The translations under genes were made by a program, and so were the position numbers. Positions 1 through 64,000 of a stretch of 64,000 nucleotides of DNA are shown piece after piece. This DNA comes from Microbacterium sp. p3-SID336 (GTDB taxonomy: Bacteria; Actinomycetota; Actinomycetes; Actinomycetales; Microbacteriaceae). Where the stretch lies: the NCBI RefSeq assembly GCF_025143365.1, contig NZ_JALXPE010000001.1, positions 62,001-126,000 on the forward strand. Direction: 5' to 3'. Numbering within the stretch: position 1 is the first letter of the stretch; every line of letters starts with the position of its first letter. The notes beneath the pieces were generated by a model that had not been told where the DNA came from, searched no databases, and worked only from the letters and a program-made list of their open reading frames with translations.

Positions 1-725
1 ACGACGCGGCGACAGCGGAGGTGACGGCGCTCCAGCCCGAGCTCGGGGTGATCGTCGCGTACGGGGGACTCGTGCGAGAACCACTGCTGTCGGCGCCGAC
101 GGCCGGGTGGATCAATCTGCACTTCTCGCTCCTGCCGGCGTGGCGCGGCGCGGCGCCCGTGCAGCGCGCGCTCATCGCGGGGGACGCCGAGCTGGGCGCG
201 AGCGTGTTCCAGCTGGTGCCGGAGCTCGACGCCGGCGACGTGTTCGCGTCGCGCACCGTCGCCGTCCCGCCGACGGCGACGGCCGGGGAGGCCCTCGCGA
301 CGCTGGCGCTCGACGGCGCTGAGCTCACCGCCGAGGTCGTCGCGGGGATCGCCGACGGTTCCGCGCGCGCTGTCCCGCAGCAGGGCGAGCCCACGTTCGC
401 CGCCAAGCTGACCCTGGAGGACGGCCTGCTCGACTTCACCCAGCCGCTCGACGCGGTGTATGCCCGGTTCCGCGGTGTCACGCCGGAGCCCGGGGCGCAC
501 ACGACCGTCGGCGGTCAGCGTCTCAAGATCCTCGCGGCAGAGCCGTCGCCCGACGCGGAGGTGCTGCCCCCCGGGCGCCTGGCCGGGACGAAGAGCGGGG
601 TGCGGATCGGCACCGCCACCGCCCCGCTCACGGTGACGCGGCTGCAGCCCGCTGGCAAGGGCCCGATGAATGCGGCGGACTGGTGGCGCGGGCGGCAGGG
701 AACCGAAGGGGAGGCCGGATCATGA
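1..725 (+). CDS. fmt: Methionyl-tRNA formyltransferase, C-terminal part (5' end outside window)
   Basis: Transfers a formyl group from 10-formyl-tetrahydrofolate to Met-tRNA(fMet) for initiation. The frame is open from base 3, so the gene starts upstream; about 240 C-terminal residues are visible. The family motif SLLPAWRGAAPVQRA, including the LP.WRGA..VQ core, marks the end of the formyltransferase domain. The remaining part fits the tRNA-binding C-terminal domain (GQRLKIL, then a basic end). Its stop (TGA 723-725) overlaps the ATG of rsmB, the usual fmt-rsmB coupling. Confidence 0.95.
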   Translation, partial: DAATAEVTALQPELGVIVAYGGLVREPLLSAPTAGWINLHFSLLPAWRGAAPVQRALIAGDAELGASVFQLVPELDAGDVFASRTVAVPPTATAGEALATLALDGAELTAEVVAGIADGSARAVPQQGEPTFAAKLTLEDGLLDFTQPLDAVYARFRGVTPEPGAHTTVGGQRLKILAAEPSPDAEVLPPGRLAGTKSGVRIGTATAPLTVTRLQPAGKGPMNAADWWRGRQGTEGEAGS

Positions 726-2188
726 CCGACCGGGAACGCCGGAATCCGCCGGCACGGCACGGGACACGGCCGGCGGCCCCGGCACGGGAACACGGACCGC
801 GGCGCACCGTGCAGCCGGCCCGGCGGGTGGCATACGAGGTGCTGCGCGCGGTGTCCGAGTCCGACGCCTATGCGAACCTGGTGCTGCCGTCGGCGATCGC
901 CGATGCCGGGCTGGATGCGCAGGACGCGGCGCTCGCGACCGAGCTCACCTATGGCACGCTGCGACGCCGTGGCACGTACGACGCGGTCATCGCGAACGCC
1001 GCCGACCGTGCCGTGGACGCGATCGATCCGGCCGTCCTCGACGCGCTCCGGCTCGCCGTGCATCAGCTCCTTGCGACCAGGGTGGCCTCGCATGCCGCCG
1101 TGAACGAGTCGGTGAACCTCGTGGCGACCCACAGCGGTCGCGGGGCGGCGAGCTTCGCCAACGCGGTGCTGCGCCGCATCGCACGGGAGTCGCCCGGTGA
1201 GTGGCTGGAGCGCGTGGAGGCCGCTGCCCGGTCCGATGACGAGCGCCTCGCACTGCGGGCCGCCCATCCGGTGTGGGTCATCCGGGCGCTGCGGCGCGCT
1301 CTCGCGGCTGAGGGCAGGGGCGAGGAGCTCCCCGCGCTGCTGGAGGCCGACAACGTCTCGCCGGAGGTCACGCTGGTGGCGCTGCCCGGACTCGCCGAGC
1401 CGGGGGAGCCGCGGCGACGGTTCGCCCCCACGGCTTTCGCATCCCCGGGCGGAGACCCGCGGCGGGCGGTGACCGCGTCGGACGGTGCGGTCCGCGTGCA
1501 GGACGAGGGGTCGCAGCTCGTGGCTCTCGCACTGGCCGAGGCCGCGCCCATCCGCGCGGGGGAGCAGTGGCTCGACCTGTGTGCGGGGCCGGGCGGCAAG
1601 ACCGCGCTGCTCGCGGCGGTGGCGCGTGAGCACGACGTGACGCTGGAGGCCAACGAGGTGGTGCCGACCAGGGCGAGACTCGTGCGCAAGGCGCTGCGTG
1701 CGGTGCCCGGCGACGTCCTCGTGCACGAGCGAGACGGGCGGGAGCTGGCGGCGGAGCGGCCCGGCGCCTTCGACCGTATTCTGGTGGACGCGCCCTGCAC
1801 CGGGCTGGGTGCGCTGCGCCGCCGCCCTGAGGCCCGGTGGCGGAAGAGCCCTGCCGATGTCGCGGACCTCGTGCCATTGCAGGTCGAGCTGCTGTCGGCG
1901 GCCGTCGACGCGCTGGCCCCGGGCGGCATCGTCGCCTACGTGACCTGCTCCCCGCATCTGGCCGAGACGACCGGAGTGGTGCAGGACGTGCTGCGGGACC
2001 GGCCGGGCGTGGTCGAGCTTGACGCCCGGCGGGTGATGCAGCAGGTCGCGCGTGCGCCGATGGACCTCGCCGACGAGGGGCGCGCTTCCGGCGGCAGCGT
2101 GCAGCTGTGGCCGCACCGCCACGGCACCGACGCCATGTTCCTGGCGCTGCTGCAGCGCACCGACGACACCCCCGAAGGGATGGACTGA
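722..2188 (+). CDS. rsmB: 16S rRNA m5C967 methyltransferase RsmB/Sun
   Basis: SAM-dependent cytosine-C5 methyltransferase acting on 16S rRNA. The 488-residue protein has an N-terminal NusB-like domain (about residues 30-165) and a C-terminal NOL1/NOP2/Sun catalytic domain. The SAM motif LCAGPGGKTA, the VDAPCTGLGALRRRPEA catalytic loop with its Cys, and the second Cys in VTCSPH are visible. ATG 722 is chosen because it overlaps the fmt stop; an in-frame start at 683 would lie deep inside fmt. Translationally coupled to fmt and 2 bp upstream of rpe. Confidence 0.95.
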   Translation: MTDRERRNPPARHGTRPAAPAREHGPRRTVQPARRVAYEVLRAVSESDAYANLVLPSAIADAGLDAQDAALATELTYGTLRRRGTYDAVIANAADRAVDAIDPAVLDALRLAVHQLLATRVASHAAVNESVNLVATHSGRGAASFANAVLRRIARESPGEWLERVEAAARSDDERLALRAAHPVWVIRALRRALAAEGRGEELPALLEADNVSPEVTLVALPGLAEPGEPRRRFAPTAFASPGGDPRRAVTASDGAVRVQDEGSQLVALALAEAAPIRAGEQWLDLCAGPGGKTALLAAVAREHDVTLEANEVVPTRARLVRKALRAVPGDVLVHERDGRELAAERPGAFDRILVDAPCTGLGALRRRPEARWRKSPADVADLVPLQVELLSAAVDALAPGGIVAYVTCSPHLAETTGVVQDVLRDRPGVVELDARRVMQQVARAPMDLADEGRASGGSVQLWPHRHGTDAMFLALLQRTDDTPEGMD

Positions 2189-2190
2189 CC

Positions 2191-2871
2191 ATGGAGCTGC
2201 CCCGCGCGCCGCGCATCAACCCGAGCATCCTCGCCGCGGACTTCGTCAACATGCAGGCGGAACTCGCCCGCATCGCGACGGCGGACTTCGCCCACGTGGA
2301 CGTGATGGACAACCACTTCGTGCCGAACCTCACGTTCGGACCGCAGATGGTGCAGCGCATCCAGGAGACCAGCCCGATCCCGCTCGACGTGCATCTCATG
2401 ATCACCGACCCCGAGCGGTGGGCGCCCGGGTACGCCGAGCTCGGGGCGGCCAGTGTGACGTTCCACCTGGAGGCGTCCGGGGACCCGATCTCCCTCGCAC
2501 GGCGACTGCGCGACATCGGCTCCCGGGCAGGGGTCGCGGTCAGGCCGGACACCCCGGTGGAGGGTCTGTTCCCGGTGCTGGACGAGTTCGACCAGATCCT
2601 CGTGATGACGGTCGAGCCCGGATTCGGCGGGCAGGGCTTCCGGTCGGAGACGTTGCCGAAACTGCGCGCCCTGGCCGACGAGGCCCGACGCCGTGGCTCC
2701 CGCGTGTGGCTGCAGGTGGACGGCGGCATCTCAGACGACACGATCGTGCAGGCGGCCGAGGCGGGGGCCGACACCTTCGTGGCCGGGTCCGCGGTGTACG
2801 GCGCGGACGACGTGGAGGCGGCGGTCACCCGGCTCAGGGAGCGCGCGCGAGCCGCTAGCCTGGAAGGGTGA
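2191..2871 (+). CDS. rpe: Ribulose-phosphate 3-epimerase
   Basis: Interconverts ribulose-5-phosphate and xylulose-5-phosphate in the pentose phosphate pathway. It is a single TIM barrel of 226 residues. Diagnostic segments are [10 protein letters not shown] at the N-terminus, [16 protein letters not shown] (metal ligands), [19 protein letters not shown] and VDGGIS. The longer upstream frame to 2107 lies inside rsmB and is not family-like, so ATG 2191 is used. It overlaps hisE by 4 bp (GTGA) and so feeds into the his block. Confidence 0.96.
2856..2861 (+). promoter_or_regulatory. Candidate leaderless -10 box for hisE
   Basis: TAGCCT ends 6 nt before the hisE GTG at 2868. The same box-to-start spacing recurs at many other genes in this window. 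No clear -35 is seen, and the box lies in the rpe 3' end, so it could give a secondary his promoter. Confidence 0.4.
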
Positions 2872-3131
2872 AGACTTTCGATGAGCTGTTCGCCGAGCTC
2901 AGCGTCAAGGCCGAGACCCGCCCCGAGGGTTCCGGCACGGTCGCGGAGCTCGACGGCGGCGTGCACACGATCGGCAAGAAGATCGTGGAGGAGGCCGCCG
3001 AGGTGTGGATGGCGGCCGAGTACGAGTCCGACGAGGCGGCGGCGGAGGAGATCTCCCAGCTGCTGTACCACCTGCAGGTGATGATGCTCGCGAAGGGCCT
3101 CTCGCTGCAGGACGTCTATCGACATCTGTGA
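2868..3131 (+). CDS. hisE: Phosphoribosyl-ATP pyrophosphatase
   Basis: Second step of histidine synthesis: hydrolyses phosphoribosyl-ATP to phosphoribosyl-AMP. The 87-residue, all-alpha MazG-like protein has the family's acidic metal-binding signature ([13 protein letters not shown] and a later [15 protein letters not shown]). It starts at GTG 2868, overlapping the rpe stop. HisE and HisI are separate proteins here, as is usual in actinobacteria. Confidence 0.95.
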
Positions 3132-3169
3132 TGCGCTCCGCTCCCACCCCCTCGATCTGAAAGACGTTC

Positions 3170-4009
3170 ATGCTGCGCATCGCCGTTCCCAACAAGGGCT
3201 CGCTCTCCGAGACCGCCGCCGAGATGCTCGCGGAGGCGGGCTACGCCGGCCGCCGCGACCCCAAGACCCTGCACGTCGTCGACGCCGACAACGGCGTCGA
3301 GTTCTTCTTCCTCCGTCCCCGTGACATCGCGACCTACGTCGCGTCCGGCGCCCTCGACGTCGGCATCACGGGCCGTGACCTCCTGCTCGACGTGCAGCAG
3401 CCCGCGCGCGAGATCGAGCAGCTCGGCTTCGGCGGATCCACCTTCCGCTTCGCCGGCCCTCCTGGTCGCTTCGCTTCGATCGAGGATCTGGAGGGTGTGC
3501 GCGTGGCTTCGGCCTACCCCGGGCTCGTCGGCTCCTTCCTGCGCGAGCACGGCGTGGACGCGGAGCTGGTGCAGCTCGACGGCGCCGTCGAGTCGGCCGT
3601 GCGTCTCGGCGTGGCCGATGCCGTCGCCGATGTGGTCTCGACGGGCACGACCCTGCGCCAGGCGGGGCTGGAGATCTTCGGTCCCGTCATCCTGGAGTCC
3701 GAGGCCGTGCTGATCAGCCGTCCCGGCGATGCGGAGGGCGTCGACACGCTGCTGCGCCGTCTGCGCGGCGTCATGGTGGCCCGCCGGTACGTCCTGCTCG
3801 ACTACGACCTGCCGACCGAGCTGGTCGACCGCGCGGTGGCCATCGCGCCGGGGCGCGAGTCCGCGACGATCTCACCGCTGCGCGATCCGGCCTGGGTCGC
3901 CGTGCGCGTCATGATCCCGCGCCGGCGGGTCAACCAGGTGATGGACGATCTGTATGCGCTGGGCGCCAGGGCGATCCTGGTGACCGCCATCCACGCGGCG
4001 AGGCTCTGA
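3170..4009 (+). CDS. hisG: ATP phosphoribosyltransferase, long form
   Basis: First committed step of histidine synthesis: condenses ATP with PRPP. At 279 residues it is the long, hexameric form. The N-terminal periplasmic-binding-like catalytic fold begins [13 protein letters not shown]; the PRPP-binding segment [14 protein letters not shown] is visible. About 75 C-terminal residues form the histidine-feedback regulatory domain. It lies 38 bp after hisE and overlaps hisF by one base (TGATG). Confidence 0.96.
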
Positions 4010-4770
4010 TGGCGCTCGCGAGCCGCGTGATCCCATGCCTCGACGTGGCCGACGGTCGCGTGGTGAAGGGCGTGAACTTCGAGAATCTGCGTGACATGGG
4101 GGACCCGGTCGAGCTCGCGCGGCACTACGCCGCGCAGGGCGCCGATGAGATCACGTTCCTCGACGTCACCGCGACGGTCGACGCGCGTGCGACGACCTAC
4201 GACGTGGTGCAGCGCACGGCCGAGCAGGTGTTCGTGCCGCTCACGGTCGGCGGGGGAGTGCGCAGTGTGGAGGATGTCGCCCGACTACTGTCGGTCGGCG
4301 CCGACAAGGTGGGCGTGAACTCCGCCGCGATCGCGCGCCCGGAGCTGATCGGCGAGATCGCCGACCGCTTCGGAGCGCAGGTGCTGGTGCTGTCGCTGGA
4401 TGTGAAGCGGGCGGACACCACGCGGTCGGGCTTCGTGGTCACGACCCACGGCGGTCGCACGCAGACCACGCTGGACGCGCTCGACTGGGCGAGGGAGGCC
4501 GCTGAGCGCGGTGCGGGCGAGCTGCTGGTCAACTCGATCGATGCCGACGGCACGCGCGACGGCTTCGACCTGGAGCTCGTGCGCCTGATGCGCGAGGCCG
4601 CCCCCATCCCCGTGATCGCCTCCGGGGGCGCGGGTCGTGCCACCGACTTCGCCCCGGCCATCAAGGCCGGAGCCGATGCCGTGCTCGCGGCGAGCGTCTT
4701 CCACACGGGCGCTCTCACCGTGGGGGACGTGAAGGACGCGCTGCGCGCGGAGGGAGTACTGGTCCGATGA
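4009..4770 (+). CDS. hisF: Imidazole glycerol phosphate synthase, cyclase subunit
   Basis: With HisH, converts PRFAR and ammonia to imidazole glycerol phosphate and AICAR. It is a 253-residue TIM barrel. The two catalytic aspartates are in [15 protein letters not shown] (Asp12) and [10 protein letters not shown]; the phosphate loops are GGGVRSVED and ASGGAG. hisH and hisA/priA are not next to it and must be elsewhere. It overlaps hisG by 1 bp and hisI by 4 bp. Confidence 0.96.
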
Positions 4771-5150
4771 GCGAGACGACGCAGAACGGGGAGTCGCGCG
4801 ACGTCGAGGAGCGGATCGCTCAGGTCGCCTTCGACGAGCGCGGGCTGACTCCGGTGATCGTGCAGCAGTGGGACACGCGCGAGGTGCTCATGCTCGCCTG
4901 GGTCGATGCGGAGGCGCTGCGCCGCACGCTGACCTCGGGAAGGGCGACCTACTGGTCCCGGTCGCGCCAGGAGTACTGGCGCAAGGGCGACACCTCCGGG
5001 CACATCCAGGTCGTGCGCGAGGCACGTCTCGACTGCGACGGAGACGCCGTGCTGCTGCTGGTGGATCAGACCGGCCCCGCCTGCCACACCGGCACGCGCA
5101 CCTGCTTCGACACCACGGACCTCGGCGCGCGCGACGGAGCCGCCGCATGA
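4767..5150 (+). CDS. hisI: Phosphoribosyl-AMP cyclohydrolase
   Basis: Third step of histidine synthesis: opens the adenine ring of phosphoribosyl-AMP. It is a 127-residue zinc/magnesium enzyme. The family core [17 protein letters not shown], the DCDGDA metal motif and the Cys pair in [12 protein letters not shown] are all present. It starts at ATG 4767 inside the hisF end and overlaps the following membrane gene by 4 bp. In M. tuberculosis trpE lies between these two genes; here they are fused in one overlapping array. Confidence 0.95.
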
Positions 5151-5737
5151 GCATCGCCAAGCGCGGTCGCGCGCTGTCCGTCTCGGGTTTCCTCCTCGCC
5201 GGCGCCATCGGCATCATCTCCTCGACGCAGACCTGGTTCACGGTCGAGCGCGCCGATGCGGGGGAGGCGATCCTCGTTCCCGGAGCGTCGGCGCTGGTGC
5301 TGCTCGCTCCGATGAGCCTGACGGTTCTGGCGCTGGGCGCCGCCCTGGCGATCGCCGGTCGTGCCGTGCGGCTCGTGTTCGGCGTGCTCGCCGCCGCAGC
5401 CGCGCTGTTCCTCGGCTGGTCCACGCTGCAGCTGCTGGTCGGCGAGCCGTACGCGGCCGTGGCTGCGACGGTGACCGAAGTGACGGGGCTCGCCGGCGAC
5501 GACGCGGTGCATGAGGTCGCGGCGAGCATCGTGCCGTCGGTCTGGCCGTACATCGCCCTCGTCGCCTGGGCGATCCTGCTCCTGGCGTCCGTGGTCGTCC
5601 TGCTGACGTGGCGCGGATGGAAGGCCGGCGGGCGACGGTACCGCACCGAGACGGCGCATGCGGAGACCCACGACGGCCCCGTCGACGCCGTCGATTCGTG
5701 GGACGACCTGTCCCGCGGAACAGATCCCACGCGCTGA
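5147..5737 (+). CDS. Trp biosynthesis-associated membrane protein (Trp_oprn_chp family)
   Basis: A 196-residue integral membrane protein of the family that accompanies trp genes in actinobacteria (Rv1610-like). Four hydrophobic spans are visible at about residues 12-30, 48-66, 72-95 and 130-152, followed by a hydrophilic tail ending [13 protein letters not shown]. Biochemical role unknown. The start at ATG 5147 overlaps the hisI stop; the longer upstream frame is hisI antiframe. Its position before trpC, without trpE, is notable. Confidence 0.85.
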
Positions 5738-5743
5738 CCCCGA

Positions 5744-5749
5744 TAGACT
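5744..5749 (+). promoter_or_regulatory. Candidate -10 box upstream of the HGxxPAAW gene
   Basis: TAGACT lies 32 nt before the ATG at 5782, which has its own strong GGAGGAGA ribosome binding site at about 5771. This would be a leadered promoter that could drive trpCBA independently of the his genes. Confidence 0.4.
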
Positions 5750-5781
5750 GAACACATCGCACGTCGTCCCCGGAGGAGAAC

Positions 5782-6012
5782 ATGACCAACCCGATCGCCG
5801 ACCCCGGCCACGGACACTCGCCTGCGGCCTGGACCGCCGTCGTGATCATGCTCGTCGGCTTCACCGCCGGCACCATCGCGTTCTGCTTCGAGCAGCCGAC
5901 GCTCGTGTGGATCTCGGCCGCCCTGATCCCGATCGGAGCCATCGTCGGCTGGGCGCTCGCGAAGGCGGGCTACGGCGTGAAGGGCCCGAAGTACTCTCCG
6001 AAGGCCCACTAA
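5782..6012 (+). CDS. HGxxPAAW family small membrane protein (DUF6704)
   Basis: A 76-residue protein carrying the name-giving motif HGHSPAAW near residue 10 and two hydrophobic spans (about 17-35 and 40-60). It ends with the conserved basic tail [12 protein letters not shown]. The family is restricted to actinobacteria and is typically found between the Trp membrane protein and trpC, as here. Function unknown. Its TAA overlaps the trpC ATG by one base. Confidence 0.85.
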
Positions 6013-6788
6013 TGGTGCTCGCCGACCTGACGGCCGGCGCTGTCGCAGACGCCGAGCGTCGTTCCCTCTCCCGCCCGCTCGACGTCGTGGAACGGGAAGC
6101 CCTCGCGCGCCCCGCCGCGAAGGACGCACTGTCGTTCCTCGCTCCCGCCGAGCGCGTGAAGATCATCGCGGAGGTCAAGCGGGCGAGCCCCTCCCGTGGT
6201 GCTCTCGCCGAGATCCCGGATCCCGCGCATCAGGCCTCGCTGTACGAACAGGGTGGCGCCTCGGCGATCAGCGTCCTCACGGAGGAGCGCCGCTTCGGCG
6301 GCAGCCTGTCCGACCTGGAAGCCGTGACCGCACGCGTGTCGCTGCCCGTACTCCGCAAGGACTTCATCGCCACGCGCTACCAGGTGCTCGAGGCGCGGGC
6401 GGCCGGCGCCGACCTCGTGCTGCTGATCGTGGCCGGCCTCGAGCCCGCGGTGCTGCGCGACCTGTACGGCTTCATCCTCGAACTCGGCATGACGCCGCTC
6501 GTCGAGACCCACTCCGCCGAGGAGCTGGAGGCCGCGATCGACCTCGGTGCCGACCTGATCGGTGTGAACGCGCGCGACCTGAAGACCCTCGAACTGGACC
6601 GCAACCTGTTCGGCCGTCTCGTCGAGCGCATCCCCGCGTCGGCGATCAAGATCGCGGAGTCCGCGGTGCTTACTCCCGCCGATGTCGCGCATTATCGATC
6701 GGCGGGCGCCGATGTGGTGCTGATCGGCGAGGCGCTCGTGACCGGCGACCCCGTGGCCACCCTCAAGACCTTCCTGGAGGCGTCGTGA
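6012..6788 (+). CDS. trpC: Indole-3-glycerol phosphate synthase
   Basis: Closes the indole ring from carboxyphenylaminodeoxyribulose phosphate in tryptophan synthesis. It is a 258-residue TIM barrel. The signature [14 protein letters not shown] with the catalytic lysine, [19 protein letters not shown] and the ESAV phosphate loop are present. It is a monofunctional TrpC; TrpF is not visible. ATG 6012 overlaps the preceding stop and its own TGA overlaps the trpB GTG. Confidence 0.96.
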
Positions 6789-8053
6789 GCCTGCGAGACC
6801 AGCACGGACCCTACTTCGGCGAGTTCGGCGGGCGCTACATGCCCGAGTCGCTGATCGCGGCGATCGACGAACTGACCGTGGCGTATCAGGAGGCGATCGT
6901 CGACCCGGCGTTCCGTGACGAGCTGGCGCACCTGCTCAGCTCCTACGCGGGGCGCCCCTCCGCGCTCACCGAGGTCCCGCGGTTCGCCGAGCATGCCGGC
7001 GGCGCTCGGGTCTTCCTCAAGCGCGAGGATCTGAACCACACCGGCTCGCACAAGATCAACAACGTGCTGGGCCAGGCGCTCCTCACGAAGCGTCTCGGCA
7101 AGACGCGCGTGATCGCGGAGACGGGCGCGGGCCAGCACGGCGTCGCGACCGCCACGGCGGCCGCCCTGTTCGGCCTCGACTGCACGATCTACATGGGCGA
7201 GGTCGACACCGAACGACAGGCGCTCAACGTCGCCAGGATGCGGCTGCTGGGTGCGGAGGTCGTCCCTGTGACCTCCGGATCGCGCACGCTGAAGGACGCG
7301 ATCAACGACGCCTACCGCGACTGGGTCGCCTCGGTCGAGACGACCAACTACATCTTCGGGACGGCGGCCGGTCCGCACCCGTTCCCCGCGATGGTCCGCG
7401 ACTTCCAGAAGATCATCGGGGAAGAGGCCCGCGCGCAGCTCCTCGACGAGGTCGGGCGGCTGCCGGATGCGGTGTTCGCGTGTGTGGGCGGCGGCTCGAA
7501 CGCGATCGGCATGTTCGACGCCTTCCTCGACGACGAGGGCGTGAGGCTCTACGGCGTCGAGGCGGCGGGCGACGGCGTCGACACCGACAAGCACGCCGCC
7601 TCGATCGAGCGCGGACGCCCCGGTGTGCTGCACGGCGCCAAGACCTACGTCCTGCAGGACGAGGACGGGCAGACCGTGGAGTCGCACTCGATCTCCGCGG
7701 GACTCGATTACCCGGGCGTCGGCCCCGAGCACTCGTGGCTCGCCGACATCGGCAGGGCCGAGTACATCCCGGCCACCGACGACGAAGCCATGCAGGCGCT
7801 GCGACTGCTCAGCCGAACGGAGGGCATCATCCCCGCGGTGGAGTCCGCGCACGCCCTGGCGGGGGCCCTCCGCATCGGCCGCGAGCTCGGGCCGGATGCC
7901 GTGCTGGCCATCTGCCTCTCCGGTCGCGGCGACAAGGACATGGACACGGCCGCGCGCTACTTCGAGCTCTACGACGCGTCGGCCCTCGCGCACGACGCCT
8001 CCGCCGAGAGCGAGGCCGAGGAAGCGGCGTCGAAGGGGGAGCCGCAGCGATGA
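6785..8053 (+). CDS. trpB: Tryptophan synthase beta chain
   Basis: PLP enzyme joining indole and serine into tryptophan. The 422-residue protein shows the entry motif [10 protein letters not shown], the PLP lysine in [11 protein letters not shown], the GAGQHG loop and the phosphate-binding GGGSNA. It is slightly longer than usual because of a polar Ala/Glu-rich C-terminal tail. GTG start at 6785 overlaps trpC; 4-bp overlap with trpA. Confidence 0.96.
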
Positions 8054-8853
8054 GCCGTGTCGAACAGGCCATCCAGAAGGCGCACGACGCGGGCCGCAGC
8101 GCCTTCGTCGGGTACCTCCCGGTCGGTTTCCCGGACCTTCAGACCAGCATCGGTGCCGCCGTGGCGCTCGCGGAGAACGGCGTGGACATCATCGAGCTCG
8201 GGCCGCCCTACAGCGACCCGGTGATGGACGGCGCGATCATCCAGGAGGCGACCACCGCGGCCCTCGCCGCCGGGTTCCGGATGAAGGACCTGTTCACGGC
8301 CATCCGCGCCATCACCGCGAAGACCGACGTCCCCGTGCTCGTGATGACCTACTGGAACCCGGTGCTGCAGTACGGCGTCGACCGCTACGCCGACGACCTG
8401 CTCGCCGCGGGCGGCGCGGGACTGATCACTCCGGACATCACGCCCGACGCCGCGGGGGAGTGGATCGCCGCGAGCGAGCGCACCGGCCTCGACCGGATCT
8501 TCCTCGCCGCGCCCACCTCGTCCGACGAGCGGCTCGACCTCGTGGTGAAGTCCTCGACGGGCTTCGTCTACACCGTGTCGACCATGGGCATCACGGGGGA
8601 GCGCGCCGAACTCGACCGCGCCGCCCGCACCCTGGTCGGCCGTCTCCGCGCGCACGGGGCGGCCCGCGCCTGCGTCGGCATCGGCATCTCCACGGCCGCG
8701 CAGATCGCCGGCGTCTCCGAGTATGCGGACGGCGCGATCGTCGGCACCGCGCTCGTCCGCGCCCTCCGCGACGGCGGCGTCCCCGCTCTCGCCGAGGTCA
8801 CCCGAACCCTGGCCTCCGGCACGTCGTCGGTGCGCCCCGTCCCCGAGAACTAG
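8050..8853 (+). CDS. trpA: Tryptophan synthase alpha chain
   Basis: Cleaves indole-3-glycerol phosphate and channels indole to TrpB. It is a 267-residue TIM barrel: YLPVGFPD at the N-terminus, the catalytic Glu and Asp in [28 protein letters not shown], and GIGIST near the end. It starts at ATG 8050 inside the trpB stop. The TAG stop is part of a TAGAAT box before lgt. Confidence 0.96.
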
Positions 8854-8856
8854 AAT
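8851..8856 (+). promoter_or_regulatory. Candidate leaderless -10 box for lgt
   Basis: TAGAAT overlaps the trpA stop codon and ends 7 nt before the lgt ATG at 8864. No ribosome binding site separates them, which fits leaderless transcription. Confidence 0.4.
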
Positions 8857-8863
8857 CGCACTC

Positions 8864-9910
8864 ATGTCCCTCGCGCTCCCCAGCACCGTCACCGGCGTGC
8901 TCGCCAGCATCCCGAGCCCGCCCGTCGCCTACATCGACCTGGGCCCGGTCCGGATCCACTTCTACGCGCTCTGCATCATCGCCGGCATCATCGCCGCCGT
9001 GCTGCTGACCAACCACCGCCTCACCAAGCGCGGTGCGGAGCCGTGGGTCGTGATCGACATCTCGATCCTGGCGGTGCCGCTGGCCATCATCGGCGCGCGC
9101 ATCTTCCACGTGCTGACGCACCCGAACTTCTACTTCGGGGAGGGCAAGAACACCTGGAACCCCTTCGAGCCCGGCTCCGTGTGGGCGATCTGGGAGGGCG
9201 GCATCGCGATCTTCGGCGCGCTCATCGGCGGTGCGGTCGGCGCCTATCTCGGCTGCCGCTGGACCGGCATCCGGTTCTGGACGTTCGCCGACGCCCTGGC
9301 ACCGGGCCTGCTGCTGGCGCAGGCGATGGGCCGCTTCGGCAACTGGTTCAACCACGAGCTCTACGGCCTGCCGACCGACCTGCCGTGGGGCCTGGAGATC
9401 CCGGCGACCTACCCCTGGAACGGGCAGCCGAACACGGCGCTTCCCCCCGGGCTTCCAGAGGGCACGCTGTTCCACCCGACGTTCCTGTACGAGGTGCTGT
9501 GGAACGGCCTCGGCGTGATCGTGCTGCTGTGGCTCGGCCGCAAGCTCTTCTTCCAGTGGGGCCGCCTGTTCGCGATCTACCTGATCTGGTACTCCGCAGG
9601 CAGGATCCTGTGGGAGTCGATCCGCATCGACCCGAGCGAGGTCATCCTCGGGCTGCGCAGCAACGTGTGGGCCGCCATCATCGGCGTGATCGTCGGACTC
9701 GTCATCCTCGTGGTCCAGACCCGACGCCACCCGGGTCTCGAGCCCTCGCCGTACCAGCCCGGCCGCGGCCGGAAGGACCTGGACGCTGATGTACAATCGC
9801 AGGACAATCCCTCTGATTTCGTGGACGTGAGCGAGCCTCCGGCCGACGAGGTCACCGCAGGAGCCACTGCCACAAGCGCTGCTCCCTCGAGCGAGGACGG
9901 CTCTCGATAA
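8864..9910 (+). CDS. lgt: Prolipoprotein diacylglyceryl transferase
   Basis: Membrane enzyme that moves diacylglycerol from phosphatidylglycerol to the lipobox cysteine of prolipoproteins. The 348-residue protein has about seven transmembrane spans and the Lgt signature GRFGNWFNHELYG. The C-terminal tail of about 60 residues is hydrophilic and acidic, longer than in E. coli as in many actinobacteria. It acts one step before the Lnt encoded at 53624-55147. Confidence 0.95.
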   Translation: MSLALPSTVTGVLASIPSPPVAYIDLGPVRIHFYALCIIAGIIAAVLLTNHRLTKRGAEPWVVIDISILAVPLAIIGARIFHVLTHPNFYFGEGKNTWNPFEPGSVWAIWEGGIAIFGALIGGAVGAYLGCRWTGIRFWTFADALAPGLLLAQAMGRFGNWFNHELYGLPTDLPWGLEIPATYPWNGQPNTALPPGLPEGTLFHPTFLYEVLWNGLGVIVLLWLGRKLFFQWGRLFAIYLIWYSAGRILWESIRIDPSEVILGLRSNVWAAIIGVIVGLVILVVQTRRHPGLEPSPYQPGRGRKDLDADVQSQDNPSDFVDVSEPPADEVTAGATATSAAPSSEDGSR

Positions 9911-9997
9911 CGCCGCCTCCGGCGGGAGAACCATTGCACTGAACGAGCGGGCCGACGACGTCCCCGGGTTTCACCGAAGATCTGAGGACGGTAACTG

Positions 9998-12900
9998 GTG
10001 TACTTCCAGCCCCCTTACGGCGCCTCCGGCGCTTACCCCCCGAAGCAGGGCATGTACAACCCGGCGTTCGAGAAGGACGCCTGCGGCCTGGCCATGGTCG
10101 CAACGCTGCGCGGCGAAGCCGGGCACGACATCATCGCGCTGGCCCTCGAGGCCCTGCGCAACCTGGAGCACCGCGGGGCCATCGGCTCGGACGCGGGCAC
10201 AGGAGACGGGGCCGGCATCCTCACCCAGATGCCGGACGCCTTCCTCCGCGCGGTCACCGGCTTCGAACTGCCGCCCGTGGGGGAGTACGCCGCCGGACTG
10301 GCCTTCCTGCCTCGCGATTCGAGCGAGCGCCGCCAGCAGAAGGCAGGCATCGAGCAGATCGCCCGCGCCGAGGGACTCCGGGTCCTGGGCTGGCGCGAGG
10401 TCCCCACCGCGAACGAGAACCTCGGCAAGCTGGCCGATGAGGCCCGCCCCGCGTTCGAGCAGCTCTTCGTGAGCGCCGGCGGGGCCACGCACGCCGACGC
10501 GCCGCTCACCGGCATCGCCCTCGACCGCGTCGCCTATCGCCTGCGCAAGCGCGCCGGGCATGAGCTGGGCGCCTACTTCGTGTCCCTGTCCAGCCGCACG
10601 CTCGGCTACAAGGGCATGGTCACGACGCTGCAGCTGGAGCCGTTCTACCCCGACCTGCAGGACGAGCGCTTCGCCTCCGAGCTCGCGGTCGTGCACTCGC
10701 GCTACTCGACCAACACGTTCCCGTCCTGGCCGCTCGCGCAGCCGCTGCGCATGCTCGCACACAACGGCGAGATCAACACCGTCGGCGGGAACCGCAACTG
10801 GATGCGCGCCCGGCAGTCGCAGCTGGAGTCCGAGCTGCTGGGGGACATCGCCCCGCTGCTGCCGATCTGCACCGACGGCGCGAGCGACTCGGCGTCCTTC
10901 GACGAGGTGCTGGAGCTGCTGACGCTGACCGGGCGCAGCCTGCCGCACGCCATCATGATGATGGTGCCCGAGGCGTACGAGAAGCAGGCCGACATCTCGC
11001 CGGAGCTGCGCGCGTTCTACGAGTACCACGCGAATCAGATGGAGCCGTGGGACGGCCCGGCCGCCCTCATCTTCACGGACGGCACCCTGGTCGGCGCGAC
11101 GCTCGACCGCAACGGACTCCGCCCCGGTCGATGGACCGAGACGACCGACGGCCTCGTGGTGATCGGCTCCGAGACCGGCGTGCTGCACTTCGAGCCCGAG
11201 CGCATCAAGCGCCGCGGCCGCCTGCAGCCCGGCAAGATGTTCCTCGTCGACACCGCCGAGCAGCGCATCGTGGAGGACGAGGAGATCAAGCACGACCTCG
11301 CGACGCTGCACCCGTGGCAGGAGTGGCTCGACGCGGGCGCCGTCCGCCTGGCCGACCTTCCCGAGCGCGAGCACATCGTGCACCCGCCGGCGTCGATCAC
11401 CCGACGCCAGCGCACGTTCGGCTACACCGAGGAGGAGGTGCGGATCCTCCTCACGCCCATGGGTCAGACGGGCGTGGAGCCGCTGGGTGCCATGGGCTCG
11501 GACACCCCGATCGCGGTACTCAGCAAGCGGCCTCGCCTGCTGTTCGACTACTTCACCCAGCAGTTCGCGCAGGTCACGAATCCGCCGCTGGACTCCATCC
11601 GCGAAGAGGTCGTCACGAGCCTCAAGCTCGGCCTCGGTCCCGAGGTCAACCTGCTCAGCTGGGGTCCCGAGCACACGCGTACGGTGTCGCTGGACTTCCC
11701 GGTGATCGACAACGACGAGCTCGCGAAGATCCGGCACATCGACAAGGCCCTGCCCGGGCGCTCGAGCGCCACGATCCGCGGTCTGTACCACTTCGACGCC
11801 GGCCCCCACACGCTCGCGGAGCGCCTGACGGAGATGTGCGCCGAGGTCGACGAGGCCATCGCGAACGGGGCCGAGTTCATCATCCTGTCCGACCGCGACT
11901 CGAATAAAGACCTCACCCCGATCCCGTCGCTGCTCATGGTGTCGGCCATCCACCACCACCTCATCCGTCGCGAGAACCGGATGAAGGTCGGCCTGATCGT
12001 CGAGGCCGGAGACGTGCGCGAGGTGCACCACGTCGCCACCCTCATCGGCTACGGCGCCTCGGCGATCAACCCGTACCTCGCCATGGAGACCGTCGAGCAC
12101 CTGGTGCGCACGGGCTACATCACCGGCATCACGCCGGAGAAGGCCGTCAAGAACCTGATCTACGCGCTCGGCAAGGGTGTGCTGAAGATCATGTCGAAGA
12201 TGGGCATCTCGACGGTGTCGTCCTATGCGGGCGCCCAGGTGTTCGAGGCGGTCGGGCTCAGCCAGGAGTTCATCGACTCCTACTTCACCCGCACCGAGTC
12301 GAAGCTCGGCGGCATCGGCATCGAGGAGATCTTCGCCGAGAACCAGGCCCGCCACGACTACGCCTACCCGGAGGACGCTGCGGCCAGGGCGCACGAGCGG
12401 CTGTGGACCGGCGGCGAGTACCAGTGGCGTCGCGACGGCTCGCCGCACCTGTTCAACCCCGAGACGGTGTTCAAGCTGCAGCACTCCACGCGCACGCGCC
12501 GCTACGACATCTTCCGCGAGTACACGAAGCTCGTCGATGACCAGGCCGCGGAGCTCAAGACGCTGCGCGGGCTGTTCACGCTGCGCACCGGCACCCGCAA
12601 GCCGGTTCCGCTGGACGAGGTCGAGCCGGTGTCCGCGATCGTGAAGCGCTTCTCGACGGGCGCGATGAGCTACGGCTCCATCTCCAAGGAGGCGCACGAG
12701 ACCCTGGCGATCGCCATGAACCGGATCGGCGCGAAGTCGAACACGGGTGAGGGCGGCGAGGATCCGGATCGGCTCGTCGACCCCGAGCGTCGCAGCGCGA
12801 TCAAGCAGGTCGCCTCGGGGCGCTTCGGCGTGACGAGCCTGTACCTCACCGAGGCGGACGACATCCAGATCAAGCTCGCCCAGGGCGCCAAGCCCGGAGA

Positions 12901-14567
12901 GGGCGGTCAGCTCCCGCCGACGAAGGTGTACCCGTGGGTCGCCCGCACCCGGCACGCGACGGCCGGTGTGGGCCTGATCTCCCCGCCGCCGCACCACGAC
13001 ATCTACTCGATCGAGGACCTCAAGCAGCTCATCTTCGACCTGAAGCGGGCGAACCCCGAGGCGCGCATCCACACGAAGCTGGTCAGCCAGTCGGGCATCG
13101 GCGCGGTCTCGGCCGGTGTGGCGAAGGCCCTCAGCGACGTGATCCTCGTGTCGGGGCACGACGGCGGGACGGGCGCGAGCCCGCTGAACTCGCTCAAGCA
13201 TGCGGGCACCCCGTGGGAGCTGGGCCTGGCCGAGACGCAGCAGACGCTGATGCTCAACGGCATGCGCGACCGCGTGGTCGTGCAGGTCGACGGCCAGCTG
13301 AAGACCGGCCGCGACGTCATCATCGGCGCGCTGCTCGGCGCGGAGGAGTTCGGCTTCGCGACCGCCCCCCTCGTGGTGAGCGGCTGCATCATGATGCGCG
13401 TCTGCCACCTGGACACCTGCCCGGTGGGCGTCGCGACGCAGAACCCTGTGCTCCGTGACCGCTTCACGGGCAAGCCGGAGTTCGTGGTGAACTTCATGGA
13501 GTTCATCGCGGAGGAGGTGCGTGAGCTGCTCGCCGAGCTGGGCTACCGTTCCCTCGACGAGATCGTCGGCCGCACCGAGCTGCTGGAGACCAACGCGGCC
13601 ATCGCGCACTGGAAGGCGGAGGGGCTCGACCTCAGTCCCGTGCTGGAGGGCCCGGCGTTCCCGGCGGGCGAGCCGCGCCGCAGCGGCCGCACCCAGGACC
13701 ACGAGCTCGACAAGCACTTCGACGTGCAGCTGATCGACATCGCGAAGAACGCGCTGCTCAACGGCGAACCCGTCGTGGTCGAGCTGCCCATAGCGAACAC
13801 CGAGCGCGCGGTCGGCACCATGCTCGGCCATCAGGTGACCTCGCGCCACGGCGCCACCGGGCTGCCGAAGGAGACCATCGACGTCACCCTCACGGGCACG
13901 GCGGGGCAGTCGCTCGGCGCGTTCCTTCCGCCGGGGATCATCCTGCGGCTCGAAGGCGACGCGAACGACTACGTCGGCAAGGGCCTGTCCGGCGGCGACA
14001 TCACGATCCGCCCGCCGCGGGCGTCGTCGATCGCCCCGCACGAGAACGTGATCGCGGGCAATGTGATCGGCTACGGCGCGACCTCGGGCACCATGTTCAT
14101 CTCGGGCGTGGTGGGAGAGCGGTTCCTGGTGCGCAATTCCGGAGCCACGGCGGTCGTCGAGGGCGTCGGCGACCACGCTCTCGAGTACATGACCGGCGGA
14201 CTTGCCGTGATCCTCGGTCCGACGGGGCGCAACCTCGGAGCCGGGATGTCGGGCGGCGTCGCCTATGTGCACGCGCTCGACACGGCGAAGGTCAACGCGC
14301 AGTCGCTCGGCAGCGGTGAGCTTCGCCTCGAACCGCTCGACCGCGCCGATCTGGAGGTGCTGCGCGGGCTGCTCGTCGAGCATGTCGAGCGCACGGCCTC
14401 TCCGCGCGCCGCGGCTCTGCTGGAGGACTTCGACGCCGCCGCGGCCGAGTTCGTGAAGGTGCTCCCGCGTGACTTCGCCGCCGTGCGGAGCATGCGCGAG
14501 GAGGCACTGGCCGAGGGGATCGACCCCGACGGCGACATCGTCTGGAACCGCATCCTGGAGGTGACCG

Positions 14568-14575
<8 letters not shown>
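9998..14575 (+). CDS. gltB: Glutamate synthase (NADPH) large subunit
   Basis: Makes two glutamates from glutamine and 2-oxoglutarate. At 1525 residues it is full length: an N-terminal class II glutaminase whose nucleophile is probably Cys29 ([10 protein letters not shown]) after propeptide removal, a central domain, an FMN-binding synthase domain ([26 protein letters not shown]), the 3Fe-4S cluster motif in [12 protein letters not shown], and a GXGXG beta-helix at the C-terminus. The start is GTG 9998 with GAGG about 10 nt upstream. It overlaps gltD by 8 bp. Confidence 0.96.
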
Positions 14576-16034
<1,459 letters not shown>

Positions 16035-16092
16035 GCTGGGGCAGGCATCGTCGCCCGAACGTTCATCCCCCACTTCTATTCTGGAGAGTTCA

Positions 16093-17541
16093 TTGAGACG
16101 CGCGAAAATCGTCGCCACCCTGGGCCCCGCCACTTCCACGTATGAGACGGTGCGTGCACTGATCGACGCCGGTGTGGACGTGGCCCGACTGAACCTCAGC
16201 CACGGCGACTACTCCGTGCATGAGAACAACTACGCGAACGTGCGTCGCGCCGCGGAGGACTCCGGTCGCGCCGTGGCGATCCTGGTCGACCTGCAGGGTC
16301 CGAAGATCCGCCTCGGACGGTTCGAGGACGGGCCGTACGAGCTCGCCAAGGGCGACATCTTCAAGATCACCACCGAGGACATCATCGGCAACAGGGAGAT
16401 CTGCGGCACCACCTTCAAGGGCCTGCCGAACGACGTCAAGCCCGGCGACTTCCTGCTGATCGACGACGGCAAGGTCCGTGTCGAGGTGGTCGAGACCGAC
16501 GGCGTGACGGTCACTACGCGCGTCGTCGTCGCGGGAGCGGTGTCGAACAACAAGGGCATCAACCTGCCCGGCGTCGCCGTGAACGTCCCTGCTCTGAGCG
16601 AGAAGGACGAGGACGACCTCCGCTGGGGTCTGCGCACCGGCGCCGACCTCATCGCGCTGTCGTTCGTGCGCAACGCCGCCGACGTCACCCGCGTGCACGA
16701 GATCATGGCGGAGGAGGGCGTGCGCGTCCCCGTGATCGCCAAGATCGAGAAGCCGCAGGCGGTCGACGCGCTGGAGGAGATCGTCGACGCGTTCGACGGC
16801 ATCATGGTCGCCCGCGGCGACCTCGGCGTCGAGCTGCCGTTGGAGGCCGTCCCGATCGTGCAGAAGCGCGCGGTGGAGCTCGCCCGTCGCAACGCGAAGC
16901 CCGTGATCGTGGCGACCCAGATGCTGGAGTCGATGATCAACAGCCCCGTTCCGACGCGCGCCGAGACCTCCGACGTCGCGAACGCCGTCCTCGACGGCGC
17001 CGACGCGGTGATGCTCTCCGGTGAGACCAGTGTGGGTGACTACCCGGTCGTGGTCGTGGAGACCATGGCGCGGATCATCGAGTCGACCGAGGAGCACGGC
17101 CTGGAGCGCATCCTGCCGCTCACCACGAAGCCGCGCACGCAGGGTGGGGCGATCACTCTCGCCGCGCTCGAGGTGGCCGAGTTCGTCGACGCCAAGTTCC
17201 TGTGCGTCTTCACGCAGTCCGGTGACTCCGCCCGCCGCCTCTCGCGTCTGCGTTCGCGCATCCCGATGCTGGCGTTCACGCCGGAGCCGAGCATCCGCCG
17301 CCGCATGGCGCTGACGTGGGGCCTTCGCTCGACGCTCGTGGACATGGTGCAGCACACCGACCTGATGTACCACCAGGTCGACGAGTACCTGCTGGAGAAC
17401 GGACTGGCCGTCGAGGGCGACAAGGTGGTCGTGATCTCCGGTTCTCCTCCCGGCATCGTGGGTTCGACCAACGACCTGCGCGTGCACAAGGTCGGCGACG
17501 CCATGCGCGGCGCCGCGCCGATCTACAAGGCCGGCGTCTGA
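16093..17541 (+). CDS. pyk: Pyruvate kinase
   Basis: Last glycolytic step: phosphoenolpyruvate plus ADP to pyruvate plus ATP. 482 residues, TIM barrel with inserted B domain and C-terminal domain. RAKIVATLGPATS at the N-terminus, the catalytic lysine in VPVIAKIEKPQ, the metal-binding MVARGDLGVE and VATQMLESM are present. The start is TTG 16093: GGAGAG at 16083-16088 precedes it at the right distance, no ATG/GTG fits, and family alignments begin there. Confidence 0.95.
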   Translation: MRRAKIVATLGPATSTYETVRALIDAGVDVARLNLSHGDYSVHENNYANVRRAAEDSGRAVAILVDLQGPKIRLGRFEDGPYELAKGDIFKITTEDIIGNREICGTTFKGLPNDVKPGDFLLIDDGKVRVEVVETDGVTVTTRVVVAGAVSNNKGINLPGVAVNVPALSEKDEDDLRWGLRTGADLIALSFVRNAADVTRVHEIMAEEGVRVPVIAKIEKPQAVDALEEIVDAFDGIMVARGDLGVELPLEAVPIVQKRAVELARRNAKPVIVATQMLESMINSPVPTRAETSDVANAVLDGADAVMLSGETSVGDYPVVVVETMARIIESTEEHGLERILPLTTKPRTQGGAITLAALEVAEFVDAKFLCVFTQSGDSARRLSRLRSRIPMLAFTPEPSIRRRMALTWGLRSTLVDMVQHTDLMYHQVDEYLLENGLAVEGDKVVVISGSPPGIVGSTNDLRVHKVGDAMRGAAPIYKAGV

Positions 17542-17554
17542 CGCAGAGCGTTCC

Positions 17555-17588
17555 GAGAGGGGGTGGGGCTTCGGCTCCACCCCTTCTC
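17555..17588 (+). terminator. Hairpin terminator after pyk
   Basis: Two 15-nt arms (17555-17569 and 17574-17588) pair fully if two G-U pairs are allowed, closed by a UUCG tetraloop. There is no strong U-tract, as is common in high-GC actinobacteria. It lies 13 bp after the pyk stop. Confidence 0.7.
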
Positions 17589-17638
17589 GCATGGGGCGCC
17601 CTCACGTCAACCCTCTGCTCCGGGCGTCGCCTCGGGGC

Positions 17639-17644
17639 TAGCGT
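17639..17644 (+). promoter_or_regulatory. Candidate leaderless -10 box
   Basis: TAGCGT ends 7 nt before ATG 17652 of the hydrolase gene and supports that start. Confidence 0.35.
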
Positions 17645-17651
17645 GTGCAGC

Positions 17652-18461
17652 ATGGTCTCCCGTCGCCGTCTGGTCCTCACCTCGGGGCTGACCTTCCGCG
17701 TGCTCGACACCCCGCGCCCGTCCGGCGATTCCGGGCCGACTGTCGTGCTGGTCCACGGGATCGGGATGTCGCACCGCTATCTCTCCCGGCTCCACGCGGT
17801 GCTCGCGGAGCACACCCGCGTCGTCTCGATCGACCTCCCTGGTTTCGGCGGACTGCCGAAACCGCCGTACGACCTGTCGGTGGAGCGGATGAGCCGTGCC
17901 CTCGGGGCCGTGATCGCCACCCTCGGCGACGATCGCGTCGTGCTGGTCGGCCACTCGATGGGGGCGCAGTGGGCGGTGGAGACGGCGCTGCAGCATCCGG
18001 AGCTGGTCCGTGCTGTCGTCCCGATCGGGCCGGTGGTCGACGCCCGGCATCGCACTCTCACCGCGCAGGCGCGAGCACTCGCGGTGGACACCCTGGGCGA
18101 GACTCCGGCGATCAACGCGATCGTCTTCACCGACTACCTGCGCTGCGGGGTCCGCTGGTACCTGCGGCAGGCGCGGCACATGATTGCGTATCCGCTCGAG
18201 GAGCGCATCGCGCTGCTCGCGGTGCCCGTGCTCGTGCTCCGCGGAGGCGCGGATCCCGTGGCGGGTCGAGCGTGGTGTCGCCGGCTCCGGGATGCCGCAA
18301 CGGTCGCGCGACTCGTCGAAGTCCCCGGCCGTCATCACGTGGTGCAGCAGTCGGCGCCTCGGGCTGTCGCGGATGCGATCCTCGTGCACACGGCAGGACC
18401 GTGGCCGACGCGGACCGGTGCGGAGCAGTCCAGGGGAGGGAGTGTGCCATCGACGCCCTGA
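17652..18461 (+). CDS. Alpha/beta-fold hydrolase
   Basis: A 269-residue serine hydrolase of the alpha/beta superfamily. The oxyanion-hole motif is LVHGIGMS, the nucleophile elbow is GHSMGA (Ser), a likely acid residue lies in RGGADPV and the catalytic His in PGRHHVV. Substrate cannot be inferred. The start ATG 17652 is supported by the TAGCGT box 7 nt upstream. It overlaps the next hydrolase gene in another frame, so the two are probably cotranscribed. Confidence 0.85.
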   Translation: MVSRRRLVLTSGLTFRVLDTPRPSGDSGPTVVLVHGIGMSHRYLSRLHAVLAEHTRVVSIDLPGFGGLPKPPYDLSVERMSRALGAVIATLGDDRVVLVGHSMGAQWAVETALQHPELVRAVVPIGPVVDARHRTLTAQARALAVDTLGETPAINAIVFTDYLRCGVRWYLRQARHMIAYPLEERIALLAVPVLVLRGGADPVAGRAWCRRLRDAATVARLVEVPGRHHVVQQSAPRAVADAILVHTAGPWPTRTGAEQSRGGSVPSTP

Positions 18462-19114
18462 AGCGACTCGGGTGGTGGGCCGCCGACTACGCGTACGCGG
18501 GGTTCTGGCAGGTCCGGTCGTTCTTCGGGCGCTCCGACCCCGCGGGCTTCGCCACGGGTGCGGGTGTCCCCATCGTGGTGCTGGCCGGCGTGTACGAGAC
18601 GTGGCGCTTCCTCGAGCCGCTGGTCGTGGCACTCCACGACCGCGGGCACCCCGTGTACGTCGTGGACGCCCTCCGCCGCAATCGCTTCCCCGTGGTGGAC
18701 GAGGCGCAGCAGATCGCGGCGTTCCTGCGGGAGCGCGACCTGTCGGGCGTGATCCTCGTCGCGCACAGCAAGGGCGGACTCGCCGGCAAGCTCGCGATGA
18801 CGGCCGCGGAGGGGTGGCGGATCCGCTCGATGCTCGCGGTGGCGACGCCGTTCGGCGGCTCGCGCTATGCGCGACGGATGCCGGGCAGGGTGCTGCGGGC
18901 CTTCGCGCCGGACGATCCGTCGATCGTGGCTCTGGCGCGCGAGATCGAGGTGAACGCGCGGATCGTGTCGGTGTACGCCGAGTTCGATCCGCACATCCCG
19001 GAGGGGAGCGAGCTGCCGGGCGCGAAGAACGTGGTGCTCGGCACGGGCGGCCACTTCCGGATCCTCGCGCACCCGCGCGTGCTGGCAGAGCTCGCTGTCC
19101 TCGCGGAGAGCTGA
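18401..19114 (+). CDS. Second alpha/beta hydrolase (lipase-like)
   Basis: A protein of up to 237 residues with an alpha/beta hydrolase core: VLAGVYETWRF (oxyanion region), nucleophile elbow AHSKGG (Ser), an acid residue region in EFDPHIP and His in GTGGHFRI. The segment ATPFGGSRYARRM resembles triacylglycerol-lipase/PGAP1-like enzymes. The start is uncertain: the only in-frame GTG is at 18401, while the convincing family-like sequence begins at about 18458 (KRLGWWAADYAYAG). Confidence 0.75.
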   Translation: MADADRCGAVQGRECAIDALKRLGWWAADYAYAGFWQVRSFFGRSDPAGFATGAGVPIVVLAGVYETWRFLEPLVVALHDRGHPVYVVDALRRNRFPVVDEAQQIAAFLRERDLSGVILVAHSKGGLAGKLAMTAAEGWRIRSMLAVATPFGGSRYARRMPGRVLRAFAPDDPSIVALAREIEVNARIVSVYAEFDPHIPEGSELPGAKNVVLGTGGHFRILAHPRVLAELAVLAES

Positions 19115-19163
19115 CGGCAGAGAGCGGGGAGGCGAGGGACGGAACCCGTCGCTCGCCACGGGG

Positions 19164-19246
19164 TGCCGGCGGTGGGACTCGAACCCACACGCCCTCTCGG
19201 ACAAAGCATTTTGAGTGCTCCGCGTCTGCCATTCCGCCACGCCGGC
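19164..19246 (-). tRNA. tRNA-Leu (anticodon CAA)
   Basis: On the minus strand a 7-bp acceptor stem GCCGGCG/CGCCGGC encloses a D arm, an anticodon stem AGCA/TGCT with loop CTCAAAA (anticodon CAA, reads UUG), a long class II variable arm and the T arm GGGTTCGAGTCCC. Discriminator base is A; CCA is not encoded. The 83-nt length and long variable arm fit tRNA-Leu. Confidence 0.95.
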
Positions 19247-19334
19247 TCGTGTGTCGCGACTACGACTGTAGCGCAGCGCACGGCCAGTTCCCCGCGCAGG
19301 GGCGCCCCTCGACCGGCGGTGGGGACCTCTCCGT

Positions 19335-19340
19335 TAGGAT
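19335..19340 (+). promoter_or_regulatory. Candidate leaderless -10 box for pdtaR
   Basis: TAGGAT ends 6 nt before the GTG at 19347. No Shine-Dalgarno separates box and start. Confidence 0.45.
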
Positions 19341-19346
19341 GGTGGG

Positions 19347-19964
19347 GTGACCGAGCAAGAACAGGCTGAGCAGCCCACGGCATCCGCACCCCGACGCGTC
19401 GTCGTCGCCGAAGACGAGTCGCTGATCCGTCTCGACATCGTCGAGATCCTCCGCGACAACGGCTTCGATGTCGTCGGAGAGGCCGGCGACGGGGAGACCG
19501 CTGTCGCCCTCGCGACCGAGCTGCGTCCCGACCTCGTCATCATGGACGTGAAGATGCCCCAGCTCGACGGCATCAGCGCGGCCGAGAAGCTGCACAAGGG
19601 CAACATCGCTCCCGTCGTGCTGCTCACCGCGTTCAGCCAGAAGGAGCTCGTGGAGCGGGCGAGCGAGGCGGGGGCACTGGCCTACGTCGTGAAGCCGTTC
19701 ACCCCGAACGACCTCCTCCCCGCGATCGAGATCGCGCTGGCCCGCCACGAGCAGATCATCACGCTCGAGGCCGAGGTCGCCGATATGGTCGAGCGCTTCG
19801 AGACCCGCAAGCTGGTCGACCGCGCGAAGGGCCTCCTCAACGAGAAGATGGGGCTGAGCGAGCCCGAGGCCTTCCGCTGGATCCAGAAGGCGTCGATGGA
19901 CCGCCGCCTCACGATGCAGGATGTGGCCAAGGCGATCATCGAGCAGCTCGCGCCCAAGAAGTAG
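19347..19964 (+). CDS. pdtaR: ANTAR-domain response regulator, PdtaR-like
   Basis: RNA-binding antitermination regulator. 205 residues: receiver domain (about 18-135) with the acidic pair in VVAEDES, phospho-acceptor Asp in LVIMDVKMP, Thr in LLTAFS and Lys in VVKPF; a coiled linker; and a C-terminal ANTAR domain (about 145-200) with LVDRAKGLLNEKMGLSEPEA. In mycobacteria PdtaR is phosphorylated by PdtaS and lies close to polA, as here. No kinase gene is adjacent. The GTG start is supported by the TAGGAT box. Confidence 0.9.
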   Translation: MTEQEQAEQPTASAPRRVVVAEDESLIRLDIVEILRDNGFDVVGEAGDGETAVALATELRPDLVIMDVKMPQLDGISAAEKLHKGNIAPVVLLTAFSQKELVERASEAGALAYVVKPFTPNDLLPAIEIALARHEQIITLEAEVADMVERFETRKLVDRAKGLLNEKMGLSEPEAFRWIQKASMDRRLTMQDVAKAIIEQLAPKK

Positions 19965-19972
19965 CGGCTCCC

Positions 19973-20539
19973 GTGCTCCGGCTCGACGCAGACCACGTGC
20001 TGCGGCCGGTGCGCGCAGGAGACGGGCCGGGCCTCGCCGCGGCCTACCGTGCCAATCGTGCGCACCTCGCGCCGTGGGAGCCGTTGCGGGATGACGTCTT
20101 CTTCACCGACGCCTGGCAGGAGCGCCTCGCGGCTCAGTGCGTGGCCGAGGCCGAGGCGGGACGGAGTGCGCGGTTCGTGGTGGTCTCCGAAGAGGACGAG
20201 GCGATCCGCGGCCGCGTGAACCTGAACAACATCGTGCGGGGCGCGTTCTGGAGTGCCGATCTCGGCTACTGGATCGACGCGGCTCGCACCCGGCGGGGGC
20301 TCGCCCGACGCGCGGTGGCCGCGGTCGCCGACCTCGCGCAGCACGACCTCGGCCTTCATCGGCTGCAGGCATCGACACTCCTGGGCAACGTGGCGTCGCA
20401 GCGCGTGCTCGCCGGTCTCGGCTTCGAGCGCATCGGGCTCGCGCCCCGCTACCTGCGCATCGCGGGGGAGTGGCAGGACCACCTGCTGTTCCAGCTGCTG
20501 CTGGAGGAGCCGCTCAGCGCCCGGCGGGAGCGTCCTTGA
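19973..20539 (+). CDS. GNAT N-acetyltransferase, RimJ/RimL type
   Basis: A 188-residue acetyl-CoA-dependent transferase. The RimJ/RimL layout is clear: LRPVRAGDGPGLAAAYRANRAHLAPWEP, then VNLNNIVRG, LGYWIDAARTRRGLARRAV (acetyl-CoA loop) and LGNVASQRVLAGLGF. The target could be a ribosomal or other protein N-terminus. GTG start 8 bp after pdtaR suggests cotranscription. Its 3' end overlaps the convergent thioesterase gene by 26 bp. Confidence 0.85.
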   Translation: MLRLDADHVLRPVRAGDGPGLAAAYRANRAHLAPWEPLRDDVFFTDAWQERLAAQCVAEAEAGRSARFVVVSEEDEAIRGRVNLNNIVRGAFWSADLGYWIDAARTRRGLARRAVAAVADLAQHDLGLHRLQASTLLGNVASQRVLAGLGFERIGLAPRYLRIAGEWQDHLLFQLLLEEPLSARRERP

Positions 20540-20942
20540 TCATGTTGGTGATGCGGATCGTGGAACAGCGACGCCCCTGATCGTCCGTCACGACGATCTC
20601 GTGCACGGTGATGCTCCGGCCGAGGTGCACCGGAGTGCACACGCCGGTCACGATGCCGGAGGTGGCGGAGCGGGTGTGCGTCGCGTTGATGTCCACGCCG
20701 ACGGCGATCCGGCCGGCGCCGGCGTGCAGGTTCGCAGCCATGGAGCCCAGGGACTCGCCGAGCACCACGTAGGCGCCGCCGTGCATGAGGCCGACCGGCT
20801 GGGTGTTCCCCTCCACCGGCATGGTGGCGACGCAGCGGTCGATGCCGAACTCCAGGAACTCCATGCCCATCTTCTCGGCCAGTGCTCCCATACCGCGGGC
20901 TGCCGCCCACTCGAGCCCTTCGCTGGTCGCGACCTCGCTCAT
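20514..20942 (-). CDS. PaaI-type hotdog-fold thioesterase
   Basis: A 142-residue single hotdog domain, likely hydrolysing an aryl- or acyl-CoA thioester. The family motif LMHGGAYVVLGESLGS (HGG with downstream acidic residue) and VDINATHTRSA are present. ATG 20942 is the start; the very long open frame continuing to 24560 is the antisense of polA and the DUF885 gene. Transcribed away from polA, convergent with the acetyltransferase. Confidence 0.88.
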   Translation of the reverse strand: MSEVATSEGLEWAAARGMGALAEKMGMEFLEFGIDRCVATMPVEGNTQPVGLMHGGAYVVLGESLGSMAANLHAGAGRIAVGVDINATHTRSATSGIVTGVCTPVHLGRSITVHEIVVTDDQGRRCSTIRITNMIKDAPAGR

Positions 20943-20975
20943 GCATCCTCCTCTGCGGGTGTCCGTGCTCCTCGT

Positions 20976-20981
20976 TAGGCT
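20976..20981 (+). promoter_or_regulatory. Candidate leaderless -10 box for polA
   Basis: TAGGCT ends 6 nt before the polA GTG at 20988, matching the leaderless pattern elsewhere in the window. Confidence 0.45.
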
Positions 20982-20987
20982 GACAGG

Positions 20988-23621
20988 GTGACGGACTCCG
21001 CAAAGCCTACCCTCATGGTCGTCGACGGCCATTCGCTCGCCTACCGCGCATTCTTCGCGCTCCCTGTCGACAACTTCACGACGAAGGACAACCAGCACAC
21101 GAACGCCATCTACGGCTTCCTGTCGATGCTGGTCAACCTCATCAAGGCCGAGCAGCCGACGCACATGGCCATCGCCTTCGACACGTCCCGGCACTCGTTC
21201 CGCACCGACGAGTACCCGGAGTACAAGGCCACGCGGTCCGAGACGCCGCAGGAGTTCAAGGGGCAGATCCCGCTGCTGCAGGACTGCCTGGCCGCCATGT
21301 CCATCCCCGTACTCACCCAGGAGGGCATCGAGGCCGACGACATCCTGGCCACGCTCTCCACCCAGGGAGCCGCGCAAGGCTACGACGTGCTCGTCGTCTC
21401 GGGGGATCGCGACACCATCCAGCTCGTGAACGACGAGGTCACGCTGCTCTACCCGTCCGTGCAGGGCGTTTCCCAGCTGAAGCGCTACGACCCGGCCACG
21501 GTGCAGGAGCGCTACGGCGTGCGCCCGGAGCAGTATCCGGACATCGCCGCACTGGTCGGCGAGACCAGCGACAACCTGCCGGGTGTGCCGAAGGTGGGCG
21601 AGAAGACGGCGGTCAAGTGGCTCACGCAGTTCGGCTCGCTCGACGAGCTGCTGGAGCGGGCCGACGAGATCAAGGGCGTCGTGGGCGGCAACCTCCGCGA
21701 GCACATCGAGGACGTCCGCCGCAATCGCAAGCTCAACCGTCTCCTCACGGATGTCGAGCTGCCGGTCGCTCCCGCCGATCTCGCCGTCACCCCGATCGAC
21801 GCGGAGGCCGTGCGCGACATCTTCGCGCGGCTCGAGTTCCGCACGCTGCTGCCGCGCGTGTTCGAGGCCGTGGGTGCGGGTGAAGTGGCCGACGACCCCG
21901 CTGCCGTGGTCGAGATGCCCGTTCCCGTCGAGGTGTCGGCGGCCGACTTCGCCTCCTGGGCCTCCGCGCAGACCGACGACGTCGCGCTGCGCCTCACCCT
22001 CCAGTCGGGCGCGCCGCTGCGCCTCGGCGCCGCCACCGCCTCCGAGCTGCGCGAACTCGACTGGAGCGACGCCACGGCCGAGGTTCTGCGCGGCTGGCTC
22101 GAGTCGGATGCGCCGAAGGCGCTGCACGATGCGAAGCCCCAGCTGAAGGCACTCCGGCGGCACGGCGTGCGTCTGGGCGGCCTCGTCTACGACACCAGCC
22201 TCGCGGGCTGGCTGCTCCGCCCGAGCTTCCCCGACAAGACGCTGTCCGACCTCGTCCAGCGCTACCTGGGCGAGAAGCTGCCCGAGGCCGACCCCTCGCA
22301 GCTGGTACCGGAGACCGAGGGTGCCACCCCCTCGCAGGAGGCGTGGTTCGTCCGACGGGTCGCCGAGGCGCTGCGCGCGGACCTGCCCGAATCCGTCGAC
22401 ACCGTGCTGCGGGACATCGAGCTGCCCACGCTGCGCGCGCTGGCCGACATGGAGCTCGCGGGCGTCGCCGTCTCGCACGAGGTGCTCTCCACGTTCTCGG
22501 GTGAGCTGGCCGCACGCGCCGACGTGCTGGCGCAGGAGGCCTTCTCCGTCGTCGGCCGTGAGTTCAACCTGGGCTCGCCGAAGCAGCTGCAGGAGGTTCT
22601 CTTCGAAGACTTGCAGCTGCCGAAGACGAGGAAGACCAAGACCGGCTACTCCACGGATGCGGCGGTGCTCGCCGACCTGCAGGAGTCCCACCCCCACCCG
22701 TTCCTCAGCCTGCTGCTGCAGCACCGCGAGGCGACCAAGCTGCGCCAGATCATCGAGTCGCTCGACACGGCGATCGGCCCCGACCACCGCGTGCACACCA
22801 CGTACGTGCAGACGGGGAGCCAGACCGGGCGTCTGTCGAGCACGGACCCGAACCTGCAGAACATCCCGGTGCGCACGGAGGAGTCCCGCCGCATCCGCAG
22901 CGCATTCGAGGTCGGCGAGGGCTATGAGACGCTGCTGACGGCCGACTACTCGCAGATCGAGATGCGGATCATGGCGCACCTGTCGGGCGACGAGGGCCTG
23001 ATCGAAGCGTTCAACAGCGGTGAGGACCTGCACCGTTTCGTGGGCGCCCGGGTGTTCGGCGTCGAGCCGGCGGACGTGACGCCCGCGATGCGCACGAAGG
23101 TCAAGGCCATGTCGTACGGACTGGTCTACGGGCTCTCCGCGTTCGGCCTGTCGAAGCAGCTGCGTATCGAGCAGTCCGAGGCGAAGCAGCTCATGATCGA
23201 GTACTTCGCCCGCTTCGGCGCCGTGCGCGACTACCTCAGGGCCTCCGTCATGAAGGCGAAGGAGGTCGGCTACACCGAGACCATCTTCGGCCGCCGTCGC
23301 CCGTTCCCCGACCTGGCGAGCCCCAACCGGGTGCTGCGGGAGAACGCAGAGCGCGCGGCGCTCAATGCTCCGATCCAGGGCAGCGCCGCCGACATCATGA
23401 AGATCGCGCTGTTCCACATCCACGACGACCTGCACGAGGCAGACCTCGGGTCCCGCGTGCTGCTGCAGATCCATGACGAGCTCGTGGTGGAGGTCGCTCC
23501 GGGGGAGTGGGACCGCGTGGAGCAGATCGTCCGCCGTCGCATGGGCGATGCCGCCGAACTGTCCGTGCCGCTGGATGTCCAGGTCGGACGCGGCCGAGAC
23601 TGGAACGAGGCGGCACACTGA
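20988..23621 (+). CDS. polA: DNA polymerase I
   Basis: Replication and repair polymerase, 877 residues. The N-terminal 5'-3' exonuclease/flap domain (VVDGHSLAYRAFFAL, ASP-rich EGIEADDILA, VVSGDRDTIQLV, GVPKVGEKTA) is intact. The middle domain (about 300-470) keeps the 3'-5' exonuclease fold but lacks the usual catalytic acidic triad, as in other actinobacterial PolA. The polymerase domain has motif A DYSQIEMRIMAHLSGD, motif B RTKVKAMSYGLVYGLS and motif C QIHDELVVE. GTG start. Confidence 0.96.
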   Translation: MTDSAKPTLMVVDGHSLAYRAFFALPVDNFTTKDNQHTNAIYGFLSMLVNLIKAEQPTHMAIAFDTSRHSFRTDEYPEYKATRSETPQEFKGQIPLLQDCLAAMSIPVLTQEGIEADDILATLSTQGAAQGYDVLVVSGDRDTIQLVNDEVTLLYPSVQGVSQLKRYDPATVQERYGVRPEQYPDIAALVGETSDNLPGVPKVGEKTAVKWLTQFGSLDELLERADEIKGVVGGNLREHIEDVRRNRKLNRLLTDVELPVAPADLAVTPIDAEAVRDIFARLEFRTLLPRVFEAVGAGEVADDPAAVVEMPVPVEVSAADFASWASAQTDDVALRLTLQSGAPLRLGAATASELRELDWSDATAEVLRGWLESDAPKALHDAKPQLKALRRHGVRLGGLVYDTSLAGWLLRPSFPDKTLSDLVQRYLGEKLPEADPSQLVPETEGATPSQEAWFVRRVAEALRADLPESVDTVLRDIELPTLRALADMELAGVAVSHEVLSTFSGELAARADVLAQEAFSVVGREFNLGSPKQLQEVLFEDLQLPKTRKTKTGYSTDAAVLADLQESHPHPFLSLLLQHREATKLRQIIESLDTAIGPDHRVHTTYVQTGSQTGRLSSTDPNLQNIPVRTEESRRIRSAFEVGEGYETLLTADYSQIEMRIMAHLSGDEGLIEAFNSGEDLHRFVGARVFGVEPADVTPAMRTKVKAMSYGLVYGLSAFGLSKQLRIEQSEAKQLMIEYFARFGAVRDYLRASVMKAKEVGYTETIFGRRRPFPDLASPNRVLRENAERAALNAPIQGSAADIMKIALFHIHDDLHEADLGSRVLLQIHDELVVEVAPGEWDRVEQIVRRRMGDAAELSVPLDVQVGRGRDWNEAAH

Positions 23622-23642
23622 CCGGGTGACACCCTGACCCGG
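23622..23642 (+). terminator. Weak hairpin after polA
   Basis: Six-bp arms CCGGGT and ACCCGG (23622-23627, 23637-23642) directly after the polA stop; no U-tract. Possibly a weak terminator. Confidence 0.25.
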
Positions 23643-23680
23643 GTGGCACACAGACCCCGGTGGCGGCGGGGGTCGGGGGA

Positions 23681-23686
23681 TAGGCT
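23681..23686 (+). promoter_or_regulatory. Candidate leaderless -10 box for the DUF885 gene
   Basis: TAGGCT ends 7 nt before ATG 23694, selecting that start over the longer upstream frame. Confidence 0.45.
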
Positions 23687-23693
23687 GAAAGCT

Positions 23694-25370
23694 ATGACTT
23701 CCGCACCCCGCACCCCCTCCGCCATCGACGAGGTCGCCGATGAGTGGGTCGACACGATCGCCGTCCTGGCGCCGACTCTCGGGACCTACATCGGTCGCAC
23801 CGAGGTCAACGACCGCTTCGGCGACCTGAGCCCGGAAGGGCACGAGCAGATCGCCGCCGCCACACGGGCAACCCTCGACAAGCTGTCGGCACTGGAGCCG
23901 GTGGATGCGATCGACGAGGTCACGAAGACCGATCTGAGCGCCGAGCTCCGTCTGGACCTCGAACTGCACGAGGCGAAGTGGCACCTGCGCGACCTCAACG
24001 TGATCGCCTCGGCGGCACAGGACGTCCGGGCGGCGTTCGATCTCATGCCGACGGACACCGCGGAGGACTGGGAGGTGATCTCCACGCGTCTGTCCGCTGT
24101 TCCCGCGGCCCTCCGCGGCTACATCGAGACGCTGCGCACGGGCATCGCCGAGGGCGTCACGCCGGCCCGCCGTCAGGTGGCCGAAGTCGCGACGCAGATC
24201 GACCGCTACATCGCTGATGACGGGTTCTTCGCGGCGTTCGTCGCACACGCCGACCCGAAGGAGGGGCAGCTGCCGGCGTCGCTGGCTCGGGCCCTGGCCG
24301 ACAACTCGGCCGCCGCCCGTGTCGCCTACGGCGAACTGCGCCGCTTCCTCGCGGAGGAGCTGGCGCCGGAGGCGGGGGAGACCGACGCGGTCGGCCGCGA
24401 GCTCTACGCCCTCAACTCCCGTCGCTTCCTGGGCGCCACGATCGACCTCGACGAGACGTACGAGTGGGGTCGCGAAGAGCTCGCCCGCATGGTGGCCGAG
24501 CAGACCGCCATCGCGAACGAGATCCTCCCCGGCGCCTCGGTCGAGGAGGCGGTGGCGCACCTCGAGGCCGACCCGGCGCGCAAGCTCGTGGGCACGGACG
24601 CGCTGCAGCGGTGGATGCAGGAGACGAGCGACCGCGCGGTCGCCGAGCTGGGCGCCTCACACTTCGACATCCCGGAGGCCATCCGCACGCTGGAGTGCAT
24701 GATCGCGCCGACGCAGGAAGGCGGGATCTACTACACGGGCCCCACCGACGACTTCTCCCGCCCCGGCCGGATGTGGTGGTCGGTGCCCGAGGGCGTCACC
24801 GAGTTCGACACCTGGCGGGAGCTCACCACGGTGTACCACGAGGGCGTCCCGGGTCATCACCTGCAGATCGCTCAGGCCGTCTACAACCGCGCCGAGCTCA
24901 ACTCGTGGCGGCGGCTGCTGGCCGGCACCTCGGGTCATGCGGAGGGGTGGGCGCTGTACGCCGAGCGGCTGATGGAGCAGCTCGGCTACCTCGACGACCC
25001 GGCCGACCGCCTGGGCATGCTGGACGGCCAGCGGATGCGGGCTGCGCGAGTCGTGCTCGACATCGGGGTGCACCTGGGCAAGCCGCGCCTCGACGGCGAG
25101 GGGGTGTGGGATGCGGCCTACGCGCTGGACTTCATGCGCCGCAACGTGAACATGTCGGACCAGTTCGTGCAGTTCGAGGTCAACCGCTACCTGGGCTGGC
25201 CGGGGCAAGCGCCGTCGTACAAGGTCGGGCAGCGCATCTGGGAATCTGCCAGGGAGGATTACGCCGCGAAGATGGGCGATGCATTCTCGGAGAAGGACTT
25301 CCACAAGCGGGCTCTCGACCTCGGAGGCGTCGGACTCGACACGCTCCGGTGGGCGCTCAAGGAACTGTAA
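23694..25370 (+). CDS. DUF885 metallopeptidase-like protein; C-terminus replaced by the integrated element
   Basis: A 558-residue protein of the DUF885 family, which has a gluzincin-like zinc motif. HEGVPGHH at about residue 382 supplies the HExxxGH-type ligands, and further conserved segments are SGHAEGWALYAERLM and EVNRYLGWPGQAPSYKVGQ. A peptidase role is inferred. The mobile element enters at 25230-25243, so the last about 41 residues, after the shared QRIWE, are encoded by the element. They match the displaced host tail at 35092-35232 at 30 of 46 positions, including FHKRALDLGGVGLDTLR. The hybrid product therefore looks complete. Confidence 0.88.
   Translation: MTSAPRTPSAIDEVADEWVDTIAVLAPTLGTYIGRTEVNDRFGDLSPEGHEQIAAATRATLDKLSALEPVDAIDEVTKTDLSAELRLDLELHEAKWHLRDLNVIASAAQDVRAAFDLMPTDTAEDWEVISTRLSAVPAALRGYIETLRTGIAEGVTPARRQVAEVATQIDRYIADDGFFAAFVAHADPKEGQLPASLARALADNSAAARVAYGELRRFLAEELAPEAGETDAVGRELYALNSRRFLGATIDLDETYEWGREELARMVAEQTAIANEILPGASVEEAVAHLEADPARKLVGTDALQRWMQETSDRAVAELGASHFDIPEAIRTLECMIAPTQEGGIYYTGPTDDFSRPGRMWWSVPEGVTEFDTWRELTTVYHEGVPGHHLQIAQAVYNRAELNSWRRLLAGTSGHAEGWALYAERLMEQLGYLDDPADRLGMLDGQRMRAARVVLDIGVHLGKPRLDGEGVWDAAYALDFMRRNVNMSDQFVQFEVNRYLGWPGQAPSYKVGQRIWESAREDYAAKMGDAFSEKDFHKRALDLGGVGLDTLRWALKEL
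25230..25243 (+). other. Left attachment core (attL)
   Basis: CAGCGCATCTGGGA, identical to 35092-35105. It lies in frame in the DUF885 gene (Q R I W and first two bases of E). Host sequence lies to the left and element sequence to the right. Serine-integrase crossover normally needs only a central dinucleotide, so the 14-bp identity is the longest shared core, not necessarily the exact exchange point. Confidence 0.85.
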
Positions 25371-25392
25371 GCACCGGAGCGGAGCAGACGCG

Positions 25393-25419
25393 AAAGGAGT
25401 CTCACGCGAGGCTCCTTTT
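25393..25419 (+). terminator. Element-borne terminator for the DUF885 gene
   Basis: Arms AAAGGAGTCTC and GAGGCTCCTTT (one G-U pair) around an ACGC loop, followed by TTTTG. A good intrinsic terminator 22 bp after the hybrid gene's stop, inside the element. Confidence 0.75.
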
Positions 25420-25432
25420 GTGCTCTGACCGT

Positions 25433-25438
25433 GTATAA
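25433..25438 (+). promoter_or_regulatory. Candidate -10 box for the first cargo gene
   Basis: TATAAA about 58 nt before ATG 25496; the gene has AGGAGG at 25482-25487. The AT-rich box contrasts with its surroundings. Confidence 0.3.
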
Positions 25439-25495
25439 ACGTGCGCGACTGTCTACTCCTGGGCCGCGATAGGCGCGACTCAGGAGGCCAGGACA

Positions 25496-25747
25496 ATGCA
25501 GACACTCACGGATGCCATCGCCGCGCACGGCGCTGAGCTCCTAGGGAGCTCCGCCTGGCGATGGCTCGATGAGCTCGAGGCGGAGCGCGCCGCCATCGTT
25601 TCGGAGGCGCTGGTCGTCGCCGGGGTCGATAGCCTCGTGGACTTGACGCTCGCGAGACCGGCTCTCGGTGGTCTCGATGCGGACGAGCTCGAGGCGATGC
25701 TGACGCATCTCCCGGACACGGAGAGGCCCGAAGCTCAAGCCGCCTAG
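25496..25747 (+). CDS. Small element protein of unknown function (83 aa)
   Basis: I do not recognise this family. The 83-residue acidic, leucine-rich protein is predicted helical (AAHGAELLGSSAWRWLDELE, then LDADELEAMLTHLPDTE) with no cysteines and no membrane span. AGGAGG at 25482-25487 gives a good ribosome binding site 8 nt before ATG. First gene inside the left end, read inward. Its size and position would suit an excision or regulatory factor, but no helix-turn-helix is evident. Confidence 0.6.
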   Translation: MQTLTDAIAAHGAELLGSSAWRWLDELEAERAAIVSEALVVAGVDSLVDLTLARPALGGLDADELEAMLTHLPDTERPEAQAA

Positions 25748-25796
25748 GCGGGCGGATCGAACATGACCTAGATGCCCCATCCGCCCTGACGCCAGG

Positions 25797-25843
25797 GTAG
25801 TCGACTGTTCAAGGGGCCTCGTCATGGTCAGCCGTGGCGGGGC
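25797..25843 (+). repeat. Imperfect 47-bp direct repeat, copy 1
   Basis: Matches 28044-28090 at 38 of 47 positions in the same orientation, best at its right half (TGGTCAGCCGTG). The two copies flank the zinc-ribbon, HEPN-like and membrane-protein genes. Confidence 0.55.
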
Positions 25844-25904
25844 CTCCGTCGCGCGTGCGGCGGCACGTCGTCGGCGTCTCTTGACTCGCTGGGAGGAGGC
25901 TCAC

Positions 25905-26390
25905 ATGGCGGTGACGTTCGCATGCCCGAGGTGCGGCCAGTCAGCGCGCATCGTGTCGGGCGGCCACGTCGAGGCGCACGAGGCAACGCCCGGCGAGCCC
26001 TGCACGTACACGAAGACGCCGAGCTCGGGCGGCGTTCGCGACAAGGAGTCCGCCGAGGTGCGGGCGAATCGCGCGGCCCAGCGTCGGGCGGAGGACGCCG
26101 AAAAGGCGGCGGCCAGAGCGGCTCAGAAGGCACGAGCGGCGGAGAGCCGCGAGAAGGCAGAGGCGGCTCGGCTGGAGCAGAAGCGTCGGACGGCGGCGTC
26201 CCGGGTCGAGTGCCCGAGATGCCATGCGCTCGTCCTGCCGTCGAAGATGTCGCCGACAGGTCTGGTCGCGCACACTCGCCCCTCCGGGCGCTGGTGTAAG
26301 GGCGGCGCCGAGCCGTCAGGCAAGCAGGGCAAGGTCAAGCGGAGTGTGTGGCCCGTCTCAGGTGGCCTGCCGGGTCTGGGGCGGCGCTAG
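25905..26390 (+). CDS. Protein with two zinc ribbons around a charged coiled coil
   Basis: A 161-residue protein of unknown function. An N-terminal CPRCGQ zinc-knuckle half and a later Cys in GEPCTYT are followed by a long Ala/Arg/Glu-rich helix (about 45-105), then a second CPRCHALVLPSKMSPTGLVAHT with a closing RWCKGG, so each end could bind one zinc. The basic C-terminus suggests nucleic-acid binding. ATG 25905 is preferred over the frame's first ATG (25824) because GGGAGGAGG precedes it. Confidence 0.65.
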   Translation: MAVTFACPRCGQSARIVSGGHVEAHEATPGEPCTYTKTPSSGGVRDKESAEVRANRAAQRRAEDAEKAAARAAQKARAAESREKAEAARLEQKRRTAASRVECPRCHALVLPSKMSPTGLVAHTRPSGRWCKGGAEPSGKQGKVKRSVWPVSGGLPGLGRR

Positions 26391-26422
26391 CCCCACCTAT
26401 GCGCTGGAAATCCGGCAGGAGC

Positions 26423-27106
26423 TCACAGCCTGAGGCTCCCGCACGAAGGGCAACGCCAGCGTGGGCCTCCGTCGGTATCCGTAGGCGTGAGCTCGACGAA
26501 ACACGCCGGGCAGAGGTCCTCCGGCGTCGAAGGAGCGTACTGCCCGTCGATGAAGTCTCCGCGGGTGAAAAGGACTCCCTCGACCTTGCTGGCGGCCTCC
26601 TCGGCTTCCTCCTCCGTCGCTCCGTTCTCAAGAGCTTGGGCCTTGACCCAGCGGCGGTGCATGAGGGGCTCCCGGGTGTCGCGAACGGGGGTGTTGCGCA
26701 CGTTGGCCGCGTCGAGGACGGCGATGAACCGCGCGAACGCGAAGCCGAGACGGTCGGCAGGAGTCGGGACCTCGGGCTCATCATCGCCGCCGTGGAAGGC
26801 GGAGATGAGGCCGTTGAGCTCGTCCTCCACGAGGTCATAGTCAACGCGATGAGCGGCTCGGTTCCGGATCGCGTTGAGTGAGGCGATGACGGAGGCGTGC
26901 TCGGAGGTCACAGCACCGAAGGCCTGAGCGATCCGCAACTTGACTGCGAATGTGAGCCGGTCGGTGGCGAGCGCGCTCGGATCGTCGGCGCGGAGTTCTA
27001 TGGCGCGGTTGAGGCATCGCTCAACCCGGAGGTGTCCCTTGACAAGGACGCTCAGGGTGTTTCCCTCGCTGAGATGAACTGCGAGCTTCTGGGCGTCTAC
27101 AGGCAT
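26423..27106 (-). CDS. HEPN/MltR-like protein with C-terminal zinc ribbon
   Basis: A 227-residue protein. The N-terminal half is all helical and resembles the MltR/DUF4145 branch of HEPN-like domains: FAVKLRIAQAFGAVTSEH followed by NAIRNRAAH. Arg81-x4-His86 (RNRAAH) is the RX4-6H motif that is catalytic in HEPN ribonucleases. The C-terminus carries CPAC and CPSC, a zinc ribbon of the kind used to recognise nucleic acid. HEPN proteins are common in anti-phage and toxin systems, so a defence RNase is a reasonable inference; MltR-type proteins without RNase activity also exist. No antitoxin partner is obvious. Confidence 0.6.
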   Translation of the reverse strand: MPVDAQKLAVHLSEGNTLSVLVKGHLRVERCLNRAIELRADDPSALATDRLTFAVKLRIAQAFGAVTSEHASVIASLNAIRNRAAHRVDYDLVEDELNGLISAFHGGDDEPEVPTPADRLGFAFARFIAVLDAANVRNTPVRDTREPLMHRRWVKAQALENGATEEEAEEAASKVEGVLFTRGDFIDGQYAPSTPEDLCPACFVELTPTDTDGGPRWRCPSCGSLRL

Positions 27107-27299
27107 GTGTCCATGATGGACGATGTAGACGCCGAAAGGCCTCGCGCCGGAGAGGAACCGGGCGGGGGCCTTCTGGGTTAGGGGGCGTGCTTGACTTGGC
27201 GGGCTGGTTCGTTGACGAGGTGCACCGAGAGATTGGCGACGCCGACTCTGCGGCGATCGTCGCGTCTGTCGCGGCGTGATCGAGCGGGGTGGCCAGCAC

Positions 27300-27305
27300 T
27301 AGCAT
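27300..27305 (+). promoter_or_regulatory. Candidate leaderless -10 box
   Basis: TAGCAT ends 6 nt before ATG 27312. Confidence 0.4.
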
Positions 27306-27311
27306 CGGAGC

Positions 27312-27878
27312 ATGATCTGGGATAGCTGGACGGCAGGGGACTGGGCGGGCATACTGGGTACCATCATCGCCGCCTTCGTCGGCGTTGGCGGCTTGCTCAT
27401 CGTCCTAGGCGTCGAGCGTTCGGGGCGATACGTCGAACGGGTCGACGCGTCCCTCGCCGAGGTCATCGCCGCGCTCGGGCGGCGTGCGGCGGAGCTTGAC
27501 GTTTACACGTCCGAGCTGTTCTCGCTGAACGACTCCCACTATCAACAGGTGATGGTCTCTCAGCGCCGAGACGCGAGGCGAGCGTCCCCCGGCGGCCCGC
27601 TGGACGCCGATCTCCAGGCCGCCGCCGAGGTCGCATGTCTTGCGGCAACGCGACGGCGAGATAGAGCGCCAGTCGAAGCCCTGGCGGCGGCAACGTTCGA
27701 TCTGAAACAGGCAGTGACGCTCTGGCAGATGGAGCGCGCCGGGCGAATCGCCGCCGACGTGCGGCGTTGGCGAACGGGAGAGCTCGACTCTCCGGCGTTC
27801 ATCGTCCGGATGCAGGAGCATCGAGATGGTGCCCGGGCGTCTGGCGAGGCCGCCCTCGCCGCCGAGAACGGTGGCTGA
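27312..27878 (+). CDS. Single-span membrane protein of unknown function (188 aa)
   Basis: Not recognised. One N-terminal transmembrane helix (about residues 12-33, WAGILGTIIAAFVGVGGLLI) precedes a helical cytoplasmic region rich in Ala, Arg and Glu with a possible coiled coil (residues 40-70). No signal peptidase site. TAGCAT 6 nt upstream supports the ATG. It lies next to the HEPN-like gene, divergently transcribed, and could be a membrane partner, but this is only context. Confidence 0.6.
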   Translation: MIWDSWTAGDWAGILGTIIAAFVGVGGLLIVLGVERSGRYVERVDASLAEVIAALGRRAAELDVYTSELFSLNDSHYQQVMVSQRRDARRASPGGPLDADLQAAAEVACLAATRRRDRAPVEALAAATFDLKQAVTLWQMERAGRIAADVRRWRTGELDSPAFIVRMQEHRDGARASGEAALAAENGG

Positions 27879-27960
27879 ACAAGATGCCGGTGAGCGTGGC
27901 GAGTCCGGGGAGTGCGTCGATGAGAAGGCGGGCGATGGTCAGAGCGTCGGTGTTGAGCAT
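27799..27960 (-). CDS. Possible 53-aa membrane peptide antisense to the 27312 gene
   Basis: A short minus-strand frame. It begins MLNTDALTIARLLIDALPG, has one hydrophobic span (about residues 6-29) and a very basic tail SRRRGRPR. TAGACT at 27968-27973 (minus) sits exactly 7 nt before the ATG, the leaderless pattern. It overlaps the 3' end of the opposite gene by 80 bp. It could be a holin-like or toxin-like peptide, or chance. Confidence 0.35.
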   Translation of the reverse strand: MLNTDALTIARLLIDALPGLATLTGILFSHRSRRRGRPRQTPGHHLDAPASGR

Positions 27961-28043
27961 GGCGCGGAGTCTAGGGGCGCTCACGCCAAGGGGACGGGGT
28001 TAGGCGCTCCGGAAGCGAATGAGTGTGACTGGAGAGAGTCGGA

Positions 28044-28090
28044 GTAGTCGAGCGTTCCAGAGACGCCGTCCTGGTCAGCCGTGCCGGGGC
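28044..28090 (+). repeat. Imperfect 47-bp direct repeat, copy 2
   Basis: Second copy of the repeat at 25797-25843 (81% identical, same orientation), in a stretch between 27961 and 28200 where I see no other convincing gene. Confidence 0.55.
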
Positions 28091-28200
28091 AGTCTCGGAC
28101 GACGATGAGGATGGACTGCTCACGCCAGGATTAGGCCGCTAAAACGCCCCTAGCGTAGATCGGAGCGGAACGATTCGCGTTCCCGAGACAAGGAGCCGCA

Positions 28201-28344
28201 ATGACCTACTTGGTCCCCACGCCCGATGCTGGCCTGACCGATCCGTCCCACTCGTGGCGACACCCCGACGGCACGATCACCCCGGCGAGTGACGACGACA
28301 TCGCGCGTCTCGTCGAGACAGACGACGAGCGCACGCTCGGCTGA
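28201..28344 (+). CDS. Small acidic protein (47 aa)
   Basis: Begins MTYLVPTPDAGLTD and ends DDDIARLVETDDERTLG; very acidic, one possible amphipathic helix. AAGGAG about 7 nt before ATG and a strong terminator right after the stop make this short frame credible. Function unknown. Acidic small phage proteins can mimic DNA, but there is no direct support here. Confidence 0.55.
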   Translation: MTYLVPTPDAGLTDPSHSWRHPDGTITPASDDDIARLVETDDERTLG

Positions 28345-28352
28345 AACGCCGC

Positions 28353-28390
28353 AAGGCCCCCGGCCGAAGATGATCCGGTACGGGGGCCTT
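28353..28390. terminator. Bidirectional terminator between the 47-aa gene and the HNH gene
   Basis: Arms AAGGCCCCC (28353-28361) and GGGGGCCTT (28382-28390) with a partly paired loop. It lies 9 bp after the + strand stop and 40 bp after the minus-strand HNH stop, so it can serve both convergent genes. Confidence 0.7.
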
Positions 28391-28429
28391 CTGTGTCGGA
28401 CGTGTGGTTGAAATCGCTGACCGTCTGAA

Positions 28430-28771
28430 TCAGCGGCCCCGGACCTTCTGCCGTTGGACCTGAGCGCGAACGTACTTGGTCGCTCCCCATAAGCCGTTTC
28501 GGGCGGCGGCGGGGTTGGCTCTATGAGCATGGTGGACGAGGTCATGGCACGTCGGGCAGACAGGTACAAGGTCCATGAGGCGCTCCGCTCCCAGGTTCTT
28601 GTATGTGCGGTGGTGCAGATGCATCCCCGGTTTGCGAGGAGCATCGCAGACGTAGCAACCCTTGGGGAGAGCGGATGCCCAGTAGCGCGCGCGAACCTCG
28701 GCCCATGCACGCGAAGCGATGTATTCGCGGTATCCGGCGCGGGAGACCGTCGCGCGGCCCGGGATGCCCAA
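28430..28771 (-). CDS. HNH endonuclease
   Basis: A 113-residue HNH nuclease. The zinc cysteines CYVCDAPR and CPTCHDLVHH bracket the catalytic LHHRTYKNLGAERLMDLV. Small phage HNH enzymes like this often help genome packaging near cos sites, but restriction or homing roles are also possible. The start is TTG 28771 with GGAAGG upstream, formed from the end of the preceding gene, so the two are translationally coupled (3-bp gap). Confidence 0.85.
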   Translation of the reverse strand: MGIPGRATVSRAGYREYIASRAWAEVRARYWASALPKGCYVCDAPRKPGMHLHHRTYKNLGAERLMDLVPVCPTCHDLVHHAHRANPAAARNGLWGATKYVRAQVQRQKVRGR

Positions 28772-28774
28772 CGT

Positions 28775-29224
28775 TCAGCCTTCCCAGTGGGCGCGAACGT
28801 GTGCGGCGTGTTGGCCTCGCACAGTTTCGTTGGCCGCGAGAGTGCGTCGTACCTTCTCTGGGTCGATGGCGAAGCGGAGCGCGTCGAAGCGGCTGTAGTC
28901 GTCTAGCCCTGGCGTCTTGCTGTGCTCGATCGGGTCGAAGCGTTGAGCCCATCTCGTGCCATCCAGCGAGGCCCATGCAGCGCCGACGGACGAAGGCCAG
29001 ACCGATGGTTGCTCTTCTAGGATCGCCGTCGCCTGAGTCCGCAGGTACGAGACTAGGAGCATACAAGCGCCGCACGCCGGGGCGTTCGCCGTCGCCCTCT
29101 CGTTCGCTTCATGTTCTTCCACCGTCGGGAAGGTCGAGCGGGGCCCGGACTCCGCACGTCGATCGCAGAGCGAGCGGCCATCCGGCATCCAGACGTGGAC
29201 GGTCTTGGGGTCCTGGTTAGGCAT
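28775..29224 (-). CDS. Cysteine-containing protein of unknown function (149 aa)
   Basis: The N-terminal region HVWMPDGRSLCDRR with a later ACGACM resembles a small zinc-binding module common in actinobacterial and actinophage proteins. The remainder (SRFDALRFAIDPEKVRRTLA) is helical. Cotranscribed with the HNH gene. The ATG 29224 is supported by TAGCAT 6 nt upstream on the same strand. Confidence 0.6.
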   Translation of the reverse strand: MPNQDPKTVHVWMPDGRSLCDRRAESGPRSTFPTVEEHEANERATANAPACGACMLLVSYLRTQATAILEEQPSVWPSSVGAAWASLDGTRWAQRFDPIEHSKTPGLDDYSRFDALRFAIDPEKVRRTLAANETVRGQHAAHVRAHWEG

Positions 29225-29230
29225 GGCCAG

Positions 29231-29236
29231 ATGCTA
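29231..29236 (-). promoter_or_regulatory. Candidate leaderless -10 box for the 149-aa/HNH operon
   Basis: On the minus strand TAGCAT ends 6 nt before ATG 29224. Confidence 0.4.
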
Positions 29237-29274
29237 TCTCGACGCTCAGACGTCGGGGCGCGCCAAAACAGTAA

Positions 29275-29313
29275 AAGGCCCCCACCGCGCGGAGGAATCC
29301 AGGTGGGGGCCTT
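29275..29313 (-). terminator. Terminator after the HIRAN gene
   Basis: Perfect 12-bp arms (29275-29286 and 29302-29313) with a 15-nt loop, followed on the minus strand by TTTTACTGTTTT. It begins 5 bp after the HIRAN stop. Confidence 0.85.
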
Positions 29314-29318
29314 GGGGC

Positions 29319-29849
29319 TCAGAAGGTGCGGTACAGGTGGCGGAGTATGTCGGAAGGGGCGGAGATGACCTTCGCGGGGTCGGTCGAGATGACCACAGCT
29401 TGCAAGGGCTCGCCCGCGTCAAGACGTTTCGCCAGGCCCCGGGCCATGCCCTTGTTGTAGTGACCGAGCATCTCTCCGCCGACGTGAATCGCCACGGCAT
29501 CGGGGTCGTGGGGGTTATCAGGTTCCCGCACGAGTCCGGCGGGCCCGAGGCTCGCCTTGCCGGTGTAGTAGCGCGTGCCGCGAACCTTGACCCCGAAGAT
29601 ACCGAGCCGACGTAGATAGCGGTTGTCGACGTTGATGAGCTTGCCCGTGGTGTCCTCGGCTAGCCATAGTGCTCCAGCGTGGCGTACGAGGTGTAGCGGA
29701 GGTAGGCCATCGGCACGGGGAGCGAGCAGCTCCGCTTGCCGTTCCGTGGAGAGGTAGAGGCTCTCATATGCCTCATTCTGAGCACTGACAAGCTCCGCGT
29801 GGTAGGTCACGTCGAGAGGACGTCGTGCGTGGGCCTCGCCTGGACTCAC
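29319..29849 (-). CDS. HIRAN-domain protein
   Basis: A 176-residue protein whose C-terminal half (about 83-165) is a HIRAN domain: FGVKVRGTRYYTG, then LVREPDNPHDPDAVAIHVGG, GHYNKGMARGLAKRLDAG. HIRAN domains bind DNA 3' ends or damaged DNA, usually fused to helicases; here the domain is almost alone. The N-terminal part (ESLYLSTERQAELLA) is unrecognised. GTG start. In a mobile element it may sense or protect DNA ends. Confidence 0.8.
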   Translation of the reverse strand: MSPGEAHARRPLDVTYHAELVSAQNEAYESLYLSTERQAELLAPRADGLPPLHLVRHAGALWLAEDTTGKLINVDNRYLRRLGIFGVKVRGTRYYTGKASLGPAGLVREPDNPHDPDAVAIHVGGEMLGHYNKGMARGLAKRLDAGEPLQAVVISTDPAKVISAPSDILRHLYRTF

Positions 29850-29927
29850 GGACGCGATGCCGAGAGCACCTCGCGAATCGAGTTGAGAAGACCCATGCGG
29901 TCATCCTAGGGTCACGCCGCGAGTCAA

Positions 29928-30257
29928 TCATGCGGCAACCTCTCGCCGGAGACTAGCGAACGGATCCTCGTGATCTTCGAGGGCCTCGGACAGGGCCGTC
30001 GCGGCGCAGTCGAACGAAGCTGTTGCGGCGTCGATGACGGCGAGCGAGGAGAGCACCTGGGCACGGAGTGCAAGGCGCGAGGGCGCGGTCGCGAGCTCGC
30101 CCGTGGGGTCGCTTACGCCGAGCGTGGTCGTCATGCGTGCGCCGGGCGACTTGTCCCACTGGGCGGCGGAGCTCGCTCTGAGGAGGTCGACGAGGCGGAG
30201 GACGCTGGCGGCGTGCGCGGTGGTCAGGTCGCGGAGCGTATGGTTGGCGGCGATCAT
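29928..30257 (-). CDS. Conserved actinophage-type protein (109 aa), unknown function
   Basis: Helical protein with the segment MTTTLGVSDPTGELAT followed by RLALRAQVL, a pattern I associate with small proteins of actinophages; I give no family name. Its ATG lacks a ribosome binding site and overlaps the stop of a 10-codon frame at 30254-30286 that has a strong AAGGAG, suggesting translational coupling. Confidence 0.6.
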   Translation of the reverse strand: MIAANHTLRDLTTAHAASVLRLVDLLRASSAAQWDKSPGARMTTTLGVSDPTGELATAPSRLALRAQVLSSLAVIDAATASFDCAATALSEALEDHEDPFASLRREVAA

Positions 30258-30286
30258 CGGATCGTTCGCTGGGTAGTGGTTGTCAT
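30254..30286 (-). CDS. Ten-codon leader peptide frame
   Basis: Encodes MTTTTQRTIR. It has AAGGAG 5 nt before ATG 30286 and its TGA overlaps the ATG of the 109-aa gene. Reinitiation would explain how that gene is translated. Confidence 0.4.
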   Translation of the reverse strand: MTTTTQRTIR

Positions 30287-30468
30287 GGTGTCTCCTTGGT
30301 GATCGCGGGCAGTCGCACGCTGGTGGTGAGGGGTAGAAGTCTGGGAACAGTCAGGAGGGAGGCTCACGGCTGGCGAACCCTGGAACCCGCGCGGGCAGGG
30401 AGACGCTATGCCGCTCCGGGCTTCCGTCGGCGGGGCTGGTGAGAGTCCCTCCCCAGGGTCAGCGCCGG

Positions 30469-30474
30469 TACGAT
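30469..30474 (+). promoter_or_regulatory. Candidate leaderless -10 box
   Basis: TACGAT ends 6 nt before ATG 30481 and selects this start over the frame's earlier ATG at 30439. Confidence 0.4.
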
Positions 30475-30480
30475 CTGGGC

Positions 30481-31086
30481 ATGCTGACTATCTCGGTGGA
30501 GTACCGGTCATGGCCCGGATACGGCGAGCACGCGGAGCCCGTACGTGTGGACCTCGAAGGGGAACCACATGAGTCGTTCGCTGAGGTGCTCACCGCGCGG
30601 TTGTACCCTGACAGCGATTACGCCGGTCACGTCGAGGTGGAACTCCCTGACGTCGAGGTAGGGACATTCGCCCCTATTCCTGAGGACGTGACGATGGAAC
30701 AGGCGCACGCGTTCGCTGGCGGCGAGGTGCTCACGATAAGCCGAGCGGGTCGAGGCGGCGGTCTGATCGCAACTCTCGCTGAGTGGGTTGGTGTAGGGCT
30801 GACCTTATCTGGCGTCTGGGACCTTCTCCGACGCGGCGGCGACACCTATGTCAATGCCGTCTATCGGCGTCAGCGCCAGGAGGCGAGGCGTTGGCTTGTT
30901 GCCGGTGCTGACACCGACCCTCATATGGAGTTGATCCAGTGGGTGAAGGAGCATCCTGGTTGGTCGCTCGGGGACGTGGAGGTGGCCTTCGGGCTGGGCG
31001 TCGCGGACGCCGCCGCTCTGCTTCGGCGAACGGGGTACGTCCCGGACGACGATATGGGCTACTACTGGCGCGAGGTGGCGGAATGA
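30481..31086 (+). CDS. Unknown element protein (201 aa)
   Basis: Not recognised. The N-terminal part (residues 1-90) is beta-rich and acidic (MLTISVEYRSWPGYGEHAEP). A hydrophobic stretch GLIATLAEWVGVGLTLSGVW (about 98-117) could be a membrane helix, and the C-terminal part VEVAFGLGVADAAALLRRTGYV resembles a small winged or helix-turn-helix-like fold. It is alone on the + strand among minus-strand genes. Confidence 0.6.
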   Translation: MLTISVEYRSWPGYGEHAEPVRVDLEGEPHESFAEVLTARLYPDSDYAGHVEVELPDVEVGTFAPIPEDVTMEQAHAFAGGEVLTISRAGRGGGLIATLAEWVGVGLTLSGVWDLLRRGGDTYVNAVYRRQRQEARRWLVAGADTDPHMELIQWVKEHPGWSLGDVEVAFGLGVADAAALLRRTGYVPDDDMGYYWREVAE

Positions 31087-31109
31087 GTACCTGCTAAGCG
31101 TGAGAGAGG

Positions 31110-31151
31110 GGCCCGCCGCTCGTCCAAGGAGACGGAAGTGAGCGGCGGGCC
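31110..31151. terminator. Perfect 12-bp stem-loop
   Basis: GGCCCGCCGCTC (31110-31121) pairs with GAGCGGCGGGCC (31140-31151), 18-nt loop, no U-tract. It lies 23 bp after the 30481-31086 stop. The stretch 31152-31340 shows nothing else I can support. Confidence 0.55.
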
Positions 31152-31340
31152 GGGGAGACCACGAACGTGCTCCATGCACTCCACCCGGGTACATAGTCCG
31201 CTGAGCGCTCATCCCCCCCAGGATCGCCGGATGCTCACCCCACGCGGTTCTTACTCGCTGGGTCCACTCTCGTCGGTGGAAAGGAGAACGCCGACGGAGC
31301 TCACTGGCGCACCGGCCACGGCGCGTCAATGAGGAAGAGG

Positions 31341-31370
31341 CTGGCGAGGCTCTCCAAGGAGCGTCGCCAG
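31341..31370 (-). terminator. Hairpin at the end of the capsid transcript
   Basis: CTGGCGA/TCGCCAG outer arms with an inner GCTC/GAGC pair and a pyrimidine-rich run after it on the minus strand. It lies 14 bp after the stop of the 108-aa gene. Confidence 0.5.
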
Positions 31371-31384
31371 GAGCTAGTGGTTGG

Positions 31385-31711
31385 TCAGTCTCGCCGAGAC
31401 AGGCGGAGGCCGTGCTCGGCCAAGACTCGGGTGAGCTCGCGAACGGTGGCGTCCGATGGGCGGGCGAGGACGATTTGGCCGGCGTGCGGGTAGAACGCCG
31501 TGAGGGCGGCGGAGGTGGCGAGCTCGATGGCGTCGTCGGGGATGCGCCAGATGTTGCGGGCGAGGCCACTGGCGGCGGTGTACTCGCCTCGGATCGCCTC
31601 GTATGCCATGCCCTGCCCGAAGTCGATAAGGGTGTCGTCGGTGACGGCGGCGAAGACGTTGAGGACGTCGTGGTCGCGGACGAGGGAGAGGAAGCGTGCG
31701 CGAGGTGACAT
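31385..31711 (-). CDS. Unknown protein downstream of the capsid gene (108 aa)
   Basis: Mixed alpha/beta protein with no cysteines or membrane span (SLVRDHDVLNVFAAVTDDTL, then IVLARPSDATVRELTRVLAE). It follows the capsid gene by 86 bp on the same strand, where phages often place head-completion genes. I cannot assign it to such a family. Confidence 0.55.
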   Translation of the reverse strand: MSPRARFLSLVRDHDVLNVFAAVTDDTLIDFGQGMAYEAIRGEYTAASGLARNIWRIPDDAIELATSAALTAFYPHAGQIVLARPSDATVRELTRVLAEHGLRLSRRD

Positions 31712-31797
31712 GAGGGTCCGATCTGAGAGGTAGTGGGGAGCGGGGCCCCGCGTCGTGTAAACGCTGGGGCCTCGCGGTGACGCCGGAGCGTCGAGGA

Positions 31798-32736
31798 TTA
31801 CGCCGAGGTGGAGACCGTGACGACGGCCCCGCCCTCGACGGGGGTGACCGTCGCGGAGTGGGCGTCGTAGTCGCGCTCGACGTCGTAGAGCGGGCTGATG
31901 CCCGTTCCGACGAACACCGATGCGACGGAGCGCTCGGTCAGGTGGGTGGCGTCGTAGTCGCGGAGGTATCGGACGGCGAGGCCGTCCTTGACCGTGACGT
32001 TGCCGAACGGGACGCCGTTGGGCACCTCGGGGGCGACGGTCGCGACGTAGAGTCCCGTCTGGGTCGTGAAGACGATCTCGTCGTCCTCGATACTTCGTGC
32101 CGTCTCGGCGACCTCGAAGCCCGCGATGCGACCGGCAGAGCCGGAGCGGAGGGCGTTGGCGTCGCCGGTCTTGGCGAAGTCCAGCGCGCCGGAGAGGAGG
32201 AGGTCGTCGATGACCGCGCCGCCGACGAAGGCGACGAGGTCGGCGTTGGCGACATCGACGCCCTTGGCGCGAAGCGCGCGGCGGCCCTTGACGAAGACGT
32301 CGGTGGGCTTGGCGGCGTCGTAGCCGGTCGGCTCGGCGCTGGCCGCGATTCCCGAGAGGAGACCGGCGAGGGCGTTGTCGATGCCGTCGGCGATGCTCTC
32401 CGCCTGGGGGCGGAGGACCTGCTTGGAGAAGTCGGTGAGGTCGAGCTTGAGCTCTGCGTCGCCGATCTTGACCGCGCTAACGAGGTTGGTCGAGAGGTCG
32501 ACCGAAGTGCGCTTCTCGATGAGCTCGTCGAAGACGACGGCGGTGGTCGTGTCGCGGAGGCTCCGCGCGCGGGCGGTGAGCGCCGACGGGATGCGGAGGT
32601 ACGCCTTGCCGCCTGTGCCCGGGGCGAAGTCCGCCTCGGTGTAGCGGCGGACGTGGCGGGCGATGTCGAGCTTGCTCGTGACGAGGCCGAGGGTAACTTC
32701 TCCGGCCTGCTCGGGGGTGTAAAGGTTGAATGCCAT
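31798..32736 (-). CDS. Phage major capsid protein, P22 coat-like
   Basis: A 312-residue protein with the layout of the P22-coat-type capsid proteins common in actinophages: N-terminal FNLYTPEQAGEVTLGLV, then GGKAYLRIPSALTARARSL, VDLSTNLVSAVKIGDAELKL, VLRPQAESIADGIDNALAG, and the late AGFEVAETARSIEDDEI and VRYLRDYDAT. AGGAGAG precedes the ATG. No scaffold, portal, protease or terminase gene is nearby, so it either acts with a helper phage or is a relic. The reading frame is intact. Confidence 0.8.
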   Translation of the reverse strand: MAFNLYTPEQAGEVTLGLVTSKLDIARHVRRYTEADFAPGTGGKAYLRIPSALTARARSLRDTTTAVVFDELIEKRTSVDLSTNLVSAVKIGDAELKLDLTDFSKQVLRPQAESIADGIDNALAGLLSGIAASAEPTGYDAAKPTDVFVKGRRALRAKGVDVANADLVAFVGGAVIDDLLLSGALDFAKTGDANALRSGSAGRIAGFEVAETARSIEDDEIVFTTQTGLYVATVAPEVPNGVPFGNVTVKDGLAVRYLRDYDATHLTERSVASVFVGTGISPLYDVERDYDAHSATVTPVEGGAVVTVSTSA

Positions 32737-32836
32737 GAGGCTCTCCTATGGAGTAGTGCGCCGGGATGGCGCGATGAGTGCGGAGCCGCCTTGCGGTTGT
32801 GGCGCGCGTCGACCTTGCGGCGTGCACCGGAGATGC

Positions 32837-33289
32837 TCAGCGCCGTCCAGACGCGCTAGAAGCGCGCCCGTGGGCGTCGGGCGGTAGAGGGCCTGGAGAG
32901 GCCCGGAGAGCGTCGGCTAGCCGCGTTGACCTTGCGCAGCGGCGGGACGAGCTCAGGGTCCGTCGTGCCTCGTGGGGAGCGACCCCGGGGAGACGATGCG
33001 GACGGCGCGCTCGGGGCGCGTCTTGACGTGGAGGAGACCGCCTGGAGCGGCGATAGTGCCCGCCGTTAAACGGCGAGGAGGCGCACGGTCGCGCGGGCGA
33101 CCTGCTCCAGCTTGAACATGTCGCCGGAGCCGAGAGCGGCGTTGGCCTAGCGGCGAGGCGCTGGCGCTGGGCAAGGAGCCGAGCGCGGTAGAGCTTGGTG
33201 CGGCACGAGACGGAGCACGTGCTGGCCGCCGGGTGCGCAGCGGCGAAGCGGCTTCCGCAGTGCGCGCAGAGAAGCGCGAGAGATGTCAT
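32837..33289 (-). pseudogene. Small zinc-finger reading frame running into apparently frame-broken sequence
   Basis: The first about 48 codons look real: AGGAG 6 nt before ATG 33289, then CAHCGSRF with CSVSCRTKLYRAR, the C-x2-C/C-x3-C finger typical of actinobacterial proteins. Beyond that the frame becomes Ser/Arg/Pro-rich antiframe-like sequence. Gene-like codon choice instead appears in two other frames: a 17-codon piece at 33066-33119 (MFKLEQVARATVRLLAV) and a piece ending at 32953 (IAAPGGLLHVKTRPERAV). Either one gene has suffered frameshifts or several tiny genes overlap. No other gene is seen between the capsid gene and here. Confidence 0.35.
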
Positions 33290-33305
33290 GGTCGACTCCT
33301 AGATG

Positions 33306-33319
33306 GTGTCGTGCGACAC
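33306..33319. promoter_or_regulatory. Operator-like palindrome before the capsid-side transcript
   Basis: GTGTCG-TG-CGACAC, a perfect 14-bp dyad. On the minus strand it directly follows a TACCTT box (33320-33325) and precedes the AGGAG of the 33289 start, the position expected for a repressor operator. Confidence 0.45.
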
Positions 33320-33337
33320 AAGGTAGGCAAGAAAAAC

Positions 33338-33365
33338 GCCCCCGGGCGAGGACCTGGCCGGGGGC
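33338..33365 (-). terminator. Terminator downstream of the integrase
   Basis: Arms GCCCCCGG and CCGGGGGC followed on the minus strand by GTTTTTCTTG. It separates integrase transcription from the capsid-side genes. Confidence 0.75.
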
Positions 33366-33408
33366 ATAGAGATAAAACTCTCTTCATTGAGTAGACCGCC
33401 TGGGTGCC

Positions 33409-33547
33409 CTCGCGATAAGGAAGCGAGCGCGGTGGCGCTCGGAGTGACGGAATGACGGATAAACCGTCACTTCCTATTCCTTTAGGAGTAGTTCTCTCTC
33501 TCGAAGGCGGAATAGGAAGTGACGATTTGAACCGTCACTCCGTCACT
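33409..33547. repeat. Cluster of nested inverted repeats
   Basis: Between the integrase stop and its terminator. Hairpin CGAGCGC/GCGCTCG at 33424-33441; outer arms 33443-33458 and 33532-33547 (15 of 16 paired); inner perfect 16-bp arms 33465-33480 and 33509-33524. TGACGG or its complement recurs in all four arms. Nothing coding is apparent on + here. It could be a replication or packaging site, a binding array, or a structured 3' RNA. Confidence 0.7.
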
Positions 33548-33589
33548 ACCGGCGCCACGCTGGCCCCAACGGGCTCGTCCCGGCGACGG

Positions 33590-35077
33590 CTAGCCCGCCG
33601 CATCGGCTCCCGCGTTCAGGTGCTCGGCGACGAGGTGCCAGACGTAGACGCGGGAGAGGCCGCGACCCGGCGAGACGGTCACGCCCAGAAGCTGAGAGAG
33701 AGCCGCGCGCTGGCGGTCGAGGTCGAGCTCGGAGATGCGCTGAGCGACTACGTCGCGGAGCTCCCAGAAGTCGGAGCCCGGAGTCCGCTTAGCCGTCTCG
33801 ATAAGAAGATCGCGAGCGAGGGTCGCCAGGGACGCTGAGGACGTCCGAGAACCGCGGGCGGCGTCGAGGGCGGCCTCTACCTCTCGCCGCTCGTCACGGA
33901 GCGCCACGAGGCGGGAGCGGGCGGCCTGGGGCGAGATGAGCTCGTCGTCGCGGTCGGCCATAGTGGCCGCCGTCGCGCGTTCGATGCGTTCCAGGTTGGC
34001 GACGAGCGGGCCAGCGGACTCGGGCTCGTCGCCCGCCAAGGCGGAAGGGTCGGTGGTGAGGAGTGCGAGGGCCATCTCACGGCGAAGGTGCTCGTCGAGG
34101 AGCTCCGCCTTGATGCTCGCGTGGGGTCGGTCGTCGAGGAAACGACCCCCTGAGCGGGTCAGGGTGCGAATCTGGCAGGTGTAGTAGCCAGAGTGAACGT
34201 TGAGGACGTTAGGGCATCCCTCGACCCCGCATGAGGCGAGGCCGGAGGAGAGATGTCGGCGGCCAGGCCCCGCCAAGGTTCGGCGCTTCTCGTCGGTCAG
34301 GATGGCGCGGACCTCCTCGGCGAGCTCGGGGGAGACGATGGGTGTAATGCGGTCGGAAGGGACAGCCGTGCCGTCGACGGGCACGAGGCCGCCGTAGGAA
34401 GGGTTGAGGAGCATGTAGCGGACGCGCGCGCCTCCCCAGCCCTTGCCGGTCCCGGGCGGGATGTTGTCGGCAAGGAGCCCGGCGGCGACGGAGCGGAGGG
34501 AGGAGCCGTTGGCGATCTGCTCGAAGCATCGGCGGACGATGGCCGCCTCGTCCTCGCGCGGCGTCTCGCCGTCGAGCTCGTAGCCGTACCGGCGTCGGCC
34601 AGCGTGGGGGCGTCCAGCCGCCGCTCGTCGCTCATTGGCTCGGCGGTGGCGGGCCCCCTTGCGCTCGATCTCGGAGCGGGCGACGGCGGCCTTCACTCGG
34701 GCGAACATGCGCCCGCCATCGGTTGAGAGGTCGGCCTCCCCGTTCGCCGTGACGATGACGAGCCCGGTCTCCTCGGCGGCGTCGATCCAGTCCTCTAGCT
34801 GGCGCGGCTGGCGCGTGAGGCGGTCGAGGTCGTAGCAGACGATGGCGTCGAAGGCCCCGCGCTGGTAGTCCTCGACCATGCGGTCGTAGGAGGGGCGGCG
34901 GACGTCGCGCTTGGACGCGGAGACGGAGTTGTCGACGTAGGGCTCCCCGGCCTGGGTCCAGCCGCGTTGCGCGATGATCGCGAGGCAGTCCTCTAGCTGG
35001 CGCTCGACGGCGGCCTCATCGCCGGTACGGTCGAGGGATATGCGGAGGTAGATGGCGGCTCGCTTGGTCACCGTCAT
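33590..35077 (-). CDS. Large serine recombinase (integrase)
   Basis: A 495-residue site-specific recombinase. The resolvase domain begins AAIYLRISLDRTGDE with catalytic Ser14 and has the nearby DLDRLTRQPRQLEDWID; the recombinase domain shows GRPHAGRRRYGYEL and ANGSSLRSVAAGL; a zinc ribbon is seen in SCGVEGCPNVLNVHSGYYTC; a coiled coil (about 365-410) follows. The ATG at 35077 lies 15 bp from the right core repeat, as expected for an integrase next to its attP. It would catalyse integration into the DUF885 gene; a directionality factor is not recognised. Confidence 0.92.
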   Translation of the reverse strand: MTVTKRAAIYLRISLDRTGDEAAVERQLEDCLAIIAQRGWTQAGEPYVDNSVSASKRDVRRPSYDRMVEDYQRGAFDAIVCYDLDRLTRQPRQLEDWIDAAEETGLVIVTANGEADLSTDGGRMFARVKAAVARSEIERKGARHRRANERRAAAGRPHAGRRRYGYELDGETPREDEAAIVRRCFEQIANGSSLRSVAAGLLADNIPPGTGKGWGGARVRYMLLNPSYGGLVPVDGTAVPSDRITPIVSPELAEEVRAILTDEKRRTLAGPGRRHLSSGLASCGVEGCPNVLNVHSGYYTCQIRTLTRSGGRFLDDRPHASIKAELLDEHLRREMALALLTTDPSALAGDEPESAGPLVANLERIERATAATMADRDDELISPQAARSRLVALRDERREVEAALDAARGSRTSSASLATLARDLLIETAKRTPGSDFWELRDVVAQRISELDLDRQRAALSQLLGVTVSPGRGLSRVYVWHLVAEHLNAGADAAG

Positions 35078-35091
35078 ATCGCAAGTTACGT

Positions 35092-35105
35092 CAGCGCATC
35101 TGGGA
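35092..35105 (+). other. Right attachment core (attR)
   Basis: CAGCGCATCTGGGA, identical to 25230-25243. Element to the left, host DUF885 sequence in frame to the right. Confidence 0.85.
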
Positions 35106-35232
35106 GCAGGTCCGCGATGCGGTCCGCGACGCCGAGGGCGACGCGTTCTCGTTCAAGCAGTTCCATAAGCGCGCGCTGGACCTCGGCGGCGTCGGTCTGG
35201 ACACGCTCCGCAGCACGCTGCTGCCGCGCTGA
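35092..35232 (+). pseudogene. Orphaned original 3' end of the DUF885 gene
   Basis: In + frame it reads QRIWEQVRDAVRDAEGDAFS, then FHKRALDLGGVGLDTLRSTLLPR and TGA at 35230. It is the natural C-terminus displaced by the insertion, with no start codon or promoter of its own. Excision at the core would rejoin it to codon 512 of the upstream gene. Confidence 0.88.
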
Positions 35233-35292
35233 CCCACGCGGGAATGCCTGTGTACCCGACCGTGTTCATTCACCTGAATAGGAAGGGCTGAC

Positions 35293-36327
35293 ATGGACAT
35301 CGAGTTCGGGCTGGACACGTTCGGAGACATCACGCGCGGCGAGGACGGGGAGCTGCTCAGCGGCGCCCAGACCATCCGCAACGTCGTGGCGCAGGCGGAG
35401 CTGGCCGACACGGTCGGCGTGGATTTCTTCGGGGTGGGGGAGCACCACCGCACGGAGTTCGCGGTCTCCGCACCCGAGATGGTGCTCGCCGCCATCGCGG
35501 CGCGCACGAACCGCATCCGGCTCGGCACTGCCGTGACCGTGCTCTCGTCCGACGACCCGGTGCGGGTGTTCGAGCGGTTCTCCACCCTGGATGCCCTGTC
35601 GGACGGGCGCGCCGAGGTCGTGCTGGGTCGTGGGTCGTTCATCGAGTCCTTCCCGTTGTTCGGCTACGACCTCCGCGACTACGACACCCTCTTCGAGGAG
35701 AAGCTCGACCTGTTCGTGCAGCTTCTGGCGGAGAAGCCGGTGACCTGGTCCGGCACCATGCGCGCGTCACTGGAGAATGCGGACGTGTTCCCGAAGACCG
35801 CGAACGGCCTGCGCACCTGGGTGGGTGTCGGCGGCAGTCCAGAGTCGGTCGTGCGCGTGGCGCGGCACGGCCTGGGGCTCATGCTGGCGATCATCGGGGG
35901 ACCGGCCGCGCGCTTCAAGCCCTTCGTGGACCTCTACCACCGATCGGTGGCGTCGTTCGGCACGACCTCGCACCCCGTCGCGGTCCACTCGCCCGGACAC
36001 ATCGCCGACACGGACGCCGAGGCCTGGGAGGCGGCCTACTCCGGCTTCGAGGCCATGAACAACACGATCGGCCGGGAGCGCGGATGGCCGCCGTACAGCC
36101 GCGCGCGCTTCCAGAACGACGTGGGGCCGGAGGGCGCGCTGTACGCCGGGTCGCCCGACCGGGTGGCGGCGAAGATCGCGGACACCGTCACGACGCTCGG
36201 GCTCGGCCGCTTCGACCTGAAGTACGCGACGGGCACGCTCTCGCATGAGGCGATGATGCGAAGCATCGAACTGTACGGAACCGAGGTCATCCCGCGGGTG
36301 CGCCGCCTGCTCGCCGCCGCGGACTGA
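35293..36327 (+). CDS. LLM-class flavin-dependent oxidoreductase
   Basis: A 344-residue luciferase-like monooxygenase, (beta/alpha)8 fold with a reduced flavin cofactor. Diagnostic segments are VDFFGVGEHHRTEFAVSAPE, IRLGTAVTVLSSDDPVRVFE, LDALSDGRAEVVLGRGSF and WVGVGGSPESVVRVARHGLG. Substrate unknown. GGAAGGG lies 5 nt before the ATG. It is the first intact host gene right of the element. Confidence 0.88.
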   Translation: MDIEFGLDTFGDITRGEDGELLSGAQTIRNVVAQAELADTVGVDFFGVGEHHRTEFAVSAPEMVLAAIAARTNRIRLGTAVTVLSSDDPVRVFERFSTLDALSDGRAEVVLGRGSFIESFPLFGYDLRDYDTLFEEKLDLFVQLLAEKPVTWSGTMRASLENADVFPKTANGLRTWVGVGGSPESVVRVARHGLGLMLAIIGGPAARFKPFVDLYHRSVASFGTTSHPVAVHSPGHIADTDAEAWEAAYSGFEAMNNTIGRERGWPPYSRARFQNDVGPEGALYAGSPDRVAAKIADTVTTLGLGRFDLKYATGTLSHEAMMRSIELYGTEVIPRVRRLLAAAD

Positions 36328-36361
36328 TCGCGCCGAGTCCAGCACGCGACACGCGACACTT

Positions 36362-36367
36362 TACTAT
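36362..36367 (+). promoter_or_regulatory. Candidate leaderless -10 box for the MFS gene
   Basis: TACTAT ends 7 nt before ATG 36375. The frame's first ATG (36366) overlaps this box, so 36375 is the better start. Confidence 0.4.
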
Positions 36368-36374
36368 GAGAGGC

Positions 36375-37727
36375 ATGGCCAACACCGCCCTGCCGAGCCG
36401 CACGTCGCTCGCCGAACGCCTGGATGCTCTCCCGTTCACCCGCAGGCACCTGCGACTGCTGTCCGGCTCCGGACTCGGCTGGGCCCTCGATGCGATGGAC
36501 GTCGGTCTCATCTCCTTCATCATCGCGGCGCTCAGCCAGGAGTGGACGCTCTCGAAGGGGGAGGCGGGCCTGATCGCCTCGCTCGGCTTCGTCGGCATGG
36601 CCATCGGGGCCACTCTGGGCGGACTGCTCGCCGATCGCTTCGGTCGACGGCAGGTGTTCGCGCTCACGCTGCTCGTCTACGGCGTGGCCACGGGTGCGAG
36701 CGCGCTCGTCGGGGGAGTGGCCGCCCTGCTCGTCCTGCGCTTCTTCGTCGGACTCGGCCTCGGGGCCGAGCTGCCTGTGGCCTCGACCTACGTGAGCGAG
36801 TTCGCCCCGGCGCGCATCCGCGGACGTCTGATCGTGATCCTGGAGGCGTTCTGGGCCGTGGGCTGGACCGCGTCGGCGCTGATCGGGTTCCTCGTGATCC
36901 CCGCCTCCGAATCCGGATGGCGCTGGGCCTTCGCGCTCGGCGCGATCCCTGCCCTGTATGCGCTGATCGTGCGGTGGGGACTGCCGGAGTCCCCGCGCTG
37001 GCTCGCGTCCCGGGGACGGATCGCCGAGGCCGAGCGCATCGTCTCGACGTTCGAGGCCGACGCAGGGGTGACGTCCGCACCCGCCATCCGTAAAGAGCCC
37101 GCGTCTCGCGCGATCGCGCAGACCGCCAGGGCGCGGCTCGCGACCCTCTGGAACTCCGAATTCCGGGTGCGCACGCTCTGCCTGTGGCTTGTCTGGCTCG
37201 GGGTGAACTTCGCCTATTACGGGGCCTTCATCTGGATCCCGAGCATCCTCGTCGATGCGGGCTTCGACCTGGTGCGCTCGTTCGGCTTCACCCTGGTCAT
37301 CACGCTCGCCCAGCTTCCCGGTTACGCCGTGGCCGCCTGGCTGATCGAGGTGTGGGGCCGCCGTGTCACGCTCTCCGTGTTCCTGCTGGGCTCCGCCGTC
37401 TCAGCCGTCCTCTTCGGAACGGCGTCGACCGAGGTCGCCATCATCGGGGCAGGCATGGCCCTGTCGTTCTTCAACCTCGGGGCCTGGGGTGCGCTGTACG
37501 CGGTGACGCCGGAGATCTACCCCACCTCGCTCCGGGGGACCGGTGCCGGCTGGGCGGCCGGGATCGGTCGCATCGCCTCGATCGTGGCTCCACTGTCGGT
37601 GCCGCTGCTCCTGGCGGCGGGCGGCGCACCACTGCTCTTCGTCGTCTTCGCGGTCTGCTTCCTGGGCGCAGCGGGCGCCGCCTGGGGTCTCGTGGACCGG
37701 GGCGGTGCCGCCCTCGACGATCGCTGA
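36375..37727 (+). CDS. MFS transporter, sugar/aromatic-acid porter type
   Basis: A 450-residue, 12-span major facilitator. The loop 2-3 motif GGLLADRFGRRQVF, RIRGRLIVILEAFW after span 4, PESPRWLASRGRIAEAERI in the central loop and YPTSLRGTGAGWAAGIGRI in the second half place it with the sugar porter/AAHS symporters. Substrate is not predictable. Stands alone between monocistronic genes. Confidence 0.88.
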   Translation: MANTALPSRTSLAERLDALPFTRRHLRLLSGSGLGWALDAMDVGLISFIIAALSQEWTLSKGEAGLIASLGFVGMAIGATLGGLLADRFGRRQVFALTLLVYGVATGASALVGGVAALLVLRFFVGLGLGAELPVASTYVSEFAPARIRGRLIVILEAFWAVGWTASALIGFLVIPASESGWRWAFALGAIPALYALIVRWGLPESPRWLASRGRIAEAERIVSTFEADAGVTSAPAIRKEPASRAIAQTARARLATLWNSEFRVRTLCLWLVWLGVNFAYYGAFIWIPSILVDAGFDLVRSFGFTLVITLAQLPGYAVAAWLIEVWGRRVTLSVFLLGSAVSAVLFGTASTEVAIIGAGMALSFFNLGAWGALYAVTPEIYPTSLRGTGAGWAAGIGRIASIVAPLSVPLLLAAGGAPLLFVVFAVCFLGAAGAAWGLVDRGGAALDDR

Positions 37728-37749
37728 GCCCGATGTCGACGGCCGGCCC

Positions 37750-37755
37750 TAGGCT
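37750..37755 (+). promoter_or_regulatory. Candidate leaderless -10 box
   Basis: TAGGCT ends 6 nt before GTG 37762. Confidence 0.4.
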
Positions 37756-37761
37756 GGGGAC

Positions 37762-38517
37762 GTGGCTGATGTGCGATTCGTGGCGATAGGCGACTCCTTC
37801 ACGGAAGGTGTCGGCGACGTGCTGCCCGACGGTCGCGAGCGCGGCTGGGCAGACATCGCCGCACAGGGGTGGGCGGATGCGGCCGGACACCCGATCCAGT
37901 ACGCGAACCTCGCGATCCGCGGCAAGCTCGCCTGGCCCATCGTGGAGCAGCAGCTGGAACCGGCGCTGGCTCTGCGGCCCACGCATCTGTCCTTCAACGG
38001 CGGCGGCAACGACATGCTGCGGCCCCGCACCGACGTCGAGCACATCGCCGACGCGTTCAGCCGGGTGCTGCGGCGCTGCGACGAGGAGGGCGTGACGATG
38101 ATCCTGCTCTCCGGTGCGAACCCGAGCGGCCAGCTGCCCATGGGGTCCCTCGTGCAGCGACGCGGTGATCTGCTGTCGGAAGCCGTCCTCCGGCGCATCG
38201 AGGATCGCCCCGACGTGATCCGTGCGCTCAACTGGCCGGACCGCGAGCTGGCGATGCCGCCGTACTGGTCGGACGACCGCCTCCACATGAACGCGGCCGG
38301 CCATCATCGCGTGGCCGCGCGCGTGCTGCACGCTCTCGGCTACGAGCCGCCCGAGGCCTGGTGGGCGCCGCTCGAGCGCCGGGCTGCGGCATCGTCCGGT
38401 CTCGCGTACTACCGCCAGCACGTGGGCCCGTGGGTACGACGTCGTGTGACGCGCACGTCCTCGGGAGACGGCCGCACCGCCAAGTATCCGTCCTGGGTGG
38501 AGCGGACACCTGCGTGA
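37762..38517 (+). CDS. SGNH/GDSL hydrolase
   Basis: A 251-residue esterase-like protein without signal peptide. The SGNH blocks are visible: FVAIGDSFTEG (Ser), Gly in LAIRGKLA, SFNGGGNDM (Asn), and the Asp-His pair in WSDDRLHMNAAGHH. The C-terminal about 50 residues are basic and variable. Leaderless GTG start. Confidence 0.88.
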   Translation: MADVRFVAIGDSFTEGVGDVLPDGRERGWADIAAQGWADAAGHPIQYANLAIRGKLAWPIVEQQLEPALALRPTHLSFNGGGNDMLRPRTDVEHIADAFSRVLRRCDEEGVTMILLSGANPSGQLPMGSLVQRRGDLLSEAVLRRIEDRPDVIRALNWPDRELAMPPYWSDDRLHMNAAGHHRVAARVLHALGYEPPEAWWAPLERRAAASSGLAYYRQHVGPWVRRRVTRTSSGDGRTAKYPSWVERTPA

Positions 38518-38601
38518 GGGCGTCCGTACGGGAGGGAGACCCGTGTATGCGTCGGCACCGACGGGTACACCCGTGAGCTCGGTGGTAAGGGAGGGGCACC
38601 C

Positions 38602-39348
38602 GTGAGCGACATCGAGCTCGCGGGGATCCCCGCAGGGACGGTGAGGCTGCATGACGCCAGGAACGGCGTGCATCGCGAGGTCGAACTTCAGGAGTTCCAG
38701 CTCGGCGTCTTCCCGGTCACCGAGGAGCAGTTCGCCGAGGTGCTGGGCATCTCCGCGACTCATCCGCGTCGTCCTGCCTCCGACGTGAGCTGGCTGCGCG
38801 CCGTGCGCTTCTGCAACGCCGCCTCGGAGTGGGAGGGCCTCGACCCGGTGTACCGCTTCGACGGCGAGGAGGTCAGCTGGGACACGACCGCCGACGGCTA
38901 TCGTCTGCCCACGGAGGCGGAGTGGGAGCACGCGTGCCGCGCCGGCTCCGCGGGCCCGCACTACGCCCCGCTGGCCGACGCCGCCTGGACGGCCGCCGAC
39001 CACGTCACCACGCCGCAGGATGTGGGCGGGAAGCTGCCGAACCTGTACGGAGTGTTCGACACGCTCGGCAACGTCTGGGAATGGTGCTGGGATCTGCTCG
39101 ACCCCGCCCGCTACGACGACTACCGCGTCTTCCGCGGCGGCGGTTACGCCGACGAGGCCTGGAGTGTGCGCGCCGGCGTGCGGCGCGGGGGAGCGCCGCG
39201 TATGCACCACGGGGACGTCGGGATGCGCGTGGCCCGTGGCGGCTTCGATACAGAGGGAGAGGCGCAGGGGTGGTCGGCGCGTGTGGATCGGATTCGGGGC
39301 AGCGTGGACGGTCCGCTGCCGAGCGGCTGGACCCCGCGGGGCCGCTGA
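38602..39348 (+). CDS. SUMF1/formylglycine-generating-enzyme-like protein
   Basis: A 248-residue compact FGE-sulfatase fold: FPVTEEQFAEVLG, PASDVSWLRAVRFCNAASE, YRLPTEAEWEHACRAG, LGNVWEWCWDLL and VFRGGGYADEAWSVRAGVR. The active-site cysteine pair of true formylglycine-generating enzymes is not clearly present, and no sulfatase is nearby, so activity on sulfatases is doubtful. GTG start with GGAGGGG upstream. Confidence 0.8.
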   Translation: MSDIELAGIPAGTVRLHDARNGVHREVELQEFQLGVFPVTEEQFAEVLGISATHPRRPASDVSWLRAVRFCNAASEWEGLDPVYRFDGEEVSWDTTADGYRLPTEAEWEHACRAGSAGPHYAPLADAAWTAADHVTTPQDVGGKLPNLYGVFDTLGNVWEWCWDLLDPARYDDYRVFRGGGYADEAWSVRAGVRRGGAPRMHHGDVGMRVARGGFDTEGEAQGWSARVDRIRGSVDGPLPSGWTPRGR

Positions 39349-39453
39349 GCCGCTGAGCCATCGCGACGACGTTCCTTCGGCGGTGCCCCTGTGCCGCTGC
39401 GCCGTCGTGACGCTGTTTTGTCGCCGATGCCGCGCGGGTGGGAGACTATGCGG

Positions 39454-40266
39454 ATGCCCTCGCCGTTCTCCCTCATCGTCTCCCAGGGTCGTGTCGCAGA
39501 CCGCACCGACGGCGCTCTGATCGGTGCACGCCGCGTCGCGGACGCGCTGTCGGCTCTGCTGGGTGTCGCACCGCAGACGGTCGGCGCGCCCGCCCCTGCG
39601 CGCGTGGACGACTGGTCGGCCGCGCTTCCCGAGGCCGCGGAGACCCTCCATGGTCTGCGCGACGCCGTGGATGCCGCCATCGCCGCCGGCACCACCCCAC
39701 TGCTCGTGACCAACACGTGCGCGGCGAGCCTCGGTAGCCTTCCCACGGCGGCCGCGCGGCACCCGGACGCCGTCGTGCTCTGGATCGACGCCCACGGCGA
39801 CTTCAACACCCCCGCCACCACGGAGTCCGGCTACCTGGGCGGCATGGTGCTCGCGGCGGCCTGCGGGCTCTGGGACAGCGGTCACGGCGCAGGGCTCGAC
39901 CCGACGCAGGTCATCGTCGTGGGCGGGCGGGACATCGACCCGGCGGAGGGCGAGCTGCTTGCGCAGAGCGGCGTCACGGTGCTCGGGCCGCGCGACAGCA
40001 CGCCCGAGCGCGTGCGCGAACTCGTCGACGGACGCCCCGTGTGGATCCACGTGGACTGGGATGTGCTCGAACCTGGATACATCCCCGCCGCCTACCGCGT
40101 GGGCGACGGGCTGCTGCCGCACGAGGTGGCGGCACTGTTCGCCGCGCTTCCTCGAGACAGCGTGCGGGGCGTGGAGCTCGCCGAGTTCGAGGCGGGCGAC
40201 GCCGAGGTGCCGGAGCGGGTCAGTGTGGAGTTGATCGTGGAGACCGTCCAGCATCTGCTGCGCTGA
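39454..40266 (+). CDS. Arginase/agmatinase-family ureohydrolase
   Basis: A 270-residue binuclear manganese hydrolase. The metal motifs WIDAHGDFNTP and HVDWDVLEP are present, and VVGGRDIDP and ELAEFEAGD lie at the usual places. Substrate could be arginine, agmatine or formiminoglutamate. GGAG at 39441-39444 is correctly spaced for ATG 39454; ATG 39448 is only 3 nt away from it. Confidence 0.85.
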   Translation: MPSPFSLIVSQGRVADRTDGALIGARRVADALSALLGVAPQTVGAPAPARVDDWSAALPEAAETLHGLRDAVDAAIAAGTTPLLVTNTCAASLGSLPTAAARHPDAVVLWIDAHGDFNTPATTESGYLGGMVLAAACGLWDSGHGAGLDPTQVIVVGGRDIDPAEGELLAQSGVTVLGPRDSTPERVRELVDGRPVWIHVDWDVLEPGYIPAAYRVGDGLLPHEVAALFAALPRDSVRGVELAEFEAGDAEVPERVSVELIVETVQHLLR

Positions 40267-40287
40267 CCTCCGGCGAAACGGGCGGGC

Positions 40288-41466
40288 TCAGGGGTTCGCG
40301 CCGGGAGCTGCTCCCAGGTGCCACGCGGTCACCTCGACGGTGGAGCCCGCGGTGACGTCCAGTTCGACGGGCCAGGGACCGCGATCGAGGCCGGGCAGTG
40401 CGGCGGCATAGAGCTGACGCGCGACCAGCGCCCCCTGCGTGGAGTTGGCATCCCAGCCGATCACCGCGGTGGCCTGGCCCTGCGCCGGGATCGTGATGGG
40501 CGCACTGCCGGGATCGACGGCCAGGAACGACGAGCCGTGTTGCACGTCCACGTCGAGCAGGTGTCCGTTCTGGTCGGCGAAGGCCACGTCGGGGTAGCCC
40601 TCGATGACGCAGGGCTGCTCGCTGAAGTTCATCAGGTGCACGACCTGTGAGCGGTGACCGGTGGCCCCGTCCGACGCTCCGAGCAGCATCATCGCGCGAT
40701 CGCTCGTGCATCCGTCGACACCCTGGTCCGGTGGGGACACGCCGGGAGCGGTGTCGGGCACGGGCTCACCGTCCGCGAGCGGGTCGACGAACGCGCCGCT
40801 CTCGTCCGTGATTCCCTGCTGGGCGGCGTTCTCACGGATGATGTCCTGCCTCCTGGCTTCATCGGCGAATCCGCCCAGGGCGACGAAGAGCACCACGGAC
40901 ACGAGCGCGGCGAGCATCCTCGGTCGGGCGGTCGGCGGCGCCGCGGCCACGGGGATCCGTCGATGCAGAAGCAGGGCGGGGAGCCAGCCCCAGGCGACAG
41001 CCCAGTAGGTCGTCCCGGGCGCGGTCTCGACCACGGCGGCGGTGAGCCCGCGGATCCCCGAAGCCGGGAGGAACGACAGTGCCCGCACGGCGTCCATGCA
41101 CAGACCGAGGGCCGTGCCGGCGAGGACGGTTCCGAGCCACAGCACCAAGAAGGCAGGGCCCGTGTGCACGGCGCGGTCTGCGACCAATGCGGTGACGGAG
41201 GTGAGCACGGCCGCGGAGAGCAGCAGCATGACGGCTGCCCAGACGCCGGGGTACGACCAGACCTGCGTCTGCGCAGGACCGATGCCGAGGAAGCTGAGCA
41301 GCCGGGTGACGACGATGTCGGAGCCGAAGAGCCTCGCGACCCCTCCGGCGAGAAGCCACAGCAGCGAGAGCGTGAGGCCGGCGACGATACCGGGGGAGAG
41401 CCGCGCCATGAGCCGGCGGGACGAGTCGTCAGGGCGCGCGGAGGCGTGTGGGGGAGCGGAGGCCAT
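40288..41466 (-). CDS. Membrane protein with C-terminal DUF4232 domain
   Basis: A 392-residue protein. The N-terminal half has five or six hydrophobic spans (about residues 25-215). The extracytoplasmic C-terminal domain (about 250-392) is DUF4232-like: CTSDRAMMLLGASDGATGHR, LMNFSEQPCVIEGYPDVAF, and a paired Cys. Function unknown. Convergent with the arginase-like gene. Confidence 0.8.
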   Translation of the reverse strand: MASAPPHASARPDDSSRRLMARLSPGIVAGLTLSLLWLLAGGVARLFGSDIVVTRLLSFLGIGPAQTQVWSYPGVWAAVMLLLSAAVLTSVTALVADRAVHTGPAFLVLWLGTVLAGTALGLCMDAVRALSFLPASGIRGLTAAVVETAPGTTYWAVAWGWLPALLLHRRIPVAAAPPTARPRMLAALVSVVLFVALGGFADEARRQDIIRENAAQQGITDESGAFVDPLADGEPVPDTAPGVSPPDQGVDGCTSDRAMMLLGASDGATGHRSQVVHLMNFSEQPCVIEGYPDVAFADQNGHLLDVDVQHGSSFLAVDPGSAPITIPAQGQATAVIGWDANSTQGALVARQLYAAALPGLDRGPWPVELDVTAGSTVEVTAWHLGAAPGANP

Positions 41467-41484
41467 GCCTCATCCTAGGAGTGG

Positions 41485-42807
41485 TCAGCGGCGGCGCTCG
41501 GGATCGAGGCCCATACGGATGCGCGTGCGCTTTCGTTCGCGCAGGATGAACACCACACCGATGGCCCAGAGCGGTACCGGAGCGAGGAATGCAAGACGGA
41601 ACGCCTCCAGCGAGTAGGTGTCCGGTGTGCCGGCGCCCTGCAGGTCGAGCGCCCAGCCGATGAGGAAGATCGCGATGAGCGCGGCGATGAACCCTCCGGC
41701 GTTGGTCACGCCGGTCGCAGTGCTCAATCGGTGCGTCGGGTTGTGCGTCCTGGCGTGGTCGAACGCGATCATCGACGCCGGCCCGCCGGTCGCGAGGGCG
41801 ATGGCCAGCAGGGTGAGCAGCCACGCCGGGGCGGGGCCGGGGAACGCGATCACGGCCAGCCACGCCAGGACCTGCACGCCGACGGCCGGGAGGACGAGGG
41901 CCAGGGAGCGGTGGTTCGGCATGCGCCGGGAGAGGTCACCGATGACGGGACCCAGCACCATCCCGGCGACGACGTAGACCGAGATGATCCCGGCTGCCGC
42001 GGCGGGTCCGAGCCCTTCGCCCGCGGTGAGGAACGGCATCCCCCAGAGCAGCACGAACGCCGTGCCCGCGAAGGGCGTCGTGAAGTGGGACCAGAAGGCG
42101 AGGCGCGTGCCGGGGTGCGCCCAGGCGGCGCGGATGCCCACGCCGGTGTCGATCGAGGAGGTCACCACCCGGACGACGCCGGTGTCCGTGTTCACGGTGA
42201 CGTCGGCACCGCGCTCGGCGGGGTGGTTGCGGATGATCAGCCACACCAGGACCGTGAAGAGCAGCCCGAGTCCGGCGATGCTTCCGAATGTCACCGACCA
42301 GGACGTGGCGTGCAGCAGGGCGGCGACCGGCACGAGGGCGATCAGCTGGCCCGTCTGCCCGATGATGCCGGTGAACTGGACCATGAGCGGCCCGCGCTGT
42401 GCGGGGAACCAGGTCGCGACGAGGCGCAGCACCGCCGGGAACACCGCCGCATCACCGGCGCCCAGCAGGACACGGGCGACGATGGCGACGCCGATGCTCG
42501 GGGAGAGCGCCATCGTGAGCTGACCGGCGGCCATGAGCAGCATGCCGATCGTGATGATCGGACGTGAGCCGTAGCGGTCGAGCAGCACACCCACCGGGAT
42601 CTGCATGCCTCCGTAGACGGCCAGCTGGACGACGGCGAAGAGCGCGAGCGTGGAGGCGTCGGCATCGAAGCGGTCCGCTGCCTCGACGCCGACCGCGCCG
42701 AGGGACGTGCGGTTGGTGATCGCGAGCACGTACGCGGCGACCCCGACGGACCAGATCGTCCATGCGCGCCACCCCGGGTTCGCAGAGGCGGGGGAGGCGG
42801 ACAGCAC
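41485..42807 (-). CDS. MFS transporter
   Basis: A 440-residue, 12-span major facilitator. PVGVLLDRYGSRPIITIG is the loop 2-3 motif; GAGDAAVFPAVLRLVATWFP and MVQFTGIIGQTGQLIALVP follow, and the central loop is hydrophilic. The general pattern resembles anion or hexuronate-type carriers. Substrate unknown. Divergent from the VOC gene at 42882. Confidence 0.85.
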   Translation of the reverse strand: MLSASPASANPGWRAWTIWSVGVAAYVLAITNRTSLGAVGVEAADRFDADASTLALFAVVQLAVYGGMQIPVGVLLDRYGSRPIITIGMLLMAAGQLTMALSPSIGVAIVARVLLGAGDAAVFPAVLRLVATWFPAQRGPLMVQFTGIIGQTGQLIALVPVAALLHATSWSVTFGSIAGLGLLFTVLVWLIIRNHPAERGADVTVNTDTGVVRVVTSSIDTGVGIRAAWAHPGTRLAFWSHFTTPFAGTAFVLLWGMPFLTAGEGLGPAAAAGIISVYVVAGMVLGPVIGDLSRRMPNHRSLALVLPAVGVQVLAWLAVIAFPGPAPAWLLTLLAIALATGGPASMIAFDHARTHNPTHRLSTATGVTNAGGFIAALIAIFLIGWALDLQGAGTPDTYSLEAFRLAFLAPVPLWAIGVVFILRERKRTRIRMGLDPERRR

Positions 42808-42869
42808 CTTTCCACGCTACTCCTGCGCAGGAGTGCCGCCGCACGCACCGCGATGTCGGCGGTCGGCGC

Positions 42870-42875
42870 TACCGT
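42870..42875 (+). promoter_or_regulatory. Candidate leaderless -10 box
   Basis: TACCGT ends 6 nt before ATG 42882. Confidence 0.3.
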
Positions 42876-42881
42876 GCACGC

Positions 42882-43250
42882 ATGACAGGGAACACTCAGC
42901 ATCACACCATCGACTATGTCGAGCTCGTCGTCACCGACCTGGCAGCCGCGAAGGAGTTCTATAGCTCCGCCTTCGGATGGGAGTTCGTCGACTATGGACC
43001 GGAGTATGCGGGCATCGCGTCCGGCAGAGGTGATGGGAGTGAGGTCGGCGGTCTGATGCGCGCCGACGAGCCCCGACCGGTGGGTGGTCCGCTCGTGCTC
43101 CTGTACTCGGATGGCCTCGATGCGACTCGCGATGCGGTCGAGCACGCGGGTGGGCGGATCCTCCAGGAGCCGTACCCGTTCCCCGGCGGGCGCCGTTTCC
43201 ACTTCGCTGATCCGTCCGGCAACGAGCTGGGGGTGTGGTCGACGCAGTGA
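42882..43250 (+). CDS. VOC-family (glyoxalase-like) protein
   Basis: A 122-residue vicinal-oxygen-chelate protein made of two beta-alpha-beta-beta-beta units: DYVELVVTDLAAAKEFYSSA at the start and GGRRFHFADPSGNELGVW at the end. Metal ligands His and Glu are plausible at both ends. Function unknown; small VOC proteins of this kind include antibiotic-binding and lyase types. Confidence 0.85.
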   Translation: MTGNTQHHTIDYVELVVTDLAAAKEFYSSAFGWEFVDYGPEYAGIASGRGDGSEVGGLMRADEPRPVGGPLVLLYSDGLDATRDAVEHAGGRILQEPYPFPGGRRFHFADPSGNELGVWSTQ

Positions 43251-43267
43251 CCTTGCCGGCTCAGCGC

Positions 43268-43273
43268 TAGGGT
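43268..43273 (+). promoter_or_regulatory. Candidate leaderless -10 box
   Basis: TAGGGT ends 7 nt before ATG 43281 and supports that start over GTG 43272. Confidence 0.35.
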
Positions 43274-43280
43274 GCTGAGC

Positions 43281-43718
43281 ATGACAGGTCACCCCGTGGA
43301 CAAAGACTCGGTCGTCGCGTTCGTTCGGACCCAGGGCAGGGGAGTGGTGGCCACGGTGAGCTCGGGCGGCACGCCCGAGGCTGCACTCGTCGGCCTGGTC
43401 GCGTTGGACGACGGCACGATCCTCTTCACGACCCGCGCATCGTCGCGGAAGCACGAGAACATCGCGCGCCGGTCGGCGGTCGCGCTCGTCGTGGGTACCG
43501 AGGGGGAGGTGTCGCTGCAGATCGAGGGCACCGCGACCATCGCTTCTGCCGAGCGCCGTGCGGAGCTCGCTGAGGAGTTCCTCAACCACGCACCCGGCTC
43601 GCGTGTGCGAGACCCGGCGTTCGCTCTCGTCATCGTCACGCCGACCTGGGTGCGCTCGTACGACGTGTCCGGTGCGGAAGCCGTCGTCCGCGAGGAGGAC
43701 TGGACAGCGGGGCCATAG
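43281..43718 (+). CDS. Pyridoxamine 5'-phosphate oxidase-like flavoprotein
   Basis: A 145-residue split-barrel flavin-binding protein. RGVVATVSSGGTPEAALVGLV, TILFTTRASSRKHENIARR and VALVVGTEGEVSLQIEGTA are typical of PNPOx-like and F420-binding family members. Cofactor (FMN, F420 or haem) and substrate cannot be fixed from sequence. The start follows the TAGGGT box. Confidence 0.82.
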   Translation: MTGHPVDKDSVVAFVRTQGRGVVATVSSGGTPEAALVGLVALDDGTILFTTRASSRKHENIARRSAVALVVGTEGEVSLQIEGTATIASAERRAELAEEFLNHAPGSRVRDPAFALVIVTPTWVRSYDVSGAEAVVREEDWTAGP

Positions 43719-43770
43719 AGCGCGCGGTGTCGGTCACGGTCACGCACCGCGAAGGCGTGCCGCACCGGCC

Positions 43771-43925
43771 TGTGTGACGCCGCTCTGTGTGACGCCGTTC
43801 AACCGCGCGGCCTCGCTCCGCCGCGCGGCATCGTTCGGTTGCGCGGCAATGGTCGGTTGCGCGGCAATGGTCGGTTGCGCGGCAATGGTTGGTTGCGCGG
43901 CAATGGTTGGTTGCGCGGCAATGCT
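43771..43925 (+). repeat. Tandem repeats: 15 bp x 2 and 18 bp x 5
   Basis: TGTGTGACGCCGCTC recurs with one change at 43771-43800. Five head-to-tail copies of CGGTTGCGCGGCAATGGT (first base C or T) fill 43836-43925, the last ending in the hydrolase stop region. On the minus strand both units keep frame and encode repeated TIAAQP. Confidence 0.9.
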
Positions 43926-44755
43926 CAGATGCGCGGTGGGGAGACCGAGGAGAGCCAATTCGCGATGATCCTGAGGAAGATCTCCGGCTGTTCGACCCAC
44001 GGGTAATGTCCGCAGCCGTCGATCATCGAGAGGCGTGCGCCGAGAGTCGTGGCGTAGTCCGCGACGGGGCGGATGCCGGTGAGGTAGTCGTGGCTGCCGC
44101 CGACGACGAGCGTTTGCCGCAGGGGAGCGGCGCGGATACGAGCGGGCGCGTCAGCAGGGATGTCGGTGAACCACGCCAGCGCGGAGGCCAGGCTGACGAC
44201 ACCCAGTGACGCGTGAGCCTGTTCGATCTCGGTCCAGTGCGCGTACGTCGCCGGGGCTTGTCGACGGAACGCCTCACGGAACGCATCCTCGGTGGTCGGA
44301 TCGTCCTGTTTCAGCGAACGGAGTGCTTCTGCGACAGCGGGATCGGCGGTGTCGAGAACGACGGAGTCCCCGTCGTGACGGGTACCGGTCAGCCAGGTGG
44401 CGGGCGGCGTGACGAGAGCCGACGACCGCACGCGACCCGGATAGCGCGTCGCGACGGCGAGGGCGAGGCGGGTACCCGCGGAGTGCGCGAGAAGGTCGAT
44501 CCCGTCGAGCCCCATGGCATCTGCGAGGGCGATCACGTCGTCCGCGTCCGCCCACCATCCACGGGAGAGTCCGCCGCTCTGTGGCGTTCCGCGTGGATGC
44601 AGGACGAGGAGTCGGCGGACGCGGTCGAGCCCTGCCAGATCACCCAGATACTCGGAACCGCGACATGGACCGCCAGGGAGGACGATGAGCGGCTCGGCGT
44701 CAGAGTCTCCCGACTCGGTGACAGCGAAGGGGAGATCCAGCTCTTCAACGTGCAC
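43925..44755 (-). CDS. Alpha/beta hydrolase, proline iminopeptidase-like
   Basis: A serine hydrolase of about 276 residues: oxyanion region VLPGGPCRGSEYL, VLHPRGTPQSGGL, nucleophile elbow AHSAGTRLAL (Ser), acid in VVGGSHDYLTG and His in IDGCGHYPW. This pattern is close to prolyl aminopeptidase/epoxide-hydrolase-like enzymes. The start is uncertain; GTG 44755 (preceded by GGTGGA) fits best, and GTG 44764 is possible. The stop abuts the tandem repeat. Confidence 0.82.
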   Translation of the reverse strand: MHVEELDLPFAVTESGDSDAEPLIVLPGGPCRGSEYLGDLAGLDRVRRLLVLHPRGTPQSGGLSRGWWADADDVIALADAMGLDGIDLLAHSAGTRLALAVATRYPGRVRSSALVTPPATWLTGTRHDGDSVVLDTADPAVAEALRSLKQDDPTTEDAFREAFRRQAPATYAHWTEIEQAHASLGVVSLASALAWFTDIPADAPARIRAAPLRQTLVVGGSHDYLTGIRPVADYATTLGARLSMIDGCGHYPWVEQPEIFLRIIANWLSSVSPPRI

Positions 44756-44858
44756 GGCTTCCACCCTGCCATGACCCGGCGCGGGAGGGGAGATGCGTCC
44801 CGCGCACGTTTCGCACGCACTTCCTTCGCCTGGCGTGTGTGCGTAACGATACGAGCCG

Positions 44859-45650
44859 CTACGCGAGCCCCGATCCGAGAAGATGATTGCTGAAGTCACG
44901 AATGTGACCGGCGCCAGCGAACGTTCTGGCGAGCTGAATCGCCGCCGCGTAGTCCGCTTCGTTCACCTCGGTCACGCTCTCGAGCGCAAACCCGCCAGGG
45001 CCCTCGAGTCCGATGACTGTCACGTCGCGGATCCCGGATGCGAGCATTTCCTCCTCGAGTTCACGCGCGGTGTGGAAGTGACCGCCGGGGAAACGTGTCG
45101 ATCCAACCGGCGTGCCCACGCGCAGAAGATCGAGCCACCCATCGAGATCGGCGTCCAGGAGAGCTGGCTCCAACGCCGCGGCGGCGAAGACAGCCAGCCG
45201 GGGGATTGCGGATGCGTGTACGACCCCACCGGGCCGGCAGACGCGACGTGCCTCCCTCAACGCTCGGCGGCGATCATCACGCCCCGCCAAGTGATAAAGC
45301 GGTCCGGCGATCAGCACCGCATCGAACGAGTCATCGGGAAAATCGAGTGCTCGTGCGTCGCCGACAACGGCCTTGAAGGTGCCGACGAGCGCGGCCGTCG
45401 CAACCTGACTGGGCACGGGATCCACCAGCACCACGTCATACCCCGTAGCAACAAGTGCCGCCGCATGCACACCGGTCGCTCCGCCGACATCGAGGACACG
45501 GGCAGGGGGAGGGGTGGCACGGCGGATCACTTCCTGAGTTCGCTCGAACTCGAGTCGCCCCTGGGCGGATCGTGTTGTCAGGCGCGCATTCTCATCGAAC
45601 TCGCCACTGTAGTAGGCCTGTATCGCCTCGTCGATTTCGTTCTGATTCAT
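44859..45650 (-). CDS. Class I SAM-dependent methyltransferase
   Basis: A 263-residue methyltransferase. The SAM motif VLDVGGATGVHAAALVATG, motif II VVLVDPVPSQV, GDARALDFPDDSFDAVLIAG and the post-motif ALREARRVCRPGGVV are clear. It is UbiE/small-molecule like; substrate unknown. It lies 103 bp upstream of the hydrolase on the same strand. The N-terminal YYSGEFDENARLTT resembles antibiotic-modifying or tailoring methyltransferases, but this is weak. Confidence 0.85.
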   Translation of the reverse strand: MNQNEIDEAIQAYYSGEFDENARLTTRSAQGRLEFERTQEVIRRATPPPARVLDVGGATGVHAAALVATGYDVVLVDPVPSQVATAALVGTFKAVVGDARALDFPDDSFDAVLIAGPLYHLAGRDDRRRALREARRVCRPGGVVHASAIPRLAVFAAAALEPALLDADLDGWLDLLRVGTPVGSTRFPGGHFHTARELEEEMLASGIRDVTVIGLEGPGGFALESVTEVNEADYAAAIQLARTFAGAGHIRDFSNHLLGSGLA

Positions 45651-45993
45651 GCGTCACCGTTCTGTAACCGATGAAAGCGCTCTCTCTGTCCGTCCGCGCG
45701 CCCGATTCGAACTCGGCCATCCTAGAAGCGGCAGGCGCGCAGCGGTCGAGGCCAGGACCGGGAAATAGGTCCACAGACGTCGGACCGATGGGCGTGGGAT
45801 CACCGGCTCCGCAATTCCTCCCGCGGCGCCGCTGCGCCTCGGGCCGCTTGTCTCATCGATCCCACGGTCCGACACGCGGTCAGGGATCGCTCGGTGCAGG
45901 CGCAAGACGAGGGGAGACGAGGAACAGACCGCCACCTCCTTGAACTGACATAATGTGCATTATCGGATATCGCCTGTGCTGACGACGGCGGAG
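45651..45993. other. Intergenic stretch of 343 bp with an AT-rich palindrome
   Basis: Lies between the UvrA-like stop and the methyltransferase start, both on minus. It contains ATAATG-TG-CATTAT at 45950-45963, operator-like and unusually AT-rich, followed on the minus strand by AAGGAGG. A 93-codon minus frame (45654-45935) starts inside that AAGGAGG and has no family-like content, so I do not call it. Confidence 0.4.
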
Positions 45994-48354
45994 TTACCGT
46001 GCGCCCACGTACTCCGCCAGATGCTGTCCCGTCAGCGTCGAGGCGTCCGACACCAGTGCGGCCGGAGTGCCCTCGAACACGATGCGTCCGCCGTCGTGGC
46101 CCGCGCCAGGACCGACGTCGATGATCCAGTCCGCGTGTGCCATGACCGCCTGGTGGTGCTCGATGACGATCACCGTCTTACCTGCGTCGACCAGGCGATC
46201 CAGCAGACCGAGGATCTTGTCGACGTCGGCGAGGTGCAGGCCTGTCGTCGGCTCGTCGAGCACATAGACGTCGCCCTTCTCGCCCATCTGGATCGCGAGC
46301 TTGATGCGCTGGCGTTCACCGCCGGACAGTGTCGACAACGGCTGCCCGAGCGACAGGTACCCGAGTCCGACGTCCTCGAGCCGCCCGAGGATCGCGGCAG
46401 CCGCCGGAAGCTTGGCCTCACCGTCGCTGAAGAATCCGCGGGCCTCGGACACCGGCAGGTCGAGCACCTCGGTGATGTCCTTGCCCCCGAGCTTGTAGTC
46501 GAGCACCGCCGCCTGAAAGCGCTTACCTCCACAGTCTTCACAGGGCGTCTCGATCGTGTCCATGAAGCCGAGCTCCGTGATGATCACGCCCGCACCCTTG
46601 CACGTGGGACACGCGCCTTCGGAGTTCGCGCTGAACAGTGCCGGCTTGACGCCGTTGGCCTTCGCGAACGCCTTGCGGATCGGCTCCAGCAGCCCGGTGT
46701 ACGTGGCAGGGTTGCTCCGGCGCGATCCCTTGATCGCGGACTGGTCGATCGCCACGACACCGTCGCGGCCAGTGACCGATCCGTGGATCAGCGAACTCTT
46801 GCCGGAACCGGCGACGCCCGTGACGACGGTCAGCACGCCGGTCGGGATGTCGACGCTCACATCCTGCAGATTGTTCGTCGAAGCTCCGCGCACTGCGATC
46901 GCTCCCTTCCCCGTACGCACCTCTTCCTTCAGGCCCGCACGGTCCTCCAGATGCTCGCCGGTGCGTGTGCCACTGGCCTTGAGCCCCTCGACGGTGCCTT
47001 CGAAGCAGATCTCGCCACCGGCACTCCCGGCCCCCGGACCGAGGTCGACCACGTGATCGCCGATCGCGATCGTCTCCGGCTTGTGTTCCACGACGAGCAC
47101 GGTGTTGCCTTTGTCACGCAGCTGCAGCAGCAGCCGGTTCATGCGCTGGATGTCGTGCGGGTGCAGCCCGATCGTGGGCTCGTCGAAGACGTAGGTGACG
47201 TCCGTGAGCGAGGAGCCGAGGTGGCGCAGCATCTTGATCCGCTGCGCCTCTCCCCCGGACAGCGTGCCGGAGGGCCGTTCCAGGCTCAGGTAGCCCAGCC
47301 CGAGGGTGACGAAGGCATCGAGGTTCGCACTCAGTGCCTGCAGGAGCGGGGCCGCTCCGGGCAGCGTCAGGCCGCGCACCCACTCAGCGAGGTCCGTCAC
47401 CTGCATGCGACAGGCATCGGCGATGCTGATGCCGTCGATCTTCGACGACCGCGCGCCCTCGGTGAGCCGCGTGCCGTCGCACTCCGGGCACACCGCGAAC
47501 GTGGCGACGCGCTCCACGAAGGCGCGGATATGCGGCTGCAGCGCATCCAGGTCCTTCGAGAGCATCGACTTCGTGATCTTGGGGATCAGGCCCTCGTAGG
47601 TCATGTTGATGCCCGAGATCTTGACCTTGGTCACCTCGCCGTAGAGGAAGAGCTGCCGCTGTTTGTCGGTGAACTCCCGGATCGGCTTGTCGGCGGGATA
47701 GAAGCCCGACTGCGAGAACCCCTTCACCATCCACCCGTCTGCCGTGTACCCGGGCACCATGATGGCGCCCTCGTCGAGCGACTTGGACTCGTCGACGATC
47801 TGCGAGAGATCGAGGTCGGACACCGCTCCCCTGCCCTCGCATCGCGGACACATCCCTCCGAGGTAGATCGCGTCCTTCACGATCTTCTTCTCTCCGCCCG
47901 GCCCCGTCATCACGCCGCTGGCCTTCTGCGTGGGGATGTTGAACGAGAACGCGGTCGGACCGCCGATGTAGGGCTGGCCGAGCTTGCTGAACAGGATGCG
48001 CAGCATGGCGTTGGCGTCCGTGACCGTCCCCACGGTGGACCGCGGGTTCGCGCCCAGCCGCTCCTGATCGACGATGATCGCCGTGGTGAGGCCCTCGAGC
48101 ACATCCACGTCCGGGCGCGGTACGGACGGCATGAAGCCCTGCACGAAAGCGCTGTAGGTCTCGTCGATCATGCGACGCGACTCTGCGGCGATCGTGTCGA
48201 ACACGAGCGAGCTCTTCCCCGAGCCGGACACCCCGGTGAAGACGGTGAGGCGGCGTTTCGGGATCTCGACGCTGACGTCCTTCAGGTTGTTCTCCCGCGC
48301 GCCCTGCACGCGGATGAGATCGTGAGTGTCCGCGGGGTGCTCTGCTGCGCTCAT
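45994..48354 (-). CDS. UvrA-like ABC ATPase (UvrA2/DrrC type)
   Basis: A 786-residue paralogue of excinuclease subunit A, shorter than the usual about 950. Two ATPase halves: Walker A GVSGSGKSS and GVAGSGKSS, signatures LSGGEAQRIK and LSGGERQRIK, Walker B VFDEPTIGLHPHD and VLDEPTTGLHLAD. Zinc modules CPRCEGRG, CPECDGTR and CPTCKGAG with CEDCGG remain. Relatives give self-resistance to DNA-intercalating drugs. ATG 48354 chosen; the longer frame is antisense to the VOC gene. Probably in one operon with the AraC and VOC genes. Confidence 0.88.
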   Translation of the reverse strand: MSAAEHPADTHDLIRVQGARENNLKDVSVEIPKRRLTVFTGVSGSGKSSLVFDTIAAESRRMIDETYSAFVQGFMPSVPRPDVDVLEGLTTAIIVDQERLGANPRSTVGTVTDANAMLRILFSKLGQPYIGGPTAFSFNIPTQKASGVMTGPGGEKKIVKDAIYLGGMCPRCEGRGAVSDLDLSQIVDESKSLDEGAIMVPGYTADGWMVKGFSQSGFYPADKPIREFTDKQRQLFLYGEVTKVKISGINMTYEGLIPKITKSMLSKDLDALQPHIRAFVERVATFAVCPECDGTRLTEGARSSKIDGISIADACRMQVTDLAEWVRGLTLPGAAPLLQALSANLDAFVTLGLGYLSLERPSGTLSGGEAQRIKMLRHLGSSLTDVTYVFDEPTIGLHPHDIQRMNRLLLQLRDKGNTVLVVEHKPETIAIGDHVVDLGPGAGSAGGEICFEGTVEGLKASGTRTGEHLEDRAGLKEEVRTGKGAIAVRGASTNNLQDVSVDIPTGVLTVVTGVAGSGKSSLIHGSVTGRDGVVAIDQSAIKGSRRSNPATYTGLLEPIRKAFAKANGVKPALFSANSEGACPTCKGAGVIITELGFMDTIETPCEDCGGKRFQAAVLDYKLGGKDITEVLDLPVSEARGFFSDGEAKLPAAAAILGRLEDVGLGYLSLGQPLSTLSGGERQRIKLAIQMGEKGDVYVLDEPTTGLHLADVDKILGLLDRLVDAGKTVIVIEHHQAVMAHADWIIDVGPGAGHDGGRIVFEGTPAALVSDASTLTGQHLAEYVGAR

Positions 48355-48391
48355 CGGCGCCCTTTCTGTCGAGGCGGTTGGTGGCGGTCGC

Positions 48392-48811
48392 TCAGGCGGC
48401 CTGATTGATTCGAAGGAGGTTCCCCGCCGGGTCGCGGAATGCGCAGTCCCTGACGCCGTACGGCTGATCCATGGGCTCCTGCACGACATCGGCGCCCGCT
48501 GCCACCAGGCGGTCGAACACGGCCTCGAGATCGTCGCTGGCCAGGGTGAGCGCGGCGTAGCTCCCCTTCGCGATGAGTTCGAGGATGGTCTGCCGCTCCG
48601 CGTCGGTGAGGCCGGGGTCGGTCGCCGGCGGGTGGAGCACGATCGAGGTCTCCGGCTGACCGGCGGGGCCGACGGTGAGCCAGCGCAGTCCGTCGTACCC
48701 GACGTCGTTGCGCACCTCGAAGCCGAGGGCGTCGCGGTAGAACCCGAGAGCGGCGTCCGCGTCGGTGTGTGGGAGGAAGGCGTAGTGGATGCTGATGTTC
48801 ATGGTGCTCAC
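48392..48811 (-). CDS. VOC-family (glyoxalase/bleomycin-resistance-like) protein
   Basis: A 139-residue VOC protein: HYAFLPHTDADAALGFYRDAL at the start (shown in two parts of the first strand-helix), ALTLASDDLEAVFDRLVAAG, and DCAFRDPAGNLLRI at the end. The GTG start overlaps the AraC stop by 4 bp and it lies 37 bp before the UvrA-like gene, suggesting a shared detoxification operon. Confidence 0.85.
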   Translation of the reverse strand: MSTMNISIHYAFLPHTDADAALGFYRDALGFEVRNDVGYDGLRWLTVGPAGQPETSIVLHPPATDPGLTDAERQTILELIAKGSYAALTLASDDLEAVFDRLVAAGADVVQEPMDQPYGVRDCAFRDPAGNLLRINQAA

Positions 48812-49248
48812 GCTAGGTGCGCGTCGGTGCGCGGCGCTTCTCGATTCCTGATCGGTCTGGTGACGTGCTTCGCCTGGAACGAGGGGATCCCCTCGACGGT
48901 GGCGGCGCGTTCACGGTACACGCTGGGTGAGACACCCACCAGCTCTGAGAATCGCGTGCTGAAGGTGCCGAGCGACGAGCACCCCACCTCGAAGCACACC
49001 TCCGTCACGCTCAGGTCTCCGCGCCGGAGCAGCGCCATGGCGCGCTCGATGCGCCGCGTCATCAGATAGGAGTACGGCGACTCGCCGTAGGTCTCCCGGA
49101 AGCGCCGGCCGAGGTGACCCGCGGACAGGTGCACACCGCGTGCGAGGGCCTCGACGTCCAGCGGCTTCGCGTACTCCCGGTCGATCCGGTCCCTGACCTT
49201 CCGCATCACCACGAGCTCGCGCAGACGAGCGTCATCCACGGGTGTCAC
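48808..49248 (-). CDS. AraC-family transcriptional regulator
   Basis: A 146-residue regulator consisting almost only of the double helix-turn-helix: VRDRIDREYAKPLDVEALAR, HLSAGHLGRRFRETYGESPY, RIERAMALLRRGDLSVTEVC, FEVGCSSLGTFSTRFSELVG. There is no effector-binding domain, so it may act like SoxS/MarA. GTG 49248 is preceded by GGAGG at 8 nt; longer starts to 49320 lack one. First gene of the VOC/UvrA-like operon and its likely regulator. Confidence 0.85.
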   Translation of the reverse strand: MTPVDDARLRELVVMRKVRDRIDREYAKPLDVEALARGVHLSAGHLGRRFRETYGESPYSYLMTRRIERAMALLRRGDLSVTEVCFEVGCSSLGTFSTRFSELVGVSPSVYRERAATVEGIPSFQAKHVTRPIRNREAPRTDAHLA

Positions 49249-49385
49249 GTGTCGATCCTCCCATGTCACGGGATGCCGCGTCATGACGGACTGCGACGCG
49301 CGCGGGCGCTCCTCCCCCACGGGACGCCTGTGAGCGCTACCCTGGGGGCATCCTCACAGGATCTTCTCAGAAAGGGTCCCCCACC

Positions 49386-49982
49386 ATGTCTGAAGCATTC
49401 ACAGAGACGAAGTCGTTCTTCAAGTCGATCCGCGTGGCCCTCGCCGTCTCCGGCGCTCTGGCGCTCATCGCGGGCATCGTCCTCCTCGTGTGGCCGGTGA
49501 AGTCGGCCGTCATCGTGACGGCGATCTTCGCCTCGTATCTGATCATCGCCGGAATCGTCTACATCGGACTCGGCATCTTCTCTCGGGAGAAGGGCGGATG
49601 GGCGCGCGTCGGCCATATCGTCCTCGGCCTGCTCTACATCGCCGCCGGCGTCATCGCGTTCTTCAACCTGAACGTCGCCGCCGCCACCCTCGCGCTCGTG
49701 GTCGTCATCTTCATCGGCGTGAGCTGGATCGTCGACGGCGTCGTGGCACTCTCCCTGCTGGGCAGAGACGGCTCGCGGGTCTGGACGATGCTCTACGCCG
49801 TGCTCAGCATCATCGCCGGAATCATCGTGCTGTTCTCCCCGGCCATCGCCGGATTCGCGTTCTGGCTGCTGCTCGGCATCTCGCTCGTGGTGCTCGGCAT
49901 CATCCAGATCGTCCGCGCCATCACGCTCGGCAAGGACGAGAAGAAGGTCCTCGGCGACGTGCAGGGTTCGCCCGCCGTCTGA
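49386..49982 (+). CDS. HdeD family (DUF308) membrane protein
   Basis: A 198-residue protein with six hydrophobic spans in three helical hairpins, GALALIAGIVLLVWPVKSA being the typical DUF308 repeat and recurring as GLLYIAAGVIAFFNLNVAA and VLSIIAGIIVLFSPAIAG. Associated with acid-stress loci in enterics; role here unknown. AAAGG precedes ATG. Confidence 0.85.
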   Translation: MSEAFTETKSFFKSIRVALAVSGALALIAGIVLLVWPVKSAVIVTAIFASYLIIAGIVYIGLGIFSREKGGWARVGHIVLGLLYIAAGVIAFFNLNVAAATLALVVVIFIGVSWIVDGVVALSLLGRDGSRVWTMLYAVLSIIAGIIVLFSPAIAGFAFWLLLGISLVVLGIIQIVRAITLGKDEKKVLGDVQGSPAV

Positions 49983-49998
49983 TAGCCACGCAGACAGT

Positions 49999-50032
49999 TC
50001 CGCCCCGGCCCCGTTCACGGAGCCGGGGCGGA
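49999..50032. terminator. Hairpin between convergent genes
   Basis: Perfect 11-bp arms TCCGCCCCGGC and GCCGGGGCGGA with a 12-nt loop, between the HdeD stop (49982) and the SDR stop (50048). Likely serves both. Confidence 0.65.
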
Positions 50033-50047
50033 GTCGTCCGGTCGAGG

Positions 50048-50812
50048 TCAGTCGGCGACGAACGCGCTGACGTCACCGACGAGTCGGGTGTTGTCGGCAG
50101 GAACGGGGTCGATGACCGCCTTGGCGACCTCGGCGGCGAACTCCGAGACGTTGTACAGGCGCCCGGCGGACTCGCGGCGCTCGGCGATCGCCCCCGGGTT
50201 CGCGCGCTCCAGCAGGGTGGCGGTGATGGTGCCCTCGATCATGTCGCCCGACACGACGGTGAAGCCGATGCCCTTCTCGGCCAGACCGGGGATGAGCTCT
50301 CGCAGGGCGTCCTCTCCGGCGCGCTTCGACAGCGCGACGGGCTCGTACTCGGGCATGGTCGGGGTGGTGCGGATGAAGTGAGCCTGGTGGCTCGTCACGA
50401 AGACGACCCTGGCGCCGTCCTCGAGCAGCGGAGTCGCGGCTTCGAGGACGTTCAGCTGCGCGTCGCGGTTGAGAGTGAGCGCGTAGTCCGCTGCCATGCC
50501 CGACTCCATGCCGCCCGAGGCGTTGAGCACCAGCACGTCGAGGCGACCGTACTCCGCGCGCACCGCGTCGAACATCGCCGCGACCGAGGCGGGATCCGTC
50601 AGGTCCGCACCGACGACCAGGGCGCGACGTCCGAGTTCGCGCAACTCGGCGGCGAGCTTCTCGGCTCGCGGCGCCTTGTTCCGGAAGTTGATGACGACGT
50701 CCGCGCCGGCCTCCGCGAGGTAGCGCACGGTGTCGGCGCCGATGCCCCGGGACGAGCCGGTGACAAGAGCGACCTTGCCGTCGAGGGATCCTGCGGGAAG
50801 AACGTCGGTCAC
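50048..50812 (-). CDS. SDR-family protein with altered active site
   Basis: A 254-residue Rossmann protein. The NAD(P)-binding VTGSSRGIGADTV and GADLTD are normal, NASGG replaces NNAG, and the catalytic YxxxK is not present: the Lys lies in ALSKRAGEDAL but the position four residues before it is Val; the nearest Tyr is in PEYEPVALSK, seven residues before Lys. It may use that Tyr, or have another activity. GTGACTCCT-type region precedes ATG. Confidence 0.8.
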   Translation of the reverse strand: MTDVLPAGSLDGKVALVTGSSRGIGADTVRYLAEAGADVVINFRNKAPRAEKLAAELRELGRRALVVGADLTDPASVAAMFDAVRAEYGRLDVLVLNASGGMESGMAADYALTLNRDAQLNVLEAATPLLEDGARVVFVTSHQAHFIRTTPTMPEYEPVALSKRAGEDALRELIPGLAEKGIGFTVVSGDMIEGTITATLLERANPGAIAERRESAGRLYNVSEFAAEVAKAVIDPVPADNTRLVGDVSAFVAD

Positions 50813-50933
50813 GGTGACTCCTCATGCTGCGTGGAACGCCGTGATCGCACGGCTCTCACACATTACCAAGGGGGCGCAGTGGCGCCGGGACGGGCGGTGC
50901 CGCGCGTGATACGTTGACGACAAAGGAGGCCGT

Positions 50934-51407
50934 ATGGACAACTTCTCGACATTCGTGACGTTCATCGACCACTGGGCCTGGATCGGCTGGCTCGTGCTGA
51001 TCGCCGTCTTCCTGGTCATCGAGATGCTCTCCCTCGACTTCACGTTCCTCATGCTCGCCTTCGGCAGCGTGGTCGGCCTGGTCAGCGACTTCCTCGGCGT
51101 GCCGGTCTGGATCCAGATCATCATCGCGGGCGCTGCTGCCGCCCTTTTCATCCTCTTCCTGCGGCCGCCGCTGCTGCGCCGCCTGCACCGCGGAGCGGAT
51201 CCGACCCGCTCCAACGTCGACGCGCTCGTCGACCTCCGCGGCATCGCCCTGAGCGACATCACCCAGATCTCCGGACAGGCCAAGCTCGCCAACGGCGACA
51301 CCTGGACCGCCCGATCCTCGTCACCGGTGGCGATCCCCGCCGGCGCCCCCATCGCCGTGAGCGCCATCAACGGCGCCACCGCCATCGTCCGTCCCCTCAA
51401 CGACTAG
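50934..51407 (+). CDS. NfeD-like membrane protein
   Basis: A 157-residue short NfeD protein: three or four membrane spans (about residues 12-80, WIGWLVLIAVFLVIEMLSLD) and a C-terminal OB-fold domain (LRGIALSDITQISGQAKLAN, VAIPAGAPIAV). AAAGGAGG lies just before ATG. NfeD proteins pair with SPFH proteins, and a slipin follows 11 bp downstream, forming the usual two-gene unit. Confidence 0.88.
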   Translation: MDNFSTFVTFIDHWAWIGWLVLIAVFLVIEMLSLDFTFLMLAFGSVVGLVSDFLGVPVWIQIIIAGAAAALFILFLRPPLLRRLHRGADPTRSNVDALVDLRGIALSDITQISGQAKLANGDTWTARSSSPVAIPAGAPIAVSAINGATAIVRPLND

Positions 51408-51418
51408 GAGCCCCCGCC

Positions 51419-52348
51419 GTGGACGACGCCTCCTTCATCCCCACCGTGATCATCTGGATCCTGGTGATCGCGGTCATCATCTTCGTGATCGTCACGATCG
51501 CCCGGGCGATCCGCATCATCCCGCAGGCCACGGCCGGCGTGGTGGAGCGGCTGGGTCGGTACCACAAGACGCTCTCCCCCGGCCTCAACATCCTGGTCCC
51601 GTTCATCGACCGCCTGCGACCGCTGATCGACATGCGCGAGCAGGTGGTGTCCTTCCCGCCGCAGCCCGTCATCACCGAGGACAACCTGGTGGTGTCGATC
51701 GACACCGTCGTGTACTTCCAGGTCACGGACGCGCGCGCCGCGACCTACGAGATCGCGAACTACCTGGGCGCCGTGGAACAGCTCACCACCACCACGCTGC
51801 GGAACGTGGTGGGCGGTCTGAATCTCGAAGAGGCGCTGACCAGCCGCGACAACATCAACGGCCAGCTCCGCGTCGTCCTCGACGAGGCCACGGGCAAGTG
51901 GGGCATCCGCGTCGGCCGCGTCGAGCTGAAGGCGATCGACCCGCCCGTCTCGATCCAGGACTCGATGGAGAAGCAGATGCGCGCCGAGCGGGATCGCCGT
52001 GCAGCGATCCTCACCGCGGAGGGCACCAAGCAGTCCGCGATCCTGGAGGCCGAAGGTCTGCGGCAGGCCGAGATCCTGCGCGCCGAGGGCGACAAGCAGG
52101 CCGCCGTCCTGCGGGCGCAGGGTGAGGCCGAGGCCATCCAGAACGTCTTCAGCGCCATCCATCAGGGCGCGCCCGACGACAAGCTCCTCGCCTACCAGTA
52201 CCTGCAGATGCTGCCGAAGATCAGCGAAGGCCCGTCCAACAAGCTGTGGATCGTTCCCAGCGAGCTCACCGAAGCCCTCAAGGGCATCGGCAGTGCCTTC
52301 ACCCCGAAGCCGGGACAGGGCCCGAGCCACACCACCCCGAACGCGTGA
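51419..52348 (+). CDS. SPFH/band 7 (slipin/paraslipin) protein
   Basis: A 309-residue membrane scaffold protein: one N-terminal transmembrane helix (residues 8-28), band 7 domain (AGVVERLGRYHKTLSPGLNI, VVSIDTVVYFQVTDARAATY, TLRNVVGGLNLEEALTSRDN), then a long Ala/Glu coiled coil (RRAAILTAEGTKQSAILEAE). GTG start. Probably acts with NfeD in membrane microdomains or protein quality control. Confidence 0.9.
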   Translation: MDDASFIPTVIIWILVIAVIIFVIVTIARAIRIIPQATAGVVERLGRYHKTLSPGLNILVPFIDRLRPLIDMREQVVSFPPQPVITEDNLVVSIDTVVYFQVTDARAATYEIANYLGAVEQLTTTTLRNVVGGLNLEEALTSRDNINGQLRVVLDEATGKWGIRVGRVELKAIDPPVSIQDSMEKQMRAERDRRAAILTAEGTKQSAILEAEGLRQAEILRAEGDKQAAVLRAQGEAEAIQNVFSAIHQGAPDDKLLAYQYLQMLPKISEGPSNKLWIVPSELTEALKGIGSAFTPKPGQGPSHTTPNA

Positions 52349-53121
52349 CCCACCCGTTCTTCCCGTCGTCGATCCACCCCCGGGTCTTCGCGCACCGCGG
52401 CCTCGTGACGGAAGCCGGCGCGGAATCCGGCGTCTGGGAGAACACCGCGGCCGCCTTCGCCGCCGCACACGCCGCAGGGGTGGAGTACATCGAGACGGAC
52501 TGCCAGGTGACCGCAGACGGCGACGTCGTCCTCGTGCACGACGCGGACCTGCAGCGGCTCGCCGGTGATCCGCGTGCGGTGAACACGGTGCGGACGCGCG
52601 AGCTCCGGGAGCTGTTCGCCGACCATGGCGGCCTGCTCACGGTGGCGGAGGCGCTGTCGTCCTTCCCCGAACTCCGCTTCAACATCGACGTGAAGACAGC
52701 AGCCGCCACCACGCTCCTCGGCCCCGTGCTGGCGCCGCACACGCACCGCGTGCTGGTGACGAGCTTCTCCGACGGCAATCGGCGTGCGACGGTGGAGGCC
52801 GTCCGCCGGACAGGAGTCTCCCTGCGTCCGGCGACCTCCGGCGGCAGCCGCACGATCGCCGCGTTGCGCACGCTGTCCTCGCTGCACCTCTCCCCCGCCC
52901 GTGCGCTGCGGGAGATCGACGCGCTGCAGATCCCGGAGCGCCATCGCGCGCTCGCGGTGCTGACTCCCGCGCTGCTTCGCGCGGCGCATCGACACGGGGT
53001 CGAGGTGCACGTCTGGACGGTGAACGAGCCGGAGGACATGAAGCGTTTGGTCTCCGCAGGCGTGGACGGGCTCGTGTCCGATCGGGCGGATGTCGCCGTC
53101 GCCACTGTCGCTCCGCAGTGA
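52345..53121 (+). CDS. Glycerophosphodiester phosphodiesterase
   Basis: A 258-residue TIM-barrel GDPD enzyme releasing glycerol-3-phosphate. VFAHRGLVTEAG, ENTAAAFAAAHAAGVEYIET with the metal Glu, DVVLVHDADLQRLAG and VHVWTVNEPEDMKRLVSAGV are the family blocks. No signal peptide, so cytoplasmic. GTG 52345 overlaps the slipin stop by 4 bp. Confidence 0.92.
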   Translation: MTHPFFPSSIHPRVFAHRGLVTEAGAESGVWENTAAAFAAAHAAGVEYIETDCQVTADGDVVLVHDADLQRLAGDPRAVNTVRTRELRELFADHGGLLTVAEALSSFPELRFNIDVKTAAATTLLGPVLAPHTHRVLVTSFSDGNRRATVEAVRRTGVSLRPATSGGSRTIAALRTLSSLHLSPARALREIDALQIPERHRALAVLTPALLRAAHRHGVEVHVWTVNEPEDMKRLVSAGVDGLVSDRADVAVATVAPQ

Positions 53122-53213
53122 GCTGAACGCGCGCATATCCCCCGGCGCTGGGATTCCCCTGTGAATAGCGCGCGGATGCAGCATTCGTGGATGAAGCCCA
53201 CAGGGTCGAGCGT

Positions 53214-53220
53214 TATACCT
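53214..53220 (+). promoter_or_regulatory. Candidate -10 region for rbpA
   Basis: TATACCT lies 23 nt before the rbpA ATG at 53244, which has GAGAGGA as ribosome binding site. I looked for a SigR-type GGAAT-N18-GTT promoter and did not find one. Confidence 0.45.
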
Positions 53221-53243
53221 GACAGCGACGAGAGGACCACACA

Positions 53244-53627
53244 ATGGCAGATCGCAGCCTGCGCGGCATCCGACTCGGCGCCCAGAGCCTACAGAGCGAA
53301 GAGGGCGTCGTTTTCATGGAGCGCCGTGAGACCACCTACACCTGTGACACCTGCGGACACGACACCACGCTCATGTTCGCCGCCGATGCGGAGCCGCCTC
53401 AGACCTGGGAGTGCCGTTCCTGCGGCGCCGAGGCCCGACTGAAGGTCGACGGCCAGGCCGTCACCCTCGAGGCGACCGACGAGAAGGCAGCACGCACCCA
53501 CTGGGACATGCTCATGGAGCGCCGCACGCGCGCCGAGCTGGAGGAGCTCCTGGAGGAGCGCCTCGCCTACATCCGGGCCCGCCGCGGCGCCGGAGAGGAC
53601 CCCACCCGCGAGAAGATCGGCGCCTAG
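53244..53627 (+). CDS. rbpA: RNA polymerase-binding protein RbpA
   Basis: Actinobacterial general transcription factor that stabilises the sigma-holoenzyme open complex. 127 residues: N-terminal tail SLRGIRLGAQSLQSEEGVVF, zinc-binding core with CDTCGHD and CRSCGA, a basic linker, and the C-terminal sigma-interacting helices (THWDMLMERRTRAELEELLE). The stop region overlaps the convergent lnt end by 4 bp. Confidence 0.95.
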   Translation: MADRSLRGIRLGAQSLQSEEGVVFMERRETTYTCDTCGHDTTLMFAADAEPPQTWECRSCGAEARLKVDGQAVTLEATDEKAARTHWDMLMERRTRAELEELLEERLAYIRARRGAGEDPTREKIGA

Positions 53628-55147
53628 CGCCGACGGGCGCGCAACCACCCGAACCCGAGCGCGCCCAGACCGCCCCAGAGCAGCAGCTGCTGCACCCAGG
53701 GGCCCAGGACAACACCCGCCGTGAGGCCGGTGCGGAGCTCGACATCCTCGAGCATCGCCCCGGCCTCATCTGCGTCCAGGCTCGTCACCGTGCGACCGTC
53801 GTGGCGGATGATCTGACTCGTGCCGACGGTCGACACGTTCACGACGCTCCTGCCGGTCTCGATCGCGCGCATACGGGCGAACGCCAACTGCTGCAGGTTC
53901 TCGTCGGTGCCGCGGAAGTCGGCGTTGTTCGTCTGGAAGACCAGGACCTCCGCGCCGCCGTTCACGCTTTCGGTGATCACGTCGTCGTAGATGACGTCGA
54001 AGCAGATCGCGAGTCCGACGGGCACGCCGTCGACCTCGACGAGGGGCGGGTTGGTCCCCGGGGTGTACTCGCGCTGGATCAGACCGATCAGGTCGGGGGC
54101 CAGCATGTTGAAGAACTCGCGGTCGGGCACGTATTCGCCGAACGGGACCGGGTGGCGTTTGTCGTGGGTCTGCGCGGCCGACCCATCGGGCAGCCACAGC
54201 ATCGATGTGTTGTAAAAGAGGTCGCCGCGCCCGGTGGGGGCGTTCGCGAGCAGGGGCGCATCGATGCGGTTCGAGACCAGCGTCATACGGCGCGCGATGG
54301 CCGAGTTCTGGAACGGGTCGGCGTCCAGCGATCCCTCCGGCCAGACGAGCAGATCGACGTCCTCGCCGTATAGCGGCTCGGTCGCAGCGGTCTGGGCCTC
54401 GATCACCTCGAACGGCTCTCTGACGTCGAAGTACCCGGTGGGTCCGTTGCCCTGGACCGCGCCGATGCGCATCGCCCCTGACGGCGTCGTGGGGTAGAGC
54501 GGCATGGCCATGAGGACGACGGCGACCACCGCCGGCACGAGGAGCCGCAGCGGTCGCCGCCACGCCCCCGTGCGGACGACCTCGATCAGCATCGCGACCA
54601 GCAGCACCATCAGGAAGCTGAGTCCGCTCACACCAATCCACGACGTCACCGGCGCCAGGGGACTTTCCGCCTGCGTCATGCCCAGACGCGCCCACGGGAA
54701 GCCGCCGTAGGGCCACCAGCCCACGAACAGCTCCCGCCCCACCCAGAGCGCGGCCACCACGAACGGCAGGCCGAGGAGTCGTCCTGCCGTACCGGGGAAA
54801 GCGCGCGGCATCCAACGGTAGGCCAGGGCGATCGGGATCAGCGCGACGGCGGTCAGCACGCCCTCGACCACGCTCAGCGCCGCCCACGGTAGCGGTCCGA
54901 GGTATCGCGACGTCCACGACACCAGGAGGCCGAAGAAGAGGATCCCGTAGACCAGGCCGATCAGCAGCGCGCCGCCGGCGCGACGCCCGATCAGCGCGAG
55001 CAGCAACAGCGCTGTCGCAGGGAAGACGAGGACCCACACCGCGGCTTCGGGGAACGACAGATCCATCAGGACGGCCGCGGCTGCGGCGGCGAGCAGTGCC
55101 GCCCAGAGCGGCAGAAGGGCGCGCGGGCGCACAGGCTGAGTGGTCAC
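53624..55147 (-). CDS. lnt: Apolipoprotein N-acyltransferase
   Basis: Membrane enzyme adding the third acyl chain to lipoproteins. 507 residues: about six N-terminal spans, a nitrilase-like extracytoplasmic domain and a last span. The catalytic triad is visible as Glu in VWPEGSLDADP, Lys in THDKRHPVPFGEYVP and Cys in AICFDVIYDD. GTG 55147 is preferred because upstream residues of the open frame are helY antiframe. Last gene of the minus operon, 10 bp after helY. Unlike mycobacterial Ppm1 there is no fused dolichol-phosphate-mannose synthase domain. Confidence 0.92.
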   Translation of the reverse strand: MTTQPVRPRALLPLWAALLAAAAAAVLMDLSFPEAAVWVLVFPATALLLLALIGRRAGGALLIGLVYGILFFGLLVSWTSRYLGPLPWAALSVVEGVLTAVALIPIALAYRWMPRAFPGTAGRLLGLPFVVAALWVGRELFVGWWPYGGFPWARLGMTQAESPLAPVTSWIGVSGLSFLMVLLVAMLIEVVRTGAWRRPLRLLVPAVVAVVLMAMPLYPTTPSGAMRIGAVQGNGPTGYFDVREPFEVIEAQTAATEPLYGEDVDLLVWPEGSLDADPFQNSAIARRMTLVSNRIDAPLLANAPTGRGDLFYNTSMLWLPDGSAAQTHDKRHPVPFGEYVPDREFFNMLAPDLIGLIQREYTPGTNPPLVEVDGVPVGLAICFDVIYDDVITESVNGGAEVLVFQTNNADFRGTDENLQQLAFARMRAIETGRSVVNVSTVGTSQIIRHDGRTVTSLDADEAGAMLEDVELRTGLTAGVVLGPWVQQLLLWGGLGALGFGWLRARRR

Positions 55148-55157
55148 GGCATCACGC

Positions 55158-57632
55158 TCACAGGGACGAGTAGGCGACGATGCCGCGCCGTACTCCGTCG
55201 AGCGCGGCCCGGGCAGTGCGGGCGAGCGTGGCGTCCTCTGCGACGATCGACAGCTGATCCAGGAGGTCGATCGTCTGCTTGGCCCAGCGCACGAAGTCCC
55301 CCGCCGCCATGTCCGCGTCCACGAGCACCCGATCCAGGGCGCTCCCCCGCGCCCAGGCGTGCATGGCACCCGCCAGCCCCGCGGCGAGCGGTTCGCTGCC
55401 GGGGAGCTGATGGTCCTGCTCCAGGTCGTCCAGCTCGGACCACAGCTCCGTCGTGCGATCGTAGGCGGCGCGGAACGGTCCCCGCGGCAGGCCCCTCTCC
55501 CCGCCGTTCGCCTCGTCTCGACGCGGCTCGTACACGAGACAGCACGCCATGGCCGCGAGCGACGGGGCGTCGAGTCCCTTCCACAGCCCCTGACGGAGGG
55601 ACTCGGCGACCAGCAGGTCGCGCTCCCCGTAGATCCGCCTCATGGTGCGTCCCGCCTCGGTGAGGACGGTCTCCTCGCCCTGTCGGCCCAGGTAGTCGAG
55701 CGTCTCGAGCACCTCGACCACGCGGTCGAACACCCGCGCGACGGTACCCGTGCGCGTCTCGATCTGACGACGGATGCGGTCGGTCTGCCGCTTGAGCTTC
55801 CAGTACCGCTCCGCCCAGCGCGCGTGCGCCTCCCGGTCGGGGCAGCGATGGCAGGGGTGCCGCTGCATCCGGGTGCGCAGCGACTGGATGCGCGCCAGCC
55901 GCTTGTCCCGCGCGGAGCGAGGGGCGGAGGCATCCTGCCGGTTCTTCTTCTCCAAGTCGCTGAGCTCACGGCGGATCGCGGCGTACTCGGGGAAGTCACC
56001 GTGCTCGCAGGCCATTGCCGAGCGGTAGCCCGTCAGTGACTCCTCCGCCTCCCGCACCTGCCGTGCGAGACCGACCACGGCGCGGTCCGCCTGGAACTGG
56101 GCGAACGACGACTCCAGGATCTGCCTGGCCCTGGCCTTCCCGAACAGGTCGATCAGATTGACGGCCATGTTGTACGTCGGACGGAAGCTGGAGTTGAGCG
56201 GGTAGGTGCGCCGTGAGGCGAGAGCGGCCACCGCCTGCGGGTCCATCCCCTCGCTCCATTGCACGACCGCGTGGCCCTCGACGTCGATGCCCCGGCGTCC
56301 GGCGCGGCCGGTGAGCTGCGTGTACTCCCCCGAGGTGATGGCGACGCGCGCCTCCCCGTTGAACTTCTCCATCTTCTCCAGCACCACGGTGCGGGCCGGC
56401 ATGTTGATCCCGAGTGCCAGCGTCTCGGTGGCGAACACGACCTTCACGAGCTTGCGCTGGAACAGCTCCTCGACCACCTCCTTGAAGGCGGGCAGCAGGC
56501 CGGCGTGATGCGCCGCGACGCCGCGCTCCAGATTGTCGAGCCACTCCCAGTACCCGAGCACGCCGAGATCCTCGTCGTGCAGCGTGCGCGTGCGATCCTC
56601 GACGATCGCGCGGATCTCGGCCCGCTCCTCGGTCGTGGTCAGACGGACGCCCGAACGGCGCACCTGCTGCACGGCGGCGTCGCAGCCCACCCTGCTGAAG
56701 ATGAAGAAGATCGCCGGCAGCAGGTTGGAGCGTTCGAGCAGCTCGACGACGTCAGGTCGATCCATCCGCTCGATCCGCCGCGCGTTCGCCGCGCGCACGG
56801 GTCGCCGTCCCCCGCGCGGAGGACGCTGCGCCTGGCGCCCCGCGTGCCGGTTGCTGCGGTACGACTGCGCCTGCCTGTTGCTCTCGTACGTCGAACCGGT
56901 GAAGGACCGGATGCGCATGAGCTCCTGGTTCACCTGGGCGGTGGCCAGTCCCGCCCGGTCGTCGAACAGCGGGAGCAGGTCATCGCGCACCAGCACGTGC
57001 TGCTCGAGAGGCACCGGGCGCACCTCCGAGACGATCACCTCGGTGTCGCCGCGGACGGTGTCCAGCCAGTCTCCGAACTCCTCCGCGTTGGACACCGTCG
57101 CGCTCAGGGACACCAGCCGCACCTGCGGCGGGAGGTGGATGATGACCTCTTCCCACACGGCACCCCGGAAGCGGTCCGCGAGGTAGTGCACCTCGTCCAT
57201 CACCACGTATCGCAGCTCGCGCAGCGCCGACGAGTCGGCGTAGATCATGTTGCGCAGCACCTCGGTGGTCATCACCACGATGCGTGCGTTGCCGTTGATG
57301 TTCGTATCGCCGGTGAGGAGGCCCACGTCATCGGCCCCGTAGACATCGACCAGTTCGCGGAACTTCTGGTTCGAGAGCGCCTTCATCGGCGTGGTGTAGA
57401 ACGCCTTCTGCGTCGGAGTCTGCATCGCCAGGTGGATGGCGAACTCCCCGACGATGGTCTTGCCCGCCCCCGTCGGGGCGGCGACGAGCACGCTCCGTCC
57501 GTTCTCGAGCGCATGGCAGCCGGCGACCTGGAAGGGATCGAGCTGGAACCGCTGCCGCGCGGCGAACGCGGCGGTCTGCGGGTGCAATGCGGCGTCCTGC
57601 GCCTGCGCGTAGCGGTCGGCGGGCGAGGTCAT
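55158..57632 (-). CDS. helY: Ski2/HelY-like ATP-dependent RNA helicase
   Basis: An 824-residue superfamily 2 helicase. Motif I APTGAGKT, motif II VMDEVHYLADRFRG, motif III LSATVSNAEEFG, motif IV-V region VKVVFATETLALGINMPART, motif VI QLTGRAGRRGIDVEGH. The C-terminal half matches the DSHCT domain of the Ski2/Mtr4 family, and a Lys/Arg coiled region (about 600-700) contains CHRCPD. Role probably in RNA turnover or repair. ATG 57632 overlaps the tatC stop by 4 bp. Confidence 0.93.
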   Translation of the reverse strand: MTSPADRYAQAQDAALHPQTAAFAARQRFQLDPFQVAGCHALENGRSVLVAAPTGAGKTIVGEFAIHLAMQTPTQKAFYTTPMKALSNQKFRELVDVYGADDVGLLTGDTNINGNARIVVMTTEVLRNMIYADSSALRELRYVVMDEVHYLADRFRGAVWEEVIIHLPPQVRLVSLSATVSNAEEFGDWLDTVRGDTEVIVSEVRPVPLEQHVLVRDDLLPLFDDRAGLATAQVNQELMRIRSFTGSTYESNRQAQSYRSNRHAGRQAQRPPRGGRRPVRAANARRIERMDRPDVVELLERSNLLPAIFFIFSRVGCDAAVQQVRRSGVRLTTTEERAEIRAIVEDRTRTLHDEDLGVLGYWEWLDNLERGVAAHHAGLLPAFKEVVEELFQRKLVKVVFATETLALGINMPARTVVLEKMEKFNGEARVAITSGEYTQLTGRAGRRGIDVEGHAVVQWSEGMDPQAVAALASRRTYPLNSSFRPTYNMAVNLIDLFGKARARQILESSFAQFQADRAVVGLARQVREAEESLTGYRSAMACEHGDFPEYAAIRRELSDLEKKNRQDASAPRSARDKRLARIQSLRTRMQRHPCHRCPDREAHARWAERYWKLKRQTDRIRRQIETRTGTVARVFDRVVEVLETLDYLGRQGEETVLTEAGRTMRRIYGERDLLVAESLRQGLWKGLDAPSLAAMACCLVYEPRRDEANGGERGLPRGPFRAAYDRTTELWSELDDLEQDHQLPGSEPLAAGLAGAMHAWARGSALDRVLVDADMAAGDFVRWAKQTIDLLDQLSIVAEDATLARTARAALDGVRRGIVAYSSL

Positions 57633-58438
57633 GCGGTGTCCGGCGCGAGACCCGCAGCAGTGTCGCGTCTGCGCTTGCGGCGGTCGAAGATCAGCGACAG
57701 ACCCGCCGCCGCGAAGAACAGGACGATCAGGATCCCGGCGAGCATCAGCATGCTCACGACGTCGGCGGCCGGCGTCGCCAGCGCGGCGAAGATCGTCGCG
57801 ATCAGAACGGCCACGCGCCAGCCTTTGAGGATCGCCCGGCCGGACATCACACCGGCGAGGTTGAGCGCCACCAGGAACACGGGGAGCACGAACGAGACGC
57901 CGATGACGATCATCAGCTTGAAGACGAAGTCGTAGTACTCCTGGGCGTAGTAGAAGTTGGTCGCGCCCGCGGGCGTGAAGCTCCACATCAGCTCGATCAC
58001 GTGCGGCATGATCATGACGCCGAGGTAGCACCCGGCGAAGAACAGCGGGACGGCGGCGAGCACGAAGCCGACGGTGTACTTGATCTCCTTGCGGGTCAGA
58101 CCCGGCATAATGAAGGCCCAGATCTGCCAGAGCCAGACCGGGGCCGAGATGAACAGGCCGATCGAGAAGGCGATGCGCATGCGCATGTCGAACGCGGCCG
58201 TCACGGTGCCGAAGTTCAGGGCGCTGAAGTCGTCACCCCGCTTCGCGGTGATGATGCGGATCGGCTCGGTGATGAAGTGGATAACCGGGTCGGCGACGAG
58301 GAACGCGACCACCATGCCGACCACCAGAGCGAGCGCCGCGTACATGAGACGCTTGCGCAGTTCGACGAGATGCGCGCCGAGCGACATCCGCCGATCCCGA
58401 TCCGCCTTCGGCTTCACGGTCGGTTCGATGGCTGCCAC
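57629..58438 (-). CDS. tatC: Twin-arginine translocase subunit TatC
   Basis: Core receptor of the Tat export system for folded proteins. 269 residues, six transmembrane spans. MSLGAHLVELRKRLMYAALA at the N-terminus with the conserved Glu region, GLFISAPVWLWQIWAFIMPGL, and FVLPVFLVALNLAGVMSGR are diagnostic. The C-terminal tail is basic. It lies 6 bp after tatA. Confidence 0.95.
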   Translation of the reverse strand: MAAIEPTVKPKADRDRRMSLGAHLVELRKRLMYAALALVVGMVVAFLVADPVIHFITEPIRIITAKRGDDFSALNFGTVTAAFDMRMRIAFSIGLFISAPVWLWQIWAFIMPGLTRKEIKYTVGFVLAAVPLFFAGCYLGVMIMPHVIELMWSFTPAGATNFYYAQEYYDFVFKLMIVIGVSFVLPVFLVALNLAGVMSGRAILKGWRVAVLIATIFAALATPAADVVSMLMLAGILIVLFFAAAGLSLIFDRRKRRRDTAAGLAPDTA

Positions 58439-58444
58439 GGCCGG

Positions 58445-58681
58445 TCAGGCGCGAGGCGGAGTCTCAGGGTCGACGCCCGAGTCCTTCACCGGGGTGGGCT
58501 CGGCGGCGGTCGAGTCCGCACGCGTCGCGTCCTCTTCCTTCATGGCCTTCATCTCACCCTTGAACACGCGGGCGGACTGTCCCATGCTCTTCGCGAGCGC
58601 CGGAAGCTTGGCGGCACCGAACAGCAGGAGGATGACGGCGAGCACGATCAGAAGGTGCCAGCCTTGCATTCCAGCGAACAT
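58445..58681 (-). CDS. tatA: Twin-arginine translocase subunit TatA
   Basis: A 78-residue pore-forming component: short N-terminal helix WHLLIVLAVILLLFGAAKLP, the hinge and amphipathic helix ALAKSMGQSARVFKGEMKAM, and an acidic tail. ATG 58681 (MFAGMQGW) chosen; the longer frame reaches into the pafC end and is not family-like. In M. tuberculosis tatA also follows pafC. Confidence 0.93.
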   Translation of the reverse strand: MFAGMQGWHLLIVLAVILLLFGAAKLPALAKSMGQSARVFKGEMKAMKEEDATRADSTAAEPTPVKDSGVDPETPPRA

Positions 58682-58725
58682 TTCGATATTCCCGTCGTAG
58701 GGGGCTTTCGAACCCAGTTTACAGA

Positions 58726-59709
58726 TCAATCCTCGGCATCGGGCCGGTGATAGAGCGCGAGTCCGCTCGCCGCCCACTCCCTGGTCGCCGCACGCGCCAC
58801 GCCGGGCTCCAGCACCTCCATCGCTCCGCCGAAGCGCGCCGCGAGCCGCTTGATGCCCCGCGGGTCGGCGAGATGCAGGCGCGCGGTCACCTCGCCGTCG
58901 ACGGCATCGAGCGCCTCGGCCGGCACGAAGCCGGCGAGCAGCGCAGACAGCCGCTCCGCGACCCGCACTGTGACCTCCCCCTCATCCGCCAGCCCGGCGA
59001 ACGCCTCCGGCACCTGATCGCCCCCGTGGGTGATCGGGATGTCGGTGAGGACCGGCGCGCTCACCCGGTCCAGATGGAACGTGCGCATGGCCTCGCGCAT
59101 GTGGCACCAGCCCTGCAGATACCACTGCCCGTTCGTGATGAGGATCTGCATCGGGTCGACCGTGCGGGTCGTCGGCGAGGCATCCGGCGCTTGGTAGGTG
59201 AAGGAGATCGCGACGCCTTCCTGCAGGCCCCGTGCGGCGACCTCCCGCACCTCGTCGACCGCGCTGGGGGCGACCACGACATCGGCAGGCGCGTCCGCGG
59301 CACCACGGGACAGCTTGGAGATCAGCCCCGCGACCAGCCCGGAGTCCGACACGGCGGGCACGGCCGCGACCATCTGCAGACCCGCGAGCAGGGCGGCGGC
59401 CTCGCGCGCGGTGAACCGCGGCACCCGGCGCAGTGCCACGTCGTTCGTGATCTCGATCACGTCCTCGAGCTCCAGGAGGTCCCAGTTGATGTCGAACATC
59501 TCCTGCGGCTGCTGCCAGTAGCCCGACTCACCGGGGAGGCCGATCACGGTGAGCTTCTCGACCATCGCGCGCATCTCGCGCGGGGTGACACCGAACTCCT
59601 CGGCCGCCTCTGCCAGCGACACCTGCCCGTGCTCGAGCAGATACGGCACCAGCGTGAGGTACAGACGCACGCGGTCGGCGGCGAGAAGCGGCTTCGGCGC
59701 AGCACTCAT
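58726..59709 (-). CDS. pafC: WYL-domain regulator PafC
   Basis: A 327-residue partner of PafB; the PafBC complex activates the LexA-independent DNA damage response in mycobacteria. N-terminal winged helix-turn-helix (LVPYLLEHGQVSLAEAAEEF), WYL domain (about 140-215; GVAISFTYQAPDASPTTRTV, then QWYLQGWCHMREAMRTFHLD), and a WCX domain at the C-terminus. ATG overlaps the pafB stop by 4 bp. Confidence 0.9.
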   Translation of the reverse strand: MSAAPKPLLAADRVRLYLTLVPYLLEHGQVSLAEAAEEFGVTPREMRAMVEKLTVIGLPGESGYWQQPQEMFDINWDLLELEDVIEITNDVALRRVPRFTAREAAALLAGLQMVAAVPAVSDSGLVAGLISKLSRGAADAPADVVVAPSAVDEVREVAARGLQEGVAISFTYQAPDASPTTRTVDPMQILITNGQWYLQGWCHMREAMRTFHLDRVSAPVLTDIPITHGGDQVPEAFAGLADEGEVTVRVAERLSALLAGFVPAEALDAVDGEVTARLHLADPRGIKRLAARFGGAMEVLEPGVARAATREWAASGLALYHRPDAED

Positions 59710-60698
59710 GAAAGTCCTCCCTCATCGGAGTGGGCCGCGACCACGGCGCGCAGGCGGCTGACCACCGCGTCACGCAGCGGCTCCGGCTCCACCACCCGCA
59801 CCTCGGGGCCGTACGAAGCCAGCTCGTCGGCGAGGATGTGCAGGTCGACGAAGGGCACGCGGATGCCCTGGGATGCGGCTGTCGCGCGACGGCCGAGTCG
59901 AAGCGCCGCCTCCGTGCCTGGGGTCACCTCGAGCAGCGCCGAGTTCTGGGCGGCCACCCGCTCCAGCCCGCTAAGAGCGCGCTCACCCGCTCCTTCGCGG
60001 AGGGCCGGGTCGAAGGGCGTCGAGGTCAGCGTGACGTCGCCCACGATGCGACTCAGGAGGAAGGTGCGGTCCTCCTCCACCTCCACGTCCTCACCGTAGA
60101 CATGCCAGCGCGCTTCATAGTCGACCAGCGCGAGCGGCCGGATGCGACGCCGACGCGGCGAGTCCTCCCCCGGCTTCAGGTAGTCGAATGTGACCACCCT
60201 CCCGCGCTCGATCGCGTCCTGCAGCGGGGAGAACGCGGCGTCACGGGCGGTGATGCGCGGCGCGAAGCCGATGATGGGCTCGTCTCCGTCGATGCCGAGC
60301 GCACGGATCTTCCGCACCCCTGACTGCGCGTCTCCGGAGACCGATTCCGCGCTCCACACGCTCCCCGCCAGGCGGAGGACGGCCAGTTCCGCCGGGGTGA
60401 ACTCGATGTCGCTGGGAAGGTCGTATTCCGCCTGCGGAATGCGGTAGCGGGCCTCGCGCAGGTCGTTCGGGTCCGCGGCGTCGCCGATGGTCTCGATGGG
60501 GACGCCGAGCGAGCGGAGCTCATCCTTGTCACGCTCGAACATCTTCTCCAGTGCATCCGAGCGCGTCCCGGCGTCCGCCCGCTGCCGGTACCCCGAGACG
60601 TTGTCGAGGATCTGCTGCTTGGTGAGCCCGATCTCCGTGGCCATCAGCGCCACGACGAGGTTCGTCAGGCGCTCTTCGGCAGGGATACGGGCGGCCAT
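59706..60698 (-). CDS. pafB: WYL-domain regulator PafB
   Basis: A 330-residue WYL regulator: winged helix-turn-helix with an extended N-terminus (IPAEERLTNLVVALMATEIG, LTKQQILDNVSGYR), WYL domain with RGRVVTFDYLKPGEDSPRRR and ARWHVYGEDVEVEEDRTFLL, and C-terminal WCX domain. ATG 60698 shares one base with the FKBP stop (GTG 60701 is also possible). Present without pafA or proteasome genes, consistent with its known proteasome-independent DNA-damage role. Confidence 0.9.
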   Translation of the reverse strand: MAARIPAEERLTNLVVALMATEIGLTKQQILDNVSGYRQRADAGTRSDALEKMFERDKDELRSLGVPIETIGDAADPNDLREARYRIPQAEYDLPSDIEFTPAELAVLRLAGSVWSAESVSGDAQSGVRKIRALGIDGDEPIIGFAPRITARDAAFSPLQDAIERGRVVTFDYLKPGEDSPRRRRIRPLALVDYEARWHVYGEDVEVEEDRTFLLSRIVGDVTLTSTPFDPALREGAGERALSGLERVAAQNSALLEVTPGTEAALRLGRRATAASQGIRVPFVDLHILADELASYGPEVRVVEPEPLRDAVVSRLRAVVAAHSDEGGLS

Positions 60699-61636
60699 CA
60701 CGGAGCGGATGAAGAGGCGGGTGCGATACCGAGGATGTCGACCACGATCGCCATCGCCGCGGAGTTCTCGGTCTTGGGCAGCACGACGAGCACCTGCGAG
60801 CCGACGGGGCGGCCGACCAGGGCCTCCGCGACGGGAGCGGCGATCTGCGCCATCTGGTCGGTGGCCTGCTGGCCCCAGGAGCTCTGGAGCACGCTCTTGT
60901 CTTCCCAGTCCACCGCGGTGAAGTGCACGAGCGGCGCATCGTCCTTCGTGACCTTCTCGCCGTCACCGAGGATGAGCGTCTGCACGACCTGCTCCTCGGG
61001 AGCCGGGCCGTCCGGGATGATCACGCCCGGCGTGCCGTCGGGTGCGCGGACGACCGTGGGCATGCCCTGCGCGTCGTTGAACTGCAGCGAGCCCTCGGCG
61101 CGTGAGTGGAAGGCATCCACGACGTCGACCACGAACACCGCGGTGTCATCCTCCGCCATGCCGAAGCCCTTGAGGTTGTTCTCGCCGAAGTCCTCGGGGG
61201 TGAGACCGGCGACCACGCGCGTGCCCGCCGTCGCGCACTCCAGCACCTCCTTGAGACCCGGTGCCTGTGCGGCCCAGGAGTCGATGCTGGAAGCGCGCGT
61301 GTTGTCGGCGTCGTACGAGGTCGTGAAGACCTGCTCGCCTGTCTCGCCGCTGTAGATCGACAGCTGCGCGATGATCGGCTGCGTGGAGTCGACGACCGCA
61401 CGACCGTCGCCGGTCACGACATCGGTGTACGAGGTCTCCGTGAGGCGCAGCGGCGCGTAGATGTCCACTTCGGGCATCGAGCCGACCTCGCCCTCCACCG
61501 ACACCGCTTCGCCGATGCCGTTGTCGTGCCCGCTCCGGTCGCAGGAGGCATCGGCGGACGACGCGGTCACGCTGCACCCGGTCAGAGCGAGGGCGGCGAG
61601 GCTGAGGGAGGCCAGAACGGCGGACGTTTTACGCAC
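60698..61636 (-). CDS. FKBP-type peptidyl-prolyl isomerase lipoprotein
   Basis: A 312-residue secreted lipoprotein: signal peptide VRKTSAVLASLSLAALALTG with lipobox LTGC, a mature chain holding an imperfect first FKBP-like domain (about 85-180) and a better conserved C-terminal FKBP domain (about 220-312; ILGDGEKVTKDDAPLVHFTA, then EALVGRPVGSQVLVVLP). It occupies the place where proteasome genes lie in mycobacteria. GTG start 10 bp after trmI. Needs Lgt, LspA and perhaps Lnt for maturation. Confidence 0.88.
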   Translation of the reverse strand: MRKTSAVLASLSLAALALTGCSVTASSADASCDRSGHDNGIGEAVSVEGEVGSMPEVDIYAPLRLTETSYTDVVTGDGRAVVDSTQPIIAQLSIYSGETGEQVFTTSYDADNTRASSIDSWAAQAPGLKEVLECATAGTRVVAGLTPEDFGENNLKGFGMAEDDTAVFVVDVVDAFHSRAEGSLQFNDAQGMPTVVRAPDGTPGVIIPDGPAPEEQVVQTLILGDGEKVTKDDAPLVHFTAVDWEDKSVLQSSWGQQATDQMAQIAAPVAEALVGRPVGSQVLVVLPKTENSAAMAIVVDILGIAPASSSAP

Positions 61637-61646
61637 GCGCTCCAGT

Positions 61647-62669
61647 CTATTCCGTCGCGTGCCCGGATTCGCGCGAAGCAGCCGCCTGTCGCGCACCCTC
61701 GGCGGCCTTGCCCGCCTCTCGCGCGCGCTTGCGCAGGTTCTTGTCGGTGATCTCGCGATCGCCGACCGCCCCGGGCGTCCACAGCTCGACATCCTCATCG
61801 CTGTAACTGCTCTTGGATGCCCGGCGCTTGACGGAAGGAGCCACGGCGCCCGGTGCGAGACGCCGCGCGGTGAGCAGGAAGCCGGTGTGGGCGACCATGC
61901 GGTGGTCGGGGCGGACAGCGAGGCCCTCCACGTGCCACCCACGCACCATCGTCTCGGAGGCATCGGGTTCAGTGAACAGACCGGTGCCGCGGATGTACTC
62001 CGCCACGCGGGAGAGCTGCGTCGCGGTCGCGATGTAGCAGAGGACGACGCCGCCGGGCGTCAGCGCCTCGGCGACGACGTCGATGCACTCCCACGGCGCC
62101 AGCATGTCGAGCACCACCCGGTCCACCGACGCGGGCTCGGTCTCGTGCGGAAGCGCCTCCACGAGATCGCCCACCACGACGCGCCAGCTATCCGGAGTCT
62201 CACCGAAGAACGTCTCCACGTTGTTGCGAGCGACCTCCGCGAACTCCTCGCGGCGCTCGAACGAGATCAGCGTGCCGGCGGGACCGATGGCCCTGAGCAG
62301 CGACAGCGACAGCGCACCGGACCCGACCCCGGCCTCCACCACGGTCGCGCCGGGGAACACGTCCGCCTGCATGACGATCTGCGCGGCGTCCTTCGGATAG
62401 ACGATCGCGGCGCCGCGCGGCATCGACATCGCGAAGTCCCGCAGCAGCGGCCGCAGGGCCAGGTACTCGTGGCCGGAGCTGTTGGCGACGACGGAGCCGT
62501 CGGGAAGGCCGATCAGATCCCGGTGACGCAGCACGCCGTGGTGCGTGTGCAGCTCGCCGTCCTCCCGCAGGGTGACAGTGTGCAGGCGGCCCTTCGGTCC
62601 GGTGAGCTGGACCCTGTCCCCCTCGCGGAACGGACCGCTGGGACGCTGGCTCGCGGATGCGACCGTCAT
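61647..62669 (-). CDS. trmI: tRNA (adenine-58-N1)-methyltransferase TrmI
   Basis: Methylates A58 in the tRNA T-loop. 340 residues: a small N-terminal beta domain (FREGDRVQLTGPKGRLHTVT), then the Rossmann methyltransferase domain with VVEAGVGSGALSLSLLRAIG, ISFERREEFAEVARNNVETF and VVLDMLAPWECI. The C-terminal about 60 residues are a basic, lysine-rich extension that is not part of the core fold. Homologous to Rv2118c. It overlaps the HAD gene stop by 4 bp. Confidence 0.93.
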   Translation of the reverse strand: MTVASASQRPSGPFREGDRVQLTGPKGRLHTVTLREDGELHTHHGVLRHRDLIGLPDGSVVANSSGHEYLALRPLLRDFAMSMPRGAAIVYPKDAAQIVMQADVFPGATVVEAGVGSGALSLSLLRAIGPAGTLISFERREEFAEVARNNVETFFGETPDSWRVVVGDLVEALPHETEPASVDRVVLDMLAPWECIDVVAEALTPGGVVLCYIATATQLSRVAEYIRGTGLFTEPDASETMVRGWHVEGLAVRPDHRMVAHTGFLLTARRLAPGAVAPSVKRRASKSSYSDEDVELWTPGAVGDREITDKNLRKRAREAGKAAEGARQAAASRESGHATE

Positions 62670-63358
62670 CGGGTGCCCTCCGCCACAGCGGCGCGAGCGT
62701 CGAAGAGCTCGACGAGGTCTCCGGCCAGCCTGCCGTCCAGCGTCGGCCAGAGTTCGTGGGCGCCGAGCCCGTCCAACGGCACGATGTGCGGCACGCCGAG
62801 CGTCAGCGCCCCGGACGCGAGGCCCGCGCGCAGACCCGTCGGGGAGTCCTCGATCACGACGACCTCCGCGATGTCCACGTCGAGCAGCGCCGCCGCCTGC
62901 AGATACGGCTCGGGGTGCGGCTTCGGATTGTCCACATCGTCACCCGCGACCACCACATCGAACGCCTCGAACTCGATGAGGTCGACGACGTCGAGCGCCA
63001 TCCGCCGCAGCGACATGGTGACGAGACCCGTCGGGATGCCCGCGGCTCGGAGGTCGTGCAGCAGCTCGCGAGCGCCGGGGCGGAACGGCACGCCCTGCGT
63101 GCGCAGCGCCTGCTGGACGGAATCGGTGAGATGGGAGACGATCGCCTCCGGCTCCATCGCGACACCCGCTCCCTGCAGGATCACCGCGCTGTCGATCAGG
63201 CCGCTGCCGACCAGCTGCAGTGCGTCTTCATGACTCCACGAGCCACCGAACGACTCGACCAGTGCGGTCTCCGCCGCCATCCAGTACGGCTCGGTGTCGA
63301 CGAGTGTTCCATCCATGTCCCAGAGGACTGCGCGGGGCTTTCTGCTCACTGAACCCAT
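62666..63358 (-). CDS. HAD-family phosphatase
   Basis: A 230-residue subfamily IA haloacid-dehalogenase-like hydrolase. Motif I LWDMDGTLVDTEPYW with the nucleophile Asp, motif II VTMS, the Lys in DNPKPHPEPYL and motif IV IEDSPTGLRAG, plus an alpha-helical cap between motifs I and II. Substrate probably a sugar phosphate. First gene of the long minus operon; ATG 63358 used, GTG 63343 possible. Confidence 0.85.
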   Translation of the reverse strand: MGSVSRKPRAVLWDMDGTLVDTEPYWMAAETALVESFGGSWSHEDALQLVGSGLIDSAVILQGAGVAMEPEAIVSHLTDSVQQALRTQGVPFRPGARELLHDLRAAGIPTGLVTMSLRRMALDVVDLIEFEAFDVVVAGDDVDNPKPHPEPYLQAAALLDVDIAEVVVIEDSPTGLRAGLASGALTLGVPHIVPLDGLGAHELWPTLDGRLAGDLVELFDARAAVAEGTR

Positions 63359-63394
63359 GCTAGCCGGGGTCGCCCACGTCCCCTCGTCGCGGAC

Positions 63395-63400
63395 TAGCCT
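63395..63400 (+). promoter_or_regulatory. Candidate -10 box for the PAC2 gene
   Basis: TAGCCT about 37 nt before ATG 63438, which has GAAGGGAG as ribosome binding site. Confidence 0.35.
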
Positions 63401-63437
63401 GGGGGGACCGGATCCGCCAACCCGAAGGGAGCACACG

Positions 63438-64000
63438 ATGGATGTTCTCGGTCCCCGCATCGTCATCGCCGCCTTCGACGGATGGAACGACGCGGGCGAG
63501 GCGGCCAGCGGCGCGATCGCCGCCCTGCGCTCGGCCGGCGGCTACGACCTCGTGCACTCGGTGGACCCCGAGCTCTACTTCGACTACCAGTACACCCGTC
63601 CCGCGACGCGCATCGACGCCGAGGGGCGGCGTCAGCTCACCTGGCCGGAGGCCGCGCTGTGGCGACCGAAGGAACCAGGCCCAGGCCCCGAGTTCTGGCT
63701 GCTCACCGGTGCGGAACCGGCCCGTACCTGGCAGGCGTTCGCCTCCGAGTTCATCGACGTCGCGCTGCGCGACGACATCACGGGCTTCGTCACGCTCGGC
63801 GCGATGCTCTCCGACGTGCCGCACACCAGGCCCATCTCGATCTTCGCATCGAGCCAGAACGATCAGGTCCGCGAGGCGCACGGGCTGGAGCGCTCGGTCT
63901 ACGAGGGCCCCGTCGGCATCCTCAGCGTGTTCGAGCACTTCGCGGAGAACGCGGGGATCCCCTCCGTCAGCCTCTGGGCGAGCGTGCCGCACTACGTCGC
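63438..64000 (+). CDS. PAC2-family protein (3' end outside window)
   Basis: The first 187 residues are visible and the frame runs off the edge. VLGPRIVIAAFDGWNDAGEA, YFDYQYTRPATRID and ITGFVTLGAMLSDVPHTRPI are typical of the actinobacterial PAC2 family, named for similarity to eukaryotic proteasome assembly chaperones. Bacterial function unknown. Divergent from the HAD gene. Interesting because no proteasome genes are nearby. Confidence 0.88.
   Translation, partial: MDVLGPRIVIAAFDGWNDAGEAASGAIAALRSAGGYDLVHSVDPELYFDYQYTRPATRIDAEGRRQLTWPEAALWRPKEPGPGPEFWLLTGAEPARTWQAFASEFIDVALRDDITGFVTLGAMLSDVPHTRPISIFASSQNDQVREAHGLERSVYEGPVGILSVFEHFAENAGIPSVSLWASVPHYV

What the first reader, a model, noticed from the sequence alone, without database searches (positions are those of the whole stretch)
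25230..35232. Serine-integrase element that swaps the C-terminus of a DUF885 peptidase gene
A 14-bp direct repeat (25230-25243, 35092-35105) bounds about 9.86 kb. The left repeat lies inside an intact DUF885 gene. Beyond the right repeat, the same reading frame continues as QRIWEQVRD and ends FHKRALDLGGVGLDTLR plus a short tail and stop: an orphan copy of the same C-terminus. The element-supplied and displaced tails match at 30 of 46 positions but have diverged widely at DNA level, so the element carries a captured, homologous 3' end and its own terminator. Gene-restoring insertion is familiar for tyrosine integrases in tRNA genes; for a large serine recombinase in a peptidase gene it looks unusual. 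It also gives the host a chimeric peptidase whose tail depends on the lysogenic state.
Basis: partly seen in the sequence, partly recalled or inferred. Interest (0 to 1): 0.8.

Follow-up and report, generated by a model that had tools for sequence, protein, structure and literature searches.

The report
Microbacterium phage satellite in DUF885 gene
A 9.9-kb mobile DNA element sits in a conserved bacterial gene and supplies that gene with a replacement ending; it looks like a parasite of phages related to Microbacterium phage SuMoo, sharing their landing site and packaging signal and carrying its own capsid gene, so how a phage parasite tracks its host phage could be tested directly.

Summary
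A 14-bp repeat at 25230 and 35092 bounds a 9,862-bp insert with a large serine integrase. Empty-site relatives carry the DUF885 gene with the displaced tail; a second genome (G029) is occupied at the same codons. Three of 50,697 phage records (SuMoo, Percival, Gretchen) carry the DUF885 3' end beside a related integrase: tail capture belongs to phage attP sites.

It lacks recognisable terminase, portal, scaffold and tail genes but carries a cos site matching SuMoo's joined ends (84%), a major capsid homologue, a capsid-linked protein matched in none of 50,697 phage records, and SuMoo's repeated motif. Int-capsid-partner-cos recurs in three other Microbacterium genomes with other integrases, two with restriction-modification cargo. 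Best reading: a phage satellite of SuMoo-like phages, working like cos-type SaPIs, perhaps excised with the helper's directionality factor, which it lacks. Unlike PICIs as defined, it appears to use its helper's attachment site. Nothing was tested at the bench. New variant of a known kind.

The parts
23643..25370 (+). DUF885 gene as it stands now: host 5' part plus element-supplied 3' end
   Evidence: ORF; PF05960 over residues 44-570; the rows listed are 75-93% identical
25230..25243 (.). left copy of the 14-bp core (attL)
25244..25370 (+). element-supplied DUF885 3' end with stop
   Evidence: window 25230-25358 is 86% identical to SuMoo 40522-40394; 3 of 50,697 phage records carry this 3' end
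25389..25422 (.). terminator-like hairpin behind the supplied tail
   Evidence: -23.8 kcal/mol, 0 of 200 shuffles as good; SuMoo has a hairpin in the same place
25496..25747 (+). small ORF, 83 aa, unknown
   Evidence: codon-position GC; no PHROG
25824..26390 (+). 188-aa zinc-ribbon-like ORF, cargo
   Evidence: PF12760 below its cut-off
26423..27106 (-). 227-aa ORF with C-terminal zinc ribbon, cargo of unknown function
   Evidence: PF13453 just below cut-off; phrog_5483 unknown; no PADLOC hit
27312..27878 (+). 188-aa ORF, unknown, cargo
   Evidence: no Pfam hit
28430..28771 (-). HNH endonuclease-like ORF
   Evidence: phrog_8060 (unknown) E 3.8e-12 and five HNH families at E 3e-6 to 2e-4
28775..29224 (-). 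149-aa ORF, unknown
   Evidence: no Pfam hit
29319..29849 (-). HIRAN-domain ORF
   Evidence: PF08797 E 8.3e-10
29928..30257 (-). 109-aa ORF, distant relative of SuMoo gp52
   Evidence: 41% over 49 aa; phrog_21236
30358..30460 (-). cos site like that of SuMoo (joined genome ends)
   Evidence: 84% over 105 columns, E 1e-26; the phage matches shown lie at record ends
31385..31711 (-). capsid-linked all-helical protein 'Y', 108 aa
   Evidence: no match in 50,697 phage records at E 1e-5; homologues beside the capsid gene in L159, L160, L163; model pLDDT 87.6
31798..32736 (-). major capsid protein homologue, 312 aa
   Evidence: phrog_283 E 5.8e-30; PF11651 E 5.9e-8; 38% to SuMoo gp6
32837..33289 (-). 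ORF whose first ~50 residues resemble a zinc-ribbon stretch also found ahead of the capsid genes of L159, L160 and L163; the rest is doubtful
   Evidence: by eye from the translations
33030..33045 (-). copy 1 of SuMoo repeat CCAGGCGGTCTCCTCC
   Evidence: exact
33388..33403 (-). copy 2 of the repeat (two mismatches to the 16-letter form, none to the 15-letter form)
33441..33553 (.). palindromic region shared with SuMoo intergenic DNA
   Evidence: (72.7-77%), sequences
33590..35077 (-). large serine integrase, 495 aa
   Evidence: PF00239 and PF07508; phrog_95 E 3.3e-76; 86.3% identical to SuMoo gp64 in a full-length alignment
35092..35105 (.). right copy of the 14-bp core (attR)
35092..35232 (+). 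displaced original 3' end of the DUF885 gene
   Evidence: same tail type in empty-site relatives

Best explanation
The 9,862-bp insert is an integrated phage satellite of SuMoo-like Microbacterium siphophages. Shown by sequence: its serine integrase and attP are of the phages' kind; integration falls in the Gln-Arg-Ile-Trp codons near the 3' end of a conserved DUF885 gene, and the attP flank, as in three phages, encodes a full replacement 3' end with a hairpin behind it; it carries a phage-type cos site, a major capsid homologue, a capsid-linked protein Y and copies of SuMoo's repeat, but no recognisable terminase, portal, scaffold, tail, polymerase or directionality factor. Inferred: on infection by a SuMoo-like helper, the helper's directionality factor (annotated as gp42 in SuMoo) turns the integrase to excision, helper functions replicate the element and switch on the capsid operon, the helper terminase cuts at its cos, and its capsid protein redirects assembly to small heads or spoils helper heads, as Ccm does in SaPIbov5. 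While integrated it presumably occupies the helper's own attachment site.
For: Site. Integrase 86.3% to SuMoo. cos E 1e-26 to the SuMoo join (84%), 1e-20 Mabodamaca (78%), 3e-15 Honk (88% over 60), 2e-10 Percival, 1e-7 Caron, same strand as int and capsid; matches shown in the whole phage collection lie at record ends. Repeat within two mismatches: 3 in the element (expected 0.0), 2 of them exact; 13 in SuMoo (0.4), 13 in Mabodamaca (1.0); 1 in 53.7 kb of window flank (0.6); expectations from 5 simulated sequences each. Of 19 SuMoo proteins tried, only integrase, capsid and a gp52 fragment match the element; the RDF again not. Same int-capsid-Y-cos order in L159, L160, L163; L159 and L160 share the capsid-Y block at 81% DNA identity although their integrases differ. 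Capsids of the window, L159 and L160 group (94/93) apart from 7 phage or prophage capsids (95/100). Element versus SuMoo tail: dN/dS 0.21; beyond the attP half-site 8.8 nonsynonymous against 14.3 expected, p 0.009.
Against: No excision, packaging or transfer was observed. No replication gene or repressor was recognised. L163's capsid does not join the satellite group, the 94/93 support is just under the tool's star, and the tool warned that long branches meet there. The repeat is absent (two mismatches) from L159, L160 and L163. The cos match in those three is short (E 4e-11 to 4e-4 to Percival) and lacks the right-hand half-motif; the two prophages L161 and L162 lack that half too. The integrase C-terminal part, where directionality factors are thought to act (recalled), is only 67-73% identical to SuMoo's, so that SuMoo's factor would serve is not assured. 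No SuMoo-like prophage was seen in a DUF885 gene. In bacterial genomes the closest integrase found was only 61-62% identical. Some tail pairs show no significant synonymous excess (element versus Percival p 0.19).
Confidence: 0.8

Rival explanations
1. A decayed SuMoo-like prophage that lost most of its genome by deletion and kept attL, attR, integrase, capsid gene and cos.
For: Integrase, att flank and cos are 84-86% like SuMoo; a capsid gene remains.
Against: Order is int-capsid-Y-cos, whereas SuMoo is int-...-cos-terminases-portal-scaffold-capsid, so simple deletion cannot give it. The capsid is only 38% like SuMoo's while the integrase is 86%. Protein Y has no match in 50,697 phage records. 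The same module recurs in three genomes with other integrases.
Confidence: 0.12
2. An island that moves by its own integrase but is not packaged; the phage-like pieces are a chance mosaic.
For: Integrase and both att sites look complete; the HIRAN, HNH and zinc-ribbon ORFs are not phage-specific by name.
Against: Integrase, capsid, Y and a cos core keep one order and orientation in four elements; a chance cos match at E 1e-26 is unlikely.
Confidence: 0.05
3. The tail exchange itself is the selected function: the element alters the DUF885 protein to the benefit of the lysogen or the phage.
For: 16 of 46 tail residues change; the five element-borne tails share a Ser-Glu-Lys that 0 of 34 host tails show.
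Against: The synonymous excess between element and SuMoo tails and the well kept GGVGLDTL block point to preserving the gene, not changing it. The shared residues also fit one old capture.
Confidence: 0.03

Closest known systems
cos-type SaPIs (SaPIbov4/SaPIbov5, ccm)
   Same: Integrated satellite with the helper's cos site and an HK97-type homologue of the helper capsid protein (passages of PMC5052747).
   Different: SaPI helpers are staphylococcal, and PICIs are described with a replication module and a master regulator (passages of PMC6092414); here a serine integrase, no recognised replication module, and apparently the helper's own site.
Mycobacterium candidate PICIs (integrase plus capsid regions)
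   Same: Defined there as phage-like regions with integration machinery and a capsid gene; some have serine integrases; one uses an attB also listed for prophages (passages of PMC10654092).
   Different: In the passages read no helper cos or regulatory repeat and no tail capture is described for them.
Vibrio cholerae PLE
   Same: Large serine integrase; excision directed by a phage-encoded directionality factor (abstract of PMC6002521); no such factor found in this element.
   Different: Helper is a lytic phage; a PLE protein remodels the helper capsid (abstract start of PMC10945586 in a listing; its name TcaP and scaffold nature recalled), not a capsid homologue.
Streptomyces satellites MulchRoom and MiniFlayer
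   Same: Actinobacterial satellites with capsid genes (results part 1 and section 17 of PMC10690885).
   Different: They carry terminases, portal and scaffold; MulchRoom has a tyrosine integrase; helpers are 130-134-kb phages presumed virulent.
SCC cassettes in rlmH and dnaJ2 prophages of Bifidobacterium
   Same: Integration at a gene 3' end; dnaJ2 is said to be reconstructed (passages of PMC6109161); that rlmH stays intact is recalled.
   Different: Other genes; dnaJ2 prophages use tyrosine integrases; the SCC repeat is 18 bp (passage of PMC8407400), here about 130 bp of coding DNA are replaced by a diverged copy.

Membership tests
large serine integrase element | resolvase plus recombinase domains in an open integrase gene | tested here: met
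   PF00239 and PF07508, 495-aa ORF
large serine integrase element | short identical core at both borders and an uninterrupted site in relatives | tested here: met
   14 bp; 3 of 3 relatives aligned are contiguous, 34 of 34 loci read through
PICI (criteria in PMC6092414) | attachment site never occupied by prophages | tested here: inconclusive
   SuMoo, Percival and Gretchen carry the same tail-bearing kind of attP, which speaks against it; no prophage at the site was itself seen
PICI (criteria in PMC6092414) | no phage structural or lytic genes | tested here: not met
   major capsid homologue present; the same paper notes capsid homologues in SaPIbov5 and PmCI172
PICI (criteria in PMC6092414) | integrase, replication module and master regulator | tested here: inconclusive
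   integrase only; no replication gene or repressor recognised, several ORFs unknown
PICI (criteria in PMC6092414) | size typically around 12-15 kb | tested here: not met
   9,862 bp; a 10.3-kb cos SaPI is known (passage of PMC5052747)
PICI (criteria in PMC6092414) | phage-dependent induction and packaging | not testable with these tools
   needs infection experiments
cos-type SaPI | helper cos site in the element | tested here: met
   84% to the SuMoo join, E 1e-26; that SuMoo is the helper is inferred
cos-type SaPI | capsid-protein homologue that redirects helper capsid size | tested here: inconclusive
   homologue present; effect on capsid size not testable
cos-type SaPI | common descent with the staphylococcal SaPI backbone | not tested
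   SaPI genes were not compared
capsid-forming PICI / MulchRoom-type satellite | own packaging and capsid module (terminase, portal, scaffold, capsid) | tested here: not met
   of the SuMoo morphogenesis proteins tried only the capsid matches; MulchRoom proteins themselves were not compared
Mycobacterium candidate PICI | integrase plus major capsid gene in one region (definition in PMC10654092) | tested here: met
PLE | excision directed by a phage-encoded directionality factor | tested here: inconclusive
   no SuMoo gp42 or Percival gp41 homologue in the element; dependence not shown
defective prophage of the SuMoo group | gene order a subset of the phage order | tested here: not met
   capsid lies between int and cos

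The most novel reading that the evidence does not exclude
A satellite lineage that has taken over its helper's whole entry and exit address: the same integrase kind, the same attachment site with the same captured host-gene ending, the helper's cos and the helper's regulatory repeat, but no directionality factor of its own, so that helper infection alone triggers its excision and, while resident, it denies the helper its usual place to lysogenise. Its capsid gene and protein Y would make satellite-specific heads.
Probability: 0.3. Interest if true: 0.7.

Novelty: new variant of a known kind. Interest (0 to 1): 0.55.

Why it matters
PICIs are described as using attachment sites never occupied by prophages (passages of PMC6092414); this element appears to use the site of its presumed helper, which would make competition for lysogeny between phage and satellite testable. 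SuMoo and its recorded isolation host, M. foliorum NRRL B-24224, give a ready system. The recurring int-capsid-Y-cos module, with restriction-modification genes in two relatives, points to a family of Microbacterium satellites that carry defence genes. The att flank shows, in phage genomes, that a captured host coding end is kept as an open frame; two records list it as an orphan hypothetical gene (Percival gp76, Gretchen gp57).

Tried and rejected
Led nowhere: viral-contig scan with the capsid (12 pattern stretches, none confirmed) and with a cos pattern (0 matches); Y in 349 family genomes (0 matches; the tool warns that an empty answer without a known positive shows nothing, and whether the known carriers were among them is not shown); PADLOC on eight element ORFs (none); structure search with the Y model (9 hits at E 10 or less, none at 0.001). 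Orphan-looking tails in G162 and G312 proved to be contiguous genes, so only G029 counts as a second occupied site. Genomes with two or more tail matches (358 of 361 genomes have a match) were otherwise not examined, so no occupancy rate is claimed. tblastx of the G029 region against SuMoo gave thousands of uninterpretable matches and was not used. DUF885 tails were sought near the integrases of all 60 loci L001-L060, with none found, so tail capture is not general for this integrase family. Of the 13 capsid-bearing genomes only five were followed; the other eight (31-38% identity, four of them short matches at E about 1e-4 or weaker) were not. In one search minus-strand positions for the bracketed pattern are three bases off; coordinates here come from the 16-letter pattern and the sequence printed. 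The two element distances at the end use the uncorrected positions, and its list of SuMoo genes was partial. The p-values were worked out from the rounded figures. One search gives the integrase as 83% identical to SuMoo (tblastn over 98%), as 86%.

Considered and rejected: decayed prophage (gene order, capsid divergence, recurrence), unpackaged island, tail swap as the purpose.
Full report
OBSERVATION. The two tails agree at 30 of 46 residues and differ at 47 of 138 bases.

EMPTY SITE. No genome is held for the window, so relatives were reached through an integrase scan and handle G003. DUF885 relatives are in 196 of 198 sampled genomes of the genus of G003. Window flanks align without a break across the site in 3 of 3 relatives tried (L137, L138, L139), the right flank starting at or near the displaced tail. 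In 34 of the 34 other DUF885 loci that the tools handed over (L068-L102 without L094; L071, L073 and L074 come from other genera by their parent records) the gene reads through GQR[IL]W into a tail of host type.

A SECOND OCCUPIED SITE. In G029 the gene ends in an element-type tail and the displaced host tail follows about 1.48 kb later. The longest frame of the insert is 445 codons, and none of the G029 integrase matches listed lies there. Two further orphan-looking tails (G162, G312) proved contiguous.

PHAGES CARRY THE TAIL. tblastn of the tail finds 3 of 50,697 phage records at E 0.01: SuMoo, Percival, Gretchen, each with the tail in antisense just upstream of a serine integrase, 83%, 66% and 67% identical to the element's by tblastn. 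Caron, UtzChips and Barnstormer, with integrases 68-69% identical, lack it. The five element-borne tails (window, SuMoo, Percival, Gretchen, G029; Percival and Gretchen differ by one base) have Ser-Glu-Lys where 0 of 34 host tails do; this fits one old capture. Element against SuMoo gives dN/dS 0.21 (host tail pairs 0.11-0.15); beyond the attP half-site 8.8 nonsynonymous changes against 14.3 expected, p 0.009. The other five pairs range from p 0.011 to 0.19, element versus Percival being the weakest. Both the element and SuMoo place a strong hairpin behind the stop. Among the attP sequences of the element, SuMoo, Percival and Gretchen the unbroken run shared with the host core is ATCTGG, the Ile-Trp codons; the exact crossover is inferred. 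In bacterial genomes the closest integrase was only 61-62% identical (51 loci; 188 of 366 genomes matched, the best row 61%), and none of the 60 loci L001-L060 has a DUF885 tail.

WHAT THE ELEMENT IS. Between the repeats lie an integrase, a capsid homologue, an HNH-like ORF, a HIRAN-domain ORF and several unknowns. Of 19 SuMoo proteins tried against it only the integrase (86.6%), the capsid (39%) and a fragment of gp52 match; both terminases, portal, scaffold, adaptor, major tail, tape measure, lysin, helicase, polymerase and directionality factor do not (directionality factor again). The reverse comparison, all element frames of 40 codons or more against the whole SuMoo genome, adds the att-flank tail, frames overlapping these genes, and a few very short matches. 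At 30358-30460, in the strand of integrase and capsid, lies a match to the joined ends of SuMoo (84%, E 1e-26), Mabodamaca (78%), Honk, Percival and Caron; in the whole phage collection 3 of 50,697 records match at E 0.01 and the places shown lie at record ends. SuMoo's repeated motif CCAGGCGGTCT[AC]CTC occurs, within two mismatches, 13 times in SuMoo and 13 in Mabodamaca (expected 0.4 and 1.0 from five simulated sequences each), 4 in Percival (0.8), 3 in the element (0.0, two exact) and 1 in 53.7 kb of window flank (0.6). Of 10 plus-strand SuMoo copies checked against a partial gene list, 7 lie 41-94 bp ahead of a gene (one a tRNA), 3 do not. In the element the two exact copies lie about 100 bp ahead of the small ORF and about 290 bp ahead of the capsid gene. 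That the motif is an operator or promoter element is inferred.

A FAMILY. The capsid matches 13 of 361 genus genomes at E 0.001. Stretches around five of these 13 were fetched; the rest were not followed. Two (L161, L162) are SuMoo-like prophages with large terminase and portal. Three (L159, L160, L163) show no terminase or portal to SuMoo's proteins in the 20 kb fetched but have integrase, capsid and a homologue of Y in one order, followed in the same orientation by a CCCGGTGCGGCATAGCG cos core. L159 and L160 share the capsid-Y block at 81% DNA identity although their integrases differ. The right-hand half of the SuMoo cos motif is missing from these three, and also from the prophages L161 and L162. 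Y has no match in 50,697 phage records at E 1e-5 and eight close relatives (79-93%) in the large protein set. L159 carries a methylase and a type III-like restriction subunit, L163 a type ISP/IIG-like restriction enzyme, L160 a tape-measure-like protein and a head-tail adaptor. In a tree of 14 capsids those of the window, L159 and L160 group (94/93) apart from the seven SuMoo-group capsids (95/100); L163 is unresolved and a long-branch warning was given.

MECHANISM. Shown: site, tail capture, absence of recognisable morphogenetic genes other than the capsid, cos, repeats. Inferred: helper-directed excision (no directionality factor found in the element; SuMoo annotates one), helper-terminase packaging, capsid redirection, site competition. 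Models exist: SaPIbov5 has a helper cos site and Ccm, a capsid homologue needed for small heads that blocks the helper (passages of PMC5052747); PLE's serine integrase uses a phage-encoded directionality factor (abstract of PMC6002521). Five copies of 9,862 bp make 49.3 kb, close to SuMoo's 49,192; multimer packaging in full heads, as suggested for EcCICFT073 (passage of PMC6092414), is therefore an alternative to small heads.

RELATION TO THE KNOWN. By the PICI criteria in PMC6092414 (passages) the element has a structural gene, is smaller than usual, and probably fails 'site never occupied by prophages', though no prophage was seen there; it is not filed as a PICI, though it looks built like a cos SaPI. 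It meets the loose definition of candidate PICIs used for Mycobacterium (passages of PMC10654092). A search for phage satellite, Microbacterium and integrase returned one paper, on Streptomyces; the papers listed by searches (all hits; 10 of 15 hits) include none with a Microbacterium satellite in its title or abstract start. The library lacks most subscription papers, so absence from print is not claimed.

VERDICT.

Noticed in passing
L134 (reverse strand positions about 1551-3040), genome G029: A 1.48-kb insert with an element-type DUF885 tail on one side and the displaced host tail on the other, holding one long ORF (445-codon frame) and no integrase match: a possible non-autonomous cassette of the same site.
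   Followed up: partly
L160 14166-17765, genome G321: A satellite-like element that also carries an 822-aa tape-measure-like protein and a head-tail adaptor: possibly sets its own tail length.
   Followed up: partly
L163 8320-18997 (genome G165) and L159 8593-19870 (genome G283): L163's element lies between T2SSF and T2SSE genes (tad-like secretion); L159's flank and integrase are 73% alike at DNA level. They carry different restriction-modification cargo.
   Followed up: partly
phage records MH271308 (gp76) and OK040779 (gp57): Minus-strand 'hypothetical protein' genes that overlap the captured DUF885 3' end in attP.
   Followed up: yes
window 33441-33553; L133 42117-42229 and 20332-20437: A palindromic ~110-bp region shared by element and SuMoo intergenic DNA, two places in SuMoo; function unknown.
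   Followed up: no
window 26423-27106: ORF with an RNxxxH-like stretch (IRNRAAH, reminiscent of HEPN RNases, recalled) and a C-terminal zinc ribbon; possible defence cargo, no PADLOC hit.
   Followed up: no
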